From: Pseudomonadota bacterium
GTDB taxonomy: Bacteria; Pseudomonadota; Alphaproteobacteria; Rhizobiales; Pleomorphomonadaceae
Reading direction: 5' to 3'
Assembly: GCA_018262505.1 (NCBI GenBank)
Contig: JAGSYV010000005.1
Coordinates: 35,292-99,291, forward strand
DNA length: 64,000 nucleotides
How positions within the stretch are numbered: the first letter of the stretch is position 1; each line of letters opens with the position of its first letter. The translations under genes and the position numbers were made by a program. Of this stretch, positions 1 through 64,000 are shown piece by piece. Under the pieces are notes generated by a model. It was not told the DNA's origin. It searched no databases and worked only from the letters and a program-made list of their open reading frames with translations.

Positions 1-190
1 GTTTTGAGCCGGTGGTATGACTACCTGCAGATCGTTTTGGAACTGCGTAGTGGCGCGGCGCATTGCCAGAGATTGCCAGAGAGGGCTACCCGCTTCCCGC
101 CCACCGCAGGTCTGTCCGGCACCATGGGACTGGTATCCATTCGTCGAGCCGTATAAGAAATGGGCGCCTTTTCAATCGCGGTGGCCCCCA

Positions 191-967
191 ATGCTGAAAG
201 CGCGCGTCATCCCCTGCCTCGACGTCAAGGACGGCCGGGTGGTCAAAGGGGTCAACTTTGTCGACCTCATCGACGCCGGCGATCCGGTCGAGGCTGCCGC
301 TGCCTATGATGCGGCCGGTGCCGACGAACTCTGCTTCCTCGACATTACCGCCAGCCACGAGAACCGCGGCACCCTCCTCGACGTGGTCCGCCGGACAGCC
401 GAACGTTGTTTCATGCCGGTGACGGTGGGCGGCGGCGTCCGATCGGTGGAGGACATCCGGGAACTGCTGCTGGCCGGGGCCGACAAGGCATCAATCATGT
501 CGGCCGCCGTGCGCGACCGCGACCTGGTTCGCCGCGCCTCGGAGAAGTTCGGCGACCAGTGCATCGTCGTCGCCATCGACGCCAAGCGCGTCGCGTCGAA
601 CAACGGCAAGCCGCGCTGGGAGGTGTTCACGCATGGCGGCCGGCAGGCGACCGGGATCGACGCCGTCGAATACGCCCAGGAAGTCGTGTCGCTCGGCGCT
701 GGCGAAATCCTGTTGACCTCGATGGATCGCGACGGCACTAAGATCGGCTTCGATCTTGAATTGACTCGCACCATCGCCGACGCGGTATCCGTCCCGGTGA
801 TCGCTTCGGGGGGCGTCGGTACGCTGGACCATCTCGTCGAAGGCATCCGTGACGGACATGCCGGCGCGGTGCTCGCCGCGTCGATCTTTCACTTTGGCAC
901 TTTCACGATCGGCGAGGCCAAGGCGCATCTCGCCGCGGCCGGCGTTCCCGTCCGCCTTCAAGGATGA
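191..967 (+). CDS. hisF: Imidazole glycerol phosphate synthase subunit HisF
   Basis: [23 protein letters not shown]... typical HisF; in-frame ATG at 191 inside ORF 17..967. Confidence 0.97.
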
Positions 968-1302
968 ACGGCATGGCTGACAGTATCTTCACGCTTTCCG
1001 ACCTTGAACTGATCGTCGCCGATCGCCTCAAGAACGGGGACGCCACGTCCTACACGCGCAAGCTGGCTGAGAAAGGCCCCGCCAAGGCGGCGCAGAAACT
1101 CGGCGAGGAAGCGGTGGAAACCGTGATCGCCGCCGTTTCGGGAGACGCCGACGCGCTGATCTACGAGTGCGCCGACCTTCTCTATCATCTCGTTGTGGTT
1201 CTGGCGCTCAAGGGTGTGCCGCTCGACGAAGTGCTCGCCGAACTCAAACGTCGCACGGCACAGTCCGGTTTGCAGGAAAAGGCCAGCCGGCCAGCCGACT
1301 GA
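964..1302 (+). CDS. hisE: Phosphoribosyl-ATP pyrophosphatase HisE
   Basis: [22 protein letters not shown]...ADLLYHLVV motif; overlaps hisF stop. Confidence 0.96.
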
Positions 1303-1400
1303 CCTTCGTATCATGGCGCGCCGGCGTTGGCCGGCGGCCGATTCCCGCCACGCATCTGAAATCAGCGGGTCGCCAGACAGCGATCCGGAGACGGTGACGA

Positions 1401-2354
1401 ATGGAACAGTTCGTGCGGAAAGCGCTGTCGCCTTACGAAGTCTATACCCGCGCCGACTGGGCTGTGCTCAGGGCCGGCATGCCGCTGACATTGACGCTCG
1501 ACGATGTGATTCGGCTGCGCTCCCTAAATGACCCGGTGCAGCTTGAAGAGGTGTCCGATATCTTCCTGCCGCTGGCTCGGCTGCTGTCGCTCTATGTCGA
1601 AGCGGCGCAGTCGCTGCATTCGTCGACGCGTCGCTTTCTCGGTCGTTCCGATGCCAAGAAACCGTTCATCATCGGCATTGCCGGCTCGGTCGCCGTCGGC
1701 AAGTCGACTACGGCCCGCATCCTCAGAGCCATGCTGTCGCGTTGGCCGTCGTCGCCGAAGGTTGACCTCGTCACCACCGACGGGTTCCTGTTTCCCAACG
1801 CGGTGCTGCGCGAAGAAGGGCTGATGGAAAAAAAGGGCTTTCCGGAAAGCTATGACCGGGCGGCGCTGCTTTCCTTCCTCACCGATATCAAGGCCGGCAA
1901 GCCGAATGTCTGGGCGCCGGTCTACTCCCATCTCGTCTACGACATCGTGCCAGACGAACGAATTGTCGTCGACCAGCCGGACATCCTGATTCTCGAGGGG
2001 CTTAACGTCCTGCAGACGGGCAAACTGCCGCGCGACGGGCGGGGCATCCCGTTCGTCTCCGATTTCTTCGACTTTTCGATCTTTATCGATGCCGACGAGG
2101 CCGACCTTCAGCGTTGGTACGTCGAGCGCTTCCTCCGCCTCAGGCAGACCGCTTTCCGCGACCCGCAGTCCTACTTCCGTCGCTACGCCGAAATCTCCGA
2201 GGAGGAGGCGCTGGAAATCGCCCTCGGCCTTTGGACGCGCATCAATCTCGCCAATCTCCGCGAGAACATTCAGCCGACCCGCCTCCGGGCCGACCTGGTG
2301 TTGCGCAAGAGCACCAACCACGCCATCGAGCAGGTGATGCTCAGGAAACTGTGA
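1401..2354 (+). CDS. coaA: Type I pantothenate kinase
   Basis: [18 protein letters not shown]-loop, [13 protein letters not shown]; 317 aa; downstream of hisE as in many Rhizobiales. Confidence 0.96.
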
Positions 2355-2408
2355 CCGAAGCCATGCGGGTTGAGATCCTCCGCCGTCGCGGAAGATCTCA
2401 TTGAGAGT

Positions 2409-2513
2409 CTAGAGCGACAAGCGTTCTGACGAACGCAAATCGTTGCTCTAGGTCCTTGTTGTCGCATTGTTTTTGCGGAAAACCGGTTTCCACTTTTCCG
2501 CACTATGCTCTAG
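2409..2513. repeat. Structured intergenic palindromic repeat, copy A
   Basis: CTAGAGCGAC..GCGTTC-tgac-GAACGC..GTTGCTCTAG hairpin followed by GCGGAAAA-ccggtttccac-TTTTCCGC hairpin; same architecture as copy B at 18453. Confidence 0.8.
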
Positions 2514-3655
2514 GCCGAGTAAACCTTGGCGCCGGCGATCCAGGTCGACTTGAGGTCGAAATCCTTGGTCAGCATTAGGAAATCCGCATCGAACCCGTGC
2601 GCGACCCTGCCCTTGCGCTGTCCTATGCGCATCGCTTCGGCCGGATAGACGGTGGCCATGCGGATCGCCTCGTCGAAGCCGATGTCGAAATGCTCGGCGG
2701 CATAGCGCACCGAGGAAAGCATATCGATGTCGGCGCCGGCCAGCGTGCTGTCGGCGAGGGCCAGGCGACCGTCGCGCCGGAAAATGGTACGGCCGTTGAG
2801 CTCGAAATCAGGCAGATCGGTGCCGATGGTCAACATGGCATCGGTGACGAGGAACAGCCGGCCAGGTCCGCGCTTTGCCCTGAGGGCTATCCGCGCCGCC
2901 GCCGGGTGCACGTGAATGCCATCGGCGATGAGCCCGGCGGAGATACCGCTGTCGAGGACCGCGCCGACCATGCCGGGGCTACGGTGACCGAGCGGGCTCA
3001 TGGCGTTGAAGAGATGCGTCGCGGTGGTGGCGCCGGCGGCGATATAGGCGAGCGCCGTTTCGTAATCGCAGTCGGTATGACCGAGACTGACGATGCCGCC
3101 CGCCGCGGCAAGGCGTTGGACCGCATCGATTGGCGTCGTTTCGGGAGCAACGGTCAGCATCGTCGGGCCGCCATCGGAGAGGACACCGAGGAGTTCCCTG
3201 ATGTCCGCCTCTTCCATCGGCCGCACATAGGCCGCGGCATGGACACCCCGTTTGGCGGCGGAGAGATGCGGCCCTTCGAGGTGAAGACCGAGAAAGCCAG
3301 GCACGCCCGCCGCCCGCGCCGCCTTCCCGGCGGCAATCGCCGCGGTGCGGGTTTCGCGGCGGTCGGTGATCAAGGTCGGCAACAGCGCCGTCGTGCCAAA
3401 GCGGGCATGAGCGGCGCAGATGCGCTCGATGGTGGGAACGCTCGGTTCGTCGTTGAAGTTGATGCCGCCGCCGCCATTGACTTGCAGATCAATGAAACCG
3501 GGGACGACGAGAAGGCCGCCGGCATCAATCACCTCGGCTCCGGCCGGCACATTGGCGGCAGGAACGAAGCGACCGTCGACCACAGCGATCTTTGCATCGT
3601 CGCGCCAGGTATCGCCGTCGAACAAGCGGGCACCGCGAATGAGAAGAGCGGACAT
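2510..3655 (-). CDS. nagA: N-acetylglucosamine-6-phosphate deacetylase
   Basis: GFIDLQVNGGGGINFND, HLEGPHLS, LGHTDCDYE, THLFNAMSPL; start taken at MSALLIRGARLFDGD (ORF extends to 3685). Confidence 0.93.
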   Translation of the reverse strand: MSALLIRGARLFDGDTWRDDAKIAVVDGRFVPAANVPAGAEVIDAGGLLVVPGFIDLQVNGGGGINFNDEPSVPTIERICAAHARFGTTALLPTLITDRRETRTAAIAAGKAARAAGVPGFLGLHLEGPHLSAAKRGVHAAAYVRPMEEADIRELLGVLSDGGPTMLTVAPETTPIDAVQRLAAAGGIVSLGHTDCDYETALAYIAAGATTATHLFNAMSPLGHRSPGMVGAVLDSGISAGLIADGIHVHPAAARIALRAKRGPGRLFLVTDAMLTIGTDLPDFELNGRTIFRRDGRLALADSTLAGADIDMLSSVRYAAEHFDIGFDEAIRMATVYPAEAMRIGQRKGRVAHGFDADFLMLTKDFDLKSTWIAGAKVYSA

Positions 3656-3681
3656 AGGAACGTCTCCTTGATGGTGACGGG

Positions 3682-4446
3682 TCAAGACTGAGGGAGCGTC
3701 AGCTCGGCGACGAAGTCGTAGGCGTCAGCCCGATAAAGCGACCGGGTGAATTCAACCACTCGGCCGGAAGCGAGATAGGAAATGCGTTCGATGGAAAGGC
3801 CGGCGTCGCCGGCTTGCACGCCGAGCAATGCCGCATCCTGCCCGCGAATATTGCAGGCGGAAATGCGTTGTACGGCGCGTACCGGTCGATAGCCACTCTT
3901 GGCCAGCACTTCATAAAGCGAACCGTCCACCGAGCCAGGATCAGGCAAGACATCGGCCGACAGCGACGCTCGTTCGAGCGCAAGCGGCAGGTCATTGGCG
4001 ATCCGGAGACGCTCGAGCCGGGCGACACGACCGCCACCGGCCAGACCAAGCATCATCGCCTCCTCCGGTGACGGCAAGTGCAGCCCCCGATCAAGCCAGC
4101 GGGAGCTGGCTTTGAGGCCGCGCCGCGCCATGTCTTCGGTGAAGGACGTGAGCAGGGAGAGCGATTGCTCCACGCGCTGCACCGGCTTCACGACAAAGGT
4201 ACCGGAGCCATGTCGGCGCGTCAGCAGACCGGCCTCGACCAGATCGTCCACCGCCTTGCGGACGGTGACGCGGCTGATACTGGCAAAATCGGCGATCTCG
4301 CGCTCCGGCGGCAGCGCGTCGCCGTGTTTCAATCGGCCGTCGTTGATTGCGGCCTCGATGGCCTGTCGGAGCTTCATGTAGAGCGGCCCGGTGCCGGAGG
4401 CCTGCAAATGCTCGGGTGAAAGGATGTTGGAGATTTCGCCGCTCAT
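3682..4446 (-). CDS. GntR family (HutC/UTRA) transcriptional regulator
   Basis: DALPPEREIADFASISRVTVRKAVDDLVEAGLLTRRHGSGTFV wHTH plus UTRA C-terminus. Confidence 0.93.
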   Translation of the reverse strand: MSGEISNILSPEHLQASGTGPLYMKLRQAIEAAINDGRLKHGDALPPEREIADFASISRVTVRKAVDDLVEAGLLTRRHGSGTFVVKPVQRVEQSLSLLTSFTEDMARRGLKASSRWLDRGLHLPSPEEAMMLGLAGGGRVARLERLRIANDLPLALERASLSADVLPDPGSVDGSLYEVLAKSGYRPVRAVQRISACNIRGQDAALLGVQAGDAGLSIERISYLASGRVVEFTRSLYRADAYDFVAELTLPQS

Positions 4447-5327
4447 GCGTTTCCTCCCCCGCGTCCGAGGAAGTGCCGGACGGCAAGCGCCACTGCTCCG
4501 GCCAGCGCATTGCCGGCGGGCGTCACCAGAAGGGGCCGATGCCGCTCGGCAAGGTAAGGCGGATAGAGCGGCGCGAGGCCGCCCAGAAGCGCGATGCGAT
4601 CCGCGCCGTCGGTGACGATACGGTCGAATGCCAGGTCGACAGACCCGGCCGCCTGCCGGACGACGTCAAGCCCAACGGGATCCCCCTTCTCGGCGGCCAT
4701 GAAGACGGCCGGTGCGAAACGACCGAAATCGCCCGGGGGCGCCGTTCGGGCAAACTCGACCATTGGACCGGGCGCCCCGCCGAACTCGGCAATCAACCGC
4801 TCGGTGAGCGGCGAGGCGGCAATGATGCGATCATGAGCGAGCAGCGTCGCAGCAAGTGCCGCCCGGCCGAGGCTGGCGCCGGACCCGAAGTCGCCGATGA
4901 CAAAGCCCCATCCGCCATAGGAGCGGACCGTTTCGCCCTGACGGGCAAAAAAGATCGAGCCTGTTCCAAGGATGGCCACGGCACCGTCACCGTCACCGAT
5001 GGCACCCTCGAGAGCAATGAGGCCATCGGACACGACCTCCACCCGACTGGCCGGCAAAGACGCGGTGATGAAGGCGCCGGTATCGCCAACATTGCTGCCG
5101 GCAAGGCCTAACAGCACGCCGGAACGTTGAAGCGCGTTCTTGTCCAGGCCCGCGGCAGCGACAGCTGCGTCGATGGCGACCCGAATATTGGCAAGCGAGC
5201 CGACGCGATCGCTCAACACATTGGCGGCTCCGCCCGCGCCAGTGGCAAGGACGCGCCCATGTCGGTCCGCCACTGCCGCCCGGCAGCCGGTTCCGCCTCC
5301 ATCGACGCCAATCACGAAATCCACCAT
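4443..5327 (-). CDS. BadF/BadG/BcrA/BcrD ATPase family protein, probable N-acetylglucosamine kinase
   Basis: MVDFVIGVDGGGTGCRAAVAD phosphate-binding motif; LGTGS, GDFGSGA. Confidence 0.88.
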   Translation of the reverse strand: MVDFVIGVDGGGTGCRAAVADRHGRVLATGAGGAANVLSDRVGSLANIRVAIDAAVAAAGLDKNALQRSGVLLGLAGSNVGDTGAFITASLPASRVEVVSDGLIALEGAIGDGDGAVAILGTGSIFFARQGETVRSYGGWGFVIGDFGSGASLGRAALAATLLAHDRIIAASPLTERLIAEFGGAPGPMVEFARTAPPGDFGRFAPAVFMAAEKGDPVGLDVVRQAAGSVDLAFDRIVTDGADRIALLGGLAPLYPPYLAERHRPLLVTPAGNALAGAVALAVRHFLGRGGGNA

Positions 5328-5351
5328 CGCGCCCTCCGTCCCTCGACACTA

Positions 5352-5369
5352 CCAAAAAAATACCATTTG
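5352..5369 (+). promoter_or_regulatory. Candidate operator half 1, CCAAAAAAATACCATTTG
   Basis: 15/18 match to the reverse complement of 5513..5530 in the same divergent intergenic region. Confidence 0.4.
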
Positions 5370-5512
5370 CCAATCGGCATATTGGTGGAACTCCGAGCTT
5401 TTTTGCTAAGTTCCCATTATCAAATTGATTTCAAATACCAAATTCATTTCTACCGCGTATTGCCAAGATGCCATCTCAGTAAAAATGAACGATTTATGAT
5501 TGCCCCTCTGGA

Positions 5513-5530
5513 CAAGTGGTAGCTTTTTGG
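5513..5530 (-). promoter_or_regulatory. Candidate operator half 2, CCAAAAAGCTACCACTTG (minus strand)
   Basis: Inverted partner of 5352..5369. Confidence 0.4.
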
Positions 5531-5558
5531 CATTATTGCCGTAGTGGGGAGTGGCATA

Positions 5559-6461
5559 ATGACGGCAAAGCTCGGCACCGAGGATCGCGACAGCCATGCG
5601 AAAGGGTTCGACACCCTGTCGCCGACGCGGATACTCGAAGTGCTGGCCGCAGCCCAGGCCACCGCTGCCCGCAGCGTCGAGGCAGCTATTCCCGCCATTG
5701 CCCAAGCTTCCAACCTCGCGGCGAGAACGCTGGCGTCGGGCCATCGCCTCGCCTATGTCGGCGCCGGAAGCTCCGGCCTGATGGCTCTGGCCGATTGCCT
5801 GGAACTGCCTGGCACGTATGGCATCGGCATCGATGAGGCTATCGTCATCCTGGCCGGTGGTCGCGATAGCCTCGTCGACATGCTGGGAGTGGGCGAGGAT
5901 AACGTTGAGGCCGGCGCCGCCGACCTCGCAGCGACCGGCATCGGACAGGGCGACTGCGTGATTGCCGTCTCTGCGTCCGGCTCGACGCCCTACACGCTGG
6001 CCGCCGCTCGCGCCGCCAAGGAACGGGGCGCCGCGATCATCGGCATTGCCAACAACGAGGGCGCGCCGCTGCTTCTCGCGTCCGACGTGGCGGTGCTGCT
6101 GAAGACTCCGCCCGAGATCATATCCGGTTCGACCCGCATGGGTGCTGCCACCGCGCAGAAGATTGCCCTCAACATGCTGTCGACGCTGATGGCCGTCCAC
6201 CTCGGCCACGTTCATGACGGCCATATGGTCAACGTCCGGGCTGACAACGAAAAGCTCAGGTCGCGAGCTGCCCGCATCGTGACAGATATCACCGGAATTC
6301 CGACCGACACGGCAACAGGGCTCCTTCGGGAGAGCCGTGGCTCGGTCAAACACGCCATTCTGCTCGCCGCCGGCGCGGGAGATATCGAGACGGCGGATGC
6401 CGCTCTCGTCGAGGCCGGCCAAAACCTGCGTCGGGCGATGTCGCTCGTCGCAAAATCATAA
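5559..6461 (+). CDS. murQ: N-acetylmuramic acid 6-phosphate etherase
   Basis: SIS-domain protein: YVGAGSSGLMALADCLELPGTYG, ISASGSTPYT-like, GSTRMGAATAQKIALNMLST; ORF 5544..6461. Confidence 0.88.
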   Translation: MTAKLGTEDRDSHAKGFDTLSPTRILEVLAAAQATAARSVEAAIPAIAQASNLAARTLASGHRLAYVGAGSSGLMALADCLELPGTYGIGIDEAIVILAGGRDSLVDMLGVGEDNVEAGAADLAATGIGQGDCVIAVSASGSTPYTLAAARAAKERGAAIIGIANNEGAPLLLASDVAVLLKTPPEIISGSTRMGAATAQKIALNMLSTLMAVHLGHVHDGHMVNVRADNEKLRSRAARIVTDITGIPTDTATGLLRESRGSVKHAILLAAGAGDIETADAALVEAGQNLRRAMSLVAKS

Positions 6462-6510
6462 TCGGGGTTCTCAACGCGCGTCTTCGAGCGCGAACAAAGG
6501 GAGACGGACG

Positions 6511-7767
6511 ATGTATCGTACTACGTTGCAGGGTATCCTGCTGGCATCGAGCATCCTGGCCGGCGTCGGCACGGCCATGGCGGCCGACGTCACGCTCAAC
6601 ATCGAGAGCTGGCGCAACGACGACCTGCAGATCTGGCAGGAAAAGATCATTCCGGCCTTCGAGGCCAAGCATCCGGGCATCAAGCTCACTTTCTCGCCGA
6701 GCGCGCCGACCGAGTATAATGCGGCGCTCAACGCCAAGCTCGACGCCGGCTCGGCCGGCGACCTCGTTGCCTGCCGGCCGTTCGACACATCGCTGCAGTT
6801 GTTCGACAAGGGCAAGCTCGAGGACCTCACCGGCCTCGAAGGCATGAAGAACTTCTCGGAAGTCGCCAAGGCGGCCTGGACCACCGACGACGGCAAGAAG
6901 ACCTTCTGCGTCCCGATGGCGTCGGTCATCCACGGCTTCATCTACAATAAGGACGCCTTCGCGAAGGCCGGCGTCGAGGTGCCGAAGACCGTCGACCAGT
7001 TCTTCGCGGCTCTCGACAAGATCAAGGCCGACGGTACCTACGTCCCCATGGCCATGGGCACCAAGGACATGTGGGAAGCCGCCACGATGGGCTACCAGAA
7101 CATCGGTCCGACCTATTGGAAGGGCGAGGAAGGCCGCAAGGCACTGATCGCCGGTACGCAGAAGCTGACCGACGATCCGTGGGTCGAGCCCCTCCGCGTG
7201 CTCGCCAAGTGGAAGCCCTATCTCGGCGACGGTTTCGAGGCCCAGACCTACCCGGACAGCCAGAACCTGTTCACGCTCGGCCGCGCCGCCATCTACCCGG
7301 CCGGCTCGTGGGAGATCTCGCTGTTCAACACCGCCGGCCTGAAGCTCGGCGCCTTCCCGCCGCCGGTCGTGAAAGACGGAGACACCTGCTACATCTCCGA
7401 CCATAACGACATCGCCATGGGCCTCAATGCGGCCAGCAAGCACAAGGACGAGGCCAAGGTCTTCCTCGACTGGGTCGCCTCGCCCGAGTTCGCCTCGATC
7501 TATGCCAACGCGCTGCCGGGCTTCTTCAGCCTGAACTCGACGGCGGTCGAGATGAGCGACCCGCTGGCCAAGGAGTTCGTCTCCTGGCGCGAGAAGTGCA
7601 AGCCGACCATCCGCTCGACCTACCAGATCCTGTCGCGCGGCACGCCCAATCTCGAGAACGAGACCTGGACGGAAACGGCCAACGTCATCAACGGCACCGA
7701 CACGCCGGAAGCCGCTGCCAAGAAGCTGCAGGACGGCCTCGACAGCTGGTACAAGCCCGCCAAGTGA
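6511..7767 (+). CDS. ABC transporter extracellular sugar-binding protein
   Basis: Signal peptide MYRTTLQGILLASSILAGVGTAMAA then family-1 solute-binding protein. Confidence 0.92.
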   Translation: MYRTTLQGILLASSILAGVGTAMAADVTLNIESWRNDDLQIWQEKIIPAFEAKHPGIKLTFSPSAPTEYNAALNAKLDAGSAGDLVACRPFDTSLQLFDKGKLEDLTGLEGMKNFSEVAKAAWTTDDGKKTFCVPMASVIHGFIYNKDAFAKAGVEVPKTVDQFFAALDKIKADGTYVPMAMGTKDMWEAATMGYQNIGPTYWKGEEGRKALIAGTQKLTDDPWVEPLRVLAKWKPYLGDGFEAQTYPDSQNLFTLGRAAIYPAGSWEISLFNTAGLKLGAFPPPVVKDGDTCYISDHNDIAMGLNAASKHKDEAKVFLDWVASPEFASIYANALPGFFSLNSTAVEMSDPLAKEFVSWREKCKPTIRSTYQILSRGTPNLENETWTETANVINGTDTPEAAAKKLQDGLDSWYKPAK

Positions 7768-7780
7768 TGTGAAACGCGGC

Positions 7781-7804
7781 GACGGCGCGGCTTTCCGCGC
7801 CGTC
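7781..7804 (+). terminator. Intercistronic hairpin (possible attenuator)
   Basis: GACGGCGCGG-cttt-CCGCGCCGTC followed by gtttcc, between binding protein and permease genes. Confidence 0.5.
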
Positions 7805-7860
7805 GTTTCCTCCGCCCTTCGGCGCTTCGCCGGCAGGCTGCCGGCGCTACAGAGATCGAC

Positions 7861-8811
7861 ATGACCGACCTTGCATCCGAACAGGGCACGGAAGCCGCGC
7901 GGCGGCGACCGCGGCGCTGGCATATCCTCGTCTTCCTCGCCCCTGCCGTCGTCATCTACACGGCGGTGATGATCCTGCCGCTGTTCGAGACGCTGCGGCA
8001 GTCGTTCTTCAATACCGTCAACGGCGAGCACGTCTTCGTCGGTTTTGCCAATTTTGCGACACTGTTCGGCGATCCGCGCTGGTCGGCGGATTTCTGGAAC
8101 GCGCTGCGCAACAACTTCATTTTCTTTCTGATCCACATGGCGGTGCAGAATCCGATCGGTGTCGCGCTCGCCGCGCTGCTGTCGCTGCCGGGCTTGAGGT
8201 TCGCCGCCTTCTACCGCACCGCCTTCTTCCTGCCGACGCTGCTTTCCTTCGTCATCGTCGGCTTCATCTGGAAGCTGATCCTGTCGCCGATCTGGGGCGT
8301 CGCGCCCTGGCTGATGGACCTCGTCGGCCTGAAGGCGCTGTTTGCGCCCTGGCTCGGCAAGCCCAGCTCGGCGCTGATCACCGTGTCGCTGGTCTCGGTT
8401 TGGCAGTTCATCGGCATACCCATGATGCTGATCTACGCCGCGCTTCTCAACATCCCCGAGGAAGTCATCGAGGCGGCCGAAATCGACGGCATTACCGGTT
8501 GGGGCCAGTTCTTCAAGATCAAGCTGCCGCTGGTGCTGCCGGCCATCGGCATCATCTCGATCCTGACCTTCGTCGGCAACTTCAACGCCTTCGACCTCGT
8601 CTACACCATGCAGGGCGCGCTGGCCGGACCAAACGGGGCGACCGACATTCTCGGCACCTTCCTCTACCGCACCTTCTTCGGCTTCCAGCTGCAGCTCGGC
8701 GACCCCTCGATGGGGGCCACCATCGCCACCATCATGTTCCTGATCATTCTCACCGGCGTCTGCATCTATCTGTTCGGCGTCCAGCGGCGCATCCGCCGCT
8801 ATCAGTTCTGA
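7861..8811 (+). CDS. Sugar ABC transporter permease
   Basis: Multiple TM helices; EAAEIDGITGWGQFFKIKLPLVLPAI EAA loop. Confidence 0.93.
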   Translation: MTDLASEQGTEAARRRPRRWHILVFLAPAVVIYTAVMILPLFETLRQSFFNTVNGEHVFVGFANFATLFGDPRWSADFWNALRNNFIFFLIHMAVQNPIGVALAALLSLPGLRFAAFYRTAFFLPTLLSFVIVGFIWKLILSPIWGVAPWLMDLVGLKALFAPWLGKPSSALITVSLVSVWQFIGIPMMLIYAALLNIPEEVIEAAEIDGITGWGQFFKIKLPLVLPAIGIISILTFVGNFNAFDLVYTMQGALAGPNGATDILGTFLYRTFFGFQLQLGDPSMGATIATIMFLIILTGVCIYLFGVQRRIRRYQF

Positions 8812-8823
8812 CGGGAGGGGCGG

Positions 8824-9663
8824 ATGTCCAAGGCAAGACACTCAACGCTGCGCACCAGCCTCGTCCATGTGGCGCTGATCGCCTACACCCTGGTGGCACT
8901 GTTCCCGGTGTTTCTCACCATCGTCAACTCGTTCAAGAGCAAGCAGGCGATCTTCGGCCAGCCGCTGCGCCTGCCCGGTCCGTCGACCTTCAGCCTGATC
9001 GGTTACGAGACGGTGCTGAAACAGGGCGATTTCATCACCTATTTTGAAAACAGCACCATCGTCACGGTCGTCTCGATCTTCCTGGTGCTGCTGTTCGGCG
9101 CCATGGCGGCCTTTGCTCTCTCCGAATACCGCTTTCGGGGCAACACGCTGATGGGGCTTTACCTTGCCATCGGCATCATGATCCCGATCCGCCTCGGCAC
9201 AGTGGCGCTGCTGCAGGGCATGGTCGCGAGCGGACTCGTCAACACGCTGACCGCCCTGGTGCTGGTCTACACGGCGCAGGGGCTGCCGCTCGCCGTCTTC
9301 ATCCTGTCGGAATTCATGCGGACGGTTTCGGACGATCTCAAGAATGCCGGCCGCATCGACGGCCTCAGCGAATACGCCATCTTCTTCCGTCTGGTGCTGC
9401 CGCTGGTTCGTCCGTCCATGGCGACGGTGGCCGTGTTCACCATGATCCCGATCTGGAACGACCTGTGGTTCCCGTTGATCCTCGCCCCAAGTGAGGCCAC
9501 CAAGACGGTGACGCTCGGCGCGCAGCTGTTCATCGGCCAGTTCGTGACCAACTGGAACGCCGTTCTGGCAGCGCTGTCGCTGGCCATTTTCCCGGTGCTC
9601 ATCCTCTACGTCATCTTCTCGCGGCAACTGATCCGCGGCATCACCTCGGGAGCGGTCAAATGA
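8824..9663 (+). CDS. Carbohydrate ABC transporter permease
   Basis: Multiple TM helices; NAGRIDGLSEYAIFFRLVLPLVRPSM EAA loop. Confidence 0.93.
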   Translation: MSKARHSTLRTSLVHVALIAYTLVALFPVFLTIVNSFKSKQAIFGQPLRLPGPSTFSLIGYETVLKQGDFITYFENSTIVTVVSIFLVLLFGAMAAFALSEYRFRGNTLMGLYLAIGIMIPIRLGTVALLQGMVASGLVNTLTALVLVYTAQGLPLAVFILSEFMRTVSDDLKNAGRIDGLSEYAIFFRLVLPLVRPSMATVAVFTMIPIWNDLWFPLILAPSEATKTVTLGAQLFIGQFVTNWNAVLAALSLAIFPVLILYVIFSRQLIRGITSGAVK

Positions 9664-10621
9664 CATCGCCCGTTCGCGTCCTTTCCGCCGGCCTCGGCAA
9701 CATGGGCCGATCGCCCCGTCCTTCCCCGAAGCGCTCAAGGCGCTGAAGCCGGACATGGCGTCGATCAGCACCTATTCGGAGAGCCACGCCGACTTTGCGG
9801 TGATGGCCATGGAACAGGGCTGCCACGTGTTCGTGGAGAAGCCTCTCGCCACCACCGTGGCCGACGCCCGGCGCATCATCGACTGCGCCATCGCCAACAA
9901 GCGCAAGCTCGTCATCGGCTACATCCTGCGTCACCATCCCTCGTGGCAGCGCTTCATCGCCGAGGCGCGGGCGCTCGGTGGTCCCTATGTCTTCCGCATG
10001 AACCTCAACCAGCAGTCCTCCGGCAAGACCGGCAAGACCTGGGAAACCCACAAGGCGCTGATGAACACGACGTCGCCGATCGTCGATTGCGGCGTCCACT
10101 ATATCGACGTCATGTGCCAGGTGACCGACGCCGAGCCGACGGAAGTGCGCGGCATGGGGCTCAGGCTCTCCAACGAGATCGCGCCCGACATGTACAATTA
10201 CGGCCACCTGCAGGTGATCTTTTCCGACGGATCGCTCGGTTGGTACGAGGCGGGCTGGGGACCGATGATGTCCGAGCAGGCCTTCTTCGTGAAGGATATC
10301 ATTTCGCCGAACGGCTCGGCCTCCATCGTCATGAAGGAAGGCAAGTCGGACGACGTCGATGCCCACACCCGCACCTCGACCATCCGCGTCCACAAGGCGG
10401 CAACCGGCCCCGACGGTGCTTTTCTTGCCCCCGACGTCGATTACACGATGGCCGGCGAGCCCGGCCACCAGGAGCTTTGCGAGCTGGAACAGGCCTTTAT
10501 GCTGAAGGCGATCGTCGAGGATATCGACCTCACCCAGCACATGAACGACGCATTGAAATCGCTGGCCGTCTGCCTCGCCGCCGACGAGAGCGTCCGCACC
10601 GGCAAGCCGGTCAAGCTGTAA
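9660..10621 (+). pseudogene. Gfo/Idh/MocA family oxidoreductase, N-terminal internal deletion with frameshift
   Basis: ATG at 9660 gives MTSPVRVLSAGLGNMGRSPRPSPKRSRR*; downstream frame resumes at SFPEALKALKPDMASISTYSESHADFAVMAMEQGCHVFVEKPLA (ORF 9755..10621). Confidence 0.8.
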
Positions 10622-10632
10622 GGAAGTAGCCC

Positions 10633-11634
<1,002 letters not shown>

Positions 11635-11658
11635 TTGACTGCCCCATTCTTCAGAGAT

Positions 11659-11684
11659 GCCGCCTGCGGGCGGCGTTTCTTTTT
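11659..11684 (+). terminator. Rho-independent terminator
   Basis: GCCGCC-tgcg-GGCGGC followed by GTTTCTTTTT. Confidence 0.8.
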
Positions 11685-11763
11685 CCGCTGCCAGCAATTC
11701 CGATCAAGCGATATCGGTTGCATCAGGGCATGAAGGAGACGCCTCTCAACCCACGAGGATGAA

Positions 11764-12594
11764 ATGGGCGTTCTGGAAAAGGCGATCTGGTACCTTGAGC
11801 TGAACATCGGGCGTCCGATGACGCTCGCCGAGCTGGCAGACCTTTGCTCTGCCAGCCCCTGGCACCTGTCGCGCCTCTTTCAGACGAATGTCGGTCTCGC
11901 ACCGATGAGCTATTTGAGAGCCCGGCGGCTTGCGATTGCCGCGGAGGCTTTGGCGACAGGCGATCAGGAGATCCTGCCCGTCGCTCTCGACGCGGGCTAC
12001 GGCTCCCATGAGGCATTCACCCGGGCTTTCGCCAGTTGCTTCGGCGTGCTGCCAAGCACAGTTCGTCAAGCCCGAACCACAAGCTGCCTGACCTTGATGG
12101 AGCCTTGGACCATGCGCAAGGATATGATCGTCGACCTAGCCGCCCCCAAGTTCCGTGAGCGCGGAGCCTTCCGCGTGATCGGTCTTTCGACGCGCTGCAC
12201 CTTCGAAACCAATGCCGCCATTCCCCGGCTGTGGGGCGATTTCAATCCGCGTTGCGGCGAGATTCCATCGCCTGTGGGCACAGCCGCCTATGGTGTCTGC
12301 TGCGACATGGAAGCCGACGGGCATTTCCGTTACATCGCGGGTCTCGAATCCACGTCGACGCGCGTTCCTGAGGGGTTCGATTTCGTCGACATTCCAGCGA
12401 GCCGATATGCCGTCTTCGAGCACGTCGGGCATCTCTCAGAGTTCAACAAGACCGTCTATACCATCTGGAACAAGGCCTTGCCCGACGCCGGACTGGAACC
12501 GGCCAAGACGCCGGACTTCGAGCTCTACGACGAGCGCTTCCATCCCAAGACCGGCGACGGCACGGTGGAGATCTGGATTCCCATTGCCCGCTGA
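11764..12594 (+). CDS. AraC family regulator with GyrI-like effector domain
   Basis: LAELADLCSASPWHLSRLFQTNVG HTH; C-terminal GyrI-like domain. Confidence 0.88.
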   Translation: MGVLEKAIWYLELNIGRPMTLAELADLCSASPWHLSRLFQTNVGLAPMSYLRARRLAIAAEALATGDQEILPVALDAGYGSHEAFTRAFASCFGVLPSTVRQARTTSCLTLMEPWTMRKDMIVDLAAPKFRERGAFRVIGLSTRCTFETNAAIPRLWGDFNPRCGEIPSPVGTAAYGVCCDMEADGHFRYIAGLESTSTRVPEGFDFVDIPASRYAVFEHVGHLSEFNKTVYTIWNKALPDAGLEPAKTPDFELYDERFHPKTGDGTVEIWIPIAR

Positions 12595-12624
12595 GAGGCG
12601 CGGCGTCGCCCTCCGTCACCGGCC

Positions 12625-13992
12625 TTATCTGTGCCGGACGGAGGGCGTCCTTAGCGTGACCAGCTCCTCGGCGGCGGTCGGGTGGACGGCCATGGTGCGA
12701 TCGAAGTCGCGCTTGGTCGCGCCCATGGTCAAGGCAACGCCGACGAGCTGGATCATCTCGCCGGCATCCGGGCCCATGATGTGGACGCCGAGCACACGAT
12801 CGGTGACCGCATCGACGACCACCTTCATGAAGGTACGCTCGTCGCGACCGGCGAGAATGTTGCGCATCGGCCGGAATTCGGTCTTGTAGACGTCCACCGC
12901 CTGGTAGGTGGCGCAAGCTGCCTCTTCCGACAGGCCGACCGTGCCAACTTCAGGCGTGGTGAAAATCGCCGTTGGAAGCAGCGAATGGTCGGCAAAGCTT
13001 TCCTTGCCGCCAAACACCGTATCGGCAAAGGCGTGCCCCTCGCGGATGGCCACCGGCGTCAGTTGGGCGCGATTGGTCACGTCCCCCACGGCATAGATGG
13101 AAGGGACCGACGTTTCCGACAGCGCGTTGACGACCACCGCGCCATCCTGATCGAGCACCACACCCTGGTTTTCGAGACCAAGTCCCGTTGTGTTCGGCTT
13201 GCGACCGGTCGCGGCAAGAATGAGATCGGTGTCGAGGTTGGCGCCATCCATCAGCTCGACGGCGAAACCAACCGCCGTCTTGTCGATGCGACGCACCTGC
13301 ACGCCGGTCCTGAGGTCAACGCCACGCGCTCTGAGCGCATCGGCGAGCTTGTCGCGCACTTCGCGATCGAAGCCGCGCAGAACCTGCTCACCGCGGTAAA
13401 GCACGGTGGTGGCCACGCCGAGGCCGTTGAGGATGGACGCAAACTCCAGGGCGATGTAGCCACCGCCAATCACCACGGCCCTTTCAGGCAGACTCGGAAG
13501 GTCGAACATGTCGGTCGAGGTGACCGCATGTTCCATGCCGGGAACCTCCGGGAGAATCGGACGATTGCCGGTGGCGATCAAAATGCGGCCAGCGGTGATC
13601 GTGCGCCCCGACGCCACGAGGCGAACCTCGTTGGGGCCGGTGATGACGGCGCGATCCCGAATGACCTCGGCGCCCGATCGCTCGAGGTTGCCGACATAAA
13701 TGCCCTCGAGACGGGTGATCTCCCGCTCCTTGGCCTCTCTCAGCGCATTCCAGTCGAAGGTCCGTTCGCCAACCGTCCAGCCAAAGCCGGCCGCATCGTT
13801 GAACTCGCCGGCAAAACGGGAAGCGTAGACCAGGAGTTTCTTCGGTACGCAGCCGCGGATGACGCAGGTACCTCCGAACCGGGATTCCTCGGCGATGGCG
13901 ACGCGAGCGCCATAGCCGGCAGAAATGCGCGCGGCGCGGACCCCGCCGGAGCCCGCGCCGATAACGAAGAGATCATAGTCGAAAGATGCCAT
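12625..13992 (-). CDS. gor: Glutathione-disulfide reductase
   Basis: GAGSGGVRAARISAGYGARVAIAEESRFGGTCVIRGCVPKKLLVYAS; VHPTAAEELVT. Confidence 0.94.
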   Translation of the reverse strand: MASFDYDLFVIGAGSGGVRAARISAGYGARVAIAEESRFGGTCVIRGCVPKKLLVYASRFAGEFNDAAGFGWTVGERTFDWNALREAKEREITRLEGIYVGNLERSGAEVIRDRAVITGPNEVRLVASGRTITAGRILIATGNRPILPEVPGMEHAVTSTDMFDLPSLPERAVVIGGGYIALEFASILNGLGVATTVLYRGEQVLRGFDREVRDKLADALRARGVDLRTGVQVRRIDKTAVGFAVELMDGANLDTDLILAATGRKPNTTGLGLENQGVVLDQDGAVVVNALSETSVPSIYAVGDVTNRAQLTPVAIREGHAFADTVFGGKESFADHSLLPTAIFTTPEVGTVGLSEEAACATYQAVDVYKTEFRPMRNILAGRDERTFMKVVVDAVTDRVLGVHIMGPDAGEMIQLVGVALTMGATKRDFDRTMAVHPTAAEELVTLRTPSVRHR

Positions 13993-14069
13993 CACCAACC
14001 GCCGCGCTGAGGAACCAACGTCCTCATATCACGTCACTAGCCGGTCGTGGCAACTGCCGCCCACGTCAC

Positions 14070-14582
14070 TTAGAAGTTATAGCCGCGCTTGTTGAGCTCG
14101 TCCCGCGACCGCGTCACGATCTCGGTCGAGATGGCATCCCGCCAGATACCGGCAGAGCGCATCGAATCCTGGATGATGACCGGGGCCATCTGACCGTATT
14201 TCTCACCAACCGGCGATTTGAAGAAAGCGGTGATCTGCTTCAGCTCGTCCTCGCTGAAACGACCGGCCCAGACGCGCTCCAGCTCACGATCGAGGTCCGG
14301 GCGGCGCTTGGCAAGGTCGAGAGCGACGGAGCTGACGACTTCCTCGATATCCTTGGCAGCACCGGGGTTGGAGCGCTGGAAGAGCGCCTTTGTCTGGTCG
14401 GCAAGGTTGAGGAGGATTTCGTTGAACTGCTCGGAAGCGTGGGCCGCGGCGATGGTCTCGCGAGCCGCGGCAATATGGGACTCGGTGAAGTCCTCTGAAA
14501 GTGCCGGAGACGCCAGCGCGGCGATCACCATGGCCGCCGCCAGCGGGCGGCGGAGAAGGTTCAGGGTCCGGTGCATACACAA
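14070..14582 (-). CDS. DUF2059 domain-containing exported protein
   Basis: Signal peptide plus ELERVWAGRFSEDELKQITAFFKSPVGEKYGQ. Confidence 0.82.
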   Translation of the reverse strand: MCMHRTLNLLRRPLAAAMVIAALASPALSEDFTESHIAAARETIAAAHASEQFNEILLNLADQTKALFQRSNPGAAKDIEEVVSSVALDLAKRRPDLDRELERVWAGRFSEDELKQITAFFKSPVGEKYGQMAPVIIQDSMRSAGIWRDAISTEIVTRSRDELNKRGYNF

Positions 14583-14948
14583 ATCTCCGATATCGACTTC
14601 GTCGTTGACTTCAATGGTCCCAAGGGCAAGCTTTCCAGACGCCCGTCACAGCGCCAACGCAACTCCAACACGGAATCGTTGGCGGTGTCGGTCGCATCGA
14701 AAGCGCCGTCGCCCCAGCCTGTGAAACCGAATTCTGGCGAAATGATGCGCCCGCCGCGATCAAGCCCCATTTCCCCGGAAACGGTCCCCGCTGGTTTGCC
14801 GCAAACTGACCAATGCCGCAAGCCCGTTGCGTAGGGACGAGACCTTGGTCGACCTGCGCCAAGCCCCAATATGGGCAAGTGCCCCTGTCATCTCCCCATC
14901 GGCATGCTAAACCCTTGCCTCATCGCCTGGGGAAAAGTGGGTCGAACA

Positions 14949-15623
14949 ATGCGTCCGGTTGTGGTTTTCGATCTTGACGGCACGTTGCTCGACACGGCGC
15001 CCGACCTTCTACGGGCGCTGAACCAGATTCTGAACGAAGAGGGTCTTTCCGCAGTCCAGCGCGCCGATGTGGCAGGCCTGTTCGGCCATGGCGCTCGGGC
15101 TCTGATCGGCGAAGGATTTCGTAGAGGCAACCGACCGCTCGACGCGCCACGGCTGCCAGGATTGGTCGAGCGATTCGTTGCCTTCTATGCCGCCGAAATC
15201 GCAGCCGAGACGCGGCCCTACCCTGGCCTCGTTGAGGCCCTCACCCGACTTTCCCGTCGCGGTTTTGGCTTGGCCGTGTGCACCAACAAACGGGAAGTCC
15301 TGGGCGAGGCGGTGCTCAAGGGGACCGGCCTTTACGCTTTATTCGCCGCCGTGATCGGTGGCGACAGCCTGCCCGAGCAGAAGCCGCACCCACGCCCTCT
15401 CCTTGAGGCAGTCGCCCGTGCCGGCGGCAGGGCGGATATGGCGGTCATGGTTGGCGACAGCGAGACCGACATCGCCACGGCGCGGGCCGCCAGCGTCCCG
15501 GTGATCGCCGTGGATTTCGGCTACGGCGGTCGCCCGGCGGTCGAGTTCGGCGCCGACATCGTCATCAGCCACTATGACGAACTGAACCGGGCCATAGACA
15601 CGCTTCTGCCGAGTTGCCGCTAG
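14949..15623 (+). CDS. gph: HAD family phosphoglycolate phosphatase
   Basis: VVFDLDGTLLDTAPDLLRALN, CTNKRE, KPHPRPLLEA, VGDSETDIATARAA. Confidence 0.9.
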   Translation: MRPVVVFDLDGTLLDTAPDLLRALNQILNEEGLSAVQRADVAGLFGHGARALIGEGFRRGNRPLDAPRLPGLVERFVAFYAAEIAAETRPYPGLVEALTRLSRRGFGLAVCTNKREVLGEAVLKGTGLYALFAAVIGGDSLPEQKPHPRPLLEAVARAGGRADMAVMVGDSETDIATARAASVPVIAVDFGYGGRPAVEFGADIVISHYDELNRAIDTLLPSCR

Positions 15624-15847
15624 TCGCCGAGCGTGATCCTGCAGAAGGTGGCGATGGCCAAACCAACCAACATGTTCGTTCTCAAACCCGCTGGATTCCT
15701 GTGAACGTCGCGCTTCCGTCCGACCAGGCCACACGGAAGGGCCGCGCCGATTGTCCAGAGCTGCAGGATCTCGATCGGCAGCGGAAACTCGAACGTGAAT
15801 TCTCTGATTATGCTTTGCGGCATAGTCCTTCTTCTGTTTGCCGACAA
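15620..15847 (-). pseudogene. MgtC/SapB family N-terminal remnant
   Basis: LPIEILQLWTIGAALPCGLVGRKRDVHRNPAGLRTNMLVGLAIATFCRITLGD* resembles the MgtC N-terminus (GLERxxxxxPAGLRTHxLVxLGAA) but stops after 75 aa. Confidence 0.65.
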
Positions 15848-16263
15848 AAACTTCGCGGAGGAGAAAGGTTCCGGGCTGACTCACTCTGTAATAATACTAG
15901 GTCGGCCTTGCCAAGGACACTCGACGTGAGGTTGTTCGTTGCATCCATTTCCGCTTAAGTGGCATCAGGGAACGAATTGTGTCAGCATGAACTTAGTGTC
16001 TGGCGTAATTAGTATAATACTCGAAACTAGACAGAGTAATTGCAACGCCTACGCGCAAGAGCCCAACTCGGCCCCTTGTAAACAATACGGAACGTAACCT
16101 CACGAAACAAACCCATTTGAGGCGAAGCAACGATTGCGACCATCGTCGAAAGGGTGAATCTTGATGCTTAATGCTTGGGGAATATTTTTTCGTTGTTAAC
16201 GGTTGCCGGCTAGACAGGGGGGAGCTGTCAGGTTTGACAGCGGTGTCAGCGCTGGGGGATCCG

Positions 16264-18456
16264 GTGAACATTCAATCGATTAAGGTCAAGATCGTCTCGT
16301 TGTCCGTCGTTTGCCTGGTAACGACTGTCGCGGCCGTCGTTGGCTATGGCGTGTTCGCCAGCAAGAAGGTCAACGAACAAACCAACAAGAGCGTCTCTCA
16401 GTTGCTTGACGCAAAATCGCGCGAAGCCCTGCAGGCAATCGCCACGACGCAAGCTGGAGACATCCGCGCGGAAGTGGACACAGCATTTGCCGCGGCCCGC
16501 AACATGGCGCGCGCCTTCGAAGTCATGGTCGGCGATGGTGAGTCCGCGACGCCGGTCGAACTGCGCCGGGCCCAGCTCAATGCCACGCTGCTCAATGTTC
16601 TCAAGGACAATCCGCGCTTCAACGGCACCTACAGCGCCTGGGTCGTCGACGGCCTTGATGGCAATGACGCGGCCTCCAAAGGCAAGACCAACATCGGCTC
16701 GGACCAGACCGGGCGCGCCCTTCCTTATTGGACACGCGACAGCGCCGGCAAGATCGCGCTCCAGCCACTGGTTGAATACGACAGCCGCGAGAGCCACCCC
16801 AACGGCCTCATGAAGGGTGGTTGGTTCATCGGCCCGCAGGAAACCGGCAAGGAAAGCATCCTCGCCCCCCTGCCCTATATCGTCCAGGGCAAGGCCGTCT
16901 TCCTCTCGACGATGTCGGTTCCCATCACGGTCAACGGCAAGTTCCTGGGCGTCGCCGGCGCCGACTTCGATCTGTCGGCCATTCAGAAGCTGGCAGAAGC
17001 TGTGAATGGGCAAATCTACGGTGGCGCCGGTGCCATCACCATTGCGACCGATAAGGGGCTGGTCGTCGCCTCAAGTCTCGATCCCACAGCCATCGGCGGA
17101 CCGCTGTCAAAGCTTCTCCCCTCATGGCAGGAGGACATGAAGACGATCGTCGCCGGTAAGCAGGACATCACCTATGAAGAGGCGACTGATCGCCTGCGTG
17201 TGTTCGCCCCCGTGCCGCTCGGCCGCACCGGAACGAACTGGTCGGTGATCATCGGCGTTCCGCGTGCGGTGGTCATGGCCGACGTTACCAAGCTTGCGAC
17301 AGAAACTGGCGCTGCCCAGAATGACAGCACCAGCAACCAGGCCATCGTGTCGCTGGTGGCTACTCTTGCCGGCATCTTCGTGATGTGGCTGGTTTCGCTG
17401 TCGGTCAGCAAGCCCATCCAGCGCCTCACCGCTGCCATGGAAGGCCTCGCAGCCCGCAAGACCGGCATCGTCGTGCCGGGTACCGATCGTAAGGATGAGA
17501 TCGGCGCCATGGCCCGCACCGTCGGCATCATTCAGGATAACGCCGTTGTCGATGCCAAAGCGGCGAGTGAACAGTCGGCAGCCAACGACGCCCGCATCGC
17601 GGCGGAACGCAAGACGGCGATGGATCGCATGGCCGACGAATTCGAGAGATCGGTCGGCGCCATCGTTGGTTCGGTTTCCTCGGCATCGACGCAACTCCAG
17701 TCGGCCGCCCAAACCTTGACCAGTACGGCCGAGGATACGTCGGTGCGCTCTGCCGAGGTTGCCCAGGCATCCGAAGAGGCTTCTGCCAACGTCAACACCG
17801 TGGCTTCGGCCTCCGAGGAGATGGCGGTTTCCGTCCAGGAAATCAGCCGCCAGGTTGCCGAAAGCGCGCGGATGGCAGCCAGCGCCGTGCAGGAAGCCGT
17901 TGGCACCGCCAAGACCGTGAAAGACCTGTCGGAAGCCGCCCAGCGGATCGGCGAGATCGTCGACCTGATCGGCAATGTCGCCGGCCAGACCAACCTACTG
18001 GCCCTCAACGCGACGATCGAAGCGGCCCGTGCCGGTGAGGCCGGAAAGGGCTTTGCCGTGGTCGCCTCCGAGGTCAAGAACCTGGCCGATCAGACCGCCA
18101 AGGCGACAGCTCAGATCAGCGCGCAGATCTCCGGCATTCAGTCGTCCACCGGCACCGCCGTCTCGGCCATCGACAGCATCTCCAAGACCATCGAGAAGAT
18201 GGATGAGATCGCCGCGCTGATCGCCGCGGCAGTTGAGGAACAGGCGGCTACGACGCAGGACATTGCCCAGAACGTCCAGAGTGCATCGACTGGTACGACC
18301 AACGTGTCCCGGAACATCGTACTGGTCACGCAAGCGGCCTCGGCCACAAGCGCCGCTGCCGAACAGGTTCTGAGTTCGTCGGCGGAACTGTCGCAGCAGT
18401 CGGACATGCTGAAGGAACAGGTCAGAACCTTCCTGGCAACTGTCCGCGCCGCCTAG
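16264..18456 (+). CDS. Methyl-accepting chemotaxis protein (dCache-like sensor, HAMP, MCP signal domain)
   Basis: GTG start at 16264; HAMP and [40 protein letters not shown] signature. Confidence 0.93.
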
Positions 18457-18554
18457 ATCGTCGTGCGTCCTAACGGACGCAAGGTGACGATCTAGTTCTT
18501 TGTTTGAGCATCAGATTTTCCGAAAACCGGATTCCACTTTTCGGTCCGATGCTC
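18453..18554. repeat. Structured intergenic palindromic repeat, copy B
   Basis: CTAGATCGTC..GCGTCC-taac-GGACGC..GACGATCTAG hairpin followed by CCGAAAA-ccggattccac-TTTTCGG inside GAGCATC/GATGCTC. Confidence 0.8.
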
Positions 18555-18575
18555 TCGGCAGAGAAAAGCCAACAC

Positions 18576-18620
18576 GACCCGCGAGAAGCCGCAAGGTTTC
18601 CCGCGGGTCTTTCTTTTTTT
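18576..18620 (+). terminator. Rho-independent terminator
   Basis: GACCCGCG ... CGCGGGTC followed by TTTCTTTTTTT. Confidence 0.8.
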
Positions 18621-18828
18621 GTGAATTGGCGCAGGCCGGCTGCCTTGCGATTTCGAACAGCGCAGCGGCGGGATGAGGCGGTGAAAAGCCATCATGGCGC
18701 TGGAAACCGCTGCGCCGATACGCGATGATCCAGCTTCAGCCAGCCGCGTATTTCCAGCCAGAGCATTTGGTTTGATCTGGTGATCCCTACCATCGCGCAC
18801 CGACAAGGCACATCAAGGAACGCCGCCC

Positions 18829-19644
18829 ATGACTTCCCCTCTGAGCCAGGACGAAATCCGCCGTTACTCGCGGCATTTGCTGCTGCGAGACGTCGGCGGC
18901 GCCGGTCAGCAGAAGCTCAAGGCGGCCAGGGTGCTGTGCGTCGGTGCGGGCGGGCTCGGTTCTCCCATCATCGAGTATCTGGCCGCCGCCGGCGTCGGCA
19001 CGCTCGGCCTCGTCGATGACGATGTGGTGTCGCTCTCCAATCTGCAGCGACAGGTCGTGCATTCCACAGCCAACGTCGGCAAGCCCAAAGTCGAGAGCGC
19101 CGCCGAGCGCGTCGCGGCCTTGAACCCCAATGTGGTGACCGAGCTGTTTCCGGTGCGTCTTGACAGCACCAACATCGCCTCCATCTTCGACCGCTTCGAC
19201 ATCATCGTCGACGGAACGGATAATTTCCCGACGCGCTTCCTGGTGGCGGACACCGCCTATGCGCTGCAAAAGCCGCTCGTTTCGGCGGCAGTCCAGGAAT
19301 TCTACGGCTCGGTGACGACGCTTCAGCCCTATTTGCTCGATGACAAGGGGCAGCCTGCGCCGAGCTGGCGTTGCCTGATGCCGCATGAGCCTGAAGGTGA
19401 CGTGCCGACCTGTTCCCAAGTCGGCATTCTCGGCGCGGTGGTCGGTGTGCTTGGCACTCTTGCGGCCTGCGAAGTCCTGAAATTGATTACCGGCGTCGGC
19501 AAGCCTCTGATCGGGCGTCTGCTGATGGTCGACATCCGCGACATGAGAGTGGACACCATCGGCTATCGCCGCCGTCCAGACACAGTGATGCCGGGGTTGC
19601 CAAACCGACCGGCGGAAGCAGATCAGGCTCGATCCCTCATCTGA
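18829..19644 (+). CDS. moeB: Molybdopterin-synthase adenylyltransferase MoeB (ThiF/HesA family)
   Basis: LSQDEIRRYSRHLLLRDVGGAGQQKLKAARVLCVGAGGLGSPIIEYLAAAGVGTLGLVDDD. Confidence 0.9.
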   Translation: MTSPLSQDEIRRYSRHLLLRDVGGAGQQKLKAARVLCVGAGGLGSPIIEYLAAAGVGTLGLVDDDVVSLSNLQRQVVHSTANVGKPKVESAAERVAALNPNVVTELFPVRLDSTNIASIFDRFDIIVDGTDNFPTRFLVADTAYALQKPLVSAAVQEFYGSVTTLQPYLLDDKGQPAPSWRCLMPHEPEGDVPTCSQVGILGAVVGVLGTLAACEVLKLITGVGKPLIGRLLMVDIRDMRVDTIGYRRRPDTVMPGLPNRPAEADQARSLI

Positions 19645-19650
19645 TCACAC

Positions 19651-20801
19651 CTAGAGCCGAATGACCTCGACGGTCTCGCCGGCCGCTATCGCCGGCGCGT
19701 ATTCGGGGCGGATAACCAGGGCATTGGCCGTCGCCAGAACCCTCAGCAGGGAAGAATCCTGTCGAGCAAAGGGGGTTACGCGGAGCAATCCATCCCTCAT
19801 GAACAGGTGACCACGCAAATAGTCGCGCCGCATGTCGTTGGGCTGGAGATCGGCTTCCAGAGTGGCGGTTGAGGTCTCGGGCAGCACGTCCCCCCGACCG
19901 AGCATGGCGCGGATCAGCGGCGCCAGAAACAGCACGCCACAGACCAGCGTCGATACCGGATTGCCGGGAAGGCCGAGCACTTCGGCCTGACCAACGCGGC
20001 CGTGCATCAGCGGCTTGCCCGGTCGCATGGCGTGTAATCATGGTCTCCAACGGAGGCACCACCGATCACCACCACGATGTCGGCGCCGTCGTCCAGGCCA
20101 CGCCGGATACGCCGGCGCAACAAACCGAGATCGTCAGGGGCAATGCTGAGATCAATCGGATCGCCACCCGCCTCTCGGATCAAATGAGAGAGTGCGACCG
20201 ATGACGAAGCGATAATCTGATTTGGCTGCGGCTCGCCTCCTGGTGGCACAAGCTCGTCGCCGGAAGCGATCACCGCAACACGCGGTCGGCGCCGTACCAT
20301 CAGGCTGTCGTGGTTCATGGCGGCCGCCAGCCCCAGCGACGTGAAGCCGAGACGGGTTCCCGCGACCAGGCCGATGTCTCCCTCGCTGAAGTCGAGCCCA
20401 CGCGGGCGGACATATTGGCCCGGGACAGGAGCGACCTTGACACGAACGCGATCGAGATCCCGCTCGGCATCCTCCTGCATGACAACACAGTCCGCGCCGG
20501 CGGGCAGCGGCGCGCCGGTGAAGATGCGGACCGCCTCTCCCTCGCTCAGCGTGCCGCCAAAGCCGTGGCCGGCAGCCGACTCTCCCGCGACGCGAAGCCA
20601 AACGTCGCCGGTGGCAGCGGCTGCGCACATGGCATAGCCGTCCATCGACGACAGAGGAACCGGTGGCTGCGTCCGGCGCGCCGCGAGATCGGCGGCCAAT
20701 ACGCGGCCGCCCGCCTCGCTCAGTGACACCCGCTCGCTGCTCGTCGGCCTGACGGCGGACAGGAGTTCGGCTTGGGCAACTTCCACGGAAATCAGCGTCA
20801 T
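19651..20801 (-). pseudogene. moeA: Molybdopterin molybdenumtransferase MoeA, internal deletion with frameshift
   Basis: N-terminal part 20007..20801 ends ...VVVIGGASVGDHDYT then frameshifts; C-terminal part resumes at AMRPGKPLMHGRVGQAEVLGLPGNPVSTLVC (ORF 19651..20028). Confidence 0.85.
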
Positions 20802-20830
20802 GACAGCTCCTGTCGACGACTTCGAATAGG

Positions 20831-21313
20831 TCAGGTGTTCGCCAGCCAGTGACCAGACTTGCCACCGCTCTTTTCGAGAAGATGGATGGCCTCGATGCGC
20901 ACGCCCTTTTCCACCGCCTTGACCATGTCATAGATGGTCAGGCAGGCGACCGAAACAGCGGTGAGCGCCTCCATCTCGACACCGGTCTTGCCGGTGCAGC
21001 GCACGGTCGCCGATACGATGATTCCCGGCAATGCCGGATCAGGCTCAAGGTCGAGCACAACCCCGGACAACGCCAGCGGATGGCAGAGGGGGATGAGGTC
21101 GGCCGTCTTCTTCGCCGCCATGATGCCGGCCAACCGCGCGGTGGCGATGACATCGCCCTTCGGCACCCGACCGTCGACGATCAGCGCCAGCGTCTCCGCC
21201 TTCATGATGACCCGACCGCTGGCGGTCGCAGCGCGCTGCGTGACGTCTTTTTCGCCGACGTCGACCATATGGGCAGCGCCCTTGTCGTCCAGGTGACTGA
21301 GACCGTCCTTCAT
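20831..21313 (-). CDS. moaC: Cyclic pyranopterin monophosphate synthase MoaC
   Basis: [62 protein letters not shown]. Confidence 0.96.
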
Positions 21314-21402
21314 AACGTGCTTTTCTCCCAGAAAATTCGGACTCGAACCGCCGGTCTCGCCGTTGCCGGCTCCAGTCTCAGACGGCAACAAGGACGAATG
21401 AA

Positions 21403-22137
21403 ATGCTCGCGACACCGAATACGCCATGCCAGCAATCGTCCATACGCACCACTTGGCATTTCCCGACCGATCTCAAGGTTCTCGCCGCCGACTACGACGG
21501 CACCCTTGCCGATCGGGGTCGGATGAGCGCGGACACCGTGGCGGCACTGCGATCCCTGCGCGCCGGCGGCTTCCGGCTGATCCTGGTATCTGGCCGGCGG
21601 CTCGACAACATCCGTCAGGTCTGTGGCGAACTCGATCTGTTCGACGCGGTTATCCTGGAGAACGGAGCCGTATCCTTCTGCCCGGCAACTGGAACCGAAC
21701 AGCTGATCGCGCCAGCCGTCGACGAACGCTTCCTGGCCGACCTGGCGCGGGAGCTGCCCGGCGAGCCATTGTTTGTCGGGCGCTCGATGGTGGCCACCGC
21801 CGCCGGCAATGCGGGCTGCGTGGAAGTGTTGATCGCGCTCGGCGGCTATGATCTTGAAGTTGTCGGCTGCGGTCGCCGGATATTGGTCTTGCCGAAGGGC
21901 ATCAACAAAAGGAGCGGTCTTTCCCACGCTCTCGCCAGTCTCGGACTGCATCGAGATCAGGTGATCGCGGTCGGGGACGAGGAAAACGACATGGAACTCT
22001 TCAAAGGCTGTGCTCTGACGGCGGCGGTTGGCAACGCCGCGCCAGAACTGAAGGCGACCGCCAATCTGGTGCTGCCGGGCGAATCCGGACAAAGCGTGCA
22101 GTGCCTTGTCGACATGCTGCTCACGACCATCCCTTGA
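21403..22137 (+). CDS. HAD-IIB (Cof-like) hydrolase
   Basis: [54 protein letters not shown]. Confidence 0.88.
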
Positions 22138-22309
22138 GGTGACGACCTCATGGTTTTCATTGCCGATCATCAGCCACCCAAAACCGGCAGGCGGATACAG
22201 CGGATGGTTCGGCCATAGCCGTCGGTCAGAAAAGCGCTCATGATCGCTGCTGGTACGCCTTGAACTTGCCTTGAGGCTGGCCGGTTGCCGTCGGAAAATC
22301 GCCTGCACC

Positions 22310-24097
22310 TCAGCGCAGAACCCGCAGTTCCTCCTTGAGACTTTCGATATCCGGAATGACGAAGGTGCGCGGTGTCGGCCGCTGGACATCGCCCGTCCGG
22401 ATAAGCTCTGCCAGAACCGTCGAGACCGATTGGCGCGCGGCTCCGATGGCCATGGCAAGATCATCGCCATGCGGCGCGGCATCAATGACAACCCCCGCCG
22501 AGGTCTGGCGACCATCGTGCTCGGCCATCTCGCAGAGATATCTGATCAAGCGGTAGCGCACGCTACGGAAGGCCATTTCGCCGACCATGGTCAGCGACCG
22601 GTTCAGCATCTTCTCGACGGCCGGCAGAATGCACATGCCGAACTCGGGATGGTCGCGGGTCAGGCGCCGGAACAGGGCGCGTGGGACCACGGCCGCCTCG
22701 CCCTCCTTGCGCACCTCGACCACCATCTCCGGCTGGAGCGGTACCGCGTCGCCCGGACCAAGCGTGAACAGCGTCAGTTCCTTGCCCTCGTGCGAGGCGA
22801 AACACCGATAGCGGCCTGAGGCGACGATCAGGATGGCTTCGCCGATATCGTCCATCAGATTGGCGCCGTAGACGAGTTGGCCGACCTTCATCTTACGCAG
22901 CTTCGGGCCGCCTTCGGTTTGCAGCGTCTCGAGGACCACATGCGGAAGCGCATCCTTGCCAACCGGTTCGCCAAGCGCCGGCCGCACGGGCTCGCGTTCG
23001 ATCGTTCTGCTCGGCTCGGCGCCGCCCTGGGCTTTGCGCGGCATCTGCATGCGGGCAAAGAAGGTCGATCCCTGAGCGGATTGCACCACGCACTCATCGG
23101 CTGAAGCTTGCCGCGTCACGCTGGCATGCTGCACCGAGAAGAGTTGCCGGAAATGCATGACGCCGATTGCCGACCAGCTGAGGCCGATCAACTCGATCGC
23201 CGCGCGGTTGGCGCCAACCAGACGATCGCTGTCGAAGGCCAGCAGACCCTCGTTGGGACTGCCGAGCAGACGCGGATTTGAATGCAGATGCATCTGTTCG
23301 AAGCGTCCATATCGCCGTTCGAACACTCGCCGCTCGATTTCGTTGGCGGCCCGCTTCAAGAGAGGCAGCGAGTAATCGTGCGCGACCGTGACCGACGTCG
23401 ACAGATCGATAATGCCGGCCAGGGCGCCGCACGGGTCGATGATCGGCACCGCGGAACAACTGATATCCGTATTGCCATTGCAAAAGTGCTCGGCCCCGAT
23501 GACCGATAGGGCGAAGCGCTCGGATACGGCCGTGCCGATGGCATTGGTCCCCATCGCCTGCTCGGACCAGTCGCCGCCCGCGCACAGGCCGAGCCGCTCC
23601 GCTTCATCGCTGAACGTGTTGTCGCCCAGACGGACCAGCACCACGCCGTTGGGGTCGGTCAGCACCACCACGCCACCGAGCGGCTGCGTTTCGCGACAGA
23701 GCGTGACGATTTCACCCCAGGCGGAAACCAACAGTTCCTCGTTACGCTCTCTCAGCTCCTTGAGAGCGGTTTCGGTGAGCCGCGTCTCGCTCCGTCGAGG
23801 CTTGCCGTTGACCAGGCCGTGCATGCTGCTGCGCTCCCAGGAACGCAGGATCGGCAGCGATACACCCGCGGGCACAATGCCATCGGACATGAATTTCGAG
23901 CGGACAGCCAGCAACCCATCCTGATCGGGAATGGGGCCAGGACGAATGCCGCGCTCATGTCGTCCAGATGTACTTCTGCAAGTTCCGCAGGCGGCCGGTC
24001 CCCCCGTCGGAATCGCACATGTATCGGCTTCGAGCCGTTGAGGCAGGACCATGTCAGCACCCTCCAGGGGCATCCAGCGCTGAAGTATCAAAGACAT
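22310..24097 (-). CDS. AcoR-like GAF/PAS sensor fused to Crp/Fnr-type cNMP-like domain and HTH
   Basis: GAF motifs WSEQAMGTNAIGTAVSERFALSVIGAEHF, CSAVPIIDPCGALAGIIDLS; C-terminal DDLAMAIGAARQSVSTVLAELIRTGDVQRP Crp HTH; no AAA+ or Fis HTH. Confidence 0.85.
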   Translation of the reverse strand: MSLILQRWMPLEGADMVLPQRLEADTCAIPTGGPAACGTCRSTSGRHERGIRPGPIPDQDGLLAVRSKFMSDGIVPAGVSLPILRSWERSSMHGLVNGKPRRSETRLTETALKELRERNEELLVSAWGEIVTLCRETQPLGGVVVLTDPNGVVLVRLGDNTFSDEAERLGLCAGGDWSEQAMGTNAIGTAVSERFALSVIGAEHFCNGNTDISCSAVPIIDPCGALAGIIDLSTSVTVAHDYSLPLLKRAANEIERRVFERRYGRFEQMHLHSNPRLLGSPNEGLLAFDSDRLVGANRAAIELIGLSWSAIGVMHFRQLFSVQHASVTRQASADECVVQSAQGSTFFARMQMPRKAQGGAEPSRTIEREPVRPALGEPVGKDALPHVVLETLQTEGGPKLRKMKVGQLVYGANLMDDIGEAILIVASGRYRCFASHEGKELTLFTLGPGDAVPLQPEMVVEVRKEGEAAVVPRALFRRLTRDHPEFGMCILPAVEKMLNRSLTMVGEMAFRSVRYRLIRYLCEMAEHDGRQTSAGVVIDAAPHGDDLAMAIGAARQSVSTVLAELIRTGDVQRPTPRTFVIPDIESLKEELRVLR

Positions 24098-24288
24098 CGC
24101 TCACATTTTTCTCGCGATGAGACCACCTCAGACAAGCCTCCCGGCAGCGAGGCCGGACTTCTGGTAAAAGTGGGCTTTCCTATCGTGGAATTCGATCATA
24201 AGCCCCACCGAACTAAATCGTTATGATCCTTCAGTCGATATAACATCATTCTATATAGCGATGTTATTTTTCTTTTTGTTTCAGCCAT

Positions 24289-25599
24289 TTACCCCTCCCC
24301 CTGGACCACCGTTACCCTGCGCTTGCGGCAAAGAGGAAAAGACGGACCAGATGCTAACCCGATAGCAACACTCATTTTTACCGATTGCAGCAGCGGGCCG
24401 GCAATTGGATGATGAAGAAGCGCGTATCGAACATCCTCGATCGTTCGTGGGTCGGCCGTCAGGATATCGACGGTAAGGCCTGCATTGCGGCCGGATCTCA
24501 GCTGGATCGAGAAATCGATCACCCCCGGAACCGCGAAGACAATGTCATCGACAATCTCCGCCGATAAGCTCCGTCCTTCTCCGACCGCAATTGGCTCGCC
24601 GATCCTCCCACCGAGCCGAAGCCGCCTGAGGATTGACCCGCAGTGACAGCGCGTTTCGACGATGCATCCGCTGTCGCCGGTGCGATAGCGAATGAGCGGC
24701 AGGCCACGGCGGCGCAAGGTACTGACGACAACCTCGCCCTCATGGCCGGCCGGCAGTACCCGACCGGTGTTCGCCTCGATAACCTCGAGATAGAGATCGC
24801 CTTCCCGGATATGCAAACCATCGTGTGCCTCGCAGGCGAGCGCACCGCCATATCCTGTTTCGGTCATGCCCCAATGTTCGAACACCTCGGTGCCCCAGAC
24901 AACCGCGAGCGCCGCCTTGAAGCTTGGCGAAACGCTGTCGGCACTGACCAGTGCCGTTTCGATGCGGAGCGATGGCCCACCATCGGCCGCCATGAGCCGC
25001 GCGACGGCCCCCAGCGTCACCGGCATGCCGGCAATCGCCACCGGTTGCAGTTCGCGCAAGGCGCCGACCAGGGTTTCCAGCGTGCCGTCGACAGGCAGCG
25101 CCACGGGAAGAGCCCCGAGTCTTGCCAGTCCGCGCATCAGGAGATCACCGACGCTGTCTGGCCGTTGGGCGGGAAAAGCCACCGCCACGCAGCTCCCCGG
25201 GCGAACGATGGTCGCCATGCCGTGCTCGAAATAGGCGACGATCGCCTCGATATCCGCCTCGGTGAAGAACAGGCGCTTCTGCCGACCTGAAGTGCCCGAC
25301 GTCGGAATGGTGACGAGACGCACCGCGTCGCGCATCGGCAAGGCGATCAGCGACGGATCATTGCGCACGAGGTCGGCCGGCGTCGTCAGGGGGAAACGGG
25401 CGATATCGCCGAGATCCTGGAGATCGCCCCGTTCCGGCCAATCGCTTCGCTGCCGGTAGAAGGGGCTTTGGGACCGCGCGTAGGCAATCGTCTCGTTCAG
25501 GCAACGAAGCTGATAGGCCTCGATATCGTCGCGGGTTGGCAGGCGATCGAGGCCGATCGTCCGCCCCACCCAAGCATCCAGCGTTCCGAACCCATTCAT
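24289..25599 (-). CDS. AMP-dependent CoA ligase, phenylacetate-CoA ligase-like (DVU_1553-like family)
   Basis: TIPTSGTSGRQKRLFFTEAD, EHWGMTETGYGGALAC, LIRYRTGDSG; start MNGFGTLDAW overlaps upstream gene by 4 bp. Confidence 0.85.
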   Translation of the reverse strand: MNGFGTLDAWVGRTIGLDRLPTRDDIEAYQLRCLNETIAYARSQSPFYRQRSDWPERGDLQDLGDIARFPLTTPADLVRNDPSLIALPMRDAVRLVTIPTSGTSGRQKRLFFTEADIEAIVAYFEHGMATIVRPGSCVAVAFPAQRPDSVGDLLMRGLARLGALPVALPVDGTLETLVGALRELQPVAIAGMPVTLGAVARLMAADGGPSLRIETALVSADSVSPSFKAALAVVWGTEVFEHWGMTETGYGGALACEAHDGLHIREGDLYLEVIEANTGRVLPAGHEGEVVVSTLRRRGLPLIRYRTGDSGCIVETRCHCGSILRRLRLGGRIGEPIAVGEGRSLSAEIVDDIVFAVPGVIDFSIQLRSGRNAGLTVDILTADPRTIEDVRYALLHHPIAGPLLQSVKMSVAIGLASGPSFPLCRKRRVTVVQGEG

Positions 25600-26993
25600 G
25601 TCGACGGCTCGCGGTAAAGCGACCGCCCCTGGAGATCGGTCAGATTGTAGGCGCAGAACGGGATAACGCGACCGTCGGACTTTGCCACATGGATATGGCA
25701 CTGGCGCAGGCGATCGAGGTCGAGCGTCCAGGCGTCCTGGAAGGCCATGCCGGACAGCGACAGGCGCTGGCTCTGCTGCTCCAGAAACGCATCGAAAGCC
25801 TCAAGACCGGCAGCCGGCATTTCCTCTTGGGGCGCCTTCGTCCATTGGCCCGCGACATAACGCTGGGCGCGGGCCACGGCCGGTGAGCGCCACGTCGTGG
25901 CTTCGCAGCATCCCGCCTCGCCGGTTGTGTTCCCTGTTTGGGAACCACAACAGCCGGTCCCCGGCTCCGGATCGGAGCGAAAGCGACCGGAACGGTCGAC
26001 AGCAAAGCGGCCACTGAAAGAACAGAAGGGATTCTCCGCCGAACCGGGACGGAAATCCTCGAGCCCAATGGCGCCGCCGGCATGCTCGATCAGCGCCTCC
26101 ATCACCTCCGGCAGGGTTATGCGGTCCTCGTCGCTGGGAGCCCGAGGATTGCGCCCGAAATACGAGACCGGCTGAAAATGGACGGCCCGCACCGTCGGCA
26201 TCTGTTGCTTGGCGAAATCGACGATGGCGCCGATCTCACCCGTGTTGACGCCGGGGACCAACGTCGGCACCAGCACCACGCCGACACCGGCCGCCCGCGC
26301 GCTCGCGATGGCGAGGCGCTTTGCCGCCAACAGGTCCCGGCCGCGCAACTGCCGATAAACGGCATCGCTGACACCGTCGAACTGCAGGAAGACGCAGTCG
26401 AGACCGGCATCGGCCAGGGCGGCAAGATAGTCGGGCTCGCGACCAATCCTGAGGCCATTGGTGTTGAGTTGGACAAAATCGAACCCCTTGGCCCGCACCA
26501 GGGCGACGACCGCGGGGAGATCATCGCGCACCGTGGGTTCACCGCCCGACAGCTGGATATGCACCTGCCCGCTGCCCGACCTCAGCTCGTCGAGGGCAAT
26601 GCCGATTTCGTCGATCGGCATGTCCACTCCATGCCGACCGGCCGAGGCGAAGCAAACCGGGCAGACAAGGTCACACCGCGACGTCACCTCGATCAGCACG
26701 CAGCATCCTTGCTGACGATGATCGGCGCAAAGCCCGCAATCCCTCGGACAGCCCTCGGCGATGTCGGTTTTGACACTGACCGGCAGAGCGGTGGCGCGAG
26801 GACTGCGGGACCAGACATCGTAACTGCGAAGCCCCCGCCATACCGGCGTAACGACGCGACCGTGCGCGGGACAGGTCTTGTCGAGGTAAACCGTGTCGCC
26901 AACGGCAAAACGCTCGGCCGGAATGGTGTCGAGGCACTCCGGGCAGACGCTACGGGTGCGTCCAAGGGACAGGCGAACGGGACCGGTCATCAT
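25596..26993 (-). CDS. Radical SAM protein (TrsS-like)
   Basis: EVTSRCDLVCPVCFASAG CX3CX2C motif; N-terminal CPECLD...CPAHG zinc-ribbon-like; HIQLSGGEPTVRDDL. Confidence 0.88.
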   Translation of the reverse strand: MMTGPVRLSLGRTRSVCPECLDTIPAERFAVGDTVYLDKTCPAHGRVVTPVWRGLRSYDVWSRSPRATALPVSVKTDIAEGCPRDCGLCADHRQQGCCVLIEVTSRCDLVCPVCFASAGRHGVDMPIDEIGIALDELRSGSGQVHIQLSGGEPTVRDDLPAVVALVRAKGFDFVQLNTNGLRIGREPDYLAALADAGLDCVFLQFDGVSDAVYRQLRGRDLLAAKRLAIASARAAGVGVVLVPTLVPGVNTGEIGAIVDFAKQQMPTVRAVHFQPVSYFGRNPRAPSDEDRITLPEVMEALIEHAGGAIGLEDFRPGSAENPFCSFSGRFAVDRSGRFRSDPEPGTGCCGSQTGNTTGEAGCCEATTWRSPAVARAQRYVAGQWTKAPQEEMPAAGLEAFDAFLEQQSQRLSLSGMAFQDAWTLDLDRLRQCHIHVAKSDGRVIPFCAYNLTDLQGRSLYREPST

Positions 26994-28150
26994 CAGCTCC
27001 CCACCAGCACCGAGGAACCGCCGACGATCATGGGGCCGAGCGGTCCGGTCACGGCCTCGACGGCATCAAGCACGGCTTCGACGGCGGCGCGGCGACGTCG
27101 CGCACCGGCCAATGCGGCGGGATTCGCAGCAAACGCGGCAAGGGCCGGCGCGAAGCGGTCTTCAAGGCTGACGCGCCGCTCCCCCTTGATCAGCTTGTCG
27201 GCGAGAAACACCAGGTGCCGTTCGTCGATCGGCTGTTCCGGCTCGAAAGCCATTTCCATGTGGGCCGCGACGATTTTGGCGACATCGGCAAAGCCGAACG
27301 CGGCAACATGCCGGGCACCCGCCAAAGCGTGATCGGGCTCGCCTTTGGCAATATCGTGAAGCAGCGCTCCGGCCCGGACGGCATCGGCGTTCATCGGCAC
27401 CCCCTTGGCAATCAGACGATCGGCGATCTCGACAGCCAGCCGAGCGACAGCGGCACAATGGCGACGAGTCGGCTCCGGCGTACCCATCGCCTCTTGCATC
27501 GCCTCGCACTCCGCTTCGTCGGGATGGTGGCGATGCGGCAATAGCGCGGCAAGGCGGCGGTAGTCGTCGGAATAGTCCATGTCACGCAATATGCCGCTGT
27601 CAATGACGGGAATGGACCGGGCGTGCTGTTGGTGTCGCTCCAGAATGTCGCGTAGCGTCACTTCCGAAGGCGCCGCGAGGATTTCGGCGAAGAGTTGCCG
27701 GCGAATGAAAGGCGGATGACCTGACTGGCCGCGAAAGGTCGGGCGAAGGATCAAGGCCTCCCCTTCCCTCGCGCCTCTGGCAATCCGGGCCAAAGTCCCG
27801 GCCCTGACGAGCGGCACGTCGACCGGCAGGATCATCACGCCTTCGACCATGTCGGGCAACGCCGCAATCCCGGCCTTGACGCTCGACATCATGCCTTCGG
27901 CGAAGGCTGCGTTGACCACCGCCACCGCGCCGTGGGCCTCGACGGCCGGAACCATCCGCGCCGCCTCGTTGCCGACGACGATGTAAGTCTGTCCGATGGC
28001 GGCCTCGGCGATGGCAGCGATCACGTGCCCCAGCACCGTGTCATTGCCAAAGGGCAAGAGCGGCTTGAACGCGCCCATGCGCGACGACCAACCGGCCGCC
28101 AGCACCACCACGGCAATGCTCGGCAGCGGCGCCCCCACCGGATCACTCAC
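26993..28150 (-). CDS. MobA/MocA-like NTP transferase fused to HD domain (DVU_1551-like)
   Basis: GTG start VSDPVGAPLPSIAVVVLAAGWSSRMGAFKPLLPFG; C-terminal RAGALLHDIAKGEPDHALAGARH HD motif. Confidence 0.87.
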   Translation of the reverse strand: MSDPVGAPLPSIAVVVLAAGWSSRMGAFKPLLPFGNDTVLGHVIAAIAEAAIGQTYIVVGNEAARMVPAVEAHGAVAVVNAAFAEGMMSSVKAGIAALPDMVEGVMILPVDVPLVRAGTLARIARGAREGEALILRPTFRGQSGHPPFIRRQLFAEILAAPSEVTLRDILERHQQHARSIPVIDSGILRDMDYSDDYRRLAALLPHRHHPDEAECEAMQEAMGTPEPTRRHCAAVARLAVEIADRLIAKGVPMNADAVRAGALLHDIAKGEPDHALAGARHVAAFGFADVAKIVAAHMEMAFEPEQPIDERHLVFLADKLIKGERRVSLEDRFAPALAAFAANPAALAGARRRRAAVEAVLDAVEAVTGPLGPMIVGGSSVLVGS

Positions 28151-28602
28151 GGCTTTTCCTCCGGCGGGAAAGCCGTGATATCGACGCCGTGATCGGCAAG
28201 CGTTTCCTTGATCTTGCCCCAAGCGGCGATGACCAGCGCCGGGCAACGCTCCCGCTTCAGGGACGCGTCGAACTTCATGATGTCGGAACAGTTGATGCCG
28301 CCATACTGACCGGTCGCGGCGGCGGTGAACCAGCCGGCAAAGTCGTCGAGCATGGCCCCCAGCTCAGGATGCTCGCGTTCGCCATCACCGCCCCGCCCGG
28401 CATAATAGCCAATGACGCAGCAGCCGGCCGATAGGGCTCCGCAATTGAACCCTTGCCCCATACCGAGGGCCAGCCCGGACATGGCCCGGACAAGACCCGG
28501 GTCGTCACGCCCCTGCGCCTCAAGGGCGAGCCGCATCAGGATGTGGCTGCACTTGAAATCGTCGAGCAGCAACTCGGCAACGCGGAAGGAGTCCTCGTTC
28601 AT
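28147..28602 (-). CDS. C_GCAxxG_C_C family protein (DVU_1555-like)
   Basis: GQGFNCGALSAGCCVIGYYAGRG...GGINCSDIMKFD. Confidence 0.82.
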   Translation of the reverse strand: MNEDSFRVAELLLDDFKCSHILMRLALEAQGRDDPGLVRAMSGLALGMGQGFNCGALSAGCCVIGYYAGRGGDGEREHPELGAMLDDFAGWFTAAATGQYGGINCSDIMKFDASLKRERCPALVIAAWGKIKETLADHGVDITAFPPEEKP

Positions 28603-29285
28603 GGGTTTGCCCTCCCTTTCGACGCCATCGGTTCGCCAGATCGCGCGGCGACGAGCAGTCGATAGCGCGGACGACCGGCCGTTTGCCCAGCGCAAGCGCA
28701 ATCGCCCCACAAGGCGTCGAGCGAACCGTAGTGGAAGATGAAGCGCGCGACAAAGCCGGCGAGCACGTCCGATCTGTCTTCGTCGTGAAGAATGACAAAG
28801 CCGGCGGCCAAAATGTCCTCGCAGAGGTCGTCTCGCCCGTCATCGCGCGGCCATTCGACGTCGGCGAGCAGCAAACGTCCCCCCGGCTTCAGCACCCGGG
28901 CCCATTCAACGAGCGCCGCACGACGGTCAGACATCAGCGACAGGCTGCATTCGGAGAGGACCGCGTCGAAACAGCCATCGGCAAATGGCAGGCGTGCGCC
29001 ATCGCCATGGAACAGCGCCGAGACGACCCGCGAAGCAGCGATCGCCAGCGTCCTTGGGTCTCGATCAACGCCAATGCCGACAAAGCCATGTTTCTCAAGC
29101 CAAACCAGGCTTTCACCGGCGCCACAACCGACATCCAATACCAACTCACCGAGACGCAGGCCGGACCGCTCGAACAGCGCTTTGACGATCGCCCCATCGC
29201 CTGGCCGCAACCGCTCGCCGGTGGCGCCCTCGACACAACCACTGCCAAACAGGCCCGGAAGTGGCAGTGACGATTTGTCCATCAC
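28599..29285 (-). CDS. Class I SAM methyltransferase (DVU_1556/TrsM-like)
   Basis: LVLDVGCGAGESLVWLEKHGFVGIGVDRDP; DAVLSECSLSLM; RVLKPGGRLLLADVE. Confidence 0.88.
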   Translation of the reverse strand: MMDKSSLPLPGLFGSGCVEGATGERLRPGDGAIVKALFERSGLRLGELVLDVGCGAGESLVWLEKHGFVGIGVDRDPRTLAIAASRVVSALFHGDGARLPFADGCFDAVLSECSLSLMSDRRAALVEWARVLKPGGRLLLADVEWPRDDGRDDLCEDILAAGFVILHDEDRSDVLAGFVARFIFHYGSLDALWGDCACAGQTAGRPRYRLLVAARSGEPMASKGRANP

Positions 29286-29488
29286 TTATCCTCCAGAGCC
29301 TGTTCGACCTTGAGCATCCGCCCGGAGGCGAGCTCCTCCGAGACATAGACGAAACCGCAAGATGGGCAGCATGGCAGCTCGACCGGGAAGGTCTGGCCGA
29401 GATAGCTCGCCTCGACCTTTCGCATTTCCAATGGCTTATCGCAGCGGGCGCAGACGAGATCGGGAATATCGCCGGAAGTACCGGTCAT
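29282..29488 (-). CDS. Small zinc-ribbon/redox protein (DVU_1557-like), 68 aa
   Basis: CARCDKPLEMRKVEASYLGQTFPVELPCCPSCGFVYVSEELASGRM; 4-bp overlaps with both neighbours. Confidence 0.82.
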   Translation of the reverse strand: MTGTSGDIPDLVCARCDKPLEMRKVEASYLGQTFPVELPCCPSCGFVYVSEELASGRMLKVEQALEDK

Positions 29489-31818
29489 GGCTTCACCTCC
29501 ACCTGCATGCGGTGGCCATAGGCGCGATGAACGACGAAGCCCGCTTCGGTCGGTTCGTATTCAACCCATGTGGTCACCGTGCCGATGCGACCGGAGGCGG
29601 TAAAATGGCCGCTGATCCGATCCTTGAGCCGACAGCCGGTCCGCTGCGCCTCGGCGATCACCTCGGCGATGTCGTCGACCAGCAACAGCTTGCACTCAAT
29701 CTCGGCCCGGACGGAGTCGGCGATAATGAGGGAAACGGACGGAACGGGATCGCTCATGCTTTCTCCCCAGAGGTCACGCCGCATGCGCCGGCTCAACCGC
29801 AGTCGATTGTCGCGACGCCCCGAGAAGCCAGGGTCGGGGCGAGCAGCGGGATCGTCGGCGTCGGGGAAGATCAGGTCAATGAGATGAAGGGCGCGCTTGC
29901 CACGCCGGGCAAAGTTGTCGCGGCACATGGCACAGTAGGCGAGATAGTCGTCATCGCTCTCCGCGATCCGCTGGTCGACGAAAGCGTTGCCGACCTCGGG
30001 ATTGGCGAAGGAGACAAGTCCGCCGTAACCGCAGCATGTGGTCTTCTCGGCGCCGGTCAGTTCGCGAACGTCGGCTCCCATCGAGGCGGCGATGGATCGC
30101 ACCGCCGCTTGAACATCATGGGCATGCCGGCTCGTACAGGGATCGTGGATGGCGAGCGATTTCACGACCGATCTCGGCACCGCGACATCCGGCAGACCGA
30201 TCGCAGCAAGCTCGGTCCAGAGCGAAGAAACCGGGATGTCCGGCAGGAATTCGCCGATCTGCTTGAGGCAAGTCGAGCAGGCCGTGACGATGCGCGGCCT
30301 CCCCTGCTCTTGCCATACGGCGTGAAGGTGATCGAGCACCTCCCTGTGCAGCGCCTTGCGCCCCGACCAATGGGCCGGCGCGCCACAGCAATCCATCATG
30401 AAACCAACGCCGCCCGGTAGACGTTCCGAGAGATAGCGATAGACAGCCTCGACCTGATGCGGCGCCGAGGCCGGCAACTGGCAACCGGGAAAGAACAACA
30501 CGGCGCTTTGGTCATGTCCCGGCTGATGGCGAACGAAGGCAACCTCGTCGGAACGACTGAAAGCCATGTCACGCAACGCGAAATCATGGTGGGAGGCGGG
30601 CATATGGCCACGCTCGACCATGCTCTGACGCGCATCGAGACAAACGTCGCCCATGGCGAGATCATTCGGACAGAGCGTCTCGCAGAGCCCGCACAAGGCG
30701 CAACTATCGATCATCCGGTTGGACTTGCGATTGCCCATGATGATCGAGTCGTTGTTGTAGATCTCGCGCACCGCCCGCTTGGGATAGGTCTTGTAGTGGG
30801 CGAGATAGGCGCACGCCTTGACGCATTCGAGGCAATGACAAGGGAAGCAGCGCGCCGCTTCGCTCATGGCCTCGGCGTGACTGTAGCCGGCGGTGGGATC
30901 GGCCGGCTCAACCGGCGGCACGGCAACCTGGCTCGCCGTGTTGACGTAAAGACATGTGCCGGTAGCATTATCGTCGGCGCGGCTCGCCGTCAGCGAGGCG
31001 CCTTGCAGAAAGCGATCGATGGAAACCGCCGCCCGCCGGCCGTCCCGAACCGAGAAGATGGCCGAATAGGTTTCATCGTCACCGGTATGAAGGCAGCTGC
31101 CGAACACCGCCGGCCGCGAGGTCGCCAGCGTGATCGGATCGAGATCAATCCGCCCGGCGGAGGTCAGACGCAATGTCCCTGCGAACGGAATGGCCGGGCC
31201 GGGACCGATGGCCAGGAGAACGGCGTCATGCGCTGCAATGAGATCGGCGAGCACAAGCAGGCCGTCGCCACCCGTCACCCTTTGGCGGCAACGGATGTCG
31301 ACGCCGAGCGATATGAGCGCGCCGAGATCGGCCTCGACCGCCGATGGCGGCAACAGGGAGGGATAGGCGTCATGGCGGAGGCGCTCAAGCGGGCGCGGTT
31401 CAGCCTCAAAAACCGTGACGGCGTGCCCCTTCATCGTAAGGTCGAAAGCCGCCGTGAGGCCAGCCAGCCCGGCGCCGACGACAGCAATTGTCTTGGGTTT
31501 GCGTGCTCGCTGAGCCGTGCGGCGAATTGTCGGATAGGCCTCTTCGACGAGCGCCCGTTCGAGCGCGCCCAAGCGGACGGCGCCACCCGCCTCGGCCCGG
31601 CGGCAGACCGCCTCGCAGGGGTGTTCGCAGATATGAGCGATGATGGCCGGAAAGGGAACAACGCGGCTAAAAAGCCCCATGGCCCCGGCGAAATCGCCGG
31701 CGGCCATCTTCTCGGCCATGCCACGCGCATCGGCGCGCAACGGACAGGCAGCGGCGCATGCCGGTGGCTGCTCCTCAATGCAGAGCGCTTCCCACGCCTT
31801 GATTTGGTCGCCATCCAT
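29485..31818 (-). CDS. Pyridine nucleotide-disulfide oxidoreductase / Fe-S dicluster-binding (HdrD-like) multidomain protein
   Basis: AVVGAGLAGLTAAFDLTMKG; CAACPLRADARG; CALCGLCETLCPNDLAMGDVC; CCG-type motifs MDCCGAPAHW and TTCCGYGGL; extra C-terminal domain. Confidence 0.85.
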   Translation of the reverse strand: MDGDQIKAWEALCIEEQPPACAAACPLRADARGMAEKMAAGDFAGAMGLFSRVVPFPAIIAHICEHPCEAVCRRAEAGGAVRLGALERALVEEAYPTIRRTAQRARKPKTIAVVGAGLAGLTAAFDLTMKGHAVTVFEAEPRPLERLRHDAYPSLLPPSAVEADLGALISLGVDIRCRQRVTGGDGLLVLADLIAAHDAVLLAIGPGPAIPFAGTLRLTSAGRIDLDPITLATSRPAVFGSCLHTGDDETYSAIFSVRDGRRAAVSIDRFLQGASLTASRADDNATGTCLYVNTASQVAVPPVEPADPTAGYSHAEAMSEAARCFPCHCLECVKACAYLAHYKTYPKRAVREIYNNDSIIMGNRKSNRMIDSCALCGLCETLCPNDLAMGDVCLDARQSMVERGHMPASHHDFALRDMAFSRSDEVAFVRHQPGHDQSAVLFFPGCQLPASAPHQVEAVYRYLSERLPGGVGFMMDCCGAPAHWSGRKALHREVLDHLHAVWQEQGRPRIVTACSTCLKQIGEFLPDIPVSSLWTELAAIGLPDVAVPRSVVKSLAIHDPCTSRHAHDVQAAVRSIAASMGADVRELTGAEKTTCCGYGGLVSFANPEVGNAFVDQRIAESDDDYLAYCAMCRDNFARRGKRALHLIDLIFPDADDPAARPDPGFSGRRDNRLRLSRRMRRDLWGESMSDPVPSVSLIIADSVRAEIECKLLLVDDIAEVIAEAQRTGCRLKDRISGHFTASGRIGTVTTWVEYEPTEAGFVVHRAYGHRMQVEVKP

Positions 31819-31857
31819 GATGGTCTCGATAGGTTGCCATTGAGCCGAATTAGGTAC

Positions 31858-31886
31858 GGGCGGCCCGGGAGAGGTCGGGCCGCCCG
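31858..31886 (-). terminator. GC-rich hairpin downstream of aldehyde oxidoreductase gene
   Basis: GGGCGGCCCG-ggagaggt-CGGGCCGCCC. Confidence 0.5.
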
Positions 31887-31891
31887 CGGTT

Positions 31892-31919
31892 TAGGGGAGC
31901 GGGCGGAAAGGCTCCCCTA
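31892..31919 (-). terminator. Second hairpin in tandem
   Basis: TAGGGGAGC-gggcggaaag-GCTCCCCTA. Confidence 0.5.
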
Positions 31920-31929
31920 TTGTCGGATC

Positions 31930-34689
31930 TCAGTTGTGCTGAAGATCCTTTTTGGCCGCGGCCGCTCCTGCCTTCGCCTCAAGCCCCATCTTAATCGCCT
32001 CAGGCAGAGCAGGAATACGGAATATCCGCACGCCGCAGGCGTTGTAGATGGCATTGAGGATAGCCGGATGAAGCGCTGTCAGCGGCGCTTCGCCGACACC
32101 GGCGGCACCGAAGGGACCGAGCGGGCGAGCGGTTTCGAGATAAAGGATCTCGATATCGTCCGGCACATCCTTCGGATAGGGAATGCCACAGTCCTTGAGC
32201 GTGGTGTGCAGGTCCAGGTCCTCGAAGTCCTCGGTCAGAGCAAGACCGATGCCCTGGGCAAGACCGCCGTAGACCTGACCGTCGACGGTAGCCTTGTTGA
32301 TGATGGTGCCGACGTCGATGGCCGTCGTCAGCTTGACCACGGACGCCTTGCCGGTCTCCACGTCGACTTCGACCTCCGGCATGAACACTTCGTACATGTA
32401 GATCGGGAACGGGTTGCCCTGGCCGGTGTCGGCCGAGCAGTCGGTGCAAGCCGCCGCCACCCACTTGCCGTCGTAGGAAAGCGGAATGTTCTCGGTCACC
32501 ATCTCCTTGTAGGTCCGATAGCTGCCGTCCGGCTTCTTCATGGCGTTGAGCAACATTTCGGCAGCGACGCGGATAGCATTGCCGCAGAAGACGTTGGAGC
32601 GACTGCCACCAGCCGGTCCACCGTTCGGCCCGAAGGTGTCGGCCATGACCAGCCCGATCTGCTCCGGCTTGACGCCGGCCACACGCAACACCTCATGCGC
32701 CATGGTCTGGGCGGAGAGATCGGCCCCCTGGCCGTGGTCTTCCCAACCCGAGTGGACGATGAAGCCGGCGGGCGTCATCTCGACACGAGCTTCCGAACTG
32801 TCAGGCCCATCGAGACCGCAGCCATAGATGCCGAGGGAAATACCGACGCCGCGCTTGGTCTCGGGAGTCGACAGTTTGGCAGCCCGCTTCTTGGCTTCCA
32901 GGTATTTCGGCCGGATCAGGTCGAACAGTTGCTTCAGAACCAGCACCTCGGGCTTCTGCCCGGTGGGTGTCGTCGACGTCTCGTTGTAGAGATTCTTGTA
33001 GCGGAACTCGAGCGGATCCTCGCCCATCTTCTCGGCCAGCATATCCATGGCGATTTCGCCGGCCAGGAAGGCCTGCGGCGAACCATAGCCACGGAAAGCC
33101 GAGCCCCAGGCGTGGTTGGTCGCAACCGTCTTGCCCTTGCCGCGGATGTTTTCGAGGTGGTAGCCGGCGCCGGTGAACTGGGCCTGGCGCAGCGTCACCA
33201 GATCGCCGAATTCCGAATAGGGGCCGTGATCCAGCCACCAATCGGTTTCCATGGCGGTGAGCTTGCCATTCTTGTCGCAGGCGAGGCGGATGTTGATGTT
33301 GGCCGGGCTGCGCTTACCGGTGTAGGTGATGTTCTGATACTGGTCGTAGACCAGCGACACCGGCTTCTTGGTGACCAACGCGGCGACGCCGAGCAGAGCT
33401 TCCATGGTCGGCGAGAACTTGTAGCCGAAGGTGCCGCCGGTGGGATTCTGGATCAGCCGCAGCTTCTCGGGAGGAATGCCGAGGCCGGGGCAGATCATGG
33501 CGTGATGCAGATGCACGCCGATCGACTTGGAGAGGATCGTCAGCACGCCGTCATCATCGACGAAGGCTTCGCCGCAGTCCGGCTCCAGATGCAGATGCGG
33601 CTGGCGCGAGCAGTAGGTGGTGATGTCGACGACGGCGGCGGCACTGGCCATCAGCGGCTTGGTGTCGGCACCCTTGACGACGCCCTGCTCGTAATAGGCA
33701 TTGGGAACGCCCGGATGGATTTCCATCGCATCTGGCGCAAGGGCGGCGAAGCCGGACATATAGGCCGGCAGCACTTCGAGATCGACCTTGACCTTCTTGG
33801 CGGCGGCGCGAGCATGTTCCTCGGTATCGGCGGCGACGATGGCAATGGCATCGCCGAACTGGAAGATCTTTTCCTTGCACAGGATCGGACGATCCCAGCC
33901 GTCACCCTTGTTGGTCGGGAAGGTGATGAGGCCGGTGATGGCGTTCTTGCCGCCGACGTCCTTCCAGGTGATGATCCGCTCGACGCCGACCATCTTCTCG
34001 GCTTCCGCCGTGTCGATGTTCTTGATCAGGGCATGGCTGACGTCGGCCTGCACCAGCGCGAGGCGCAACGTGCCGGCGGGCATCTTGAGCGCAACGTCGG
34101 CGCCAAAATCCCAGGTTCCCGTCACCTTGGCGACAGCCGACGGACGAATGTATTCGGTGCCGAGGATGGAGCCGTCCTCCTTGGGCTTCGGCATGATGTC
34201 GTAGATGGTCTTCTCGCCACGCATGATGGCAGCGGCGTCCATCACCGAGTCGATCAGCGGCTTGTAGCCGGTGCAGCGGCAGAGATTGCGGTTGCGATGG
34301 AACCAGGCGCGGACTTCCTCGCGGGTCGGGTTGAGGTTCTTGTCCAGCAAGGCCTTGGCCGACATGATGAAGCCGGGCGAGCAGACGCCGCATTGGGCAC
34401 TGCCGTGAGCCATCCAGGCAACCTGCAGCGGATGAAGATTCTCGGGGGTGCCGATGCCTTCGATGGTGACGACCTTCGAACCGGCAACCAGCTTCTCCAT
34501 CGGCGTCACGCAGGCGCGGATGGGCTTGCCGTCGATCAGCACGGTGCACGAACCGCACTGGCCGTCGGCGCAGCAAACCTTACAGCCGGTGAGCATCATC
34601 TGCTCGCGCAGCACGTCGGCGAGCGAGCGCTTCGGGTCGGCAACGACCCAGCGCTCCACACCATTCACGTTTAGAGAAATGCGTTTCAT
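31930..34689 (-). CDS. Molybdenum aldehyde oxidoreductase, D. gigas Mop-like (xanthine oxidase family)
   Basis: CKVCCADGQCGSC and CGVCSPGFIMSAKALLDKN...CRCTGYKPL [2Fe-2S] motifs; GLITFPTNKGDGWDRPILC; GPFGAAGVGEAPLTALHPA catalytic Glu motif. Confidence 0.93.
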   Translation of the reverse strand: MKRISLNVNGVERWVVADPKRSLADVLREQMMLTGCKVCCADGQCGSCTVLIDGKPIRACVTPMEKLVAGSKVVTIEGIGTPENLHPLQVAWMAHGSAQCGVCSPGFIMSAKALLDKNLNPTREEVRAWFHRNRNLCRCTGYKPLIDSVMDAAAIMRGEKTIYDIMPKPKEDGSILGTEYIRPSAVAKVTGTWDFGADVALKMPAGTLRLALVQADVSHALIKNIDTAEAEKMVGVERIITWKDVGGKNAITGLITFPTNKGDGWDRPILCKEKIFQFGDAIAIVAADTEEHARAAAKKVKVDLEVLPAYMSGFAALAPDAMEIHPGVPNAYYEQGVVKGADTKPLMASAAAVVDITTYCSRQPHLHLEPDCGEAFVDDDGVLTILSKSIGVHLHHAMICPGLGIPPEKLRLIQNPTGGTFGYKFSPTMEALLGVAALVTKKPVSLVYDQYQNITYTGKRSPANINIRLACDKNGKLTAMETDWWLDHGPYSEFGDLVTLRQAQFTGAGYHLENIRGKGKTVATNHAWGSAFRGYGSPQAFLAGEIAMDMLAEKMGEDPLEFRYKNLYNETSTTPTGQKPEVLVLKQLFDLIRPKYLEAKKRAAKLSTPETKRGVGISLGIYGCGLDGPDSSEARVEMTPAGFIVHSGWEDHGQGADLSAQTMAHEVLRVAGVKPEQIGLVMADTFGPNGGPAGGSRSNVFCGNAIRVAAEMLLNAMKKPDGSYRTYKEMVTENIPLSYDGKWVAAACTDCSADTGQGNPFPIYMYEVFMPEVEVDVETGKASVVKLTTAIDVGTIINKATVDGQVYGGLAQGIGLALTEDFEDLDLHTTLKDCGIPYPKDVPDDIEILYLETARPLGPFGAAGVGEAPLTALHPAILNAIYNACGVRIFRIPALPEAIKMGLEAKAGAAAAKKDLQHN

Positions 34690-34731
34690 GTCTTCCTCCT
34701 AGGCTATTCCGTTCGTTTCAACGTCCCCAAC

Positions 34732-35580
34732 TCAGCTGGCGGCAGAGAGAGGGGCTCCCTCTTCGCCAGCCGCACACCAGTCCATGGTCCGCGTCAGCGG
34801 GCATGCCTTGTCGACACCTCGGATGTGGGCGATCATTTCGGCGGTCACTGAGACCGCGATTTCCTCAGGCCCTTCGGCCCCGATCTCGAGACCGACCGGC
34901 GCGTGGACGCGTGCGAACGCTTCCGGAGCGAAGCCGGCGGCAACGAGATTCTTGTAGACGGTGAGCACCTTGCGCTTCGAGCCGATCATGCCGATGTAGC
35001 CGGCCGGCGTGCCGAGCGCCCAGGCGAGCGCCTCCTGATCGAGGGCGTGGCCGCGCATGGCGATGAACACCAGCGACGAGGCATTGGGCGAAAGATGCGG
35101 GGTTGTCGCCGCGAGCGGTCCGGCATGGGTGCTAGCAGCGGCGGGGAACCGCTCGGCATTGGCGAACTCGGCACGGTCATCGACGACCACCGTCTCGAGC
35201 CCCAGCGTCCGGCAGATCGTTTCGGTCATCAGGCCGACGTGGCCGCCGCCGAAAATGTAGACGGTCCGGTTGGGCATGATCGCCTCGATGTAAAACTGCA
35301 GATTTCCGCCGCAGATCATGCCGAGATCGAGCGTCGGGTTTTTGTGAAGGTCGATGGCCAGCATTTGCGACAGGCCTGATGCGATAACCTCGCGGGCGAC
35401 CATGATCGCCCTACCCTCGGCAGCCCCGCCACCGACCGTGCCGGCGATGGTGCCGTCGGCGCGCACCAGCATCTTGGCCGCCGTCGCCGAAGGCGTTGAC
35501 CCCGATTGGGTCACAATGGAAACCAGCGCGGCGCGACGACCGGCATCGCGCTCGCAGATGAGTTCCTTGTAGATATCCAT
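34732..35580 (-). CDS. XdhC/CoxI family protein
   Basis: VSIVTQSGSTPSATAAKMLVRADGTIAGTVGGGAAEG; FGGGHVGLMTETICRTLGLETVVVDDRAEFAN. Confidence 0.9.
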   Translation of the reverse strand: MDIYKELICERDAGRRAALVSIVTQSGSTPSATAAKMLVRADGTIAGTVGGGAAEGRAIMVAREVIASGLSQMLAIDLHKNPTLDLGMICGGNLQFYIEAIMPNRTVYIFGGGHVGLMTETICRTLGLETVVVDDRAEFANAERFPAAASTHAGPLAATTPHLSPNASSLVFIAMRGHALDQEALAWALGTPAGYIGMIGSKRKVLTVYKNLVAAGFAPEAFARVHAPVGLEIGAEGPEEIAVSVTAEMIAHIRGVDKACPLTRTMDWCAAGEEGAPLSAAS

Positions 35581-35943
35581 GTTGTCCTCCGGCGGCCTGC
35601 GAGACACAGCAAACCCGAACGGCCAACCGCTTTCAGCTCCTCTGCCGAACCCGAATTTCCTCCTCGGGGCGGCGCTGAACGGCGACCTGTCCATGTTGGC
35701 CAGAGTCAGCCATCGCGAGGACAAAATCTGTCCGATACAGGACTCGTGGCGCGGAAATCGCTGTCGCCTGCGCGACGGCGCCGAACGGTTCAAATGGATA
35801 AAGGGAAAAAAATTGGCGGAAAACCGCAATTTCAGAGCATTCAGCTCTCGTCCGGGCGCTGGATGCGTATGAACACGCACAGGATGGGCGCCACAGCGCC
35901 GGACGCTCGGCACTAACCCTGCCGACCGGCACGACGGGGCTTA

Positions 35944-36234
35944 TCAGCCGCCGGTCATCGGCGGAAACAGGGCGATCTCCCGCGCCGCGCCGAGCAATTC
36001 GTCCTGTTCGATGTGCAGTTGATCGACGGCGACGCGGATGGTCGACGGCGACTCCAGCGCGTAGGCATAATTGTCGCCGCGCCCGGACAGCCAGGCGATC
36101 ATCTCGCCGGCTGTACGGACGTTGTCAGGCAAGCTGAGGCGCTCGTCGGAAAGACCGATGCGTTCACGCACCCAGGCGAAATAGATGACGCGGATCTCGC
36201 GGCTCTGCGCTTCCATCGGCTCCTCCGATCCCAT
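35944..36234 (-). CDS. moaD: MoaD/ThiS family sulfur carrier
   Basis: RVIYFAWVRERIGLSDERLSLPDNVRTAGEMIAWL...EIALFPPMTGG C-terminal GG. Confidence 0.9.
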   Translation of the reverse strand: MGSEEPMEAQSREIRVIYFAWVRERIGLSDERLSLPDNVRTAGEMIAWLSGRGDNYAYALESPSTIRVAVDQLHIEQDELLGAAREIALFPPMTGG

Positions 36235-36243
36235 GTTGCGTGA

Positions 36244-37431
36244 TCAGGCTGCGACCGGCTGGGTGACATGCGCGGCCGCGATATCGTCGGCGAGGCGGTC
36301 AAGTTCGGCGAACGCCGCTTCGCGCGGCAGGCCCTTGACCATCACCGGCTCGAAGAAGGTGGCGTTCAGCTTCGGCAGCATCGACTGGACGATCTCCGGC
36401 AGATTGCCTTCCCAGCCAAAGGAGCCGATCACCGCCGCGTATTTTGCCTTGAGGCCGAGCACGTTGGCGAGAAGCGCGGCATAGGCGACACTGGGGTGCG
36501 GCCCCGACAAGACTGTCGGCGAAGCGAACACGACCGTCGATGCCTCAACGAGGCTCATGGCGAACTCGCCGGTATCGAGATCGACGACATTCATCGGCTT
36601 GACGCCGATGCCGCGCTCGACGAGCCGGTCAGTGAGATAGCCGACCATCAACGCCGTGCTCTCATACATCGACACGTAGGGAATGACGACGAAGGGCTTG
36701 GGCTCGTCGGACGTCCAGGCACGATAGAGGTCGAGGATGAACGGTGGGCGCGCATAGATCGGCCCATGGCTCGGCGCGATAAAGTCGAGGTCCAGCGCGC
36801 CGACCTTGTCGCAGGCCTCCTTCGAGAAGGACCGGTAGGGCATCATGATCTCGGCGTAATAGCGCTTGGCCGCCGTCTCGACCCGTGCCTCGTCATCGGC
36901 GTAGAGGTCGGTGGTGGCCAGGTGAGCACCCAGAAAATCGCAGGTGAAGGCGATGCGCGATTCCGGCACGTAGGTGACCATGGTATCCGGCCAGTGGACC
37001 CAGGGCGTCATCAGGAATTGCAGCGTTTTGTCACCGAGCGACAGGCTGTGGCCGTCACCGACGGTGATGAAGGCATCGCGGCTGACCGGCAGCGTATCGA
37101 GGATGAAACGCTTGCACTTGGCGTTGGTCACCACCTTGGCCTCGGGGAAAAGCTCGAGGACGGCGGGGATGGAGCCGGAATGATCCTGCTCGGCATGGTT
37201 GGCGACGATATAGTCGATCCGCTCGATGCCGGATTTCTTGATGGCAGCGATGAATTCCGCGGTTTTCGGCGGATAGATGGTATCGATCAACGCCGTCTTT
37301 TCGCTGCCCTTGATGAGATAAGCGTTGTAGGTGGTGCCTTCCGGCAGGGGCACCAGTTCGTCGAAGAGTTCTCGATCCCAATCGATTGCTCGGTAGGAGA
37401 AAATACCGTCCGTAACCTTTTGCGGGATCAT
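36244..37431 (-). CDS. FprA family A-type flavoprotein (flavo-diiron)
   Basis: NHAEQDHSGSIPAV metallo-beta-lactamase motif plus C-terminal flavodoxin domain. Confidence 0.92.
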   Translation of the reverse strand: MIPQKVTDGIFSYRAIDWDRELFDELVPLPEGTTYNAYLIKGSEKTALIDTIYPPKTAEFIAAIKKSGIERIDYIVANHAEQDHSGSIPAVLELFPEAKVVTNAKCKRFILDTLPVSRDAFITVGDGHSLSLGDKTLQFLMTPWVHWPDTMVTYVPESRIAFTCDFLGAHLATTDLYADDEARVETAAKRYYAEIMMPYRSFSKEACDKVGALDLDFIAPSHGPIYARPPFILDLYRAWTSDEPKPFVVIPYVSMYESTALMVGYLTDRLVERGIGVKPMNVVDLDTGEFAMSLVEASTVVFASPTVLSGPHPSVAYAALLANVLGLKAKYAAVIGSFGWEGNLPEIVQSMLPKLNATFFEPVMVKGLPREAAFAELDRLADDIAAAHVTQPVAA

Positions 37432-37471
37432 TGCGAATACCTTTCACTTGAAGACGACAGAGAGGGCTGGC

Positions 37472-38524
37472 TCAGCAGCAGCCCGAAGCCTGAGCGGGAC
37501 CGGCCTGAGCGCTCGAACCGGATGGTGAGCACTCGAACCGGCCGAAATGGGTGGTCCGATCGCCATCGACGCGGAAATGACGCTTGAGGCGGCTTTCCCC
37601 GGCCATGGCGGCCGTATTGCCGCAGACCAGCATCGGCTTGCCGGTGATGAAGCGATGATGATCGTCGAGAATGAAGCTGGCGGGTGCATCCGGTACGCTG
37701 CCGAGATAGGTCGCCACCTGACCGTAGTCCTCGCAACAGTCCTCAAGGTTATCGAGCTTGAAGGTGCGAATGGTCATCGATGAGAAAGCCGTTGGGCCGA
37801 CCAGGAGTTCGACATAGGGATGGTCGAGGACGATGGCTCGCCGGGCGAGCAAGCGAACATCCAGCCAGCCGGCAGCCGCCATCAGGCGACGGAAATCTTC
37901 GACATAGAGCGCGCCGCCCAGACACTCGCCGACCAACAGCGGGTCGGTGGCAACGTCGGCCGGCAGGCGACGACTGGCAAAAACGTCTGAAAACAGCAAT
38001 TCGCCGCCCGGCTTCAGAACCCGGCGTATCTCGGCGAACACCTTCGCCTTGTCGACTGAGAGATTGAGGGCGCAGTTGGAGATCACCACGTCGACCGATC
38101 CGTCGGCGATGCCGAAGGCCGAGAGATCTTCGAACCGACCTTCAAGAAAGCTGACGTTGGATATCCTATGCCCAAAGATGCGCGCCTGTTCCGCCTGATG
38201 GTCGCGACCGACTGCCAGTTGCTCGGGCGTCATGTCGACACCGATCGACCGGCCGGCTTCCCCGACCAGAGCCGACAGCATGAACACGTCGCGCCCGGTG
38301 CCGCAACCAAGGTCAAGTACGGTCAGGCCTTCGACATCATCGGGGATCGGCGAACCACAGCCGTAGAACCGGTTCGTCACTTCGGGATGGATGGAGGAAA
38401 GAATGGATCTCAGGCGCGGCGAAAGGTGGTCGGTGGAGCAGCAGGCTCCCGTCTTCAGATCCTCTCGGCCGTTGAGCTTGGCACCGTAATAGTCCCGAAC
38501 GGTGGCCGTTACCCGGTCCATTTC
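37472..38524 (-). CDS. ArsM-like methyltransferase
   Basis: VLDLGCGTGRDVFMLSALVGEAGRSIGVDMTPEQLAVGR; ISNCALNLSVDKAKVFAEIRRVLKPGGEL; ArsM-type C-terminal region, ends SGCC. Confidence 0.82.
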   Translation of the reverse strand, partial: EMDRVTATVRDYYGAKLNGREDLKTGACCSTDHLSPRLRSILSSIHPEVTNRFYGCGSPIPDDVEGLTVLDLGCGTGRDVFMLSALVGEAGRSIGVDMTPEQLAVGRDHQAEQARIFGHRISNVSFLEGRFEDLSAFGIADGSVDVVISNCALNLSVDKAKVFAEIRRVLKPGGELLFSDVFASRRLPADVATDPLLVGECLGGALYVEDFRRLMAAAGWLDVRLLARRAIVLDHPYVELLVGPTAFSSMTIRTFKLDNLEDCCEDYGQVATYLGSVPDAPASFILDDHHRFITGKPMLVCGNTAAMAGESRLKRHFRVDGDRTTHFGRFECSPSGSSAQAGPAQASGCC

Positions 38525-38586
38525 GACCTCCCTGCCCTTGTGGCGAACCTCAGCCTGGAGCTTTCCAGGCGCCACCATCGCTCCAA

Positions 38587-41106
38587 ATGGGGAACAGGTC
38601 TGTCACCGACAGGACAGGGAGCGAAAATGGCATGTCGGTGATCCGGCTCTTGTTGAATGCCACGACGATTCTGTCAGCGCAGAAGCCTCACCCCCCCCTT
38701 GTCGCCAGAGGTCACATGATCTTTGCTGCACATGGAATGAGAAGGACCAGCGGCTTGGGCATCGAAGCGATCAGAACAGAACGTCTGCTTGGGCTCCTTG
38801 GCGATCGTCCAGAGCCGGTCGTTGTCATCGAAGCCCTGGCAGGCATGGGCAAGAGCCGTCTTCTCGATAACCTGAAAACCGCGTCTGAAACGTCGGCCAA
38901 AGGCGCGTCGCCAGACAAACGAGCTGGTTCGCTGTTCTGGGATGTGCCGTCTGAAGGACCCTTTGATCGGCTCGATATTGTTACGCCCTCCTCCCGGCTG
39001 ACGCTTGCCAAGAGACCTCATGTTCAGTTGCCGGGCCTGGACAGGCTCTTTGCCTTCGGACAGGCCTATCGCCTTGCCGAAGAGGCGCTCCTTTACCAAA
39101 CGGACGAACTCATTGAAGCCTTTGGCGAAAAGGCGGGATTGGATATCGCCTCCCAGACCGGCGGCTGGCCACTGCTGATCGACGACAACGGGCAAAGATG
39201 GATCGATCGCGACATCCTGAGCCGCTTCATCGCCGATGAAATCCTGGCGCACCTGCCGGACGAAACGCTCATCTGCCTCGCCATGATGAGCGCAGGAAGC
39301 AGAGTAACCGGGGGGGCGCCACCGCTGCCCCTGGCACGCCTTGATCCGTCAGGAGCGTGGATCATCGGCGGCCTTGAGTTCGCAGAGCCGCTTGCCGCGG
39401 CGCTCGCCACGGAGCAAAACCGCCGCCTGACCAATCCCGATCTATGTCCTTCGCTGGCTGAAGCCAGCGCCAAGCTGGGATTTGCCAGGCAGACTATTCT
39501 CGACATGCAGAGGGTGGAGGCCTTCGAGGCCGCAGAACGCCTGCTTGAGGCAGAGCACGGCTGGTATTTCCTCTACTTCCATGGCGCCACCGCCTTCGAC
39601 GAAGTTCTGGCCGGGTTCCCCGAAGAGGCGAGCCGGCAAAGCGACACCGTGGTGTTCTGCCGCGCCTTGCAGGCCTTGAAGCATGGCGAAGTATCCCTTG
39701 CCCGACGGCTGCTCGCCGACCGGTTTGGCAGTGAGACGCTTGATCCAGCCAAGGTGCTCGCTGTCCGCGGGCGCTATTCGGCGGAATTTCGAAGCTTTCG
39801 CCTGGTGATGCTGATTTACGAGGACATTCCGCTCACCGAGGAGCTCCTGCGGCTCGCCTTCGCCATTCTCGCCGACCTGCCGATCGAGGCTCATCTGCTG
39901 AGGGGCAGCATTCACAACGCCATCCTTGAGTTCTACCTGCGCACGCGCCGGTTCGCCGAGGCGGAAGACGTGGCGGAACGAGCCCTACGGCACTATCGCG
40001 CGGCGGGCGCCAGCCTGCTCGCCTTCTACATTTCGCTGCATCTCGCCATCATGCGCCTGATGTCGGGCGATGCGGCCTCTGCCGGAGAGTGGGCGAACGA
40101 AGCCGAACGCGACATGGCCAGCCTCGGCTTTGACAGTCCGCACGATCTGCTGCTCCTCAAGCTCCTCAAGAGCTGCGTTGCCTACGAGGAAGGCCACGAC
40201 GAGGCGCTGATCCAGTTCCTCAATCAGGATCTCGAGCTGTTCTCGCATGGCGAGATCTGGCCGACGCTCGTCGAATTCGCGCTGCAATACGGCAGCCAGG
40301 CCTTGTCGCGGCGCTATTCGACCATCGCGGCCCGCTCCTTCCTGGATCGCTGGCGGGTGTATCAGGTGCAGAACCGGCAGTTCCAGATGATGATCGACAG
40401 CCGGGAAGTGGTGGTGATGCAGAACGGCAACCGGTGGCGAGAGGCAGCCGATCGTCTGGCGCAGCTCACGACGCCGGTTACACAGGACGTTGCCTCGAAC
40501 GCCCGTGCGCTTGCTCGCCTTGGTCACCGAGACGAAATCGCCGTCGCGCTGTGCTGGCTGCGGCACATGGTGTTCGAAACACCGACCCGACCGGACCTCG
40601 TCGAGTGTCTCGCCGCCATCGAGTCCAACCTCGCCCTGACGGCGCGCCAGCGGCTCGGGGTGCAGATCTGGAGCGCCTATGTCTTCAAGCGTCAGCGCGA
40701 CCTGACGCGCGCCCGCGCCCAACTGCAGGCGACCTTCGAGACGGTGGCGCGCAACGGCTGCCTCGGTTCCCTGTCCGAAGAGCAGGCCTTTCTGGCGGAT
40801 CTGCTGGCCAACCGCCGGATTTCGGACTTCCTGTCGGCCTTGAGCGAGGCACGCCAGGTGCTGCGCCGGCTTCGCGACTTCGGGCTTGGCAACTCCGGCC
40901 TTGGATCGCGCAATGGCCTGTCGCGGCAAGAGACCAAGGTGCTGATGATGGTCACCGAGGGGGCGTCCAACAAGTTTGTCGCCAAGATGCTGCAGATTTC
41001 CGAACCCACCGTGAAATTCCACCTCGGCAACGTCTATCGCAAGCTTGGCTGCCGTAGGCGCAAGGAGGCGATCGCCGCCGCGCGGGCGCTGGGGCTCGTC
41101 GGCTAG
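38587..41106 (+). CDS. LuxR family (MalT/LAL-like) transcriptional regulator
   Basis: VVIEALAGMGKSRLLDNL P-loop; C-terminal LSRQETKVLMMVTEGASNKFVAKMLQISEPTVKFHLGNVYRKL; true start uncertain. Confidence 0.87.
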   Translation: MGNRSVTDRTGSENGMSVIRLLLNATTILSAQKPHPPLVARGHMIFAAHGMRRTSGLGIEAIRTERLLGLLGDRPEPVVVIEALAGMGKSRLLDNLKTASETSAKGASPDKRAGSLFWDVPSEGPFDRLDIVTPSSRLTLAKRPHVQLPGLDRLFAFGQAYRLAEEALLYQTDELIEAFGEKAGLDIASQTGGWPLLIDDNGQRWIDRDILSRFIADEILAHLPDETLICLAMMSAGSRVTGGAPPLPLARLDPSGAWIIGGLEFAEPLAAALATEQNRRLTNPDLCPSLAEASAKLGFARQTILDMQRVEAFEAAERLLEAEHGWYFLYFHGATAFDEVLAGFPEEASRQSDTVVFCRALQALKHGEVSLARRLLADRFGSETLDPAKVLAVRGRYSAEFRSFRLVMLIYEDIPLTEELLRLAFAILADLPIEAHLLRGSIHNAILEFYLRTRRFAEAEDVAERALRHYRAAGASLLAFYISLHLAIMRLMSGDAASAGEWANEAERDMASLGFDSPHDLLLLKLLKSCVAYEEGHDEALIQFLNQDLELFSHGEIWPTLVEFALQYGSQALSRRYSTIAARSFLDRWRVYQVQNRQFQMMIDSREVVVMQNGNRWREAADRLAQLTTPVTQDVASNARALARLGHRDEIAVALCWLRHMVFETPTRPDLVECLAAIESNLALTARQRLGVQIWSAYVFKRQRDLTRARAQLQATFETVARNGCLGSLSEEQAFLADLLANRRISDFLSALSEARQVLRRLRDFGLGNSGLGSRNGLSRQETKVLMMVTEGASNKFVAKMLQISEPTVKFHLGNVYRKLGCRRRKEAIAAARALGLVG
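38603..38641. promoter_or_regulatory. Inverted repeat TCACCGACA-N21-TGTCGGTGA
   Basis: Perfect 9-bp arms in the divergent region between methyltransferase and LuxR genes. Confidence 0.45.
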
Positions 41107-41305
41107 ACGGCATTTCAGACCAATACCTATACCTTTTTGCGCAAAACCTATCCGTCGGACTGCTTGAGAACCATTCGCGGGTTCCGCAACATCGACCCAA
41201 GTGCAAGAGACGAAAATCGTCCGAAACGACCGCGATCAAGCGTCGGCCTTTTGGCCCGCGCCGAAAAACAGCGGCGACAAAAATAACCACGAGGGGTCCC
41301 CGTCC

Positions 41306-42871
41306 ATGAACCGCAAGTCCCGCTTCCTCCTGACTGTCTTTGCGACCGCCGCCGCATCGGCCATGACCGCCGGTGCCCTGCAGGCCAAGACCGTCGTCAC
41401 CATGAACACCGTGCAGATCTTCGGAACCATCGATCCGGCCAAGATCTCCGACTACACCGACTATATGGCTGCCGTGAATCTCTACGACGGCCTCGTCAAC
41501 GTCGACCCGGCCGGCAATCTCGTTCCGGAGATTGCCGAGAGCTGGACCGTCTCGCCCGACACCAAGGAAGTCACCTTCAAGCTGCGCGCTGACGCGAAGT
41601 TCTCGGACGGCACGCCGGTCACCGCCGCCGACGTCGTCTACTCGGTCGAGCGCCTCCTCAAGATCAACCAGGGTCCGGCCAACCTGTTTGCCGACGTGCT
41701 GAAGTCCGGCTCGGTGACGGCGGTTGACGATCACACGGTGAAGTTCACGCTGTCGAAGACCTTCGCGCCGTTCCTCTCCACGGTTCCGGCAATCATGGTG
41801 CTGAACTCCAAGGTTGTCGAGGCGAACGCCGGCAGCGACGACGGCCAGACCTATCTTGCAACGCATGTCGCCGGCGCCGGCGCCTACACGCTGACGAGCT
41901 GGGATCGCGGTTCGCAGATGACCATCGACCGCAATCCCAACTACTACAAGGGATTCGGGCCCGGCCCAATCGACGAGGTCCGCTGGATCATCACCAACGA
42001 CGAAGCCACCGTGCGTTCGCTTGCCGCGTCGGGCGAGCTCACCATGTCCTCGCAGTATCAGTCGCCGGAGACCTACAAAGCGCTGGAAGCCATGGGACGC
42101 TTCAAGATCGTGGCCGAGGACACGCCCACCGCCTTCTATCTCAAGCTGAACACCAAGGTGGCGCCGACCGACGACCTGCATATTCGCAAGGCCATCGCGC
42201 TTGCCACCGACTACGCCACCATTCGCGAGGTGATCCTGCCCGGCGGCGAGCTCAACGGCCCGCTTCCCAAGAATTTCGCCGACTTCTATGCGTCCGACCT
42301 GCCGGCGCCGAAGTTCGACGTCGAGGCCGCCAAGGCCGAGATTGCCAAGTCCAAGTACGCCGGCAAGAAGATCCCGATCACCCTCGGCTATGTCGCCGGC
42401 ACCAAGTTCGAGGAAGAGATCAGCCTGCTGATGCAGGCCAACCTCGAACAGCTCGGCTTCGTCGTGACGCAGCAGGCCGATCCCTGGAACAGGATCACCG
42501 AGATCGCCAGCAAGGTCGAGACCAGCCCGGCGGTCAACCAGATCTTCTTCTCACCGACCTATCCGTCTCCGGACTCGATGTTCTTCACCCAGTATCACTC
42601 CAAGGCCGCCGGCACTTGGGCGTCCATGGAGTGGCTGCAGGACCCGGAAGTCGACAAGCTGATCGACGCCGCGCGCGCCACCACCGACAAGGCCGAGCAG
42701 GCAGGCTCCTACAAGACGCTGCAGCACAAGCTGGTCGACCTGCAGGCCGACGTCTTCCTGCAGACGCAGACGGTGCAGCACGCCATGGACAAGTGCCTCG
42801 ACGGCTTCAAGGCGGTGCCCATGCAGTCCTTCGACTACGACTTCACCAAGTATCACTGGACCTGCCAGTAA
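41306..42871 (+). CDS. Dipeptide/oligopeptide-type ABC transporter substrate-binding protein (SBP_bac_5)
   Basis: Signal peptide MNRKSRFLLTVFATAAASAMTAGALQA; LAESWTVSPDTKEVTFKLRADAKFSDGTPVTAADVVYSVER-like region. Confidence 0.93.
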   Translation: MNRKSRFLLTVFATAAASAMTAGALQAKTVVTMNTVQIFGTIDPAKISDYTDYMAAVNLYDGLVNVDPAGNLVPEIAESWTVSPDTKEVTFKLRADAKFSDGTPVTAADVVYSVERLLKINQGPANLFADVLKSGSVTAVDDHTVKFTLSKTFAPFLSTVPAIMVLNSKVVEANAGSDDGQTYLATHVAGAGAYTLTSWDRGSQMTIDRNPNYYKGFGPGPIDEVRWIITNDEATVRSLAASGELTMSSQYQSPETYKALEAMGRFKIVAEDTPTAFYLKLNTKVAPTDDLHIRKAIALATDYATIREVILPGGELNGPLPKNFADFYASDLPAPKFDVEAAKAEIAKSKYAGKKIPITLGYVAGTKFEEEISLLMQANLEQLGFVVTQQADPWNRITEIASKVETSPAVNQIFFSPTYPSPDSMFFTQYHSKAAGTWASMEWLQDPEVDKLIDAARATTDKAEQAGSYKTLQHKLVDLQADVFLQTQTVQHAMDKCLDGFKAVPMQSFDYDFTKYHWTCQ

Positions 42872-42882
42872 GCGGCCCGGCA

Positions 42883-42907
42883 ATGCGAGCGGCGTTGATG
42901 CTCGCAT
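42883..42907 (+). terminator. Intercistronic hairpin 1
   Basis: ATGCGAGC-ggcgttgat-GCTCGCAT. Confidence 0.45.
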
Positions 42908-42914
42908 CCTGAAT

Positions 42915-42940
42915 TCACGGGAGACCCCCTGCTCCCGTGA
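42915..42940 (+). terminator. Intercistronic hairpin 2
   Basis: TCACGGGAG-accccctg-CTCCCGTGA. Confidence 0.45.
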
Positions 42941-43010
42941 CGGTCGGACCGGCGCGCTGTTGCCAAACCGCGCCGGTTCGCTTCTTTCCCAAGGCCACGG
43001 AGACCGCTCC

Positions 43011-44036
43011 TTGGAATTCCTCCGCTTCCTTCTGCGACGTGTCTTGTGGTCGCTGCTGGTTCTTGTCGGGCTGTCGATGGTGATCTTCATCATCGCCCGT
43101 GCCGTTCCGGGCGATCCGGCCCGCATGGCACTCGGGCCGACAGCCACGCAGGAACAGGTCGCCGACCTGCAGAAGAAACTCGGCCTCGACAGGCCGATCG
43201 TCCAGCAATACGGCCTGTTCATCGCCGGCCTCGCCCACGGCGACCTCGGTCGCTCGCTGCTGACCGAGCGTCCTGTCAATGACGACATCCGCGATACCTT
43301 CGCGGCGACGCTGGAACTGGTGTTGGCCACCATCTTCATCGCCGTGGTGCTGGGCGTGCCGCTTGGCGTGGTCGCTGCCTACTGGAAGGATCGCTGGCCG
43401 GACAACGTGGTGCGGATCGTCGCCATCTTCTCGGCGGTGACCCCGAGCTTCTTCCTGGCTCTCTTGCTGCAGATCCTCGCCGGCTATGTGCTGCACATCC
43501 TGCCGACGACCGGCCGTCTGCCACCCAATTTCGATTTTGCCCCCACCCACACCGGCCTTGTGCTGATCGACTCGCTGATCGCCCTGCGCCCCGACGCCTT
43601 TCTTGAAGGTCTGCGCTATCTGCTGCTGCCGGCCATCGCGCTTGCCGCCGCCACCATGGGCCAGATGGCGCGCATCACCCGCTCCTCGATGATCGATGTC
43701 TCAAGCCAGGACTACATCGAGGCGAGCCGCGCCTTCGGCGTGCCCGAGTGGGTTCGCGTCTGCAAGTACATGCTGCGCCCGAGCTTCGTGCCGCCACTCA
43801 CCATCCTCGGGCTCGAATTCGCGTCGCTGATCGGCAATGCCTTCGTCGTGGAACTGGTGTTCGCGTGGCCGGGGATGGCCGCCTATGGCATCCGCACCAT
43901 CCTCCAGAAGGACCTCAATGCCGTGATGGGCGTGGTCATGGTCTCCGGCGTGTTCTTCGTTCTGGTCAACCTCGTCATCGACCTTCTGGTCGGCCTCGTC
44001 GATCCGCGCGTACGCATCCGGGGGAGCCGCCAATGA
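43011..44036 (+). CDS. ABC transporter permease (DppB-like)
   Basis: LEFLRFLLRRVLWSLLVLVGLSMVIFIIARAVPGDPAR; probable TTG start. Confidence 0.92.
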   Translation: MEFLRFLLRRVLWSLLVLVGLSMVIFIIARAVPGDPARMALGPTATQEQVADLQKKLGLDRPIVQQYGLFIAGLAHGDLGRSLLTERPVNDDIRDTFAATLELVLATIFIAVVLGVPLGVVAAYWKDRWPDNVVRIVAIFSAVTPSFFLALLLQILAGYVLHILPTTGRLPPNFDFAPTHTGLVLIDSLIALRPDAFLEGLRYLLLPAIALAAATMGQMARITRSSMIDVSSQDYIEASRAFGVPEWVRVCKYMLRPSFVPPLTILGLEFASLIGNAFVVELVFAWPGMAAYGIRTILQKDLNAVMGVVMVSGVFFVLVNLVIDLLVGLVDPRVRIRGSRQ

Positions 44037-44920
44037 GCGACGAACTGACCCTTGCCGAAGACGCGCCGCGCCTGTCGAGCGCCTACCAAAGCTGGTACCG
44101 TTTCTCGCGCAACCCGACGGCGATGATCGGCCTCGTCATCGTGGCTGTCTGCGTTCTCGCCGCCATCCTGGCACCGTGGATCACGCCGCACCCCGATCAC
44201 GTCGGCGCCGTCGTCAATTTCCGCGCCCGCCACCTGCCACCATCGGCGGACTACTGGTTCGGCACCGACAATGTCGGCCGCGACATCTTCACCAGGGTGA
44301 TCTTCGGCTTCCGCATCTCATTGATGCTGGCCGTGGTGGTTCTCGGCACCGCCATCCCGATCGGAACGATCCTCGGCCTGATGGCCGGCTATTTCGGCGG
44401 CTGGGTCGAGATCGTCTTCATGCGCTTCACCGACATTGCGCTGGCGATCCCGCCGCTTGTGATGGCGCTCGCTGTCGCGGCCGTGCTGTCGCCCGATCTC
44501 GTCAACTCGATGCTGGCCATCGCCGCGCTCTGGTGGACCTGGCACACCCGCCTCATCTACTCGATCACCCGCCAGCTCAGGACGCGGGAGTTTGTGGAAG
44601 CGGCCGAGACGCTGGGCGCCAGCAAGTTCCACATTCTGTTCCGCGAGATTCTGCCCAACTGCGTGTCGGCCATCGCGGTGAAGACGTCGCTCGACTGCGG
44701 CTTCGTCATTCTGGTCGGTGCATCGCTGTCCTTCCTGGGGCTCGGCATCCAGCCGCCAACGCCCGACCTCGGCACCATGGTTGCCTCCGGCTCGGCCTTC
44801 CTGCCCGACTACTGGTGGGAATCGGTACTGCCGGGTTGCGCCATCCTGTTCGTCGCCCTCGGCTTCAATCTGCTCGGCGACGGCCTGCGCGACCTCTACG
44901 ACGTGGAGAACGTGCGATGA
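44033..44920 (+). CDS. ABC transporter permease (DppC-like)
   Basis: HLPPSADYWFGTDNVGRDIFTRVIFGFRISL. Confidence 0.93.
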   Translation: MSDELTLAEDAPRLSSAYQSWYRFSRNPTAMIGLVIVAVCVLAAILAPWITPHPDHVGAVVNFRARHLPPSADYWFGTDNVGRDIFTRVIFGFRISLMLAVVVLGTAIPIGTILGLMAGYFGGWVEIVFMRFTDIALAIPPLVMALAVAAVLSPDLVNSMLAIAALWWTWHTRLIYSITRQLRTREFVEAAETLGASKFHILFREILPNCVSAIAVKTSLDCGFVILVGASLSFLGLGIQPPTPDLGTMVASGSAFLPDYWWESVLPGCAILFVALGFNLLGDGLRDLYDVENVR

Positions 44921-45762
44921 CCGACGCCCTGCTCTCCGTTCGCAACCTGTCGGTCGCGTTCACGACCTATGGCCGCACCCAACCGGTGCTGCACGGCGTC
45001 AGTCTCGACGTTCCCGCCCGCAGCCACGTGGCGCTGGTTGGCGAAAGTGGCTCCGGCAAGACGGTGACCATGAAGTCGATCATGGGCCTCTTGCACATGC
45101 CGCCGGCCTCGATCAGCTCCGGCGCCATCCTCTACGATGGCCGCGACCTCTTGACCATGCCGCGCCGCGAGCGGCTGAAGCTCACGGGCACCGACATGTC
45201 GATGGTGTTCCAGGACCCGATGAGCTCACTCAATCCGGTCTTCACCATCGCCGACCAGATGTCGACGATCCTGAAATACGCCGACAAGCGCCTTGGACGG
45301 TCGCGGTCGCGCCGACAGCGCATGGACCGCGTACTCGAAGTGCTCGGCCAGGTCAGGATGCGTGAGCCGGAACGCGTTGCGCGCTCCTACCCCATCATGC
45401 TGTCGGGCGGCATGCGGCAGCGCGTGCTGATTGCCATGGCGCTGCTATCGGAGCCACGTCTGCTGATCGCCGACGAGCCCGGCACGGCGCTCGACGTCAC
45501 CACCCAGGCGCAGATCCTGAAGCTGCTCAAGGATCTGGTCGAGGAACGCGGCCTCGCCCTTCTGATGATCACCCACAATCTCGGCGTGGTGCGCGAGACC
45601 TCGGACTACGTCTACGTCATGCACAAGGGCAAGGTGGTTGAAGAGGCGCCAACCGCCGAATTGTTCGCCGCGCCAAAGGTTGCTTACACCCGTGCCCTGA
45701 TCGACGCGGTGCCGCGCCTCACCGGCGCAAGGCCAACCCAACGGATGGAGGCCGCGCCGTGA
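44917..45762 (+). CDS. ABC transporter ATP-binding protein (DppD/OppD-like)
   Basis: [51 protein letters not shown]. Confidence 0.94.
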
Positions 45763-46664
45763 ACGCCAGACAAAGTCCGCTTCTCGAGGTCGTCGATCTC
45801 GTCAAGAGCTTCCCCGTATACAACGCCTTCGGCAGCCGATCCGGCGAGCTCGTGGCGGTCGATCACGTGTCTTTCTCCATCCGGCGCGGCGGCATCTATG
45901 GTCTTGCCGGCGAGAGCGGCTCTGGCAAATCGACCATTGCCCGCATGATCATGGGGCTTCTCGCGCCAACCGGCGGCGACGTGTTGCTCGGCTCGGAGAA
46001 CATCACCGGCACGCTCGGCACCCGCGCTCGCTCACGCCAGGTGCAGATGGTGTTCCAGAACCCCGGTTCGTCGCTCAATCCGCGCCGCACCATCGGCCAG
46101 TCGATCGCCGTGCCGCTCGAAGCGCACGCTTATCCGCGCGCCGACCGGCGGCGGCGGATCACCGAACTCCTGGACATGGTGCAGTTGCCGGCCAGCTTTG
46201 CCGATCGCTATCCGCACGAGCTGTCCGGTGGCCAGAAGCAGCGCGTCGCCATCGCCCGGGCGCTCGCCGTGGCGCCGCAATTGATCGTTCTCGACGAGCC
46301 AACGTCGGCGCTCGACGTGTCGGTGCAGGCCAAGGTGATCGAGCTGCTGACCGAGCTCGGACGCCAGCTCGACCTCACCTATCTCTTCATTTCCCATGAC
46401 CTCAGCCTGATGCGCAATTTCGCCGACGAGGTGGGCATTCTCTATCGCGGCCGCATCGTCGAGAGCGGCCCGACAGCCAAGGTCTTCGAGCACCCCGAGC
46501 ACGACTATACGCGCCTTCTCATCGCCTCGGTTCCGGTGATCTCGGCCGAGGAGGAGGCCCTGCGGCCCCACATTCCCTTGATCGACGGAGAGATTCCGAC
46601 GGCGGAAAAACTGCTCGCCCTCCGGGAGAGCCAAAGAACAACCGAAGTTCCCAAGAGGATCTGA
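45759..46664 (+). CDS. ABC transporter ATP-binding protein (DppF/OppF-like)
   Basis: GESGSGKSTIARMIMGL; LSGGQKQRVAIARALAVAPQLIVLDEPTSALDVSVQ. Confidence 0.95.
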   Translation: MNARQSPLLEVVDLVKSFPVYNAFGSRSGELVAVDHVSFSIRRGGIYGLAGESGSGKSTIARMIMGLLAPTGGDVLLGSENITGTLGTRARSRQVQMVFQNPGSSLNPRRTIGQSIAVPLEAHAYPRADRRRRITELLDMVQLPASFADRYPHELSGGQKQRVAIARALAVAPQLIVLDEPTSALDVSVQAKVIELLTELGRQLDLTYLFISHDLSLMRNFADEVGILYRGRIVESGPTAKVFEHPEHDYTRLLIASVPVISAEEEALRPHIPLIDGEIPTAEKLLALRESQRTTEVPKRI

Positions 46665-46667
46665 CAG

Positions 46668-48215
46668 ATGATCAGAATTGGCATCGACGTCGGCGGCACC
46701 AATACGGACGCCGTCGTGATGGATGGCGCACGCGTACTTGCCGGCGTCAAGGCAGCAACGACGGCCGACGTCATGTCAGGCGTCGTCAACGCACTGGCTG
46801 ACGTGCTGAAGGCATCCGGCAAGGCAGCGGCCGACATCGACGTGGTGATGATCGGCACCACCCACTTCACCAACGCCGTGGTGCAGCGGCGCGATCTGGC
46901 CAAAACAGCCGCTGTCCGCCTCGGCCTGCCGGCAACGGCATCGCTGCCACCGATGGTCGACTGGCCGGAGGACCTCAGGGAGGCCATCGGCAACCTCAGC
47001 TATCTCGCCCACGGCGGCAACGAGTTTGATGGCCGCAAGATCTCGCCGCTCGACGAGGCGGAGCTGATCGGTATCGCCGAGGACATCAAGGCCAAGGGCG
47101 TCAACACCATCGCCATCACCTCGGTGTTTTCGCCGGTCAGCGACGAGTGCGAGAAGCAGGCCGCCGCCATCTTCGAGAAGACCATTCCGGGCGTTCACAT
47201 CACCCTGTCATCGGAGATCGGCCGCATCGGCCTCCTGGAACGCGAAAACGCGGCGATCATGAATGCCTGCCTGCGCGACCTCTCAAAGGATGTGATCGAG
47301 GCCTTCCGCAACGCCATCGCCTCGGCCGGCATCAAGGGCAAGTTCTTCCTGACGCAGAACGACGGCACGCTGATGGAAGCGGCCTTTGCCGAGAAGTTCC
47401 CGGTGCTGACCTTCGCCTCCGGCCCGACCAATTCGATGCGCGGCGCGGCGTTCCTCTCCGGCGTCAAGGACGCCATCGTCGTCGACATCGGCGGCACCAC
47501 CTCCGACGTCGGTTCGCTGCACAAGGGCTTCCCGCGTCAGGCGACGGTGGCCGTCGAAGTGGGCGGCGTCCGCACCAACTTCCGCATGCCGGACGTATTT
47601 TCCATCGGCCTCGGTGGTGGCTCGCACGTGGTCGAGACCGACAAGGGGATCAAGGTTGGCCCGACCTCGGTCGGCTATCGCATCATCACCGAGGCGCTGA
47701 TCTTCGGCGGCAAGACGCTCACCACTTCGGACGTGGTGGTCGCTGCCGGCAAGTACGATCTCGGCGACCGTGCCAAGGTCGCTCACCTTTCGCCCGCGTT
47801 GATCGCCGCCGCAGAGGCACGCATCGCCGCCATGCTGGAGGACTGCGTCGAGCGCTCGCGCCTGTCGCCGGATCCGTTGCCGGTCATCGTCGTCGGCGGT
47901 GGGTCGATCCTGGTCGACAAGCCGATTGCCGGCCTGGACCTGATCAAGCCCGACCACTTCGCCGTGGCCAACGCTGTGGGTGCCGCCATTGCCCAGGTCT
48001 CCGGCGAGGTCGACCGCGTCTACGCGCTGGCCGAAATGGGTCGCGATGCAGCACTGGCCGATGCCAAGGCGCAGGCGATCGAGGCGGCGGTCAACGCCGG
48101 TGCCGCCCGCGACAGCATCGAGATCGTCGATGTCGAGGACGTGCCGCTCGCCTATCTGCCCGGCAACGCAACCCGTGTTCGCGTCAAGGCCGTAGGAGAG
48201 CTGCATGTCGCCTAA
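46668..48215 (+). CDS. Hydantoinase/oxoprolinase family protein
   Basis: MIRIGIDVGGTNTDAVVMDG; IGTTHFTNAVVQRRDL; VVDIGGTTSDVGSL; FSIGLGGGSHV. Confidence 0.92.
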   Translation: MIRIGIDVGGTNTDAVVMDGARVLAGVKAATTADVMSGVVNALADVLKASGKAAADIDVVMIGTTHFTNAVVQRRDLAKTAAVRLGLPATASLPPMVDWPEDLREAIGNLSYLAHGGNEFDGRKISPLDEAELIGIAEDIKAKGVNTIAITSVFSPVSDECEKQAAAIFEKTIPGVHITLSSEIGRIGLLERENAAIMNACLRDLSKDVIEAFRNAIASAGIKGKFFLTQNDGTLMEAAFAEKFPVLTFASGPTNSMRGAAFLSGVKDAIVVDIGGTTSDVGSLHKGFPRQATVAVEVGGVRTNFRMPDVFSIGLGGGSHVVETDKGIKVGPTSVGYRIITEALIFGGKTLTTSDVVVAAGKYDLGDRAKVAHLSPALIAAAEARIAAMLEDCVERSRLSPDPLPVIVVGGGSILVDKPIAGLDLIKPDHFAVANAVGAAIAQVSGEVDRVYALAEMGRDAALADAKAQAIEAAVNAGAARDSIEIVDVEDVPLAYLPGNATRVRVKAVGELHVA

Positions 48216-49314
48216 GGGCTATCTCCTCAAGGAGAGCGACCTGCATCCGCTGTCGCTCGGCGCGGCGCTGCTCGGCACGGGCGGCGGCGGCAATCCCTAC
48301 ATCGGCATGCTGCGGACGAGGGAACTGATCCGATCCGGACACGAGATCAGGATCATCGATCTCGATACGCTGCCGGACGACGCGCTCGTCGGCGAGGTCG
48401 GCGGCATCGGCGCGCCGGTGGTCGGCATCGAGAAGTTCGAGGAAGGTCGCGAGTGCTACCACGCCATGCGGGCCGTCGAGGAGGCTGCCGGCGTCAAGAT
48501 GTCGGCGCTCATCTCGGCGGAGATCGGCGGCTCGAACAGCCTTGAGCCGATCATCGCCGCCGCCTACGCCGGCCTGCCGGTGCTCGACGGCGACGGCATG
48601 GGGCGCGCTTTCCCAGAAGTGCAGATGACGACCTTCTTCATCTACGGCGCACCGACGGCGCCGGCTGCCATTGCCGACGAGAAGGGCAATGTCGTGGTCT
48701 TCCGCAAGGTCATCGACATGTTCTGGCTGGAACGCTTCGCCCGCGATGCCGCCGTGGCCATGGGCGCCACGGCCGGGCTCGCCTCGGCGCCGATGACCAT
48801 GGAGTATGTTCGCCGCACCGCCGTTCCCGGCACCGTCAGCGAGGCGCTGAGGATCGGCCATACCGTGCTGGAAGCTCGCAAAGACAGGCGTAACGTCATC
48901 GAAGACGTACTCAAGGTCACCGGTGGCGGCCTCTATTTCACCGGCAAGATCACCGACGTCAGGCGCGAACTCACCGGCGGCTTTGCGCGGGGGCACGCCA
49001 TCCTCTCGGGCGTCAACGAGTTTGCCGGCTCCGAGGCCCGCATCGCCATCCAGAACGAGAACCTCGTCCTCTGGGTCGACGGCGAACCGAAGGTGATGGT
49101 GCCGGACCTCATCGTCAATCTCGACCTCGATACCGGCGAACCGATCACCACCGAGGTGCTGCGCTACGGCCAGCGCATTGCCGTGCTCGGCCTGCCGGTC
49201 CATCCGCTCATGAAAACCGAGAAGGCCCTCGAGGTCGTCGGCCCCAAGGCCTTCGGCTATCCCGAACTTACCTTCGTTCCCATCGCCGCCCTGCAAGCGT
49301 CCACCCAAGGATGA
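48205..49314 (+). CDS. DUF917 family protein, copy 1
   Basis: LGAALLGTGGGGNPYIGML; DGDGMGRAFPEVQMTTFFIYGA. Confidence 0.9.
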   Translation: MSPKGYLLKESDLHPLSLGAALLGTGGGGNPYIGMLRTRELIRSGHEIRIIDLDTLPDDALVGEVGGIGAPVVGIEKFEEGRECYHAMRAVEEAAGVKMSALISAEIGGSNSLEPIIAAAYAGLPVLDGDGMGRAFPEVQMTTFFIYGAPTAPAAIADEKGNVVVFRKVIDMFWLERFARDAAVAMGATAGLASAPMTMEYVRRTAVPGTVSEALRIGHTVLEARKDRRNVIEDVLKVTGGGLYFTGKITDVRRELTGGFARGHAILSGVNEFAGSEARIAIQNENLVLWVDGEPKVMVPDLIVNLDLDTGEPITTEVLRYGQRIAVLGLPVHPLMKTEKALEVVGPKAFGYPELTFVPIAALQASTQG

Positions 49315-49318
49315 AGCC

Positions 49319-50398
49319 ATGAAGATCAAGCGCATCGTTCACGCCGAAGACATGGAGGACATTGCCACCGGTGGCGCCATTCTCGGGACCGGCGGCGGCG
49401 GTGATCCCTACGTCGGCAAGCTGATGGCTCAGGAGGCGATCCGCCGGCACGGACCGGTCAAGATCATCGACGTTGACGAGCTCGCCGACGATGCCCTCGT
49501 GGTGCCGGTCTGCATGATGGGCGCGCCAACGGTGATGACCGAGAAGATCCCGGCTGGTCACGAGCTGATCATCGCCTTCCGCAAGCTCGAGGAACTGCTC
49601 GGCCGCAAGATCGACGCGGTGCTCTGCGGCGAGGCCGGCGGCGTCAACTCGACGACCCCCTTCGTGGTGGCCGCCGAAACCGGATTGCCGCTGGTGGATG
49701 GCGACGGCATGGGCCGCGCCTTCCCCGAGCTGCAGATGGAGACCTTCGGCATGTATGGCGTCAAGGCGACGCCCATGGTGCTCTGCGACGACAAGGGCAA
49801 CTCGCTGGTGCTCGACACCGTGTCCAATGCCTGGACGGAGCGTCTTGCCCGTGCCGCCACGGTGGAGATGGGTGGCTCGGCCCTGCTTGCCTTCTATTCG
49901 ATGGATGGCGCCACCGCCAAGAAATGCGTGGTGCGCGGCACGCTCAGCCTGACGGCCAAGCTCGGCGAGACGCTGCGGGACGCACGCGCCGGCCATCGCG
50001 ACCCCGTCACGGCCATTGTCGACGAGCTCGATGCCCAGGTGATCTTCCATGGCCGCATCAAGGATATCGAGCGGCGCACGGTGGGCGGCTTCGCCCGTGG
50101 CAAGGCGCGCTTCGAGGGTGTCGAAGAGTGGAAGGGCCATGACTTCAGGCTCGACTTCCAGAACGAGTTCCTGGTGGCCGAACGCGACGGCCAGATCATC
50201 GTGACGACGCCCGACCTGATCACGGCGCTGGAAGCCGAGAGCGGTAACCCGGTGACCGCCGACGCCCTCCGTTACGGTCTGCGTCTCAAGGTCCTCGCCC
50301 TGCCCTGCAACCCGCTCTGGCGCACGCCACAAGGCATCGAACTCGTCGGGCCGCGCTACTTCGGCTACGAGGTGGATTATCGGCCGTTGCAGGCGTGA
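49319..50398 (+). CDS. DUF917 family protein, copy 2
   Basis: ATGGAILGTGGGGDPYVGKL; DGDGMGRAFPELQMETFGMYG. Confidence 0.9.
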   Translation: MKIKRIVHAEDMEDIATGGAILGTGGGGDPYVGKLMAQEAIRRHGPVKIIDVDELADDALVVPVCMMGAPTVMTEKIPAGHELIIAFRKLEELLGRKIDAVLCGEAGGVNSTTPFVVAAETGLPLVDGDGMGRAFPELQMETFGMYGVKATPMVLCDDKGNSLVLDTVSNAWTERLARAATVEMGGSALLAFYSMDGATAKKCVVRGTLSLTAKLGETLRDARAGHRDPVTAIVDELDAQVIFHGRIKDIERRTVGGFARGKARFEGVEEWKGHDFRLDFQNEFLVAERDGQIIVTTPDLITALEAESGNPVTADALRYGLRLKVLALPCNPLWRTPQGIELVGPRYFGYEVDYRPLQA

Positions 50399-50409
50399 GA
50401 TAGGCGTCA

Positions 50410-50453
50410 GCCTCGGCGATGGATGCCACACCTCGTCGCCGAGGCTTTTGTTT
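50410..50453 (+). terminator. Rho-independent terminator
   Basis: CCTCGGCGA ... TCGCCGAGG followed by CTTTTGTTT. Confidence 0.8.
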
Positions 50454-50462
50454 CCGATGGCA

Positions 50463-51023
50463 TCACGGCTTTGGATCCGGAACCAACCGCGCCAGTACCG
50501 CTTCGACGTCATCCATAAAGGCGGCCCATGTGCCGTCCTCATCGATTCCGGCAATGCGCAGCAGGAACAGCCCCTCGACCGCGAGAAAAGCGACGCGAGC
50601 AGCCTGCCCGTCGGCGGTTCCCGTATCGAGCCGCTTGAAGATCCCACGATACCACTCGCGAACTCCATAGAGATTACCGGGATCCTGAATGTAGCTGGTC
50701 ATCAATCCGGCCATCTTGGCGTCCAGAACGTCCTGCGAAGCGCGCATCGCCTGAATGTAGCGATGAACGAGTTCCGGTGCGGTCACCTGAGCATCCGCCT
50801 CCAGCAACTCGTCGAACTTGCTGGTCCACCTTTCGACCAAAGCTCTGACGAGTTCCTCTTTCGAGGCGAAGGCGTATTGCACGCCGCCCTTCGATATCCC
50901 CGCAGCGCGCGCCAAAGCATCGACCGTCAAAGCCTTGGCGCCCTGGCTGCGGACGATCTCCTCCGCCAGGTCCAACAACCTGTCGCGGACAATTGTCGGT
51001 TTTCTGCCCAAAGTCTCGCCCAC
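50463..51023 (-). CDS. TetR family transcriptional regulator
   Basis: VRDRLLDLAEEIVRSQGAKALTVDALARAAGISKGGVQYAFASKEELVRALVERW. Confidence 0.92.
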   Translation of the reverse strand: MGETLGRKPTIVRDRLLDLAEEIVRSQGAKALTVDALARAAGISKGGVQYAFASKEELVRALVERWTSKFDELLEADAQVTAPELVHRYIQAMRASQDVLDAKMAGLMTSYIQDPGNLYGVREWYRGIFKRLDTGTADGQAARVAFLAVEGLFLLRIAGIDEDGTWAAFMDDVEAVLARLVPDPKP

Positions 51024-51047
51024 CTATCCGATTGCGCATTGAAATCC

Positions 51048-51059
51048 ATACATATGTAT
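51048..51059. promoter_or_regulatory. Candidate TetR operator
   Basis: Perfect palindrome ATACATATGTAT in the tetR/MFS divergent intergenic region. Confidence 0.5.
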
Positions 51060-51094
51060 TTATATGCGGCCGGCAACAGATATTTGGGTGAACC

Positions 51095-52615
51095 ATGTCC
51101 TCGACCCGTACCGACCGGAAACGCTGGCTCGTCCTGATCGCCGTCATGCTGGCCTTCCTGCCGGTGGTTTTCGACATGACCATCCTGCATATCGCGGTGC
51201 CGGCGTTGACCCAGGCACTCGGCACGACCAACACCGAAGTGCTCTGGATCATCGACATCTACCCTCTGCTGATGGCCGGCCTGCTGGTGCCGATGGGGAC
51301 GCTGGCCGATCGGGTGGGCAACAGGCGGATCCTGCTGATAGGCCTCACCATTTTCGGTCTGGCCTCGGGTCTGGCCGCTTTCGCGCAGAGCGCGGCGATG
51401 CTGATCGGCGCCCGCATGCTCCTGGCTCTTGGCGGCTCGATGATCATGCCCTGCGTTCTCGGCATTATCCGCCGCACCTTCGAGGATGATGGCGAACGCG
51501 CGCTGGCCCTTGGCCTTTGGGGCACGGTCGGCTCAGCCGGTGCGGCGGTTGGACCATTGGTCGGGGGCGCGCTCCTTGAACATTTCTGGTGGGGGTCGGT
51601 CTTCCTGATCAACGTCCCCGTCATGCTCGTGGTCGGGCCTGCCTGCTATATGCTTCTGCCCCGCAGCGAGGTGACCTGGACCGGCAAATGGGCCTTCGGA
51701 CATGCCATCCTGCTGATCGTCGGCATGATCTCGGTCGTCTATGGCATCAAGGCCGGTTTTGGAGCGAAGCAATCGCCGCTGGTCGTTGTCGCGATTCTGC
51801 TTTTCGGGCTGGCGATGCTGGCACTGTTCGCGCAAAGGCAACTGCGGTCGGCAGACCCGCTTCTCGATCTCTCGCTGTTTGCGAAGCCAGCCATCATGGC
51901 CGGCATGATCATGGCCGTTGTCGTCACCGGCGCGCTGGCCGGCGTCGAGCTGACGCTGGCACAGGAGCTTCAATACGTCCTCGGTAAGACTCCCCTCCAG
52001 GCGGGGATATTCATGATCCCCATCATGGTCGCATCGGCGATTGGCGGTCCGATCGCCGGCTACCTTTCCAACGCGTTTGGACTGCGCCTGCTGGCGAGCC
52101 TTTCATTGTTCGTCTCGGCCCTCGCGCTCGGTCTGCTGGCCTGGAGGGATTTTGGAGAGCCCGGCCTGAGCGTTCCGGTCATGCTTGCGGTGCTGGGACT
52201 GATGCTGAGCATTGGCCTCACTGCCTCATCCATCGCCATCATGGGTTCGGTCGAGGCGAACAAGGGCGGTGCCGCAGGCTCGCTCGAAGCCACCGGTTAC
52301 GAGCTGGGCACCGGGTTGGGGATCACCCTGTTCGGCGTCTTCATGTCAGCCGTGTTCGGCCACATGATCGAGTTGCCGGCGGGCCTGTCGCCTGCTCTCG
52401 GAGAGCAGGCCATGCGGTCGATCGGCGATACCTATCTGGCGGCCCAGCAGCTCGGCGACGGTCAGGCCGCAACTCTGATCGACGCCGGCAAGGCCGCCTT
52501 CGCCGAGACCCACTCAGTGCTGCTTTCCACCGCCGCGAGCCTGATCGGCGTCCTCTCTGTCGCGGTCTTCTTCATGCTCGGCAGCTATCGCAATCTCGGG
52601 AGCGCTGACAGTTAG
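51095..52615 (+). CDS. MFS transporter, DHA2 (EmrB/QacA-like)
   Basis: FDMTILHIAVPALTQALGTTNTEVLWIIDIYPLLMAGLLVPMGTLADRVGNRRILLIG. Confidence 0.92.
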   Translation: MSSTRTDRKRWLVLIAVMLAFLPVVFDMTILHIAVPALTQALGTTNTEVLWIIDIYPLLMAGLLVPMGTLADRVGNRRILLIGLTIFGLASGLAAFAQSAAMLIGARMLLALGGSMIMPCVLGIIRRTFEDDGERALALGLWGTVGSAGAAVGPLVGGALLEHFWWGSVFLINVPVMLVVGPACYMLLPRSEVTWTGKWAFGHAILLIVGMISVVYGIKAGFGAKQSPLVVVAILLFGLAMLALFAQRQLRSADPLLDLSLFAKPAIMAGMIMAVVVTGALAGVELTLAQELQYVLGKTPLQAGIFMIPIMVASAIGGPIAGYLSNAFGLRLLASLSLFVSALALGLLAWRDFGEPGLSVPVMLAVLGLMLSIGLTASSIAIMGSVEANKGGAAGSLEATGYELGTGLGITLFGVFMSAVFGHMIELPAGLSPALGEQAMRSIGDTYLAAQQLGDGQAATLIDAGKAAFAETHSVLLSTAASLIGVLSVAVFFMLGSYRNLGSADS

Positions 52616-53682
52616 GCGGGTACCGTGTCGGCCGTTCGCGGCAGACGAATCTCGACGGTCAGCCCGGGCTGCCCGGAGGGAACGATGATCGCGTCGCCAC
52701 CATGCGCCTGGGCAATGGCCTTGACGATGGACAGCCCAAGTCCGGATCCGCCAAGGCTGCGGCCGCGCGAATCGTCGGCGCGCCAGAAGCGATCGAAGGC
52801 ACGGGCACGGTTTTCCTCGGAAAGCCCGGGGCCGTTGTCCGAGCATCGGAAGAAGACGTGTCCGTCCGTAACGCCCGTCTCGACACGCACATGCGCCCTG
52901 GGCGCATAGCGTCGGCAGTTATCCAGGATGGCCACCATGGCCTGCCGTAGCCGCGCCGGATCGGCGCTCACAACGGCACGGTCGAGCTGACGGGCGACGG
53001 TGATACCGGCCGCATGCAATTGATCGTCAAGAGAAAGCAGCGCCGCTTCGGCCTCGACTGCCAGATCAAGCCGTTTCAAGTCGGGTTCGAGCTGGCCCGC
53101 ATTGTTGAGAGCCAAGGTGCGCAGCTCCTCGACGATGGCCGAGAGATCGTCGACATGGGTGATCAGCCGTGTGTAGAGCTCGGGGCTGGGTGCGAAGGCG
53201 CCGTCCAATAACCCCTGTAGCCGCCCGCGCAGGATGGTCAGCGGGGTTCTAAGTTCGTGCGCGATCGCCGAGTTCGAGTATTTCAGCTCGGATTGGGCGC
53301 GCTGCAACTGCTCGGCCATCCGGTTGAAGTCATCGACCAGATCGCCCGCTTCGCCAAACCTCTTGGCGCCACTTGCGGCGCGGGCCGAGAAATCGCCCTG
53401 TGCGACCTTGCGCGCGGCTCCAGCGACCGACTTCAGAGGTTCGACGATCTGGCGTGACAGACGCCAGCCGACCACCGACGCCGTCAGGATACCGATGCCG
53501 AGAAGAAGCCCCAGCGTGACCGTATCGCCCAGTCGCCAACTCTCGTCATAGGTCGCTTCCGGGTAAAGCCAGTCATAGATGAAGAAAAAGTAGGCCATCA
53601 GGCCGAAGCAGACGACCGCGAAGGCCATCAGGGTCAGCGTGATCATTGCCCTGACGATGCGGGCATTGAGGTTACCGCCCAT
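52612..53682 (-). CDS. Sensor histidine kinase (BaeS-like)
   Basis: HAMP; AIAHELRTPLTILRGRLQG H-box; GPGLSEENRARAFDRFWRADDSRGRSLGGSGLGLSIVKAIAQAHGG. Confidence 0.93.
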   Translation of the reverse strand: MGGNLNARIVRAMITLTLMAFAVVCFGLMAYFFFIYDWLYPEATYDESWRLGDTVTLGLLLGIGILTASVVGWRLSRQIVEPLKSVAGAARKVAQGDFSARAASGAKRFGEAGDLVDDFNRMAEQLQRAQSELKYSNSAIAHELRTPLTILRGRLQGLLDGAFAPSPELYTRLITHVDDLSAIVEELRTLALNNAGQLEPDLKRLDLAVEAEAALLSLDDQLHAAGITVARQLDRAVVSADPARLRQAMVAILDNCRRYAPRAHVRVETGVTDGHVFFRCSDNGPGLSEENRARAFDRFWRADDSRGRSLGGSGLGLSIVKAIAQAHGGDAIIVPSGQPGLTVEIRLPRTADTVPA

Positions 53683-54370
53683 GGCTACTGTCCAACCGGT
53701 AGCCTACCCCTCGAACGCCAACCAGAAGACCATCGGCGCCCGCCCCGGCAAGCTTGCGGCGCAGGTTGCTGACATGGCTGTCCACGGTACGGTCCAGCGC
53801 CTCGCTCTCGGGGAGGCAGGCATCGACCAGTTCCGAGCGCTCAAACGCCCGGTCGGGCGAAGCCGCCATATGAGCGAGAATGCGGAACTCGGTCCGCGTC
53901 AGGTCGAGCGTCACCGAACCGGCCTCGTTGTCGACGGCCGCTCGATAGGCTTGCGGATCGACGACCAGAGGCCCGACCCGCAAAACGTGGCCGCCGCTGC
54001 GGCCCACCGTCCGGCGCAAGACAGCCTTGGCGCGGGCGACGATTTCCAGCGGATTGAACGGCTTGACGACGTAATCGTCGGCGCCGATGCGCAAGGCCTG
54101 AAGCTTGTCGAGATCCTCGGCAAGAGCAGTCACCATGATGACGGGCGTGTCGCCTCGCCGGCGGATCGCCGCCAGTACCTCGTAGCCATCGAGACCGGGC
54201 AGCTTGATATCCAGCACCACGAGGTCGGGCCGAAGCCGATGATGATGGGCAAGCCCGAGAGGACCATCGCCGGCGGTGATCACCCGAAAGCCCTCGCGCG
54301 CAAAATAGGCCTCAATGATCTCGGCGATCTCCGGCTCGTCTTCGATGATGAGGATCAATGCGTTGTTCAT
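53672..54370 (-). CDS. OmpR family response regulator (BaeR-like)
   Basis: LILIIEDEPEIAEIIEAYF; RPDLVVLDIKLPGLDGYEVLAAIR; winged-helix C-terminus. Confidence 0.94.
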   Translation of the reverse strand: MNNALILIIEDEPEIAEIIEAYFAREGFRVITAGDGPLGLAHHHRLRPDLVVLDIKLPGLDGYEVLAAIRRRGDTPVIMVTALAEDLDKLQALRIGADDYVVKPFNPLEIVARAKAVLRRTVGRSGGHVLRVGPLVVDPQAYRAAVDNEAGSVTLDLTRTEFRILAHMAASPDRAFERSELVDACLPESEALDRTVDSHVSNLRRKLAGAGADGLLVGVRGVGYRLDSSHGR

Positions 54371-54391
54371 GGTCGTTCTTTCAGAAACCGG

Positions 54392-57300
54392 TCACTCGGC
54401 TGGCACGGACGATACCTTCGGGATCGCTTGCTCTGCCCTCTGAACGGTCAGCCGGCTGACGACAACATAAAGCACCGGCACGAAGAAAACTGCCAGCAAG
54501 GTCGCCGAAAGCATGCCGCCGAAGACGCCCGTCCCAATGGCGTTCTGGATCTCGGATCCGGCTCCGCGCGCCGTCATGAGCGGAATGACGCCAAGGATGA
54601 AGGCAAGCGAGGTCATCAGGATCGGCCGTAGCCTCAACCGGGCAGCTTTCAGCACCGCACGGGACACACCAGCTCCCTGATCGCGCAAATGGCGGGCATA
54701 CTCGACCAGCAGGATGGCGTTCTTTGCCGACAGGCCAATGATCGTGATGAGCCCGACATTGAAGAAGACATCATTCTCCAGCCCCCTTGCCAGAACGGCC
54801 ACGACCGCGCCGAGCACACCCAAAGGCACGATCAGCATGACCACCAACGGAATCGACCAGCTTTCGTAAAGTGCCGCCAGAACGAGGAAGACGATCAGCC
54901 CTGAAGTCGCGAGAAGGAGCGGAGCCTGCGAGGCAGATTGTTTCTCCTGCAAGGATTGCCCCGTCCATTCAAGTGCGAAGCCCTGTGGCAGTTGCCGGGC
55001 CAGCCGCTCCATCTCGGCCATCGCAACGCCGCTCGAAACGCCGGGCGCCGCGGAGCCCGAAATACGCGCCGCCGGATAGCCGTTATAACGCGTCATCTGC
55101 AGGGAGGAATTTCCCCATACCGGTCGAACGACTTCGGACAGCGGCACCATGCCGCCATTGATGTTGCGCACCTCAAGCCGCAGTACATCTTCGACATGCA
55201 TGCGCGCGGGCGCGTCGGCCTGCACGATCACCTGTTGAAGGCGGCCCTGGTTCGGGAAGTCGTTGACGTAGGTGGAGCCGATCGCCGTGGATATCGTGTC
55301 GCTGATGGCCGAAAACGGAACTCCCAGAGCCTGGGCCTTCTGACGGTCGATCTCCAGCGAAATGCTCGAACCGTCGGGAAGCCCTTCGCTCATCACGCCA
55401 GTCACCAGCCCGCCTTGGGAGGCGAGCGCGATCAGTTGCTCTTCTGCCGCCTTCAGAGCGACTGGACCGAGGCTGGCGCGATCCTCAAGCCGCAGGGAGA
55501 ACCCCGAGGTCGTGCCCAGGGAGTCAATCGCCGGCGGCTTCATGATCATCGCCGTGCCCTCAGGGATGTTGGCCATCGCGGCCTGTGCGGCGGCGACTTC
55601 GTCATTCACGGAGGTCTTGCGATCGCTCCAGTCCTTGAGGCTGGTGAAGGCCTGCGCGGCGTTGGGACCCGAGCCCGAGAAGCCGAAGCCCAGGATGACC
55701 GTGCTGTCCACGATGTCGGGACGGGTCGCGGTGTGGGCTTCATAGGCAGCCACGATTTCGCGGGTTCGCTCGGCCGTCGCGCCAGCGGGCAGCTCGAACA
55801 TGGCCATGAAACTTCCCTGGTCCTCTTCCGGAACGAAGGCAGTGGGTATCAGCACATAGCCAAGACCAACTGCGCCCAGAAGCAGGACATAGATGACCAG
55901 CATTCGCCCTGCTCGCCGCAGAACCCAGCCAACCCAGCCGGCATAGCCGGCGGTGAGGCGGTTGAACCTGCAATTGAACCAGGCAAAGAAGCCCTTCTCT
56001 GAATGCTCCGTCACGGGCTTCAGAATCGTCGCACAGAGAGCCGGCGTCAGCGTGAGTGCGAGGAAGGCCGAGAACAGGATCGAGACCGACATGGACAGGG
56101 TGAACTGACGATAGATCGCCCCCACCGATCCGCTGGCTAGGCCCATGGGGATGAAGACGGCGGAGAGCACCAGCGTAATGCCAATGATCGCTCCCGAGAT
56201 TTCGCGCATCGCCTGGCGCGTCGCATCCTTCGGCGAAAGCCGCTGTCGGGTCATGATGCGCTCGACATTCTCGACCACGACGATGGCGTCGTCGACGATG
56301 ATGCCGATCGCCAGCACCATGCCGAACATGGTCAGCACGTTGATCGAGTAGCCAGCCGCCATCATCACGGCAAAGGTACCCAGCAGGGCGACCGGCGCCA
56401 CGATCGTCGGGATCAGCGTGTAGCGAACCTTTTGAAGGAACAGCAGCATCACCAGGAACACCAGCACCATCGCCTCGATGAGCGTTTGAACCACCTTGAT
56501 GATCGATACCTTCACGAAGGGCGCGGTGTTGAACGAGATCGAGGCTTCCATATCCTCAGGCATGCTTGTTTGCAGCTCGGCAAGGCGCTGTTCGATGGCC
56601 GACGCGGTACGCACGGCGTTGGCACCGGACGCCAGCTGGATAGCCGCTGCCGCAGCCGGCTTGTCATTGCTGCTGACACCGAAAGCCAGCGTCTGCGCGC
56701 CGAGCTCGACACGCGCCACATCCGACAGGGTGAGGCGCGAACCATCGACCTGCGCACGCAATGGGATCGCGGCGAAGTCGTCGGGCTTTGTCAGCTGTCC
56801 CCGTACGGTCAGCGGCGTTGAAGTCTTCGTGCCCGGCACGGTGGGCTCGTCCCCGACCCGTCCGGGCGAGACCTGGGCATTTTCGCGGGTGATGGCTTCG
56901 GTCACGTCCGCCATGGTCAATCCATAGGCGGCAAGCTTCTGAGGATCGATCCACACACGCATGGCGCGCTCGGACCCAAACTGCTGCACGCGCCCGACGC
57001 CGGGGATGCGTTTCAGTTCCTCGGACAGATTGCGGCTCAGGTAATCGCCAAGCGCCAGTTCCTCGGTCGCTCCACTCCGCGACTTCAGCGTGATCACCAT
57101 CAGGAAGCCGGACTCAGCCGCCTCCACGTTCAAGCCAGTCCGACGAACGATTTCCGGAAGGCGCGCCTCGGCGTTCTTCAGCCGGTTCTGGACGTCTACT
57201 TGTGCGAGTTCGGGGTCTGTCCCCGGCTTGAAGGTGACCACGATATTGGCCCCGCCGGTCGAGTCGACGGTGGACTCGTAATAGAGGACGTTCTTGACAC

Positions 57301-57511
57301 TTGAGAGTTCCTTCTCGATTGGCGTGACGACACTGTCATTGACGGTCTGTGTCGTGGCGCCGTTATACGTCGCAAAAATATTGACGCTGGGGGGCGCCAC
57401 CTCCGGAAAGCGCGCCACAGGCAATTGCGGGATCGCGACAATACCGGCCAACGCCATGAAAATCGCGATGACCCAGGCGAACACCGGCCGGTCGATGAAG
57501 AACTGCGACAT
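54392..57511 (-). CDS. RND multidrug efflux permease (AcrB/MexB family)
   Basis: 1039 aa; MSQFFIDRPVFAWVIAIFMALAGIVAIPQLPVARFPEVAPPSVNIFATYNGA. Confidence 0.96.
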   Translation of the reverse strand: MSQFFIDRPVFAWVIAIFMALAGIVAIPQLPVARFPEVAPPSVNIFATYNGATTQTVNDSVVTPIEKELSSVKNVLYYESTVDSTGGANIVVTFKPGTDPELAQVDVQNRLKNAEARLPEIVRRTGLNVEAAESGFLMVITLKSRSGATEELALGDYLSRNLSEELKRIPGVGRVQQFGSERAMRVWIDPQKLAAYGLTMADVTEAITRENAQVSPGRVGDEPTVPGTKTSTPLTVRGQLTKPDDFAAIPLRAQVDGSRLTLSDVARVELGAQTLAFGVSSNDKPAAAAAIQLASGANAVRTASAIEQRLAELQTSMPEDMEASISFNTAPFVKVSIIKVVQTLIEAMVLVFLVMLLFLQKVRYTLIPTIVAPVALLGTFAVMMAAGYSINVLTMFGMVLAIGIIVDDAIVVVENVERIMTRQRLSPKDATRQAMREISGAIIGITLVLSAVFIPMGLASGSVGAIYRQFTLSMSVSILFSAFLALTLTPALCATILKPVTEHSEKGFFAWFNCRFNRLTAGYAGWVGWVLRRAGRMLVIYVLLLGAVGLGYVLIPTAFVPEEDQGSFMAMFELPAGATAERTREIVAAYEAHTATRPDIVDSTVILGFGFSGSGPNAAQAFTSLKDWSDRKTSVNDEVAAAQAAMANIPEGTAMIMKPPAIDSLGTTSGFSLRLEDRASLGPVALKAAEEQLIALASQGGLVTGVMSEGLPDGSSISLEIDRQKAQALGVPFSAISDTISTAIGSTYVNDFPNQGRLQQVIVQADAPARMHVEDVLRLEVRNINGGMVPLSEVVRPVWGNSSLQMTRYNGYPAARISGSAAPGVSSGVAMAEMERLARQLPQGFALEWTGQSLQEKQSASQAPLLLATSGLIVFLVLAALYESWSIPLVVMLIVPLGVLGAVVAVLARGLENDVFFNVGLITIIGLSAKNAILLVEYARHLRDQGAGVSRAVLKAARLRLRPILMTSLAFILGVIPLMTARGAGSEIQNAIGTGVFGGMLSATLLAVFFVPVLYVVVSRLTVQRAEQAIPKVSSVPAE

Positions 57512-57522
57512 GAACTCGTCTC

Positions 57523-58719
57523 TTAAAGCTGACCGTTTGTCGTCGGGGTGTCTTGGCGGAGCTGTGTGGCCGTAACGGTCATGCCGTTTTGCACGCGATC
57601 CTGTCCGCGTACGGCGATCACTTCGCCCGCGTTCAAGCCCGATGTCGCGACAATCCGTCCGCCGACGGCATCGCCCAATCGCACTTCACGCCGTTCAGCT
57701 CGGCCATCGGGGCGCACGACCACGACCTGCGCCTCGTTTGCATTGCTCCGCAGAACCGCCTCCTCGGGCACCAACAATGCGTTCGAAATGATACCGCGCG
57801 GCATCTTCACCCGCACATACATGCCCGGCAGCAGGGACAGATCGGGGTTCTCCACTTCGACCCGGATGGACGCGTTGCCGGTGCCGGAATCCACGACAAT
57901 GTCGGAAGACTTCAGCCGCCCCGGTCGCGTATGCGGCACACCATCGGGGTTCAGAACCTCGATCGACCCCACGCCGTCGGCGGCGGCCAATTGCACGGCA
58001 TCGAGCCGTGCCGCAGGTAGACGCAGATCGAGGTAGACGTGGTCGACATCCTGCACGACGGCCAAAGCCCGTTCCGACGATGATGAGGCCACGCCACCGA
58101 CATCCACCAGACCGCTGCCCATGTACCCTCGTATGGGGGATCGGAGAGTGGCGAATGCAAGATCGAGCCGGCGCCGTTCGACAACCGCCCGTGCCTCCGC
58201 GAGGGTGGCGCCGGCCAGTGCCAGCTCATTGCGTGCGTTATCGTTCTGCTCGCGACTGGAGACATTCTTGGCGAGCAGCATGTCCGCGCGCTCCAGATTG
58301 CGCCGCGCATGTGCCTCCGCGGCCGTTGCGCGCTTCAGCCCTGCTTCCGCGATTTCAAGGTCTGCCTTGAGCGGAGCAGGGTCGATCTGAAACAGGATCT
58401 GCCCCTCATCGACCCGTGCGCCCTCTTCCACGAAACGCTGGATGATGACGCCGCCGACCTGGGGCCTGATCTCGACGCGCCGATAGGCCGCCACCCGGCC
58501 AGGAAGCTCGTCGTAAAGTACCACCTGCTTGGGCGAGAGGGTGCTGGTGACGACCTGCAAGGGCGTATCGTCGGCGGCTGCCTGCTCCTCGGCGGTGGCG
58601 GACAAACGGGCAAAGATCGCCCCGATTGCAACGACAGAGAGGGCGGAAACCAAGAGAAGAAAGCGGACGCGCGGCATTTGTTTGAATCCAGATGCTGAGT
58701 TTAGCAAACTGGTTCTCAT
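57523..58719 (-). CDS. RND efflux periplasmic adaptor (AcrA/MexA family)
   Basis: GRVAAYRRVEIRPQVGGVIIQRFVEEGARVDEGQILFQIDPAPL; start taken at MRTSLLNSASG. Confidence 0.92.
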   Translation of the reverse strand: MRTSLLNSASGFKQMPRVRFLLLVSALSVVAIGAIFARLSATAEEQAAADDTPLQVVTSTLSPKQVVLYDELPGRVAAYRRVEIRPQVGGVIIQRFVEEGARVDEGQILFQIDPAPLKADLEIAEAGLKRATAAEAHARRNLERADMLLAKNVSSREQNDNARNELALAGATLAEARAVVERRRLDLAFATLRSPIRGYMGSGLVDVGGVASSSSERALAVVQDVDHVYLDLRLPAARLDAVQLAAADGVGSIEVLNPDGVPHTRPGRLKSSDIVVDSGTGNASIRVEVENPDLSLLPGMYVRVKMPRGIISNALLVPEEAVLRSNANEAQVVVVRPDGRAERREVRLGDAVGGRIVATSGLNAGEVIAVRGQDRVQNGMTVTATQLRQDTPTTNGQL

Positions 58720-58921
58720 TTGCCCGTCGACATCAGGCCGAGGTTTCGTGGAGGTTTCGTGGATAAAGGCTGGCGGGAGCCTGCCGATTCCGGCTGCCAA
58801 ACCCAGCCGCCTCACAAACGAAAGCGCGTCGCCGCTGTCATCGCACGTGGCTTTCAGGCTGTCAGCTATGGACGCGTGCAAAAACAAAAGGCTCAGCCTG
58901 AGAGCTGAGCCTTTTAGTGAA

Positions 58922-58996
58922 TGGTGGTCGCTGTAGGGATTGAACCTACGACCCCCGCAGTGTGAATGCGATGCTCTCCCGCTGAGCTAAGCGACC
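58922..58996 (-). tRNA. tRNA-Val (anticodon CAC), CCA encoded
   Basis: GGTCGCTTAGCTCAGCGGGAGAGCATCGCATTCACACTGCGGGGGTCGTAGGTTCAATCCCTACAGCGACCACCA; all arms fold. Confidence 0.93.
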
Positions 58997-59046
58997 TTCA
59001 ACCAACCTACTACCGTGTACGACCACACTTTTCAAGGAAGACTACA

Positions 59047-59086
59047 CTGGCGTGAACCAAGTGCTCTCCCACTGAGCGACGCGCCC
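59047..59086 (-). pseudogene. tRNA 5'-half remnant
   Basis: GGGCGCGTCGCTCAGTGGGAGAGCACTTGGTTCACGCCAG: acceptor-like start, D-arm and partial anticodon arm, no T-arm downstream. Confidence 0.55.
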
Positions 59087-59326
59087 GAACCGTCATGCGG
59101 TGGGGCGATATAATGGCCCTCGGCGGGGCAAGTCAAGGCATCAGGGGAACGAAAATTCGTTCGCTGGGGACAGGCGTCGAGAAGCCCTGAGGTGCGGCCT
59201 TTGTCGACGAAAACTCGTTTGGTCCAGCGGGACAAATGCGACAAGCCGAAAAAATTCCGCGGCGCCCGGGGGGATCTCCGGGCGCCGCGCGCAAGGCGCT
59301 GCGTAGGGGAAACGCTCTCGACCGGG

Positions 59327-60292
59327 TCAGGCAGCGGTGTCGAGCAAAGTACGCAGCGATGGATGTATGTCCGGGCTTTCCTCGGACAAGAATTTCAAAA
59401 GCGCCTTTTCGTTGGCGTGGATCACCCCGTCACGACCGATACGATCGGCCAGCCATTTCACTTCCTCCGAGGTGACCGCTTCCGCCTCGCGGATACGGGT
59501 CTCGTCGGCCTCCATTAGCACTGAAGATGTGTCATCTTGCTGACGCCAGGCTGACCAGACGCCCCGAAGGCCGTTGGACAGCATGCTGGAGAGCATATCG
59601 CCGAACAGCGCGGTGACGCCGCCGGACGGCGCGTCGAGCCAAGCATCGCGGCTCAGCGTTTCCTCGCGCGACATCAGCGTGTAGCCGTGCGCCGCCATCA
59701 GGAAGGAGGCGATCGCCTTGACGAACAGATCGGACCAGGCGGGGTCGTTTTCCGCCTCGCGACTGCGATCGTTGAGATCGAACAGCACTTCCGCTTCTTC
59801 GCGGCTGATGCCGACGGACCGCTCGTTGCCGAAGGCATAGAGGATGGAGCGCAGGCGTTCGACGTCGGCGGCGGAGATGACGCCGCCCTCGCCGTCCTCG
59901 GCGCCGGCCAGCACGGACCGCGACACTTCGGCGAGCGCGAAGGCGGACAGTTCCGCCGGCACGGAATCGGCCCGGCGCATGATGTTGACCAGAAGATCGA
60001 CCTCGAGATCGGTGGTGATCCCGTCGGACGAAAGCACACCAATCAGCCAGCGGGCCATTTCCTCGCTGACGTGGCCGCTCGGTGCCGTCTGCAGGGCGAC
60101 GTAGTCGGTCAGGGCCTCGATATAGAGCTGCCGACCGGCCGCCGTCGGAAAACCTTCCTCAGCGGCGAGATGACAAAGACGACGGACATCGTCCGAATCA
60201 ATGGCACCATCGGCGTAAACGGCGGCACGCAGACGGGCAACCGCATCGAGCGACTTTGCGTCAGGCGCTATCGTCTTTCCGATGTCGGTCAT
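59327..60292 (-). CDS. Hypothetical TerB-like helical repeat protein
   Basis: Repeated acidic segments AAVYADGAIDSDDVRRLCHLA, IGVLSSDGITTDLEVDLLVNIMRRAD, DRIGRDGVIHANEKALLKFL; start at MTDIGKT. Confidence 0.65.
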   Translation of the reverse strand: MTDIGKTIAPDAKSLDAVARLRAAVYADGAIDSDDVRRLCHLAAEEGFPTAAGRQLYIEALTDYVALQTAPSGHVSEEMARWLIGVLSSDGITTDLEVDLLVNIMRRADSVPAELSAFALAEVSRSVLAGAEDGEGGVISAADVERLRSILYAFGNERSVGISREEAEVLFDLNDRSREAENDPAWSDLFVKAIASFLMAAHGYTLMSREETLSRDAWLDAPSGGVTALFGDMLSSMLSNGLRGVWSAWRQQDDTSSVLMEADETRIREAEAVTSEEVKWLADRIGRDGVIHANEKALLKFLSEESPDIHPSLRTLLDTAA

Positions 60293-60507
60293 GATCCCCC
60301 GCTCCCCGTGGCTCACCTTGCAAAGAGGCTACACCACAATTCCGACTTCGAGCTTAAGGGAACGGGTTAAAAAACCATTGAAGACAGATGGTTAACGATC
60401 ACATTCGGTATGCTCGGCGGCCCATCGGGACAACAAATGGCCGTGGCACCTCGAATTTGGCCGGAATGCCGGCATCTGGTTATGGCCGCCGGCGCTAGCC
60501 GTTAACG

Positions 60508-61821
60508 TCAATTCTCGCCCTGCCGCTCGCGACGCAAGCGCGCCCAGTAGTCGAGGCGCTTCCTGAGTTCACGCTCGAAGCCGCGCTCGACCGGCTGGTA
60601 GAAAGTCCGGCGGCCCATCTTCTCCGGGAAATAATCCTGGCCGGAGAAGGCGTCCGGCTCGTCGTGATCGTAGCGGTAGCCTTCCCCATACCCCTCGCCC
60701 TTCATCAGTTTGGTGGGCGCATTGAGGATACGGCGCGGCGGCACGAGACTGCCGAATTCCTTGGCCGCCGCCATGGCGGTCTTGAAGGCGGTATAGACGG
60801 CGTTGGACTTCGGGGCGGTCGCCACGTAGACGACCGCCTCGGCGATGGCGAGTTCGCCTTCCGGCGAGCCGAGCATTTCATAGGCGCCCTGGGCGGCAAT
60901 GCAGACGGACAGCGCCTGCGGGTCGGCAAGACCGATATCCTCGGCGGCCATGCGGATCACCCGGCGGATGACGTAGAGAGGATCCTCACCGGCATCGATC
61001 ATGCGGCAGAAATAGTAGAGCGCCGCGTCCGGATCGGAGCCGCGCACCGATTTATGCAGCGCCGAGATCAGGTTGTAATGGCCATCCTGCGCCTTGTCGT
61101 AGACCGGCGCCCGCCGCTGGACGATCTCCTGCAGCGTCTTGGCGTCGAATACCTCATCTTCGCCGGCGGCGCGCCAGACGTCTTCCGCAAGCGTCAGCGC
61201 GGCGCGGCCGTCGCCGTCGGCCATGCGGACCAGCGCCGCCCTCGCCTCGTCATCGAGTGGCAGCGGCTTGCCGGTTACCGCCTCGGCGCGATCGAGCAAC
61301 TGGCCGATCGACGTTTCGTCGTGCGCCTTGAAGACCAGCACGTGGGCGCGCGACAGCAGGGCCGCGTTGAGCTCGAAGGACGGGTTCTCGGTGGTGGCGC
61401 CGATCAGCGTCACCGTGCCGTCTTCCATCACCGGCAGGAAGCTGTCCTGCTGGGCGCGGTTGAAGCGGTGGATCTCGTCGATGAACAGCAGCGTACCGCG
61501 CCCGAGCGCCCGTCGTTGGCGGGCGGCCTCGAACAGCTTCTTGAGGTCGGCAACGCCGGTGAAGATGGCCGAGGCCTGCTCGAAGGCGAGATTGGTCTCG
61601 TGCGCCAGCAGGCGGGCAACAGTGGTCTTGCCGGAGCCGGGCGGCCCCCAGAGAATCAGCGAACCGAGCGAACCGGAAGCCAGCATGCGGGTGATGGTGC
61701 CGCTTGCCCCGACCAGATGATCCTGGCCCACCACTTCCGACAGGCTGGCCGGCCGCAGGCGATCGGCCAGCGGACGGCCGGCCCGATTATCGGCCGTGCT
61801 GACGCCAAACAGATCGCTCAT
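60508..61821 (-). CDS. rarA: Replication-associated recombination protein A
   Basis: RPLADRLRPASLSEVVGQDHLVG; LWGPPGSGKTTVARLLA; FIDEIHRFNRAQQD. Confidence 0.95.
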   Translation of the reverse strand: MSDLFGVSTADNRAGRPLADRLRPASLSEVVGQDHLVGASGTITRMLASGSLGSLILWGPPGSGKTTVARLLAHETNLAFEQASAIFTGVADLKKLFEAARQRRALGRGTLLFIDEIHRFNRAQQDSFLPVMEDGTVTLIGATTENPSFELNAALLSRAHVLVFKAHDETSIGQLLDRAEAVTGKPLPLDDEARAALVRMADGDGRAALTLAEDVWRAAGEDEVFDAKTLQEIVQRRAPVYDKAQDGHYNLISALHKSVRGSDPDAALYYFCRMIDAGEDPLYVIRRVIRMAAEDIGLADPQALSVCIAAQGAYEMLGSPEGELAIAEAVVYVATAPKSNAVYTAFKTAMAAAKEFGSLVPPRRILNAPTKLMKGEGYGEGYRYDHDEPDAFSGQDYFPEKMGRRTFYQPVERGFERELRKRLDYWARLRRERQGEN

Positions 61822-63266
61822 CGGAAGGCCATGCGCAGGATCTGGCCGTTGCGATCGATGGCGACGCGCCAGAACATCGGATCGGACCCGGCGACGTCAG
61901 CAAGAACCTTGGTCGCCGTGATGTCACTGCCATTGACCGACACGATGATGTCGCCCCGTTGCAGACCGATGCGATCGGCCGGCGAGCCGGAAGTGACCGC
62001 GGTGATCACCACGCCGGTCTGGCCGCGATAGGTGAGCCCGATCTCGGCGGCAACGGCGGGGGATACGTTGGCAACCGTCGCCCCCTGGAACGGCGAGCGG
62101 GCATCGATGGTCAGCGTTTCGCGCGGCGTCGTCTCCGGCGCGGCCATCAGCTTCACGGACACCTCGATCAGCTTGCCGGCCCTGTTCACCGTGAGCTTGG
62201 CCACATTACCCACGCCCTTGGTGGCGAGACGGTAGTTGAAGACACGCGGATCGCTGACCTCCACGCCATCCACGGCGACGATCAGGTCGCCGGCGTCGAG
62301 GCCGGCCTCCTCGGCCGGGCTCTTGCGGAGAATCGACGTGACGAGCACGCCCGAGGGCCGGTCGAGGCCAAGACTCTCGGCGATATCCGACGTCACCGGC
62401 TGCAGTTCAGCACCGATCCAGGGCAGTTCGACGGCGGAACCGCCACGCCGCGCCGAATCGACGAACACCTTCACCATGTTGGAAGGAATGGCAAAACCGA
62501 TGCCGTTGGAGCCGCCGCCGCGGGTGAAGATGGCCGTATTGATGCCGACCAGCTTGCCGTCCATGTCGACCAGCGCGCCACCGGAGTTGCCGGGATTGAT
62601 CGCCGCGTCCGTCTGGATGAAGAACTGATAGTCGGAGATGCCGACCTGGCTGCGGGCCAGCGCCGAGACGATGCCCTGCGTCACCGTCTGTCCCACGCCG
62701 AACGGATTGCCGATGGCCAAAACCAGGTCGCCGACCTGCAGTTCGTCGGAATTGGCGAGGGGCAGCGTTGGCAGTTCCCCCTTGGGGGTGCGGATCTTCA
62801 GAACGGCGAGATCGAGCTGCTCGTCCTTCAGCACTACGTCGCACTCGAACTCGCGCCGATCGGCCAGCGCCACCTTCACGTCGTCGCCGTCCTCGATGAC
62901 GTGGTTGTTGGTGACGATGAGGCCAGAGGGATCGACGATGACGCCGGAGCCGAGCGACTGCTGGTGTCGCTCGCGCTGTTGTCCGCCCAAACCGGGAATG
63001 TCGCCGCCGAAGAACTGGCGGAAGAAGGGATCGTCCATCAGCGGCGAGGAGGCCACCTTGACGGTCTTGGTCGAGTAGACGTTGACCACGGCCGGTCCGG
63101 CCACCTTGGCAACCGGCGCAAAGGACAACTTGACCTGCGCCTCCGACGTCGGCAAGGCCCGTTCCTGAGCCGTCGCCGCTCCCAGCGACGCGCAGGCCAG
63201 AAAGCCGAAAGCCAGGATGAGGCGAGACAGTCCGTTGGGTCGCATCGCGTAACTCCAAGAGCGCAT
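61818..63266 (-). CDS. degP: Do/DegQ family periplasmic serine endoprotease
   Basis: GSGVIVDPSGLIVTNNHVIEDGDDV; QTDAAINPGNSGGALVDMDG; two PDZ domains; ORF extends to 63347. Confidence 0.93.
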   Translation of the reverse strand: MRSWSYAMRPNGLSRLILAFGFLACASLGAATAQERALPTSEAQVKLSFAPVAKVAGPAVVNVYSTKTVKVASSPLMDDPFFRQFFGGDIPGLGGQQRERHQQSLGSGVIVDPSGLIVTNNHVIEDGDDVKVALADRREFECDVVLKDEQLDLAVLKIRTPKGELPTLPLANSDELQVGDLVLAIGNPFGVGQTVTQGIVSALARSQVGISDYQFFIQTDAAINPGNSGGALVDMDGKLVGINTAIFTRGGGSNGIGFAIPSNMVKVFVDSARRGGSAVELPWIGAELQPVTSDIAESLGLDRPSGVLVTSILRKSPAEEAGLDAGDLIVAVDGVEVSDPRVFNYRLATKGVGNVAKLTVNRAGKLIEVSVKLMAAPETTPRETLTIDARSPFQGATVANVSPAVAAEIGLTYRGQTGVVITAVTSGSPADRIGLQRGDIIVSVNGSDITATKVLADVAGSDPMFWRVAIDRNGQILRMAFR

Positions 63267-63368
63267 GGTCGACATGCCGTCTTTTACGCCGCCGAATATG
63301 GCAACGGAAGGACGCCCAAACAACAAGGGGCGACCCCCCTTGCTCAACTTTCAGCGAAATTCGTTCGA

Positions 63369-63803
63369 TCAGGCGGCGGCCGTCTCGGCCTCGACCGGCT
63401 GGGCAGCCTGGCGGGCCTTGTCGGCGGCGCCCTTGGCGGCGACGTCGCGATCAACGAACTCGATCACGGCGACAGCGGCCGAGTCGCCATGACGGAAGCC
63501 GGCCTTCAGCACGCGGGTGTAACCACCGGCGCGGGCCTTGTAGCGGGGGCCGAGCACGTCGAACAGCTTCTTGGCGGCGATCTCGTTGTTCTGCAGCTCG
63601 GCAGCGAGCTGGCGACGAGCGGCGAGATCACCCTTCTTGGCGATGGTCACCAGCTTCTCGACGATCGGACGCAGGTCCTTGGCCTTCGGCAGGGTGGTGA
63701 CGATCTGCTCATGCTCGACGAGCGAGATGGCAAGGTTGGCGAGCATCGCCTTGCGATGGCTCTGTGTGCGGTTGAACCGACGGCCCGCATTACCGTGACG
63801 CAT
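63369..63803 (-). CDS. rplQ: 50S ribosomal protein L17
   Basis: [51 protein letters not shown]. Confidence 0.98.
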
Positions 63804-63894
63804 GGCCTACTCCTATTTGTCTTCGCGCGGCTCACGCCGGGCAGGATTGTTTTGAACGAGCCGGAGAGCCACGCCCCCCGGCGAGCTTCTCGGC

Positions 63895-64000
63895 TCAGTA
63901 ATTGTGGTCTTCGTAGCGCTTGGCCAGGTCTTCGATATTCTCGGGCGGCCAGTTCGGGACTTCCATGCCGAGATGCAACCCCATCTGCGCCAGCACTTCC
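63895..64000 (-). CDS. rpoA: DNA-directed RNA polymerase subunit alpha, C-terminal end (partial)
   Basis: [34 protein letters not shown] immediately upstream of rplQ. Confidence 0.92.

Follow-up and report, generated by a model that had tools for sequence, protein, structure and literature searches.

The aldehyde oxidoreductase of Desulfovibrio gigas (MOP) gave the first crystal structure of the xanthine-oxidase family, and its electron partner is putative. At 1.28 Å, the cofactor of MOP is an ordinary molybdopterin cytosine dinucleotide (MCD) without a sulfido ligand. The protein lacks a flavin domain, and flavodoxin is the only partner tested in vitro (PMC10223205). For MJ0619, the tetraether synthase (Tes/GDGT-MAS, PDB 7TOL), later structural work could not corroborate a pterin-methylase role and found lipid C-C coupling instead (PMC9433317). 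In the Hdr-like sulfur-oxidation system with the lipoate-binding protein LbpA and a dedicated ligase, one cluster combines a CCG/HdrB-type protein with a small, conserved, carrier-like partner, an adenylating ligase and radical SAM chemistry (PMC6067878, PMC10332631). We compared these systems with a gene set found beside a MOP-type aldehyde oxidoreductase (AOR).

Layout of the locus and family assignments

In the window, the 64,000-nucleotide stretch analysed here, seven minus-strand open reading frames of the original prediction were confirmed at the coordinates in Table 1, with no internal stops. Five of their junctions overlap by 4 bp, and at 26993 ntp and trsS share 1 bp. Family membership was called for each protein by a score above the curated NCBIfam cut-off. 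By HMM search all seven proteins and AOR exceeded their cut-offs, and the predicted families held. The XdhC-type ORF scored below its cut-off, and its real start probably lies further inside the called frame. The functional unit reaches upstream to the AOR and XdhC genes.

Table 1. Genes of the locus, with coordinates in the window and supporting matches.
Gene	Product	Position	Strand	Match
AOR	MOP-type molybdenum aldehyde oxidoreductase, 919 aa	31930..34689	-	NF045668, 1551 bits (cut-off 1100)
diclust	777 aa; FAD + [4Fe-4S] + two HdrB-type CCG motifs	29485..31818	-	NF045663, 953 bits (cut-off 530)
zr	68-aa CxxC...CxxC protein (DUF7479), C-terminus ...LEDK-stop	29282..29488	-	NF045645, 99.8 bits (cut-off 60); PF24292
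mt	DVU_1556-family SAM methyltransferase	28599..29285	-	NF045667, 170 bits (cut-off 155); Methyltransf_11
cga	DVU_1555-family C_GCAxxG_C_C protein	28147..28602	-	NF045669, 153 bits (cut-off 103)
ntp	MocA-like nucleotidyltransferase fused to HD domain	26993..28150	-	NF045665, 414 bits (cut-off 315); NTP_transf_3 + HD
trsS	TrsS, radical SAM enzyme, Tes homologue	25596..26993	-	NF045646, 581 bits (cut-off 490); PDB 7TOL, E=1e-76
amp	PaaK-like adenylate-forming ligase	24289..25599	-	NF045666, 378 bits (cut-off 300); PDB 2y4o (PaaK), 2e-28
xdhC	XdhC-type AOR maturation factor	34732..35913	-	NF045664 (XdhC_rel_AOR), 265 bits (below cut-off 350)
regulator	Probable regulator, DhaR-like sensor + Crp-type HTH	22310..24097	-	DhaR 22-246 = residues 82-307; HTH_Crp_2 516-589

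These models (NF045645, NF045646 and NF045663-NF045669) describe the DVU_1551-DVU_1558 neighbourhood and name families, not function. Their consecutive numbers suggest that NCBI curators modelled the neighbourhood jointly. As had been stated, no assigned pathway is known for the gene set. In the literature we found no published function for the operon's families; in the papers examined, TrsS appeared solely in one table row giving no function (PMC13188914), and the DVU locus tags only in proteomics or data tables. As to phenotypes of this cluster, the passage found in the D. vulgaris transposon study deals with the tungsten Aor DVU1179 rather than with DVU1559 (PMC10102598).

The neighbourhood survey showed this gene order, next to MOP-type AOR genes, in genomes that are unrelated. 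It was seen in Pseudomonadota, Acidobacteriota, Chloroflexota, Bacillota, Thermodesulfobacteriota, Myxococcota and Synergistota, and is therefore far from chance. An XdhC-family gene was present in 53/81 loci and a relative of the DhaR-like/Crp-HTH regulator gene in 25/81. The D. gigas mop gene heads the same operon and is followed by its genes, a near-obligate set numbering seven to nine. In D. gigas, unlike in the window, a nitroreductase-like ORF separates mop from the dicluster gene.

Pairing with AOR and division into two modules

Co-occurrence was surveyed in ∼680 genomes, including 151 of a Desulfovibrionaceae-type family, 399 Pseudomonadota and a sample of 128 Clostridia, and across them AOR and TrsS co-occur almost perfectly. 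Among the 151 genomes, 89 had both, 7 had AOR only, 3 had TrsS only and 52 had neither (Fisher p=6e-29). In six of the seven AOR-only genomes TrsS was fragmentary or its score was split, or the operon was truncated; TrsS was really absent from just one (G530). The single AOR genome of the Pseudomonadota sample was also its single TrsS genome (1/399), and in the Clostridia zr exceeded its cut-off in exactly the six AOR genomes (6/128). AOR was present in 38/40 TrsS genomes. One incomplete genome (G866) carried AOR, diclust, zr, methyltransferase, cga and amp, and TrsS was not detectable there. The predicted link of the operon to a Mop-like enzyme is right and stronger than claimed, being near-obligate both ways.

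By gene order, copy number and tree distance, the gene set falls into two modules: AOR, diclust and zr form module 1, and mt, cga, TrsS and amp form module 2. No biochemistry of the module-2 proteins was found in the literature. Directly adjacent pairs were diclust then zr in 71 places, AOR then zr in 6, and trsS then amp in 73. Module 1 is duplicated, and TrsS was single-copy where checked. The genome G855 has three AOR, three zr and one TrsS, and its second AOR-diclust-zr set (L141) stands without module 2; seven further genomes have 2-3 AOR with one TrsS. Tree distances correlated well within module 1 (AOR-diclust 0.88, diclust-zr 0.84) and within module 2 (trsS-cga 0.91, trsS-amp 0.87), compared with cross-module pairs (AOR-amp 0.52, trsS-zr 0.52, mt-zr 0.51). 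This contrast is partly blurred because paralogues were picked by best score, and diclust distances correlated with both modules. The copy-number data support service of module 2 to AOR-containing units in trans.

We tentatively favour a dedicated two-module aldehyde-oxidation system in which module 2 builds an organic group for electron transfer. AOR would oxidise aldehydes at Mo-MCD, and we infer that its electrons would pass to the rubredoxin-like zr and the FAD/Fe-S/CCG protein diclust, both obvious candidates for the missing MOP acceptors. The four module-2 proteins would serve all AOR units of the cell in trans, jointly making and probably attaching an organic group required for that transfer. 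In this scheme amp would convert a carboxylic acid to an adenylate, TrsS would use its auxiliary cluster to form a C-S or C-C bond on an unactivated carbon, and mt would add a methylation step. ntp and XdhC would provide the ordinary MCD cofactor. The group would form no permanent part of the AOR cofactor, and zr, with its nearly invariant C-terminal Glu-Asp/Glu-Lys, is the leading candidate for its attachment. AOR units appear to depend on this radical SAM set, and the question of the MOP electron acceptor and the job of the helper genes are now directly testable. A new cofactor, if module 2 does make one, would be widespread, in at least seven phyla.

AOR and its candidate electron-transfer partners

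The window AOR aligned with D. gigas MOP at 60% identity over 901 aa, with the same length. It keeps 8/8 Fe-S cysteines as well as F425, Y535, Y622 and E869 (E867 in the window), so that the Fe-S ligands and active-site residues of MOP (PDB 1VLB/1SIJ) are common to both. By this alignment it is a true orthologue of MOP, and on that basis is expected to contain Mo-MCD and two [2Fe-2S] clusters and to oxidise aldehydes (PMC10223205). There are solitary AORs with neither zr nor diclust as a neighbour, and some of these adjoin an iron-containing alcohol dehydrogenase; AOR can therefore probably use other acceptors.

The main idea of the original prediction, a dedicated cofactor or modification made or installed for the Mop-like enzyme, corresponds to a reading in which module 2 would act directly on the AOR protein or its molybdopterin cofactor to modify or mature it. 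Near-obligate pairing with AOR agrees with this idea, as do the MocA-type and XdhC maturation genes of the same operons, joined in some loci by NifS and MoeA-like genes. One module 2 with several AORs also fits maturation. However, D. gigas mop stands in the operon, yet the 1.28 Å structure of MOP shows an ordinary MCD (PMC10223205), so module 2 is probably not modifying the AOR cofactor. Direct maturation would also leave unexplained the extreme conservation of the zr terminus and the 1:1 zr:AOR copies in G855. We consider this reading unlikely. Service to the Mop-like enzyme survives as service in trans to AOR units, with the AOR cofactor weakened as its target; the electron-transfer partners are the more likely one.

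The diclust protein had been described as an NAD-type oxidoreductase/Fe-S dicluster protein. The dicluster family was borne out: two CCG domains, Fer4_20 and Fer4_17 were found by Pfam search, the cysteine spacing is conserved in the alignment, and the AlphaFold model (pLDDT 87) matched NfnABC/StnABC in the PDB. The protein has one GltD/StnC-like FAD fold with a single GxGxxG motif. In the model the second Rossmann (NAD(P)) domain is absent, and residues 201-237 have little secondary structure. "NAD-type" is unsupported because of the single GxGxxG motif and these ∼35 weakly structured residues in place of the NAD(P) domain. An NAD(P)-dependent GltD-type oxidoreductase was rejected for the same reasons.

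The C-terminus of zr is exactly E(D/E)K in 97/98 copies. The conserved tail residues M58, V61, E62, L65 and E66 are helically spaced, and the tail could be a docking helix instead of a modified residue. It is conceivable, if improbable, that zr serves as a carrier, with a new protein-bound redox group on its C-terminal lysine or on the residues at its C-terminus. The adenylating ligase would load this group, and TrsS, the methyltransferase and the C-GCAxxG protein would complete it. Such a group would be lipoate-like but unrelated in sequence, shuttling electrons between the molybdenum AOR and the heterodisulfide-reductase-like dicluster protein. The likeness to the LbpA system is in logic only: among the seven proteins Pfam gave no match to a lipoyl domain or a PF03099 ligase, and zr is zinc-ribbon-like.

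We give little credence to another reading, in which the zr tail would serve only to dock, as a helix, onto AOR or diclust. The product of module 2 would then be a free diffusible electron carrier, or another small molecule, fed by the AOR reaction. The helical spacing of the tail suits docking, diclust has FAD without an NAD(P) domain, and the substrates of HdrB-type CCG proteins are small-molecule disulfides. However, a docking surface alone does not explain why the chain ends exactly at the lysine, and apart from an ABC ATPase in 13 loci, genes for export or uptake do not recur.

Module-2 enzymes, ntp and the origin of the operon

The window TrsS scored 339 bits against the Tes model, below the cut-off of 450, and it has the four-metal-site ligand pattern and the labile Met of Tes. 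The metal-ligand motifs were kept in 81/81 aligned TrsS sequences: the rubredoxin site C-x2-C-x20-C-x2-H, the N-terminal cluster C-x3-C-x2-C plus His, the radical SAM motif and the labile Met439 (M416 in TrsS). In contrast, Tyr459, strictly conserved in Tes, is mostly Val/Ile/Thr in TrsS (V436 in the window), and no Tyr was among the 79 residues listed for the 81 sequences. The genomic partners of TrsS are AOR genes rather than lipid genes. A bacterial tetraether synthase was rejected on the missing Tyr459 and this context. A pterin methylase, as the zinc-ribbon family HMPTM (PF23545) is named, was not adopted because structural work replaced the uncorroborated MJ0619 assignment with lipid C-C coupling (PMC9433317).

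cga has four invariant cysteines in the alignment and an all-alpha fold (AlphaFold pLDDT 92); a structure search of the PDB gave no match better than E=2. ntp scored 138 bits against the MocA equivalog model, below the cut-off of 186, and fell instead within the DVU_1551 model; its probable role is MCD synthesis. The adenylation motifs of amp are intact, with SGTSGxxK, TE, RYRTGD and the C-terminal K426-R427 conserved in 74 sequences. amp scored 110 bits against the PaaK equivalog model (cut-off 646) and has CoA ligases as its closest relatives, rather than known protein-modifying ligases.

An intact PaaK-type ligase, encoded directly after trsS in those 73 places, would also suit a metabolic route for one aldehyde class. 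AOR would yield the acid and amp the CoA thioester, two chemically consecutive steps, while mt and TrsS would make or rework the substrate, and the whole operon would be a catabolic or biosynthetic pathway. We regard such a route as possible but somewhat doubtful. AORs undergo duplication and diversification, with alcohol dehydrogenases next to some of them, and AORs above the cut-off almost never occur in genomes without module 2. Its presence with nearly every AOR argues against a substrate-specific pathway, which is not expected to accompany every AOR. The single TrsS while AOR and zr multiply also stands against it.

The host is Pleomorphomonas, and the operon was present in 14/14 genomes of the genus examined. 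Horizontal acquisition had been proposed; acquisition from Desulfovibrio found no support. In the TrsS tree the Pseudomonadota sequences form one group next to Acidobacteriota, not beside Desulfovibrionaceae, and the operon GC of 64.5% matches that of the flanks (∼63%). A recent transfer from Desulfovibrio was rejected by the tree, the GC content and the presence throughout the genus. An older transfer into Pseudomonadota is possible, since the system occurs in 1/399 sampled genomes.

The operon and its flanks

ORF analysis recovered exactly the seven coupled minus-strand genes of the original prediction, with their 4- or 1-bp overlaps, and all seven proteins scored above curated NCBIfam cut-offs, in support of the proposed families. 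They are a dicluster protein (diclust), a 68-aa four-cysteine protein (zr, DUF7479), a methyltransferase (mt), a C_GCAxxG_C_C protein (cga), an NTP transferase with an HD domain (ntp), the radical SAM protein TrsS and an adenylate-forming ligase (amp). The gene for a MOP-type molybdenum aldehyde oxidoreductase (AOR) lies 111 bp upstream, and an XdhC-family gene precedes AOR further upstream. These families are already catalogued by NCBI, whose curators evidently know the neighbourhood; the published literature searched gave no function for the set.

Features in and around the operon
Feature	Window position	Strand	Remark
Seven-gene set	31818-24289	-	Seven intact ORFs, junctions overlapping by 4 or 1 bp
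MoaC	20831-21427		Flanks operon
Regulator	22310-24097		DhaR-like sensor fused to Crp-type HTH
1405-aa open frame	30457-34674	+	Antisense to AOR and diclust
MoaD-like protein	35944-36234		Flanks operon
Flavodiiron-like protein	36244-37431		Flanks operon
ArsM-like methyltransferase	37472-38578		Below cut-off; flanks operon
839-aa ORF	38587-41106	+	Upstream of operon, opposite strand

The antisense frame is probably a high-GC by-product. No NCBIfam model matched the 839-aa ORF at 1e-30. Loci in which the MoaC, MoaD and flavodiiron neighbours are seen again come mainly from Pleomorphomonas and Rhodocyclales. In Desulfovibrionaceae, lone AOR paralogues (L168-L172) adjoin regulators matching the profile of the window regulator's family; one of these was confirmed as a sigma-54 activator.

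Distribution, gene order and origin

The system scored above cut-off in 14 of 14 Pleomorphomonas genomes examined and in 0 of 26 other relatives. A TrsS scan with one genome per species gave 354 relatives, from which 80 loci were kept, making 81 with the window. Neighbours of TrsS were cga (77), amp (76), mt (76), zr (74), diclust (74), AOR (65), xdhC (53) and ntp (51), counts to be read with the fact that many contigs stop within the cluster. The commonest order was AOR, diclust, zr, mt, cga, (ntp), trsS, amp, with xdhC ahead of AOR or past amp.

The TrsS tree placed Pseudomonadota in one group beside Acidobacteriota; with midpoint rooting, Chloroflexota, Bacillota and Thermodesulfobacteriota fell on the opposite side. 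Horizontal acquisition had been suggested, and this grouping speaks against Desulfovibrio as a recent donor. The nearest TrsS relatives are those of P. oryzae and P. carboxyditropha, and the window genome is therefore placed with Pleomorphomonas.

A histidine phosphatase resembling alpha-ribazole phosphatase lies downstream of amp on the same strand in 21 loci (L053:12433-13044 and similar). A NifS-type cysteine desulfurase lies in or near the cluster in 13 (L068:13413-14582 and similar), as expected for XdhC-dependent sulfuration. TrsS-like genes sometimes stand close together in pairs, the second more divergent (L121; L075; G876:C158:6903-9291), possibly a paired radical SAM arrangement. Large TrsS insertions split the profile match in L114, L115, L118 and L123, with ORFs of ~660-705 aa in L118 and L114.

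Two modules and the AOR-TrsS pairing

Three independent signals, order, copy number and tree distances, split the gene set in two, a division new here: AOR, diclust and zr (module 1), and mt, cga, trsS and amp (module 2). The gene directly upstream of zr is diclust in 71 places and AOR in 6, amp is next after trsS in 73, and in L086 the two modules are separate blocks. In one genome (G855) a single TrsS accompanies three AOR and three zr copies, and the second AOR-diclust-zr set there has no module 2 beside it. A Chloroflexota genome (L073/L147) carries extra AOR, diclust and zr copies alongside one module 2, and two or three AOR per single TrsS were counted in seven Desulfovibrionaceae genomes. 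Tree-distance values were 0.88 for AOR-diclust, 0.84 for diclust-zr and 0.80-0.91 within module 2, against 0.51-0.60 for zr and 0.52-0.69 for AOR versus module-2 genes. These signals make module 2 look like one service set that acts for a single catalytic unit or for several. Extra AORs are in some cases solitary, and at least one of them has as neighbours an iron-containing alcohol dehydrogenase and a sigma-54 regulator.

The pairing of AOR with TrsS, also new here, is near-obligate in both directions. An AOR of the NF045668-type family was found in 38 of 40 genomes reached via TrsS loci. A 151-genome family sample including D. gigas held 89 genomes with both, 7 with AOR only, 3 with TrsS only and 52 with neither (Fisher p=6e-29). 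Most exceptions were explained on inspection: TrsS in the operon with insertions splitting its score (G561, G578, G590), broken contigs with TrsS fragments elsewhere (G602, G614), a contig stopping before the TrsS position (G505), an AOR truncated at a contig edge (G593) and short contigs (G477, G464). The sole real case of AOR without TrsS was G530, on whose AOR contig neither diclust nor zr was seen. Among 399 Pseudomonadota, the single AOR genome is the single TrsS genome. Among 128 Clostridia, TrsS occurred in 5 of 5 genomes with above-cut-off AOR, and above-cut-off zr in exactly six, those matching AOR, including G866 with a partial AOR. In G981 and G1006 the AOR homologues are below cut-off; these genomes lack TrsS, and neither zr nor a full diclust adjoins those homologues.

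The G866 operon (L143) reads AOR-diclust-zr-methyltransferase-cga-amp, and a search of that genome found no TrsS; this may be a naturally TrsS-free form of the operon, or the assembly may be incomplete.

The D. gigas operon and a proposed role

The D. gigas genome (G493) matched the MOP sequence with 100% identity over 901 residues. Its order is mop, a nitroreductase-like ORF, diclust, zr, mt, cga, trsS, amp, xdhC, so mop heads an operon of the same type as that of the window, which is new here. The 1.28 Å MOP structure contains ordinary molybdopterin cytosine dinucleotide and the sulfido ligand is unneeded; MOP lacks a flavin domain, and flavodoxin is only a putative partner (PMC10223205). 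The window AOR matches MOP at all eight Fe-S cysteines, at the tested substrate-tunnel residues and at the catalytic glutamate.

Direct maturation of AOR by module 2 is a main rival explanation. Because purified AOR has an ordinary cofactor, and extra AOR copies come with extra zr but not with extra TrsS, we infer instead that module 2 would make an organic group for the electron-transfer partners to use; its likeliest site would be zr. Lipoate-carrying Hdr-like systems follow a similar logic (PMC6067878); no lipoyl-domain or lipoate-ligase sequence relationship was found in the operon proteins. amp keeps its adenylation motifs, and a metabolic pathway via a CoA ester is the other main rival to a group carried by zr.

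Two CxxC pairs are retained in zr, and its chain stops exactly at E(D/E)K in 97 of 98 copies, drawn from different phyla and including duplicates distant from module 2; the sole exception, in L053, resembles a broken frame. Strong conservation stops 4 to 16 positions short of the chain end in the other operon proteins compared. The invariant zr terminus is new here. cga is confidently predicted to have an all-alpha fold, for which a PDB search gave no relative, and four of its cysteines are invariant. diclust had been labelled an NAD-type oxidoreductase; it combines a GltD/StnC-like FAD domain with cubane cluster ligands and a pair of complete HdrB-type CCG motifs, but the NAD(P) domain looked for is absent, a new observation.

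Our comparison of TrsS with archaeal tetraether synthase (Tes), in ligands and tyrosine, is likewise new. In Tes C-C coupling, the C-terminal cluster makes a C-S bond with the substrate (PMC9433317). Like Tes, TrsS has the rubredoxin site, N-terminal and radical SAM cluster motifs and labile methionine (81 of 81 sequences), and its further C-terminal cysteines are equally invariant; unlike Tes, it is missing the strictly conserved Tyr459.
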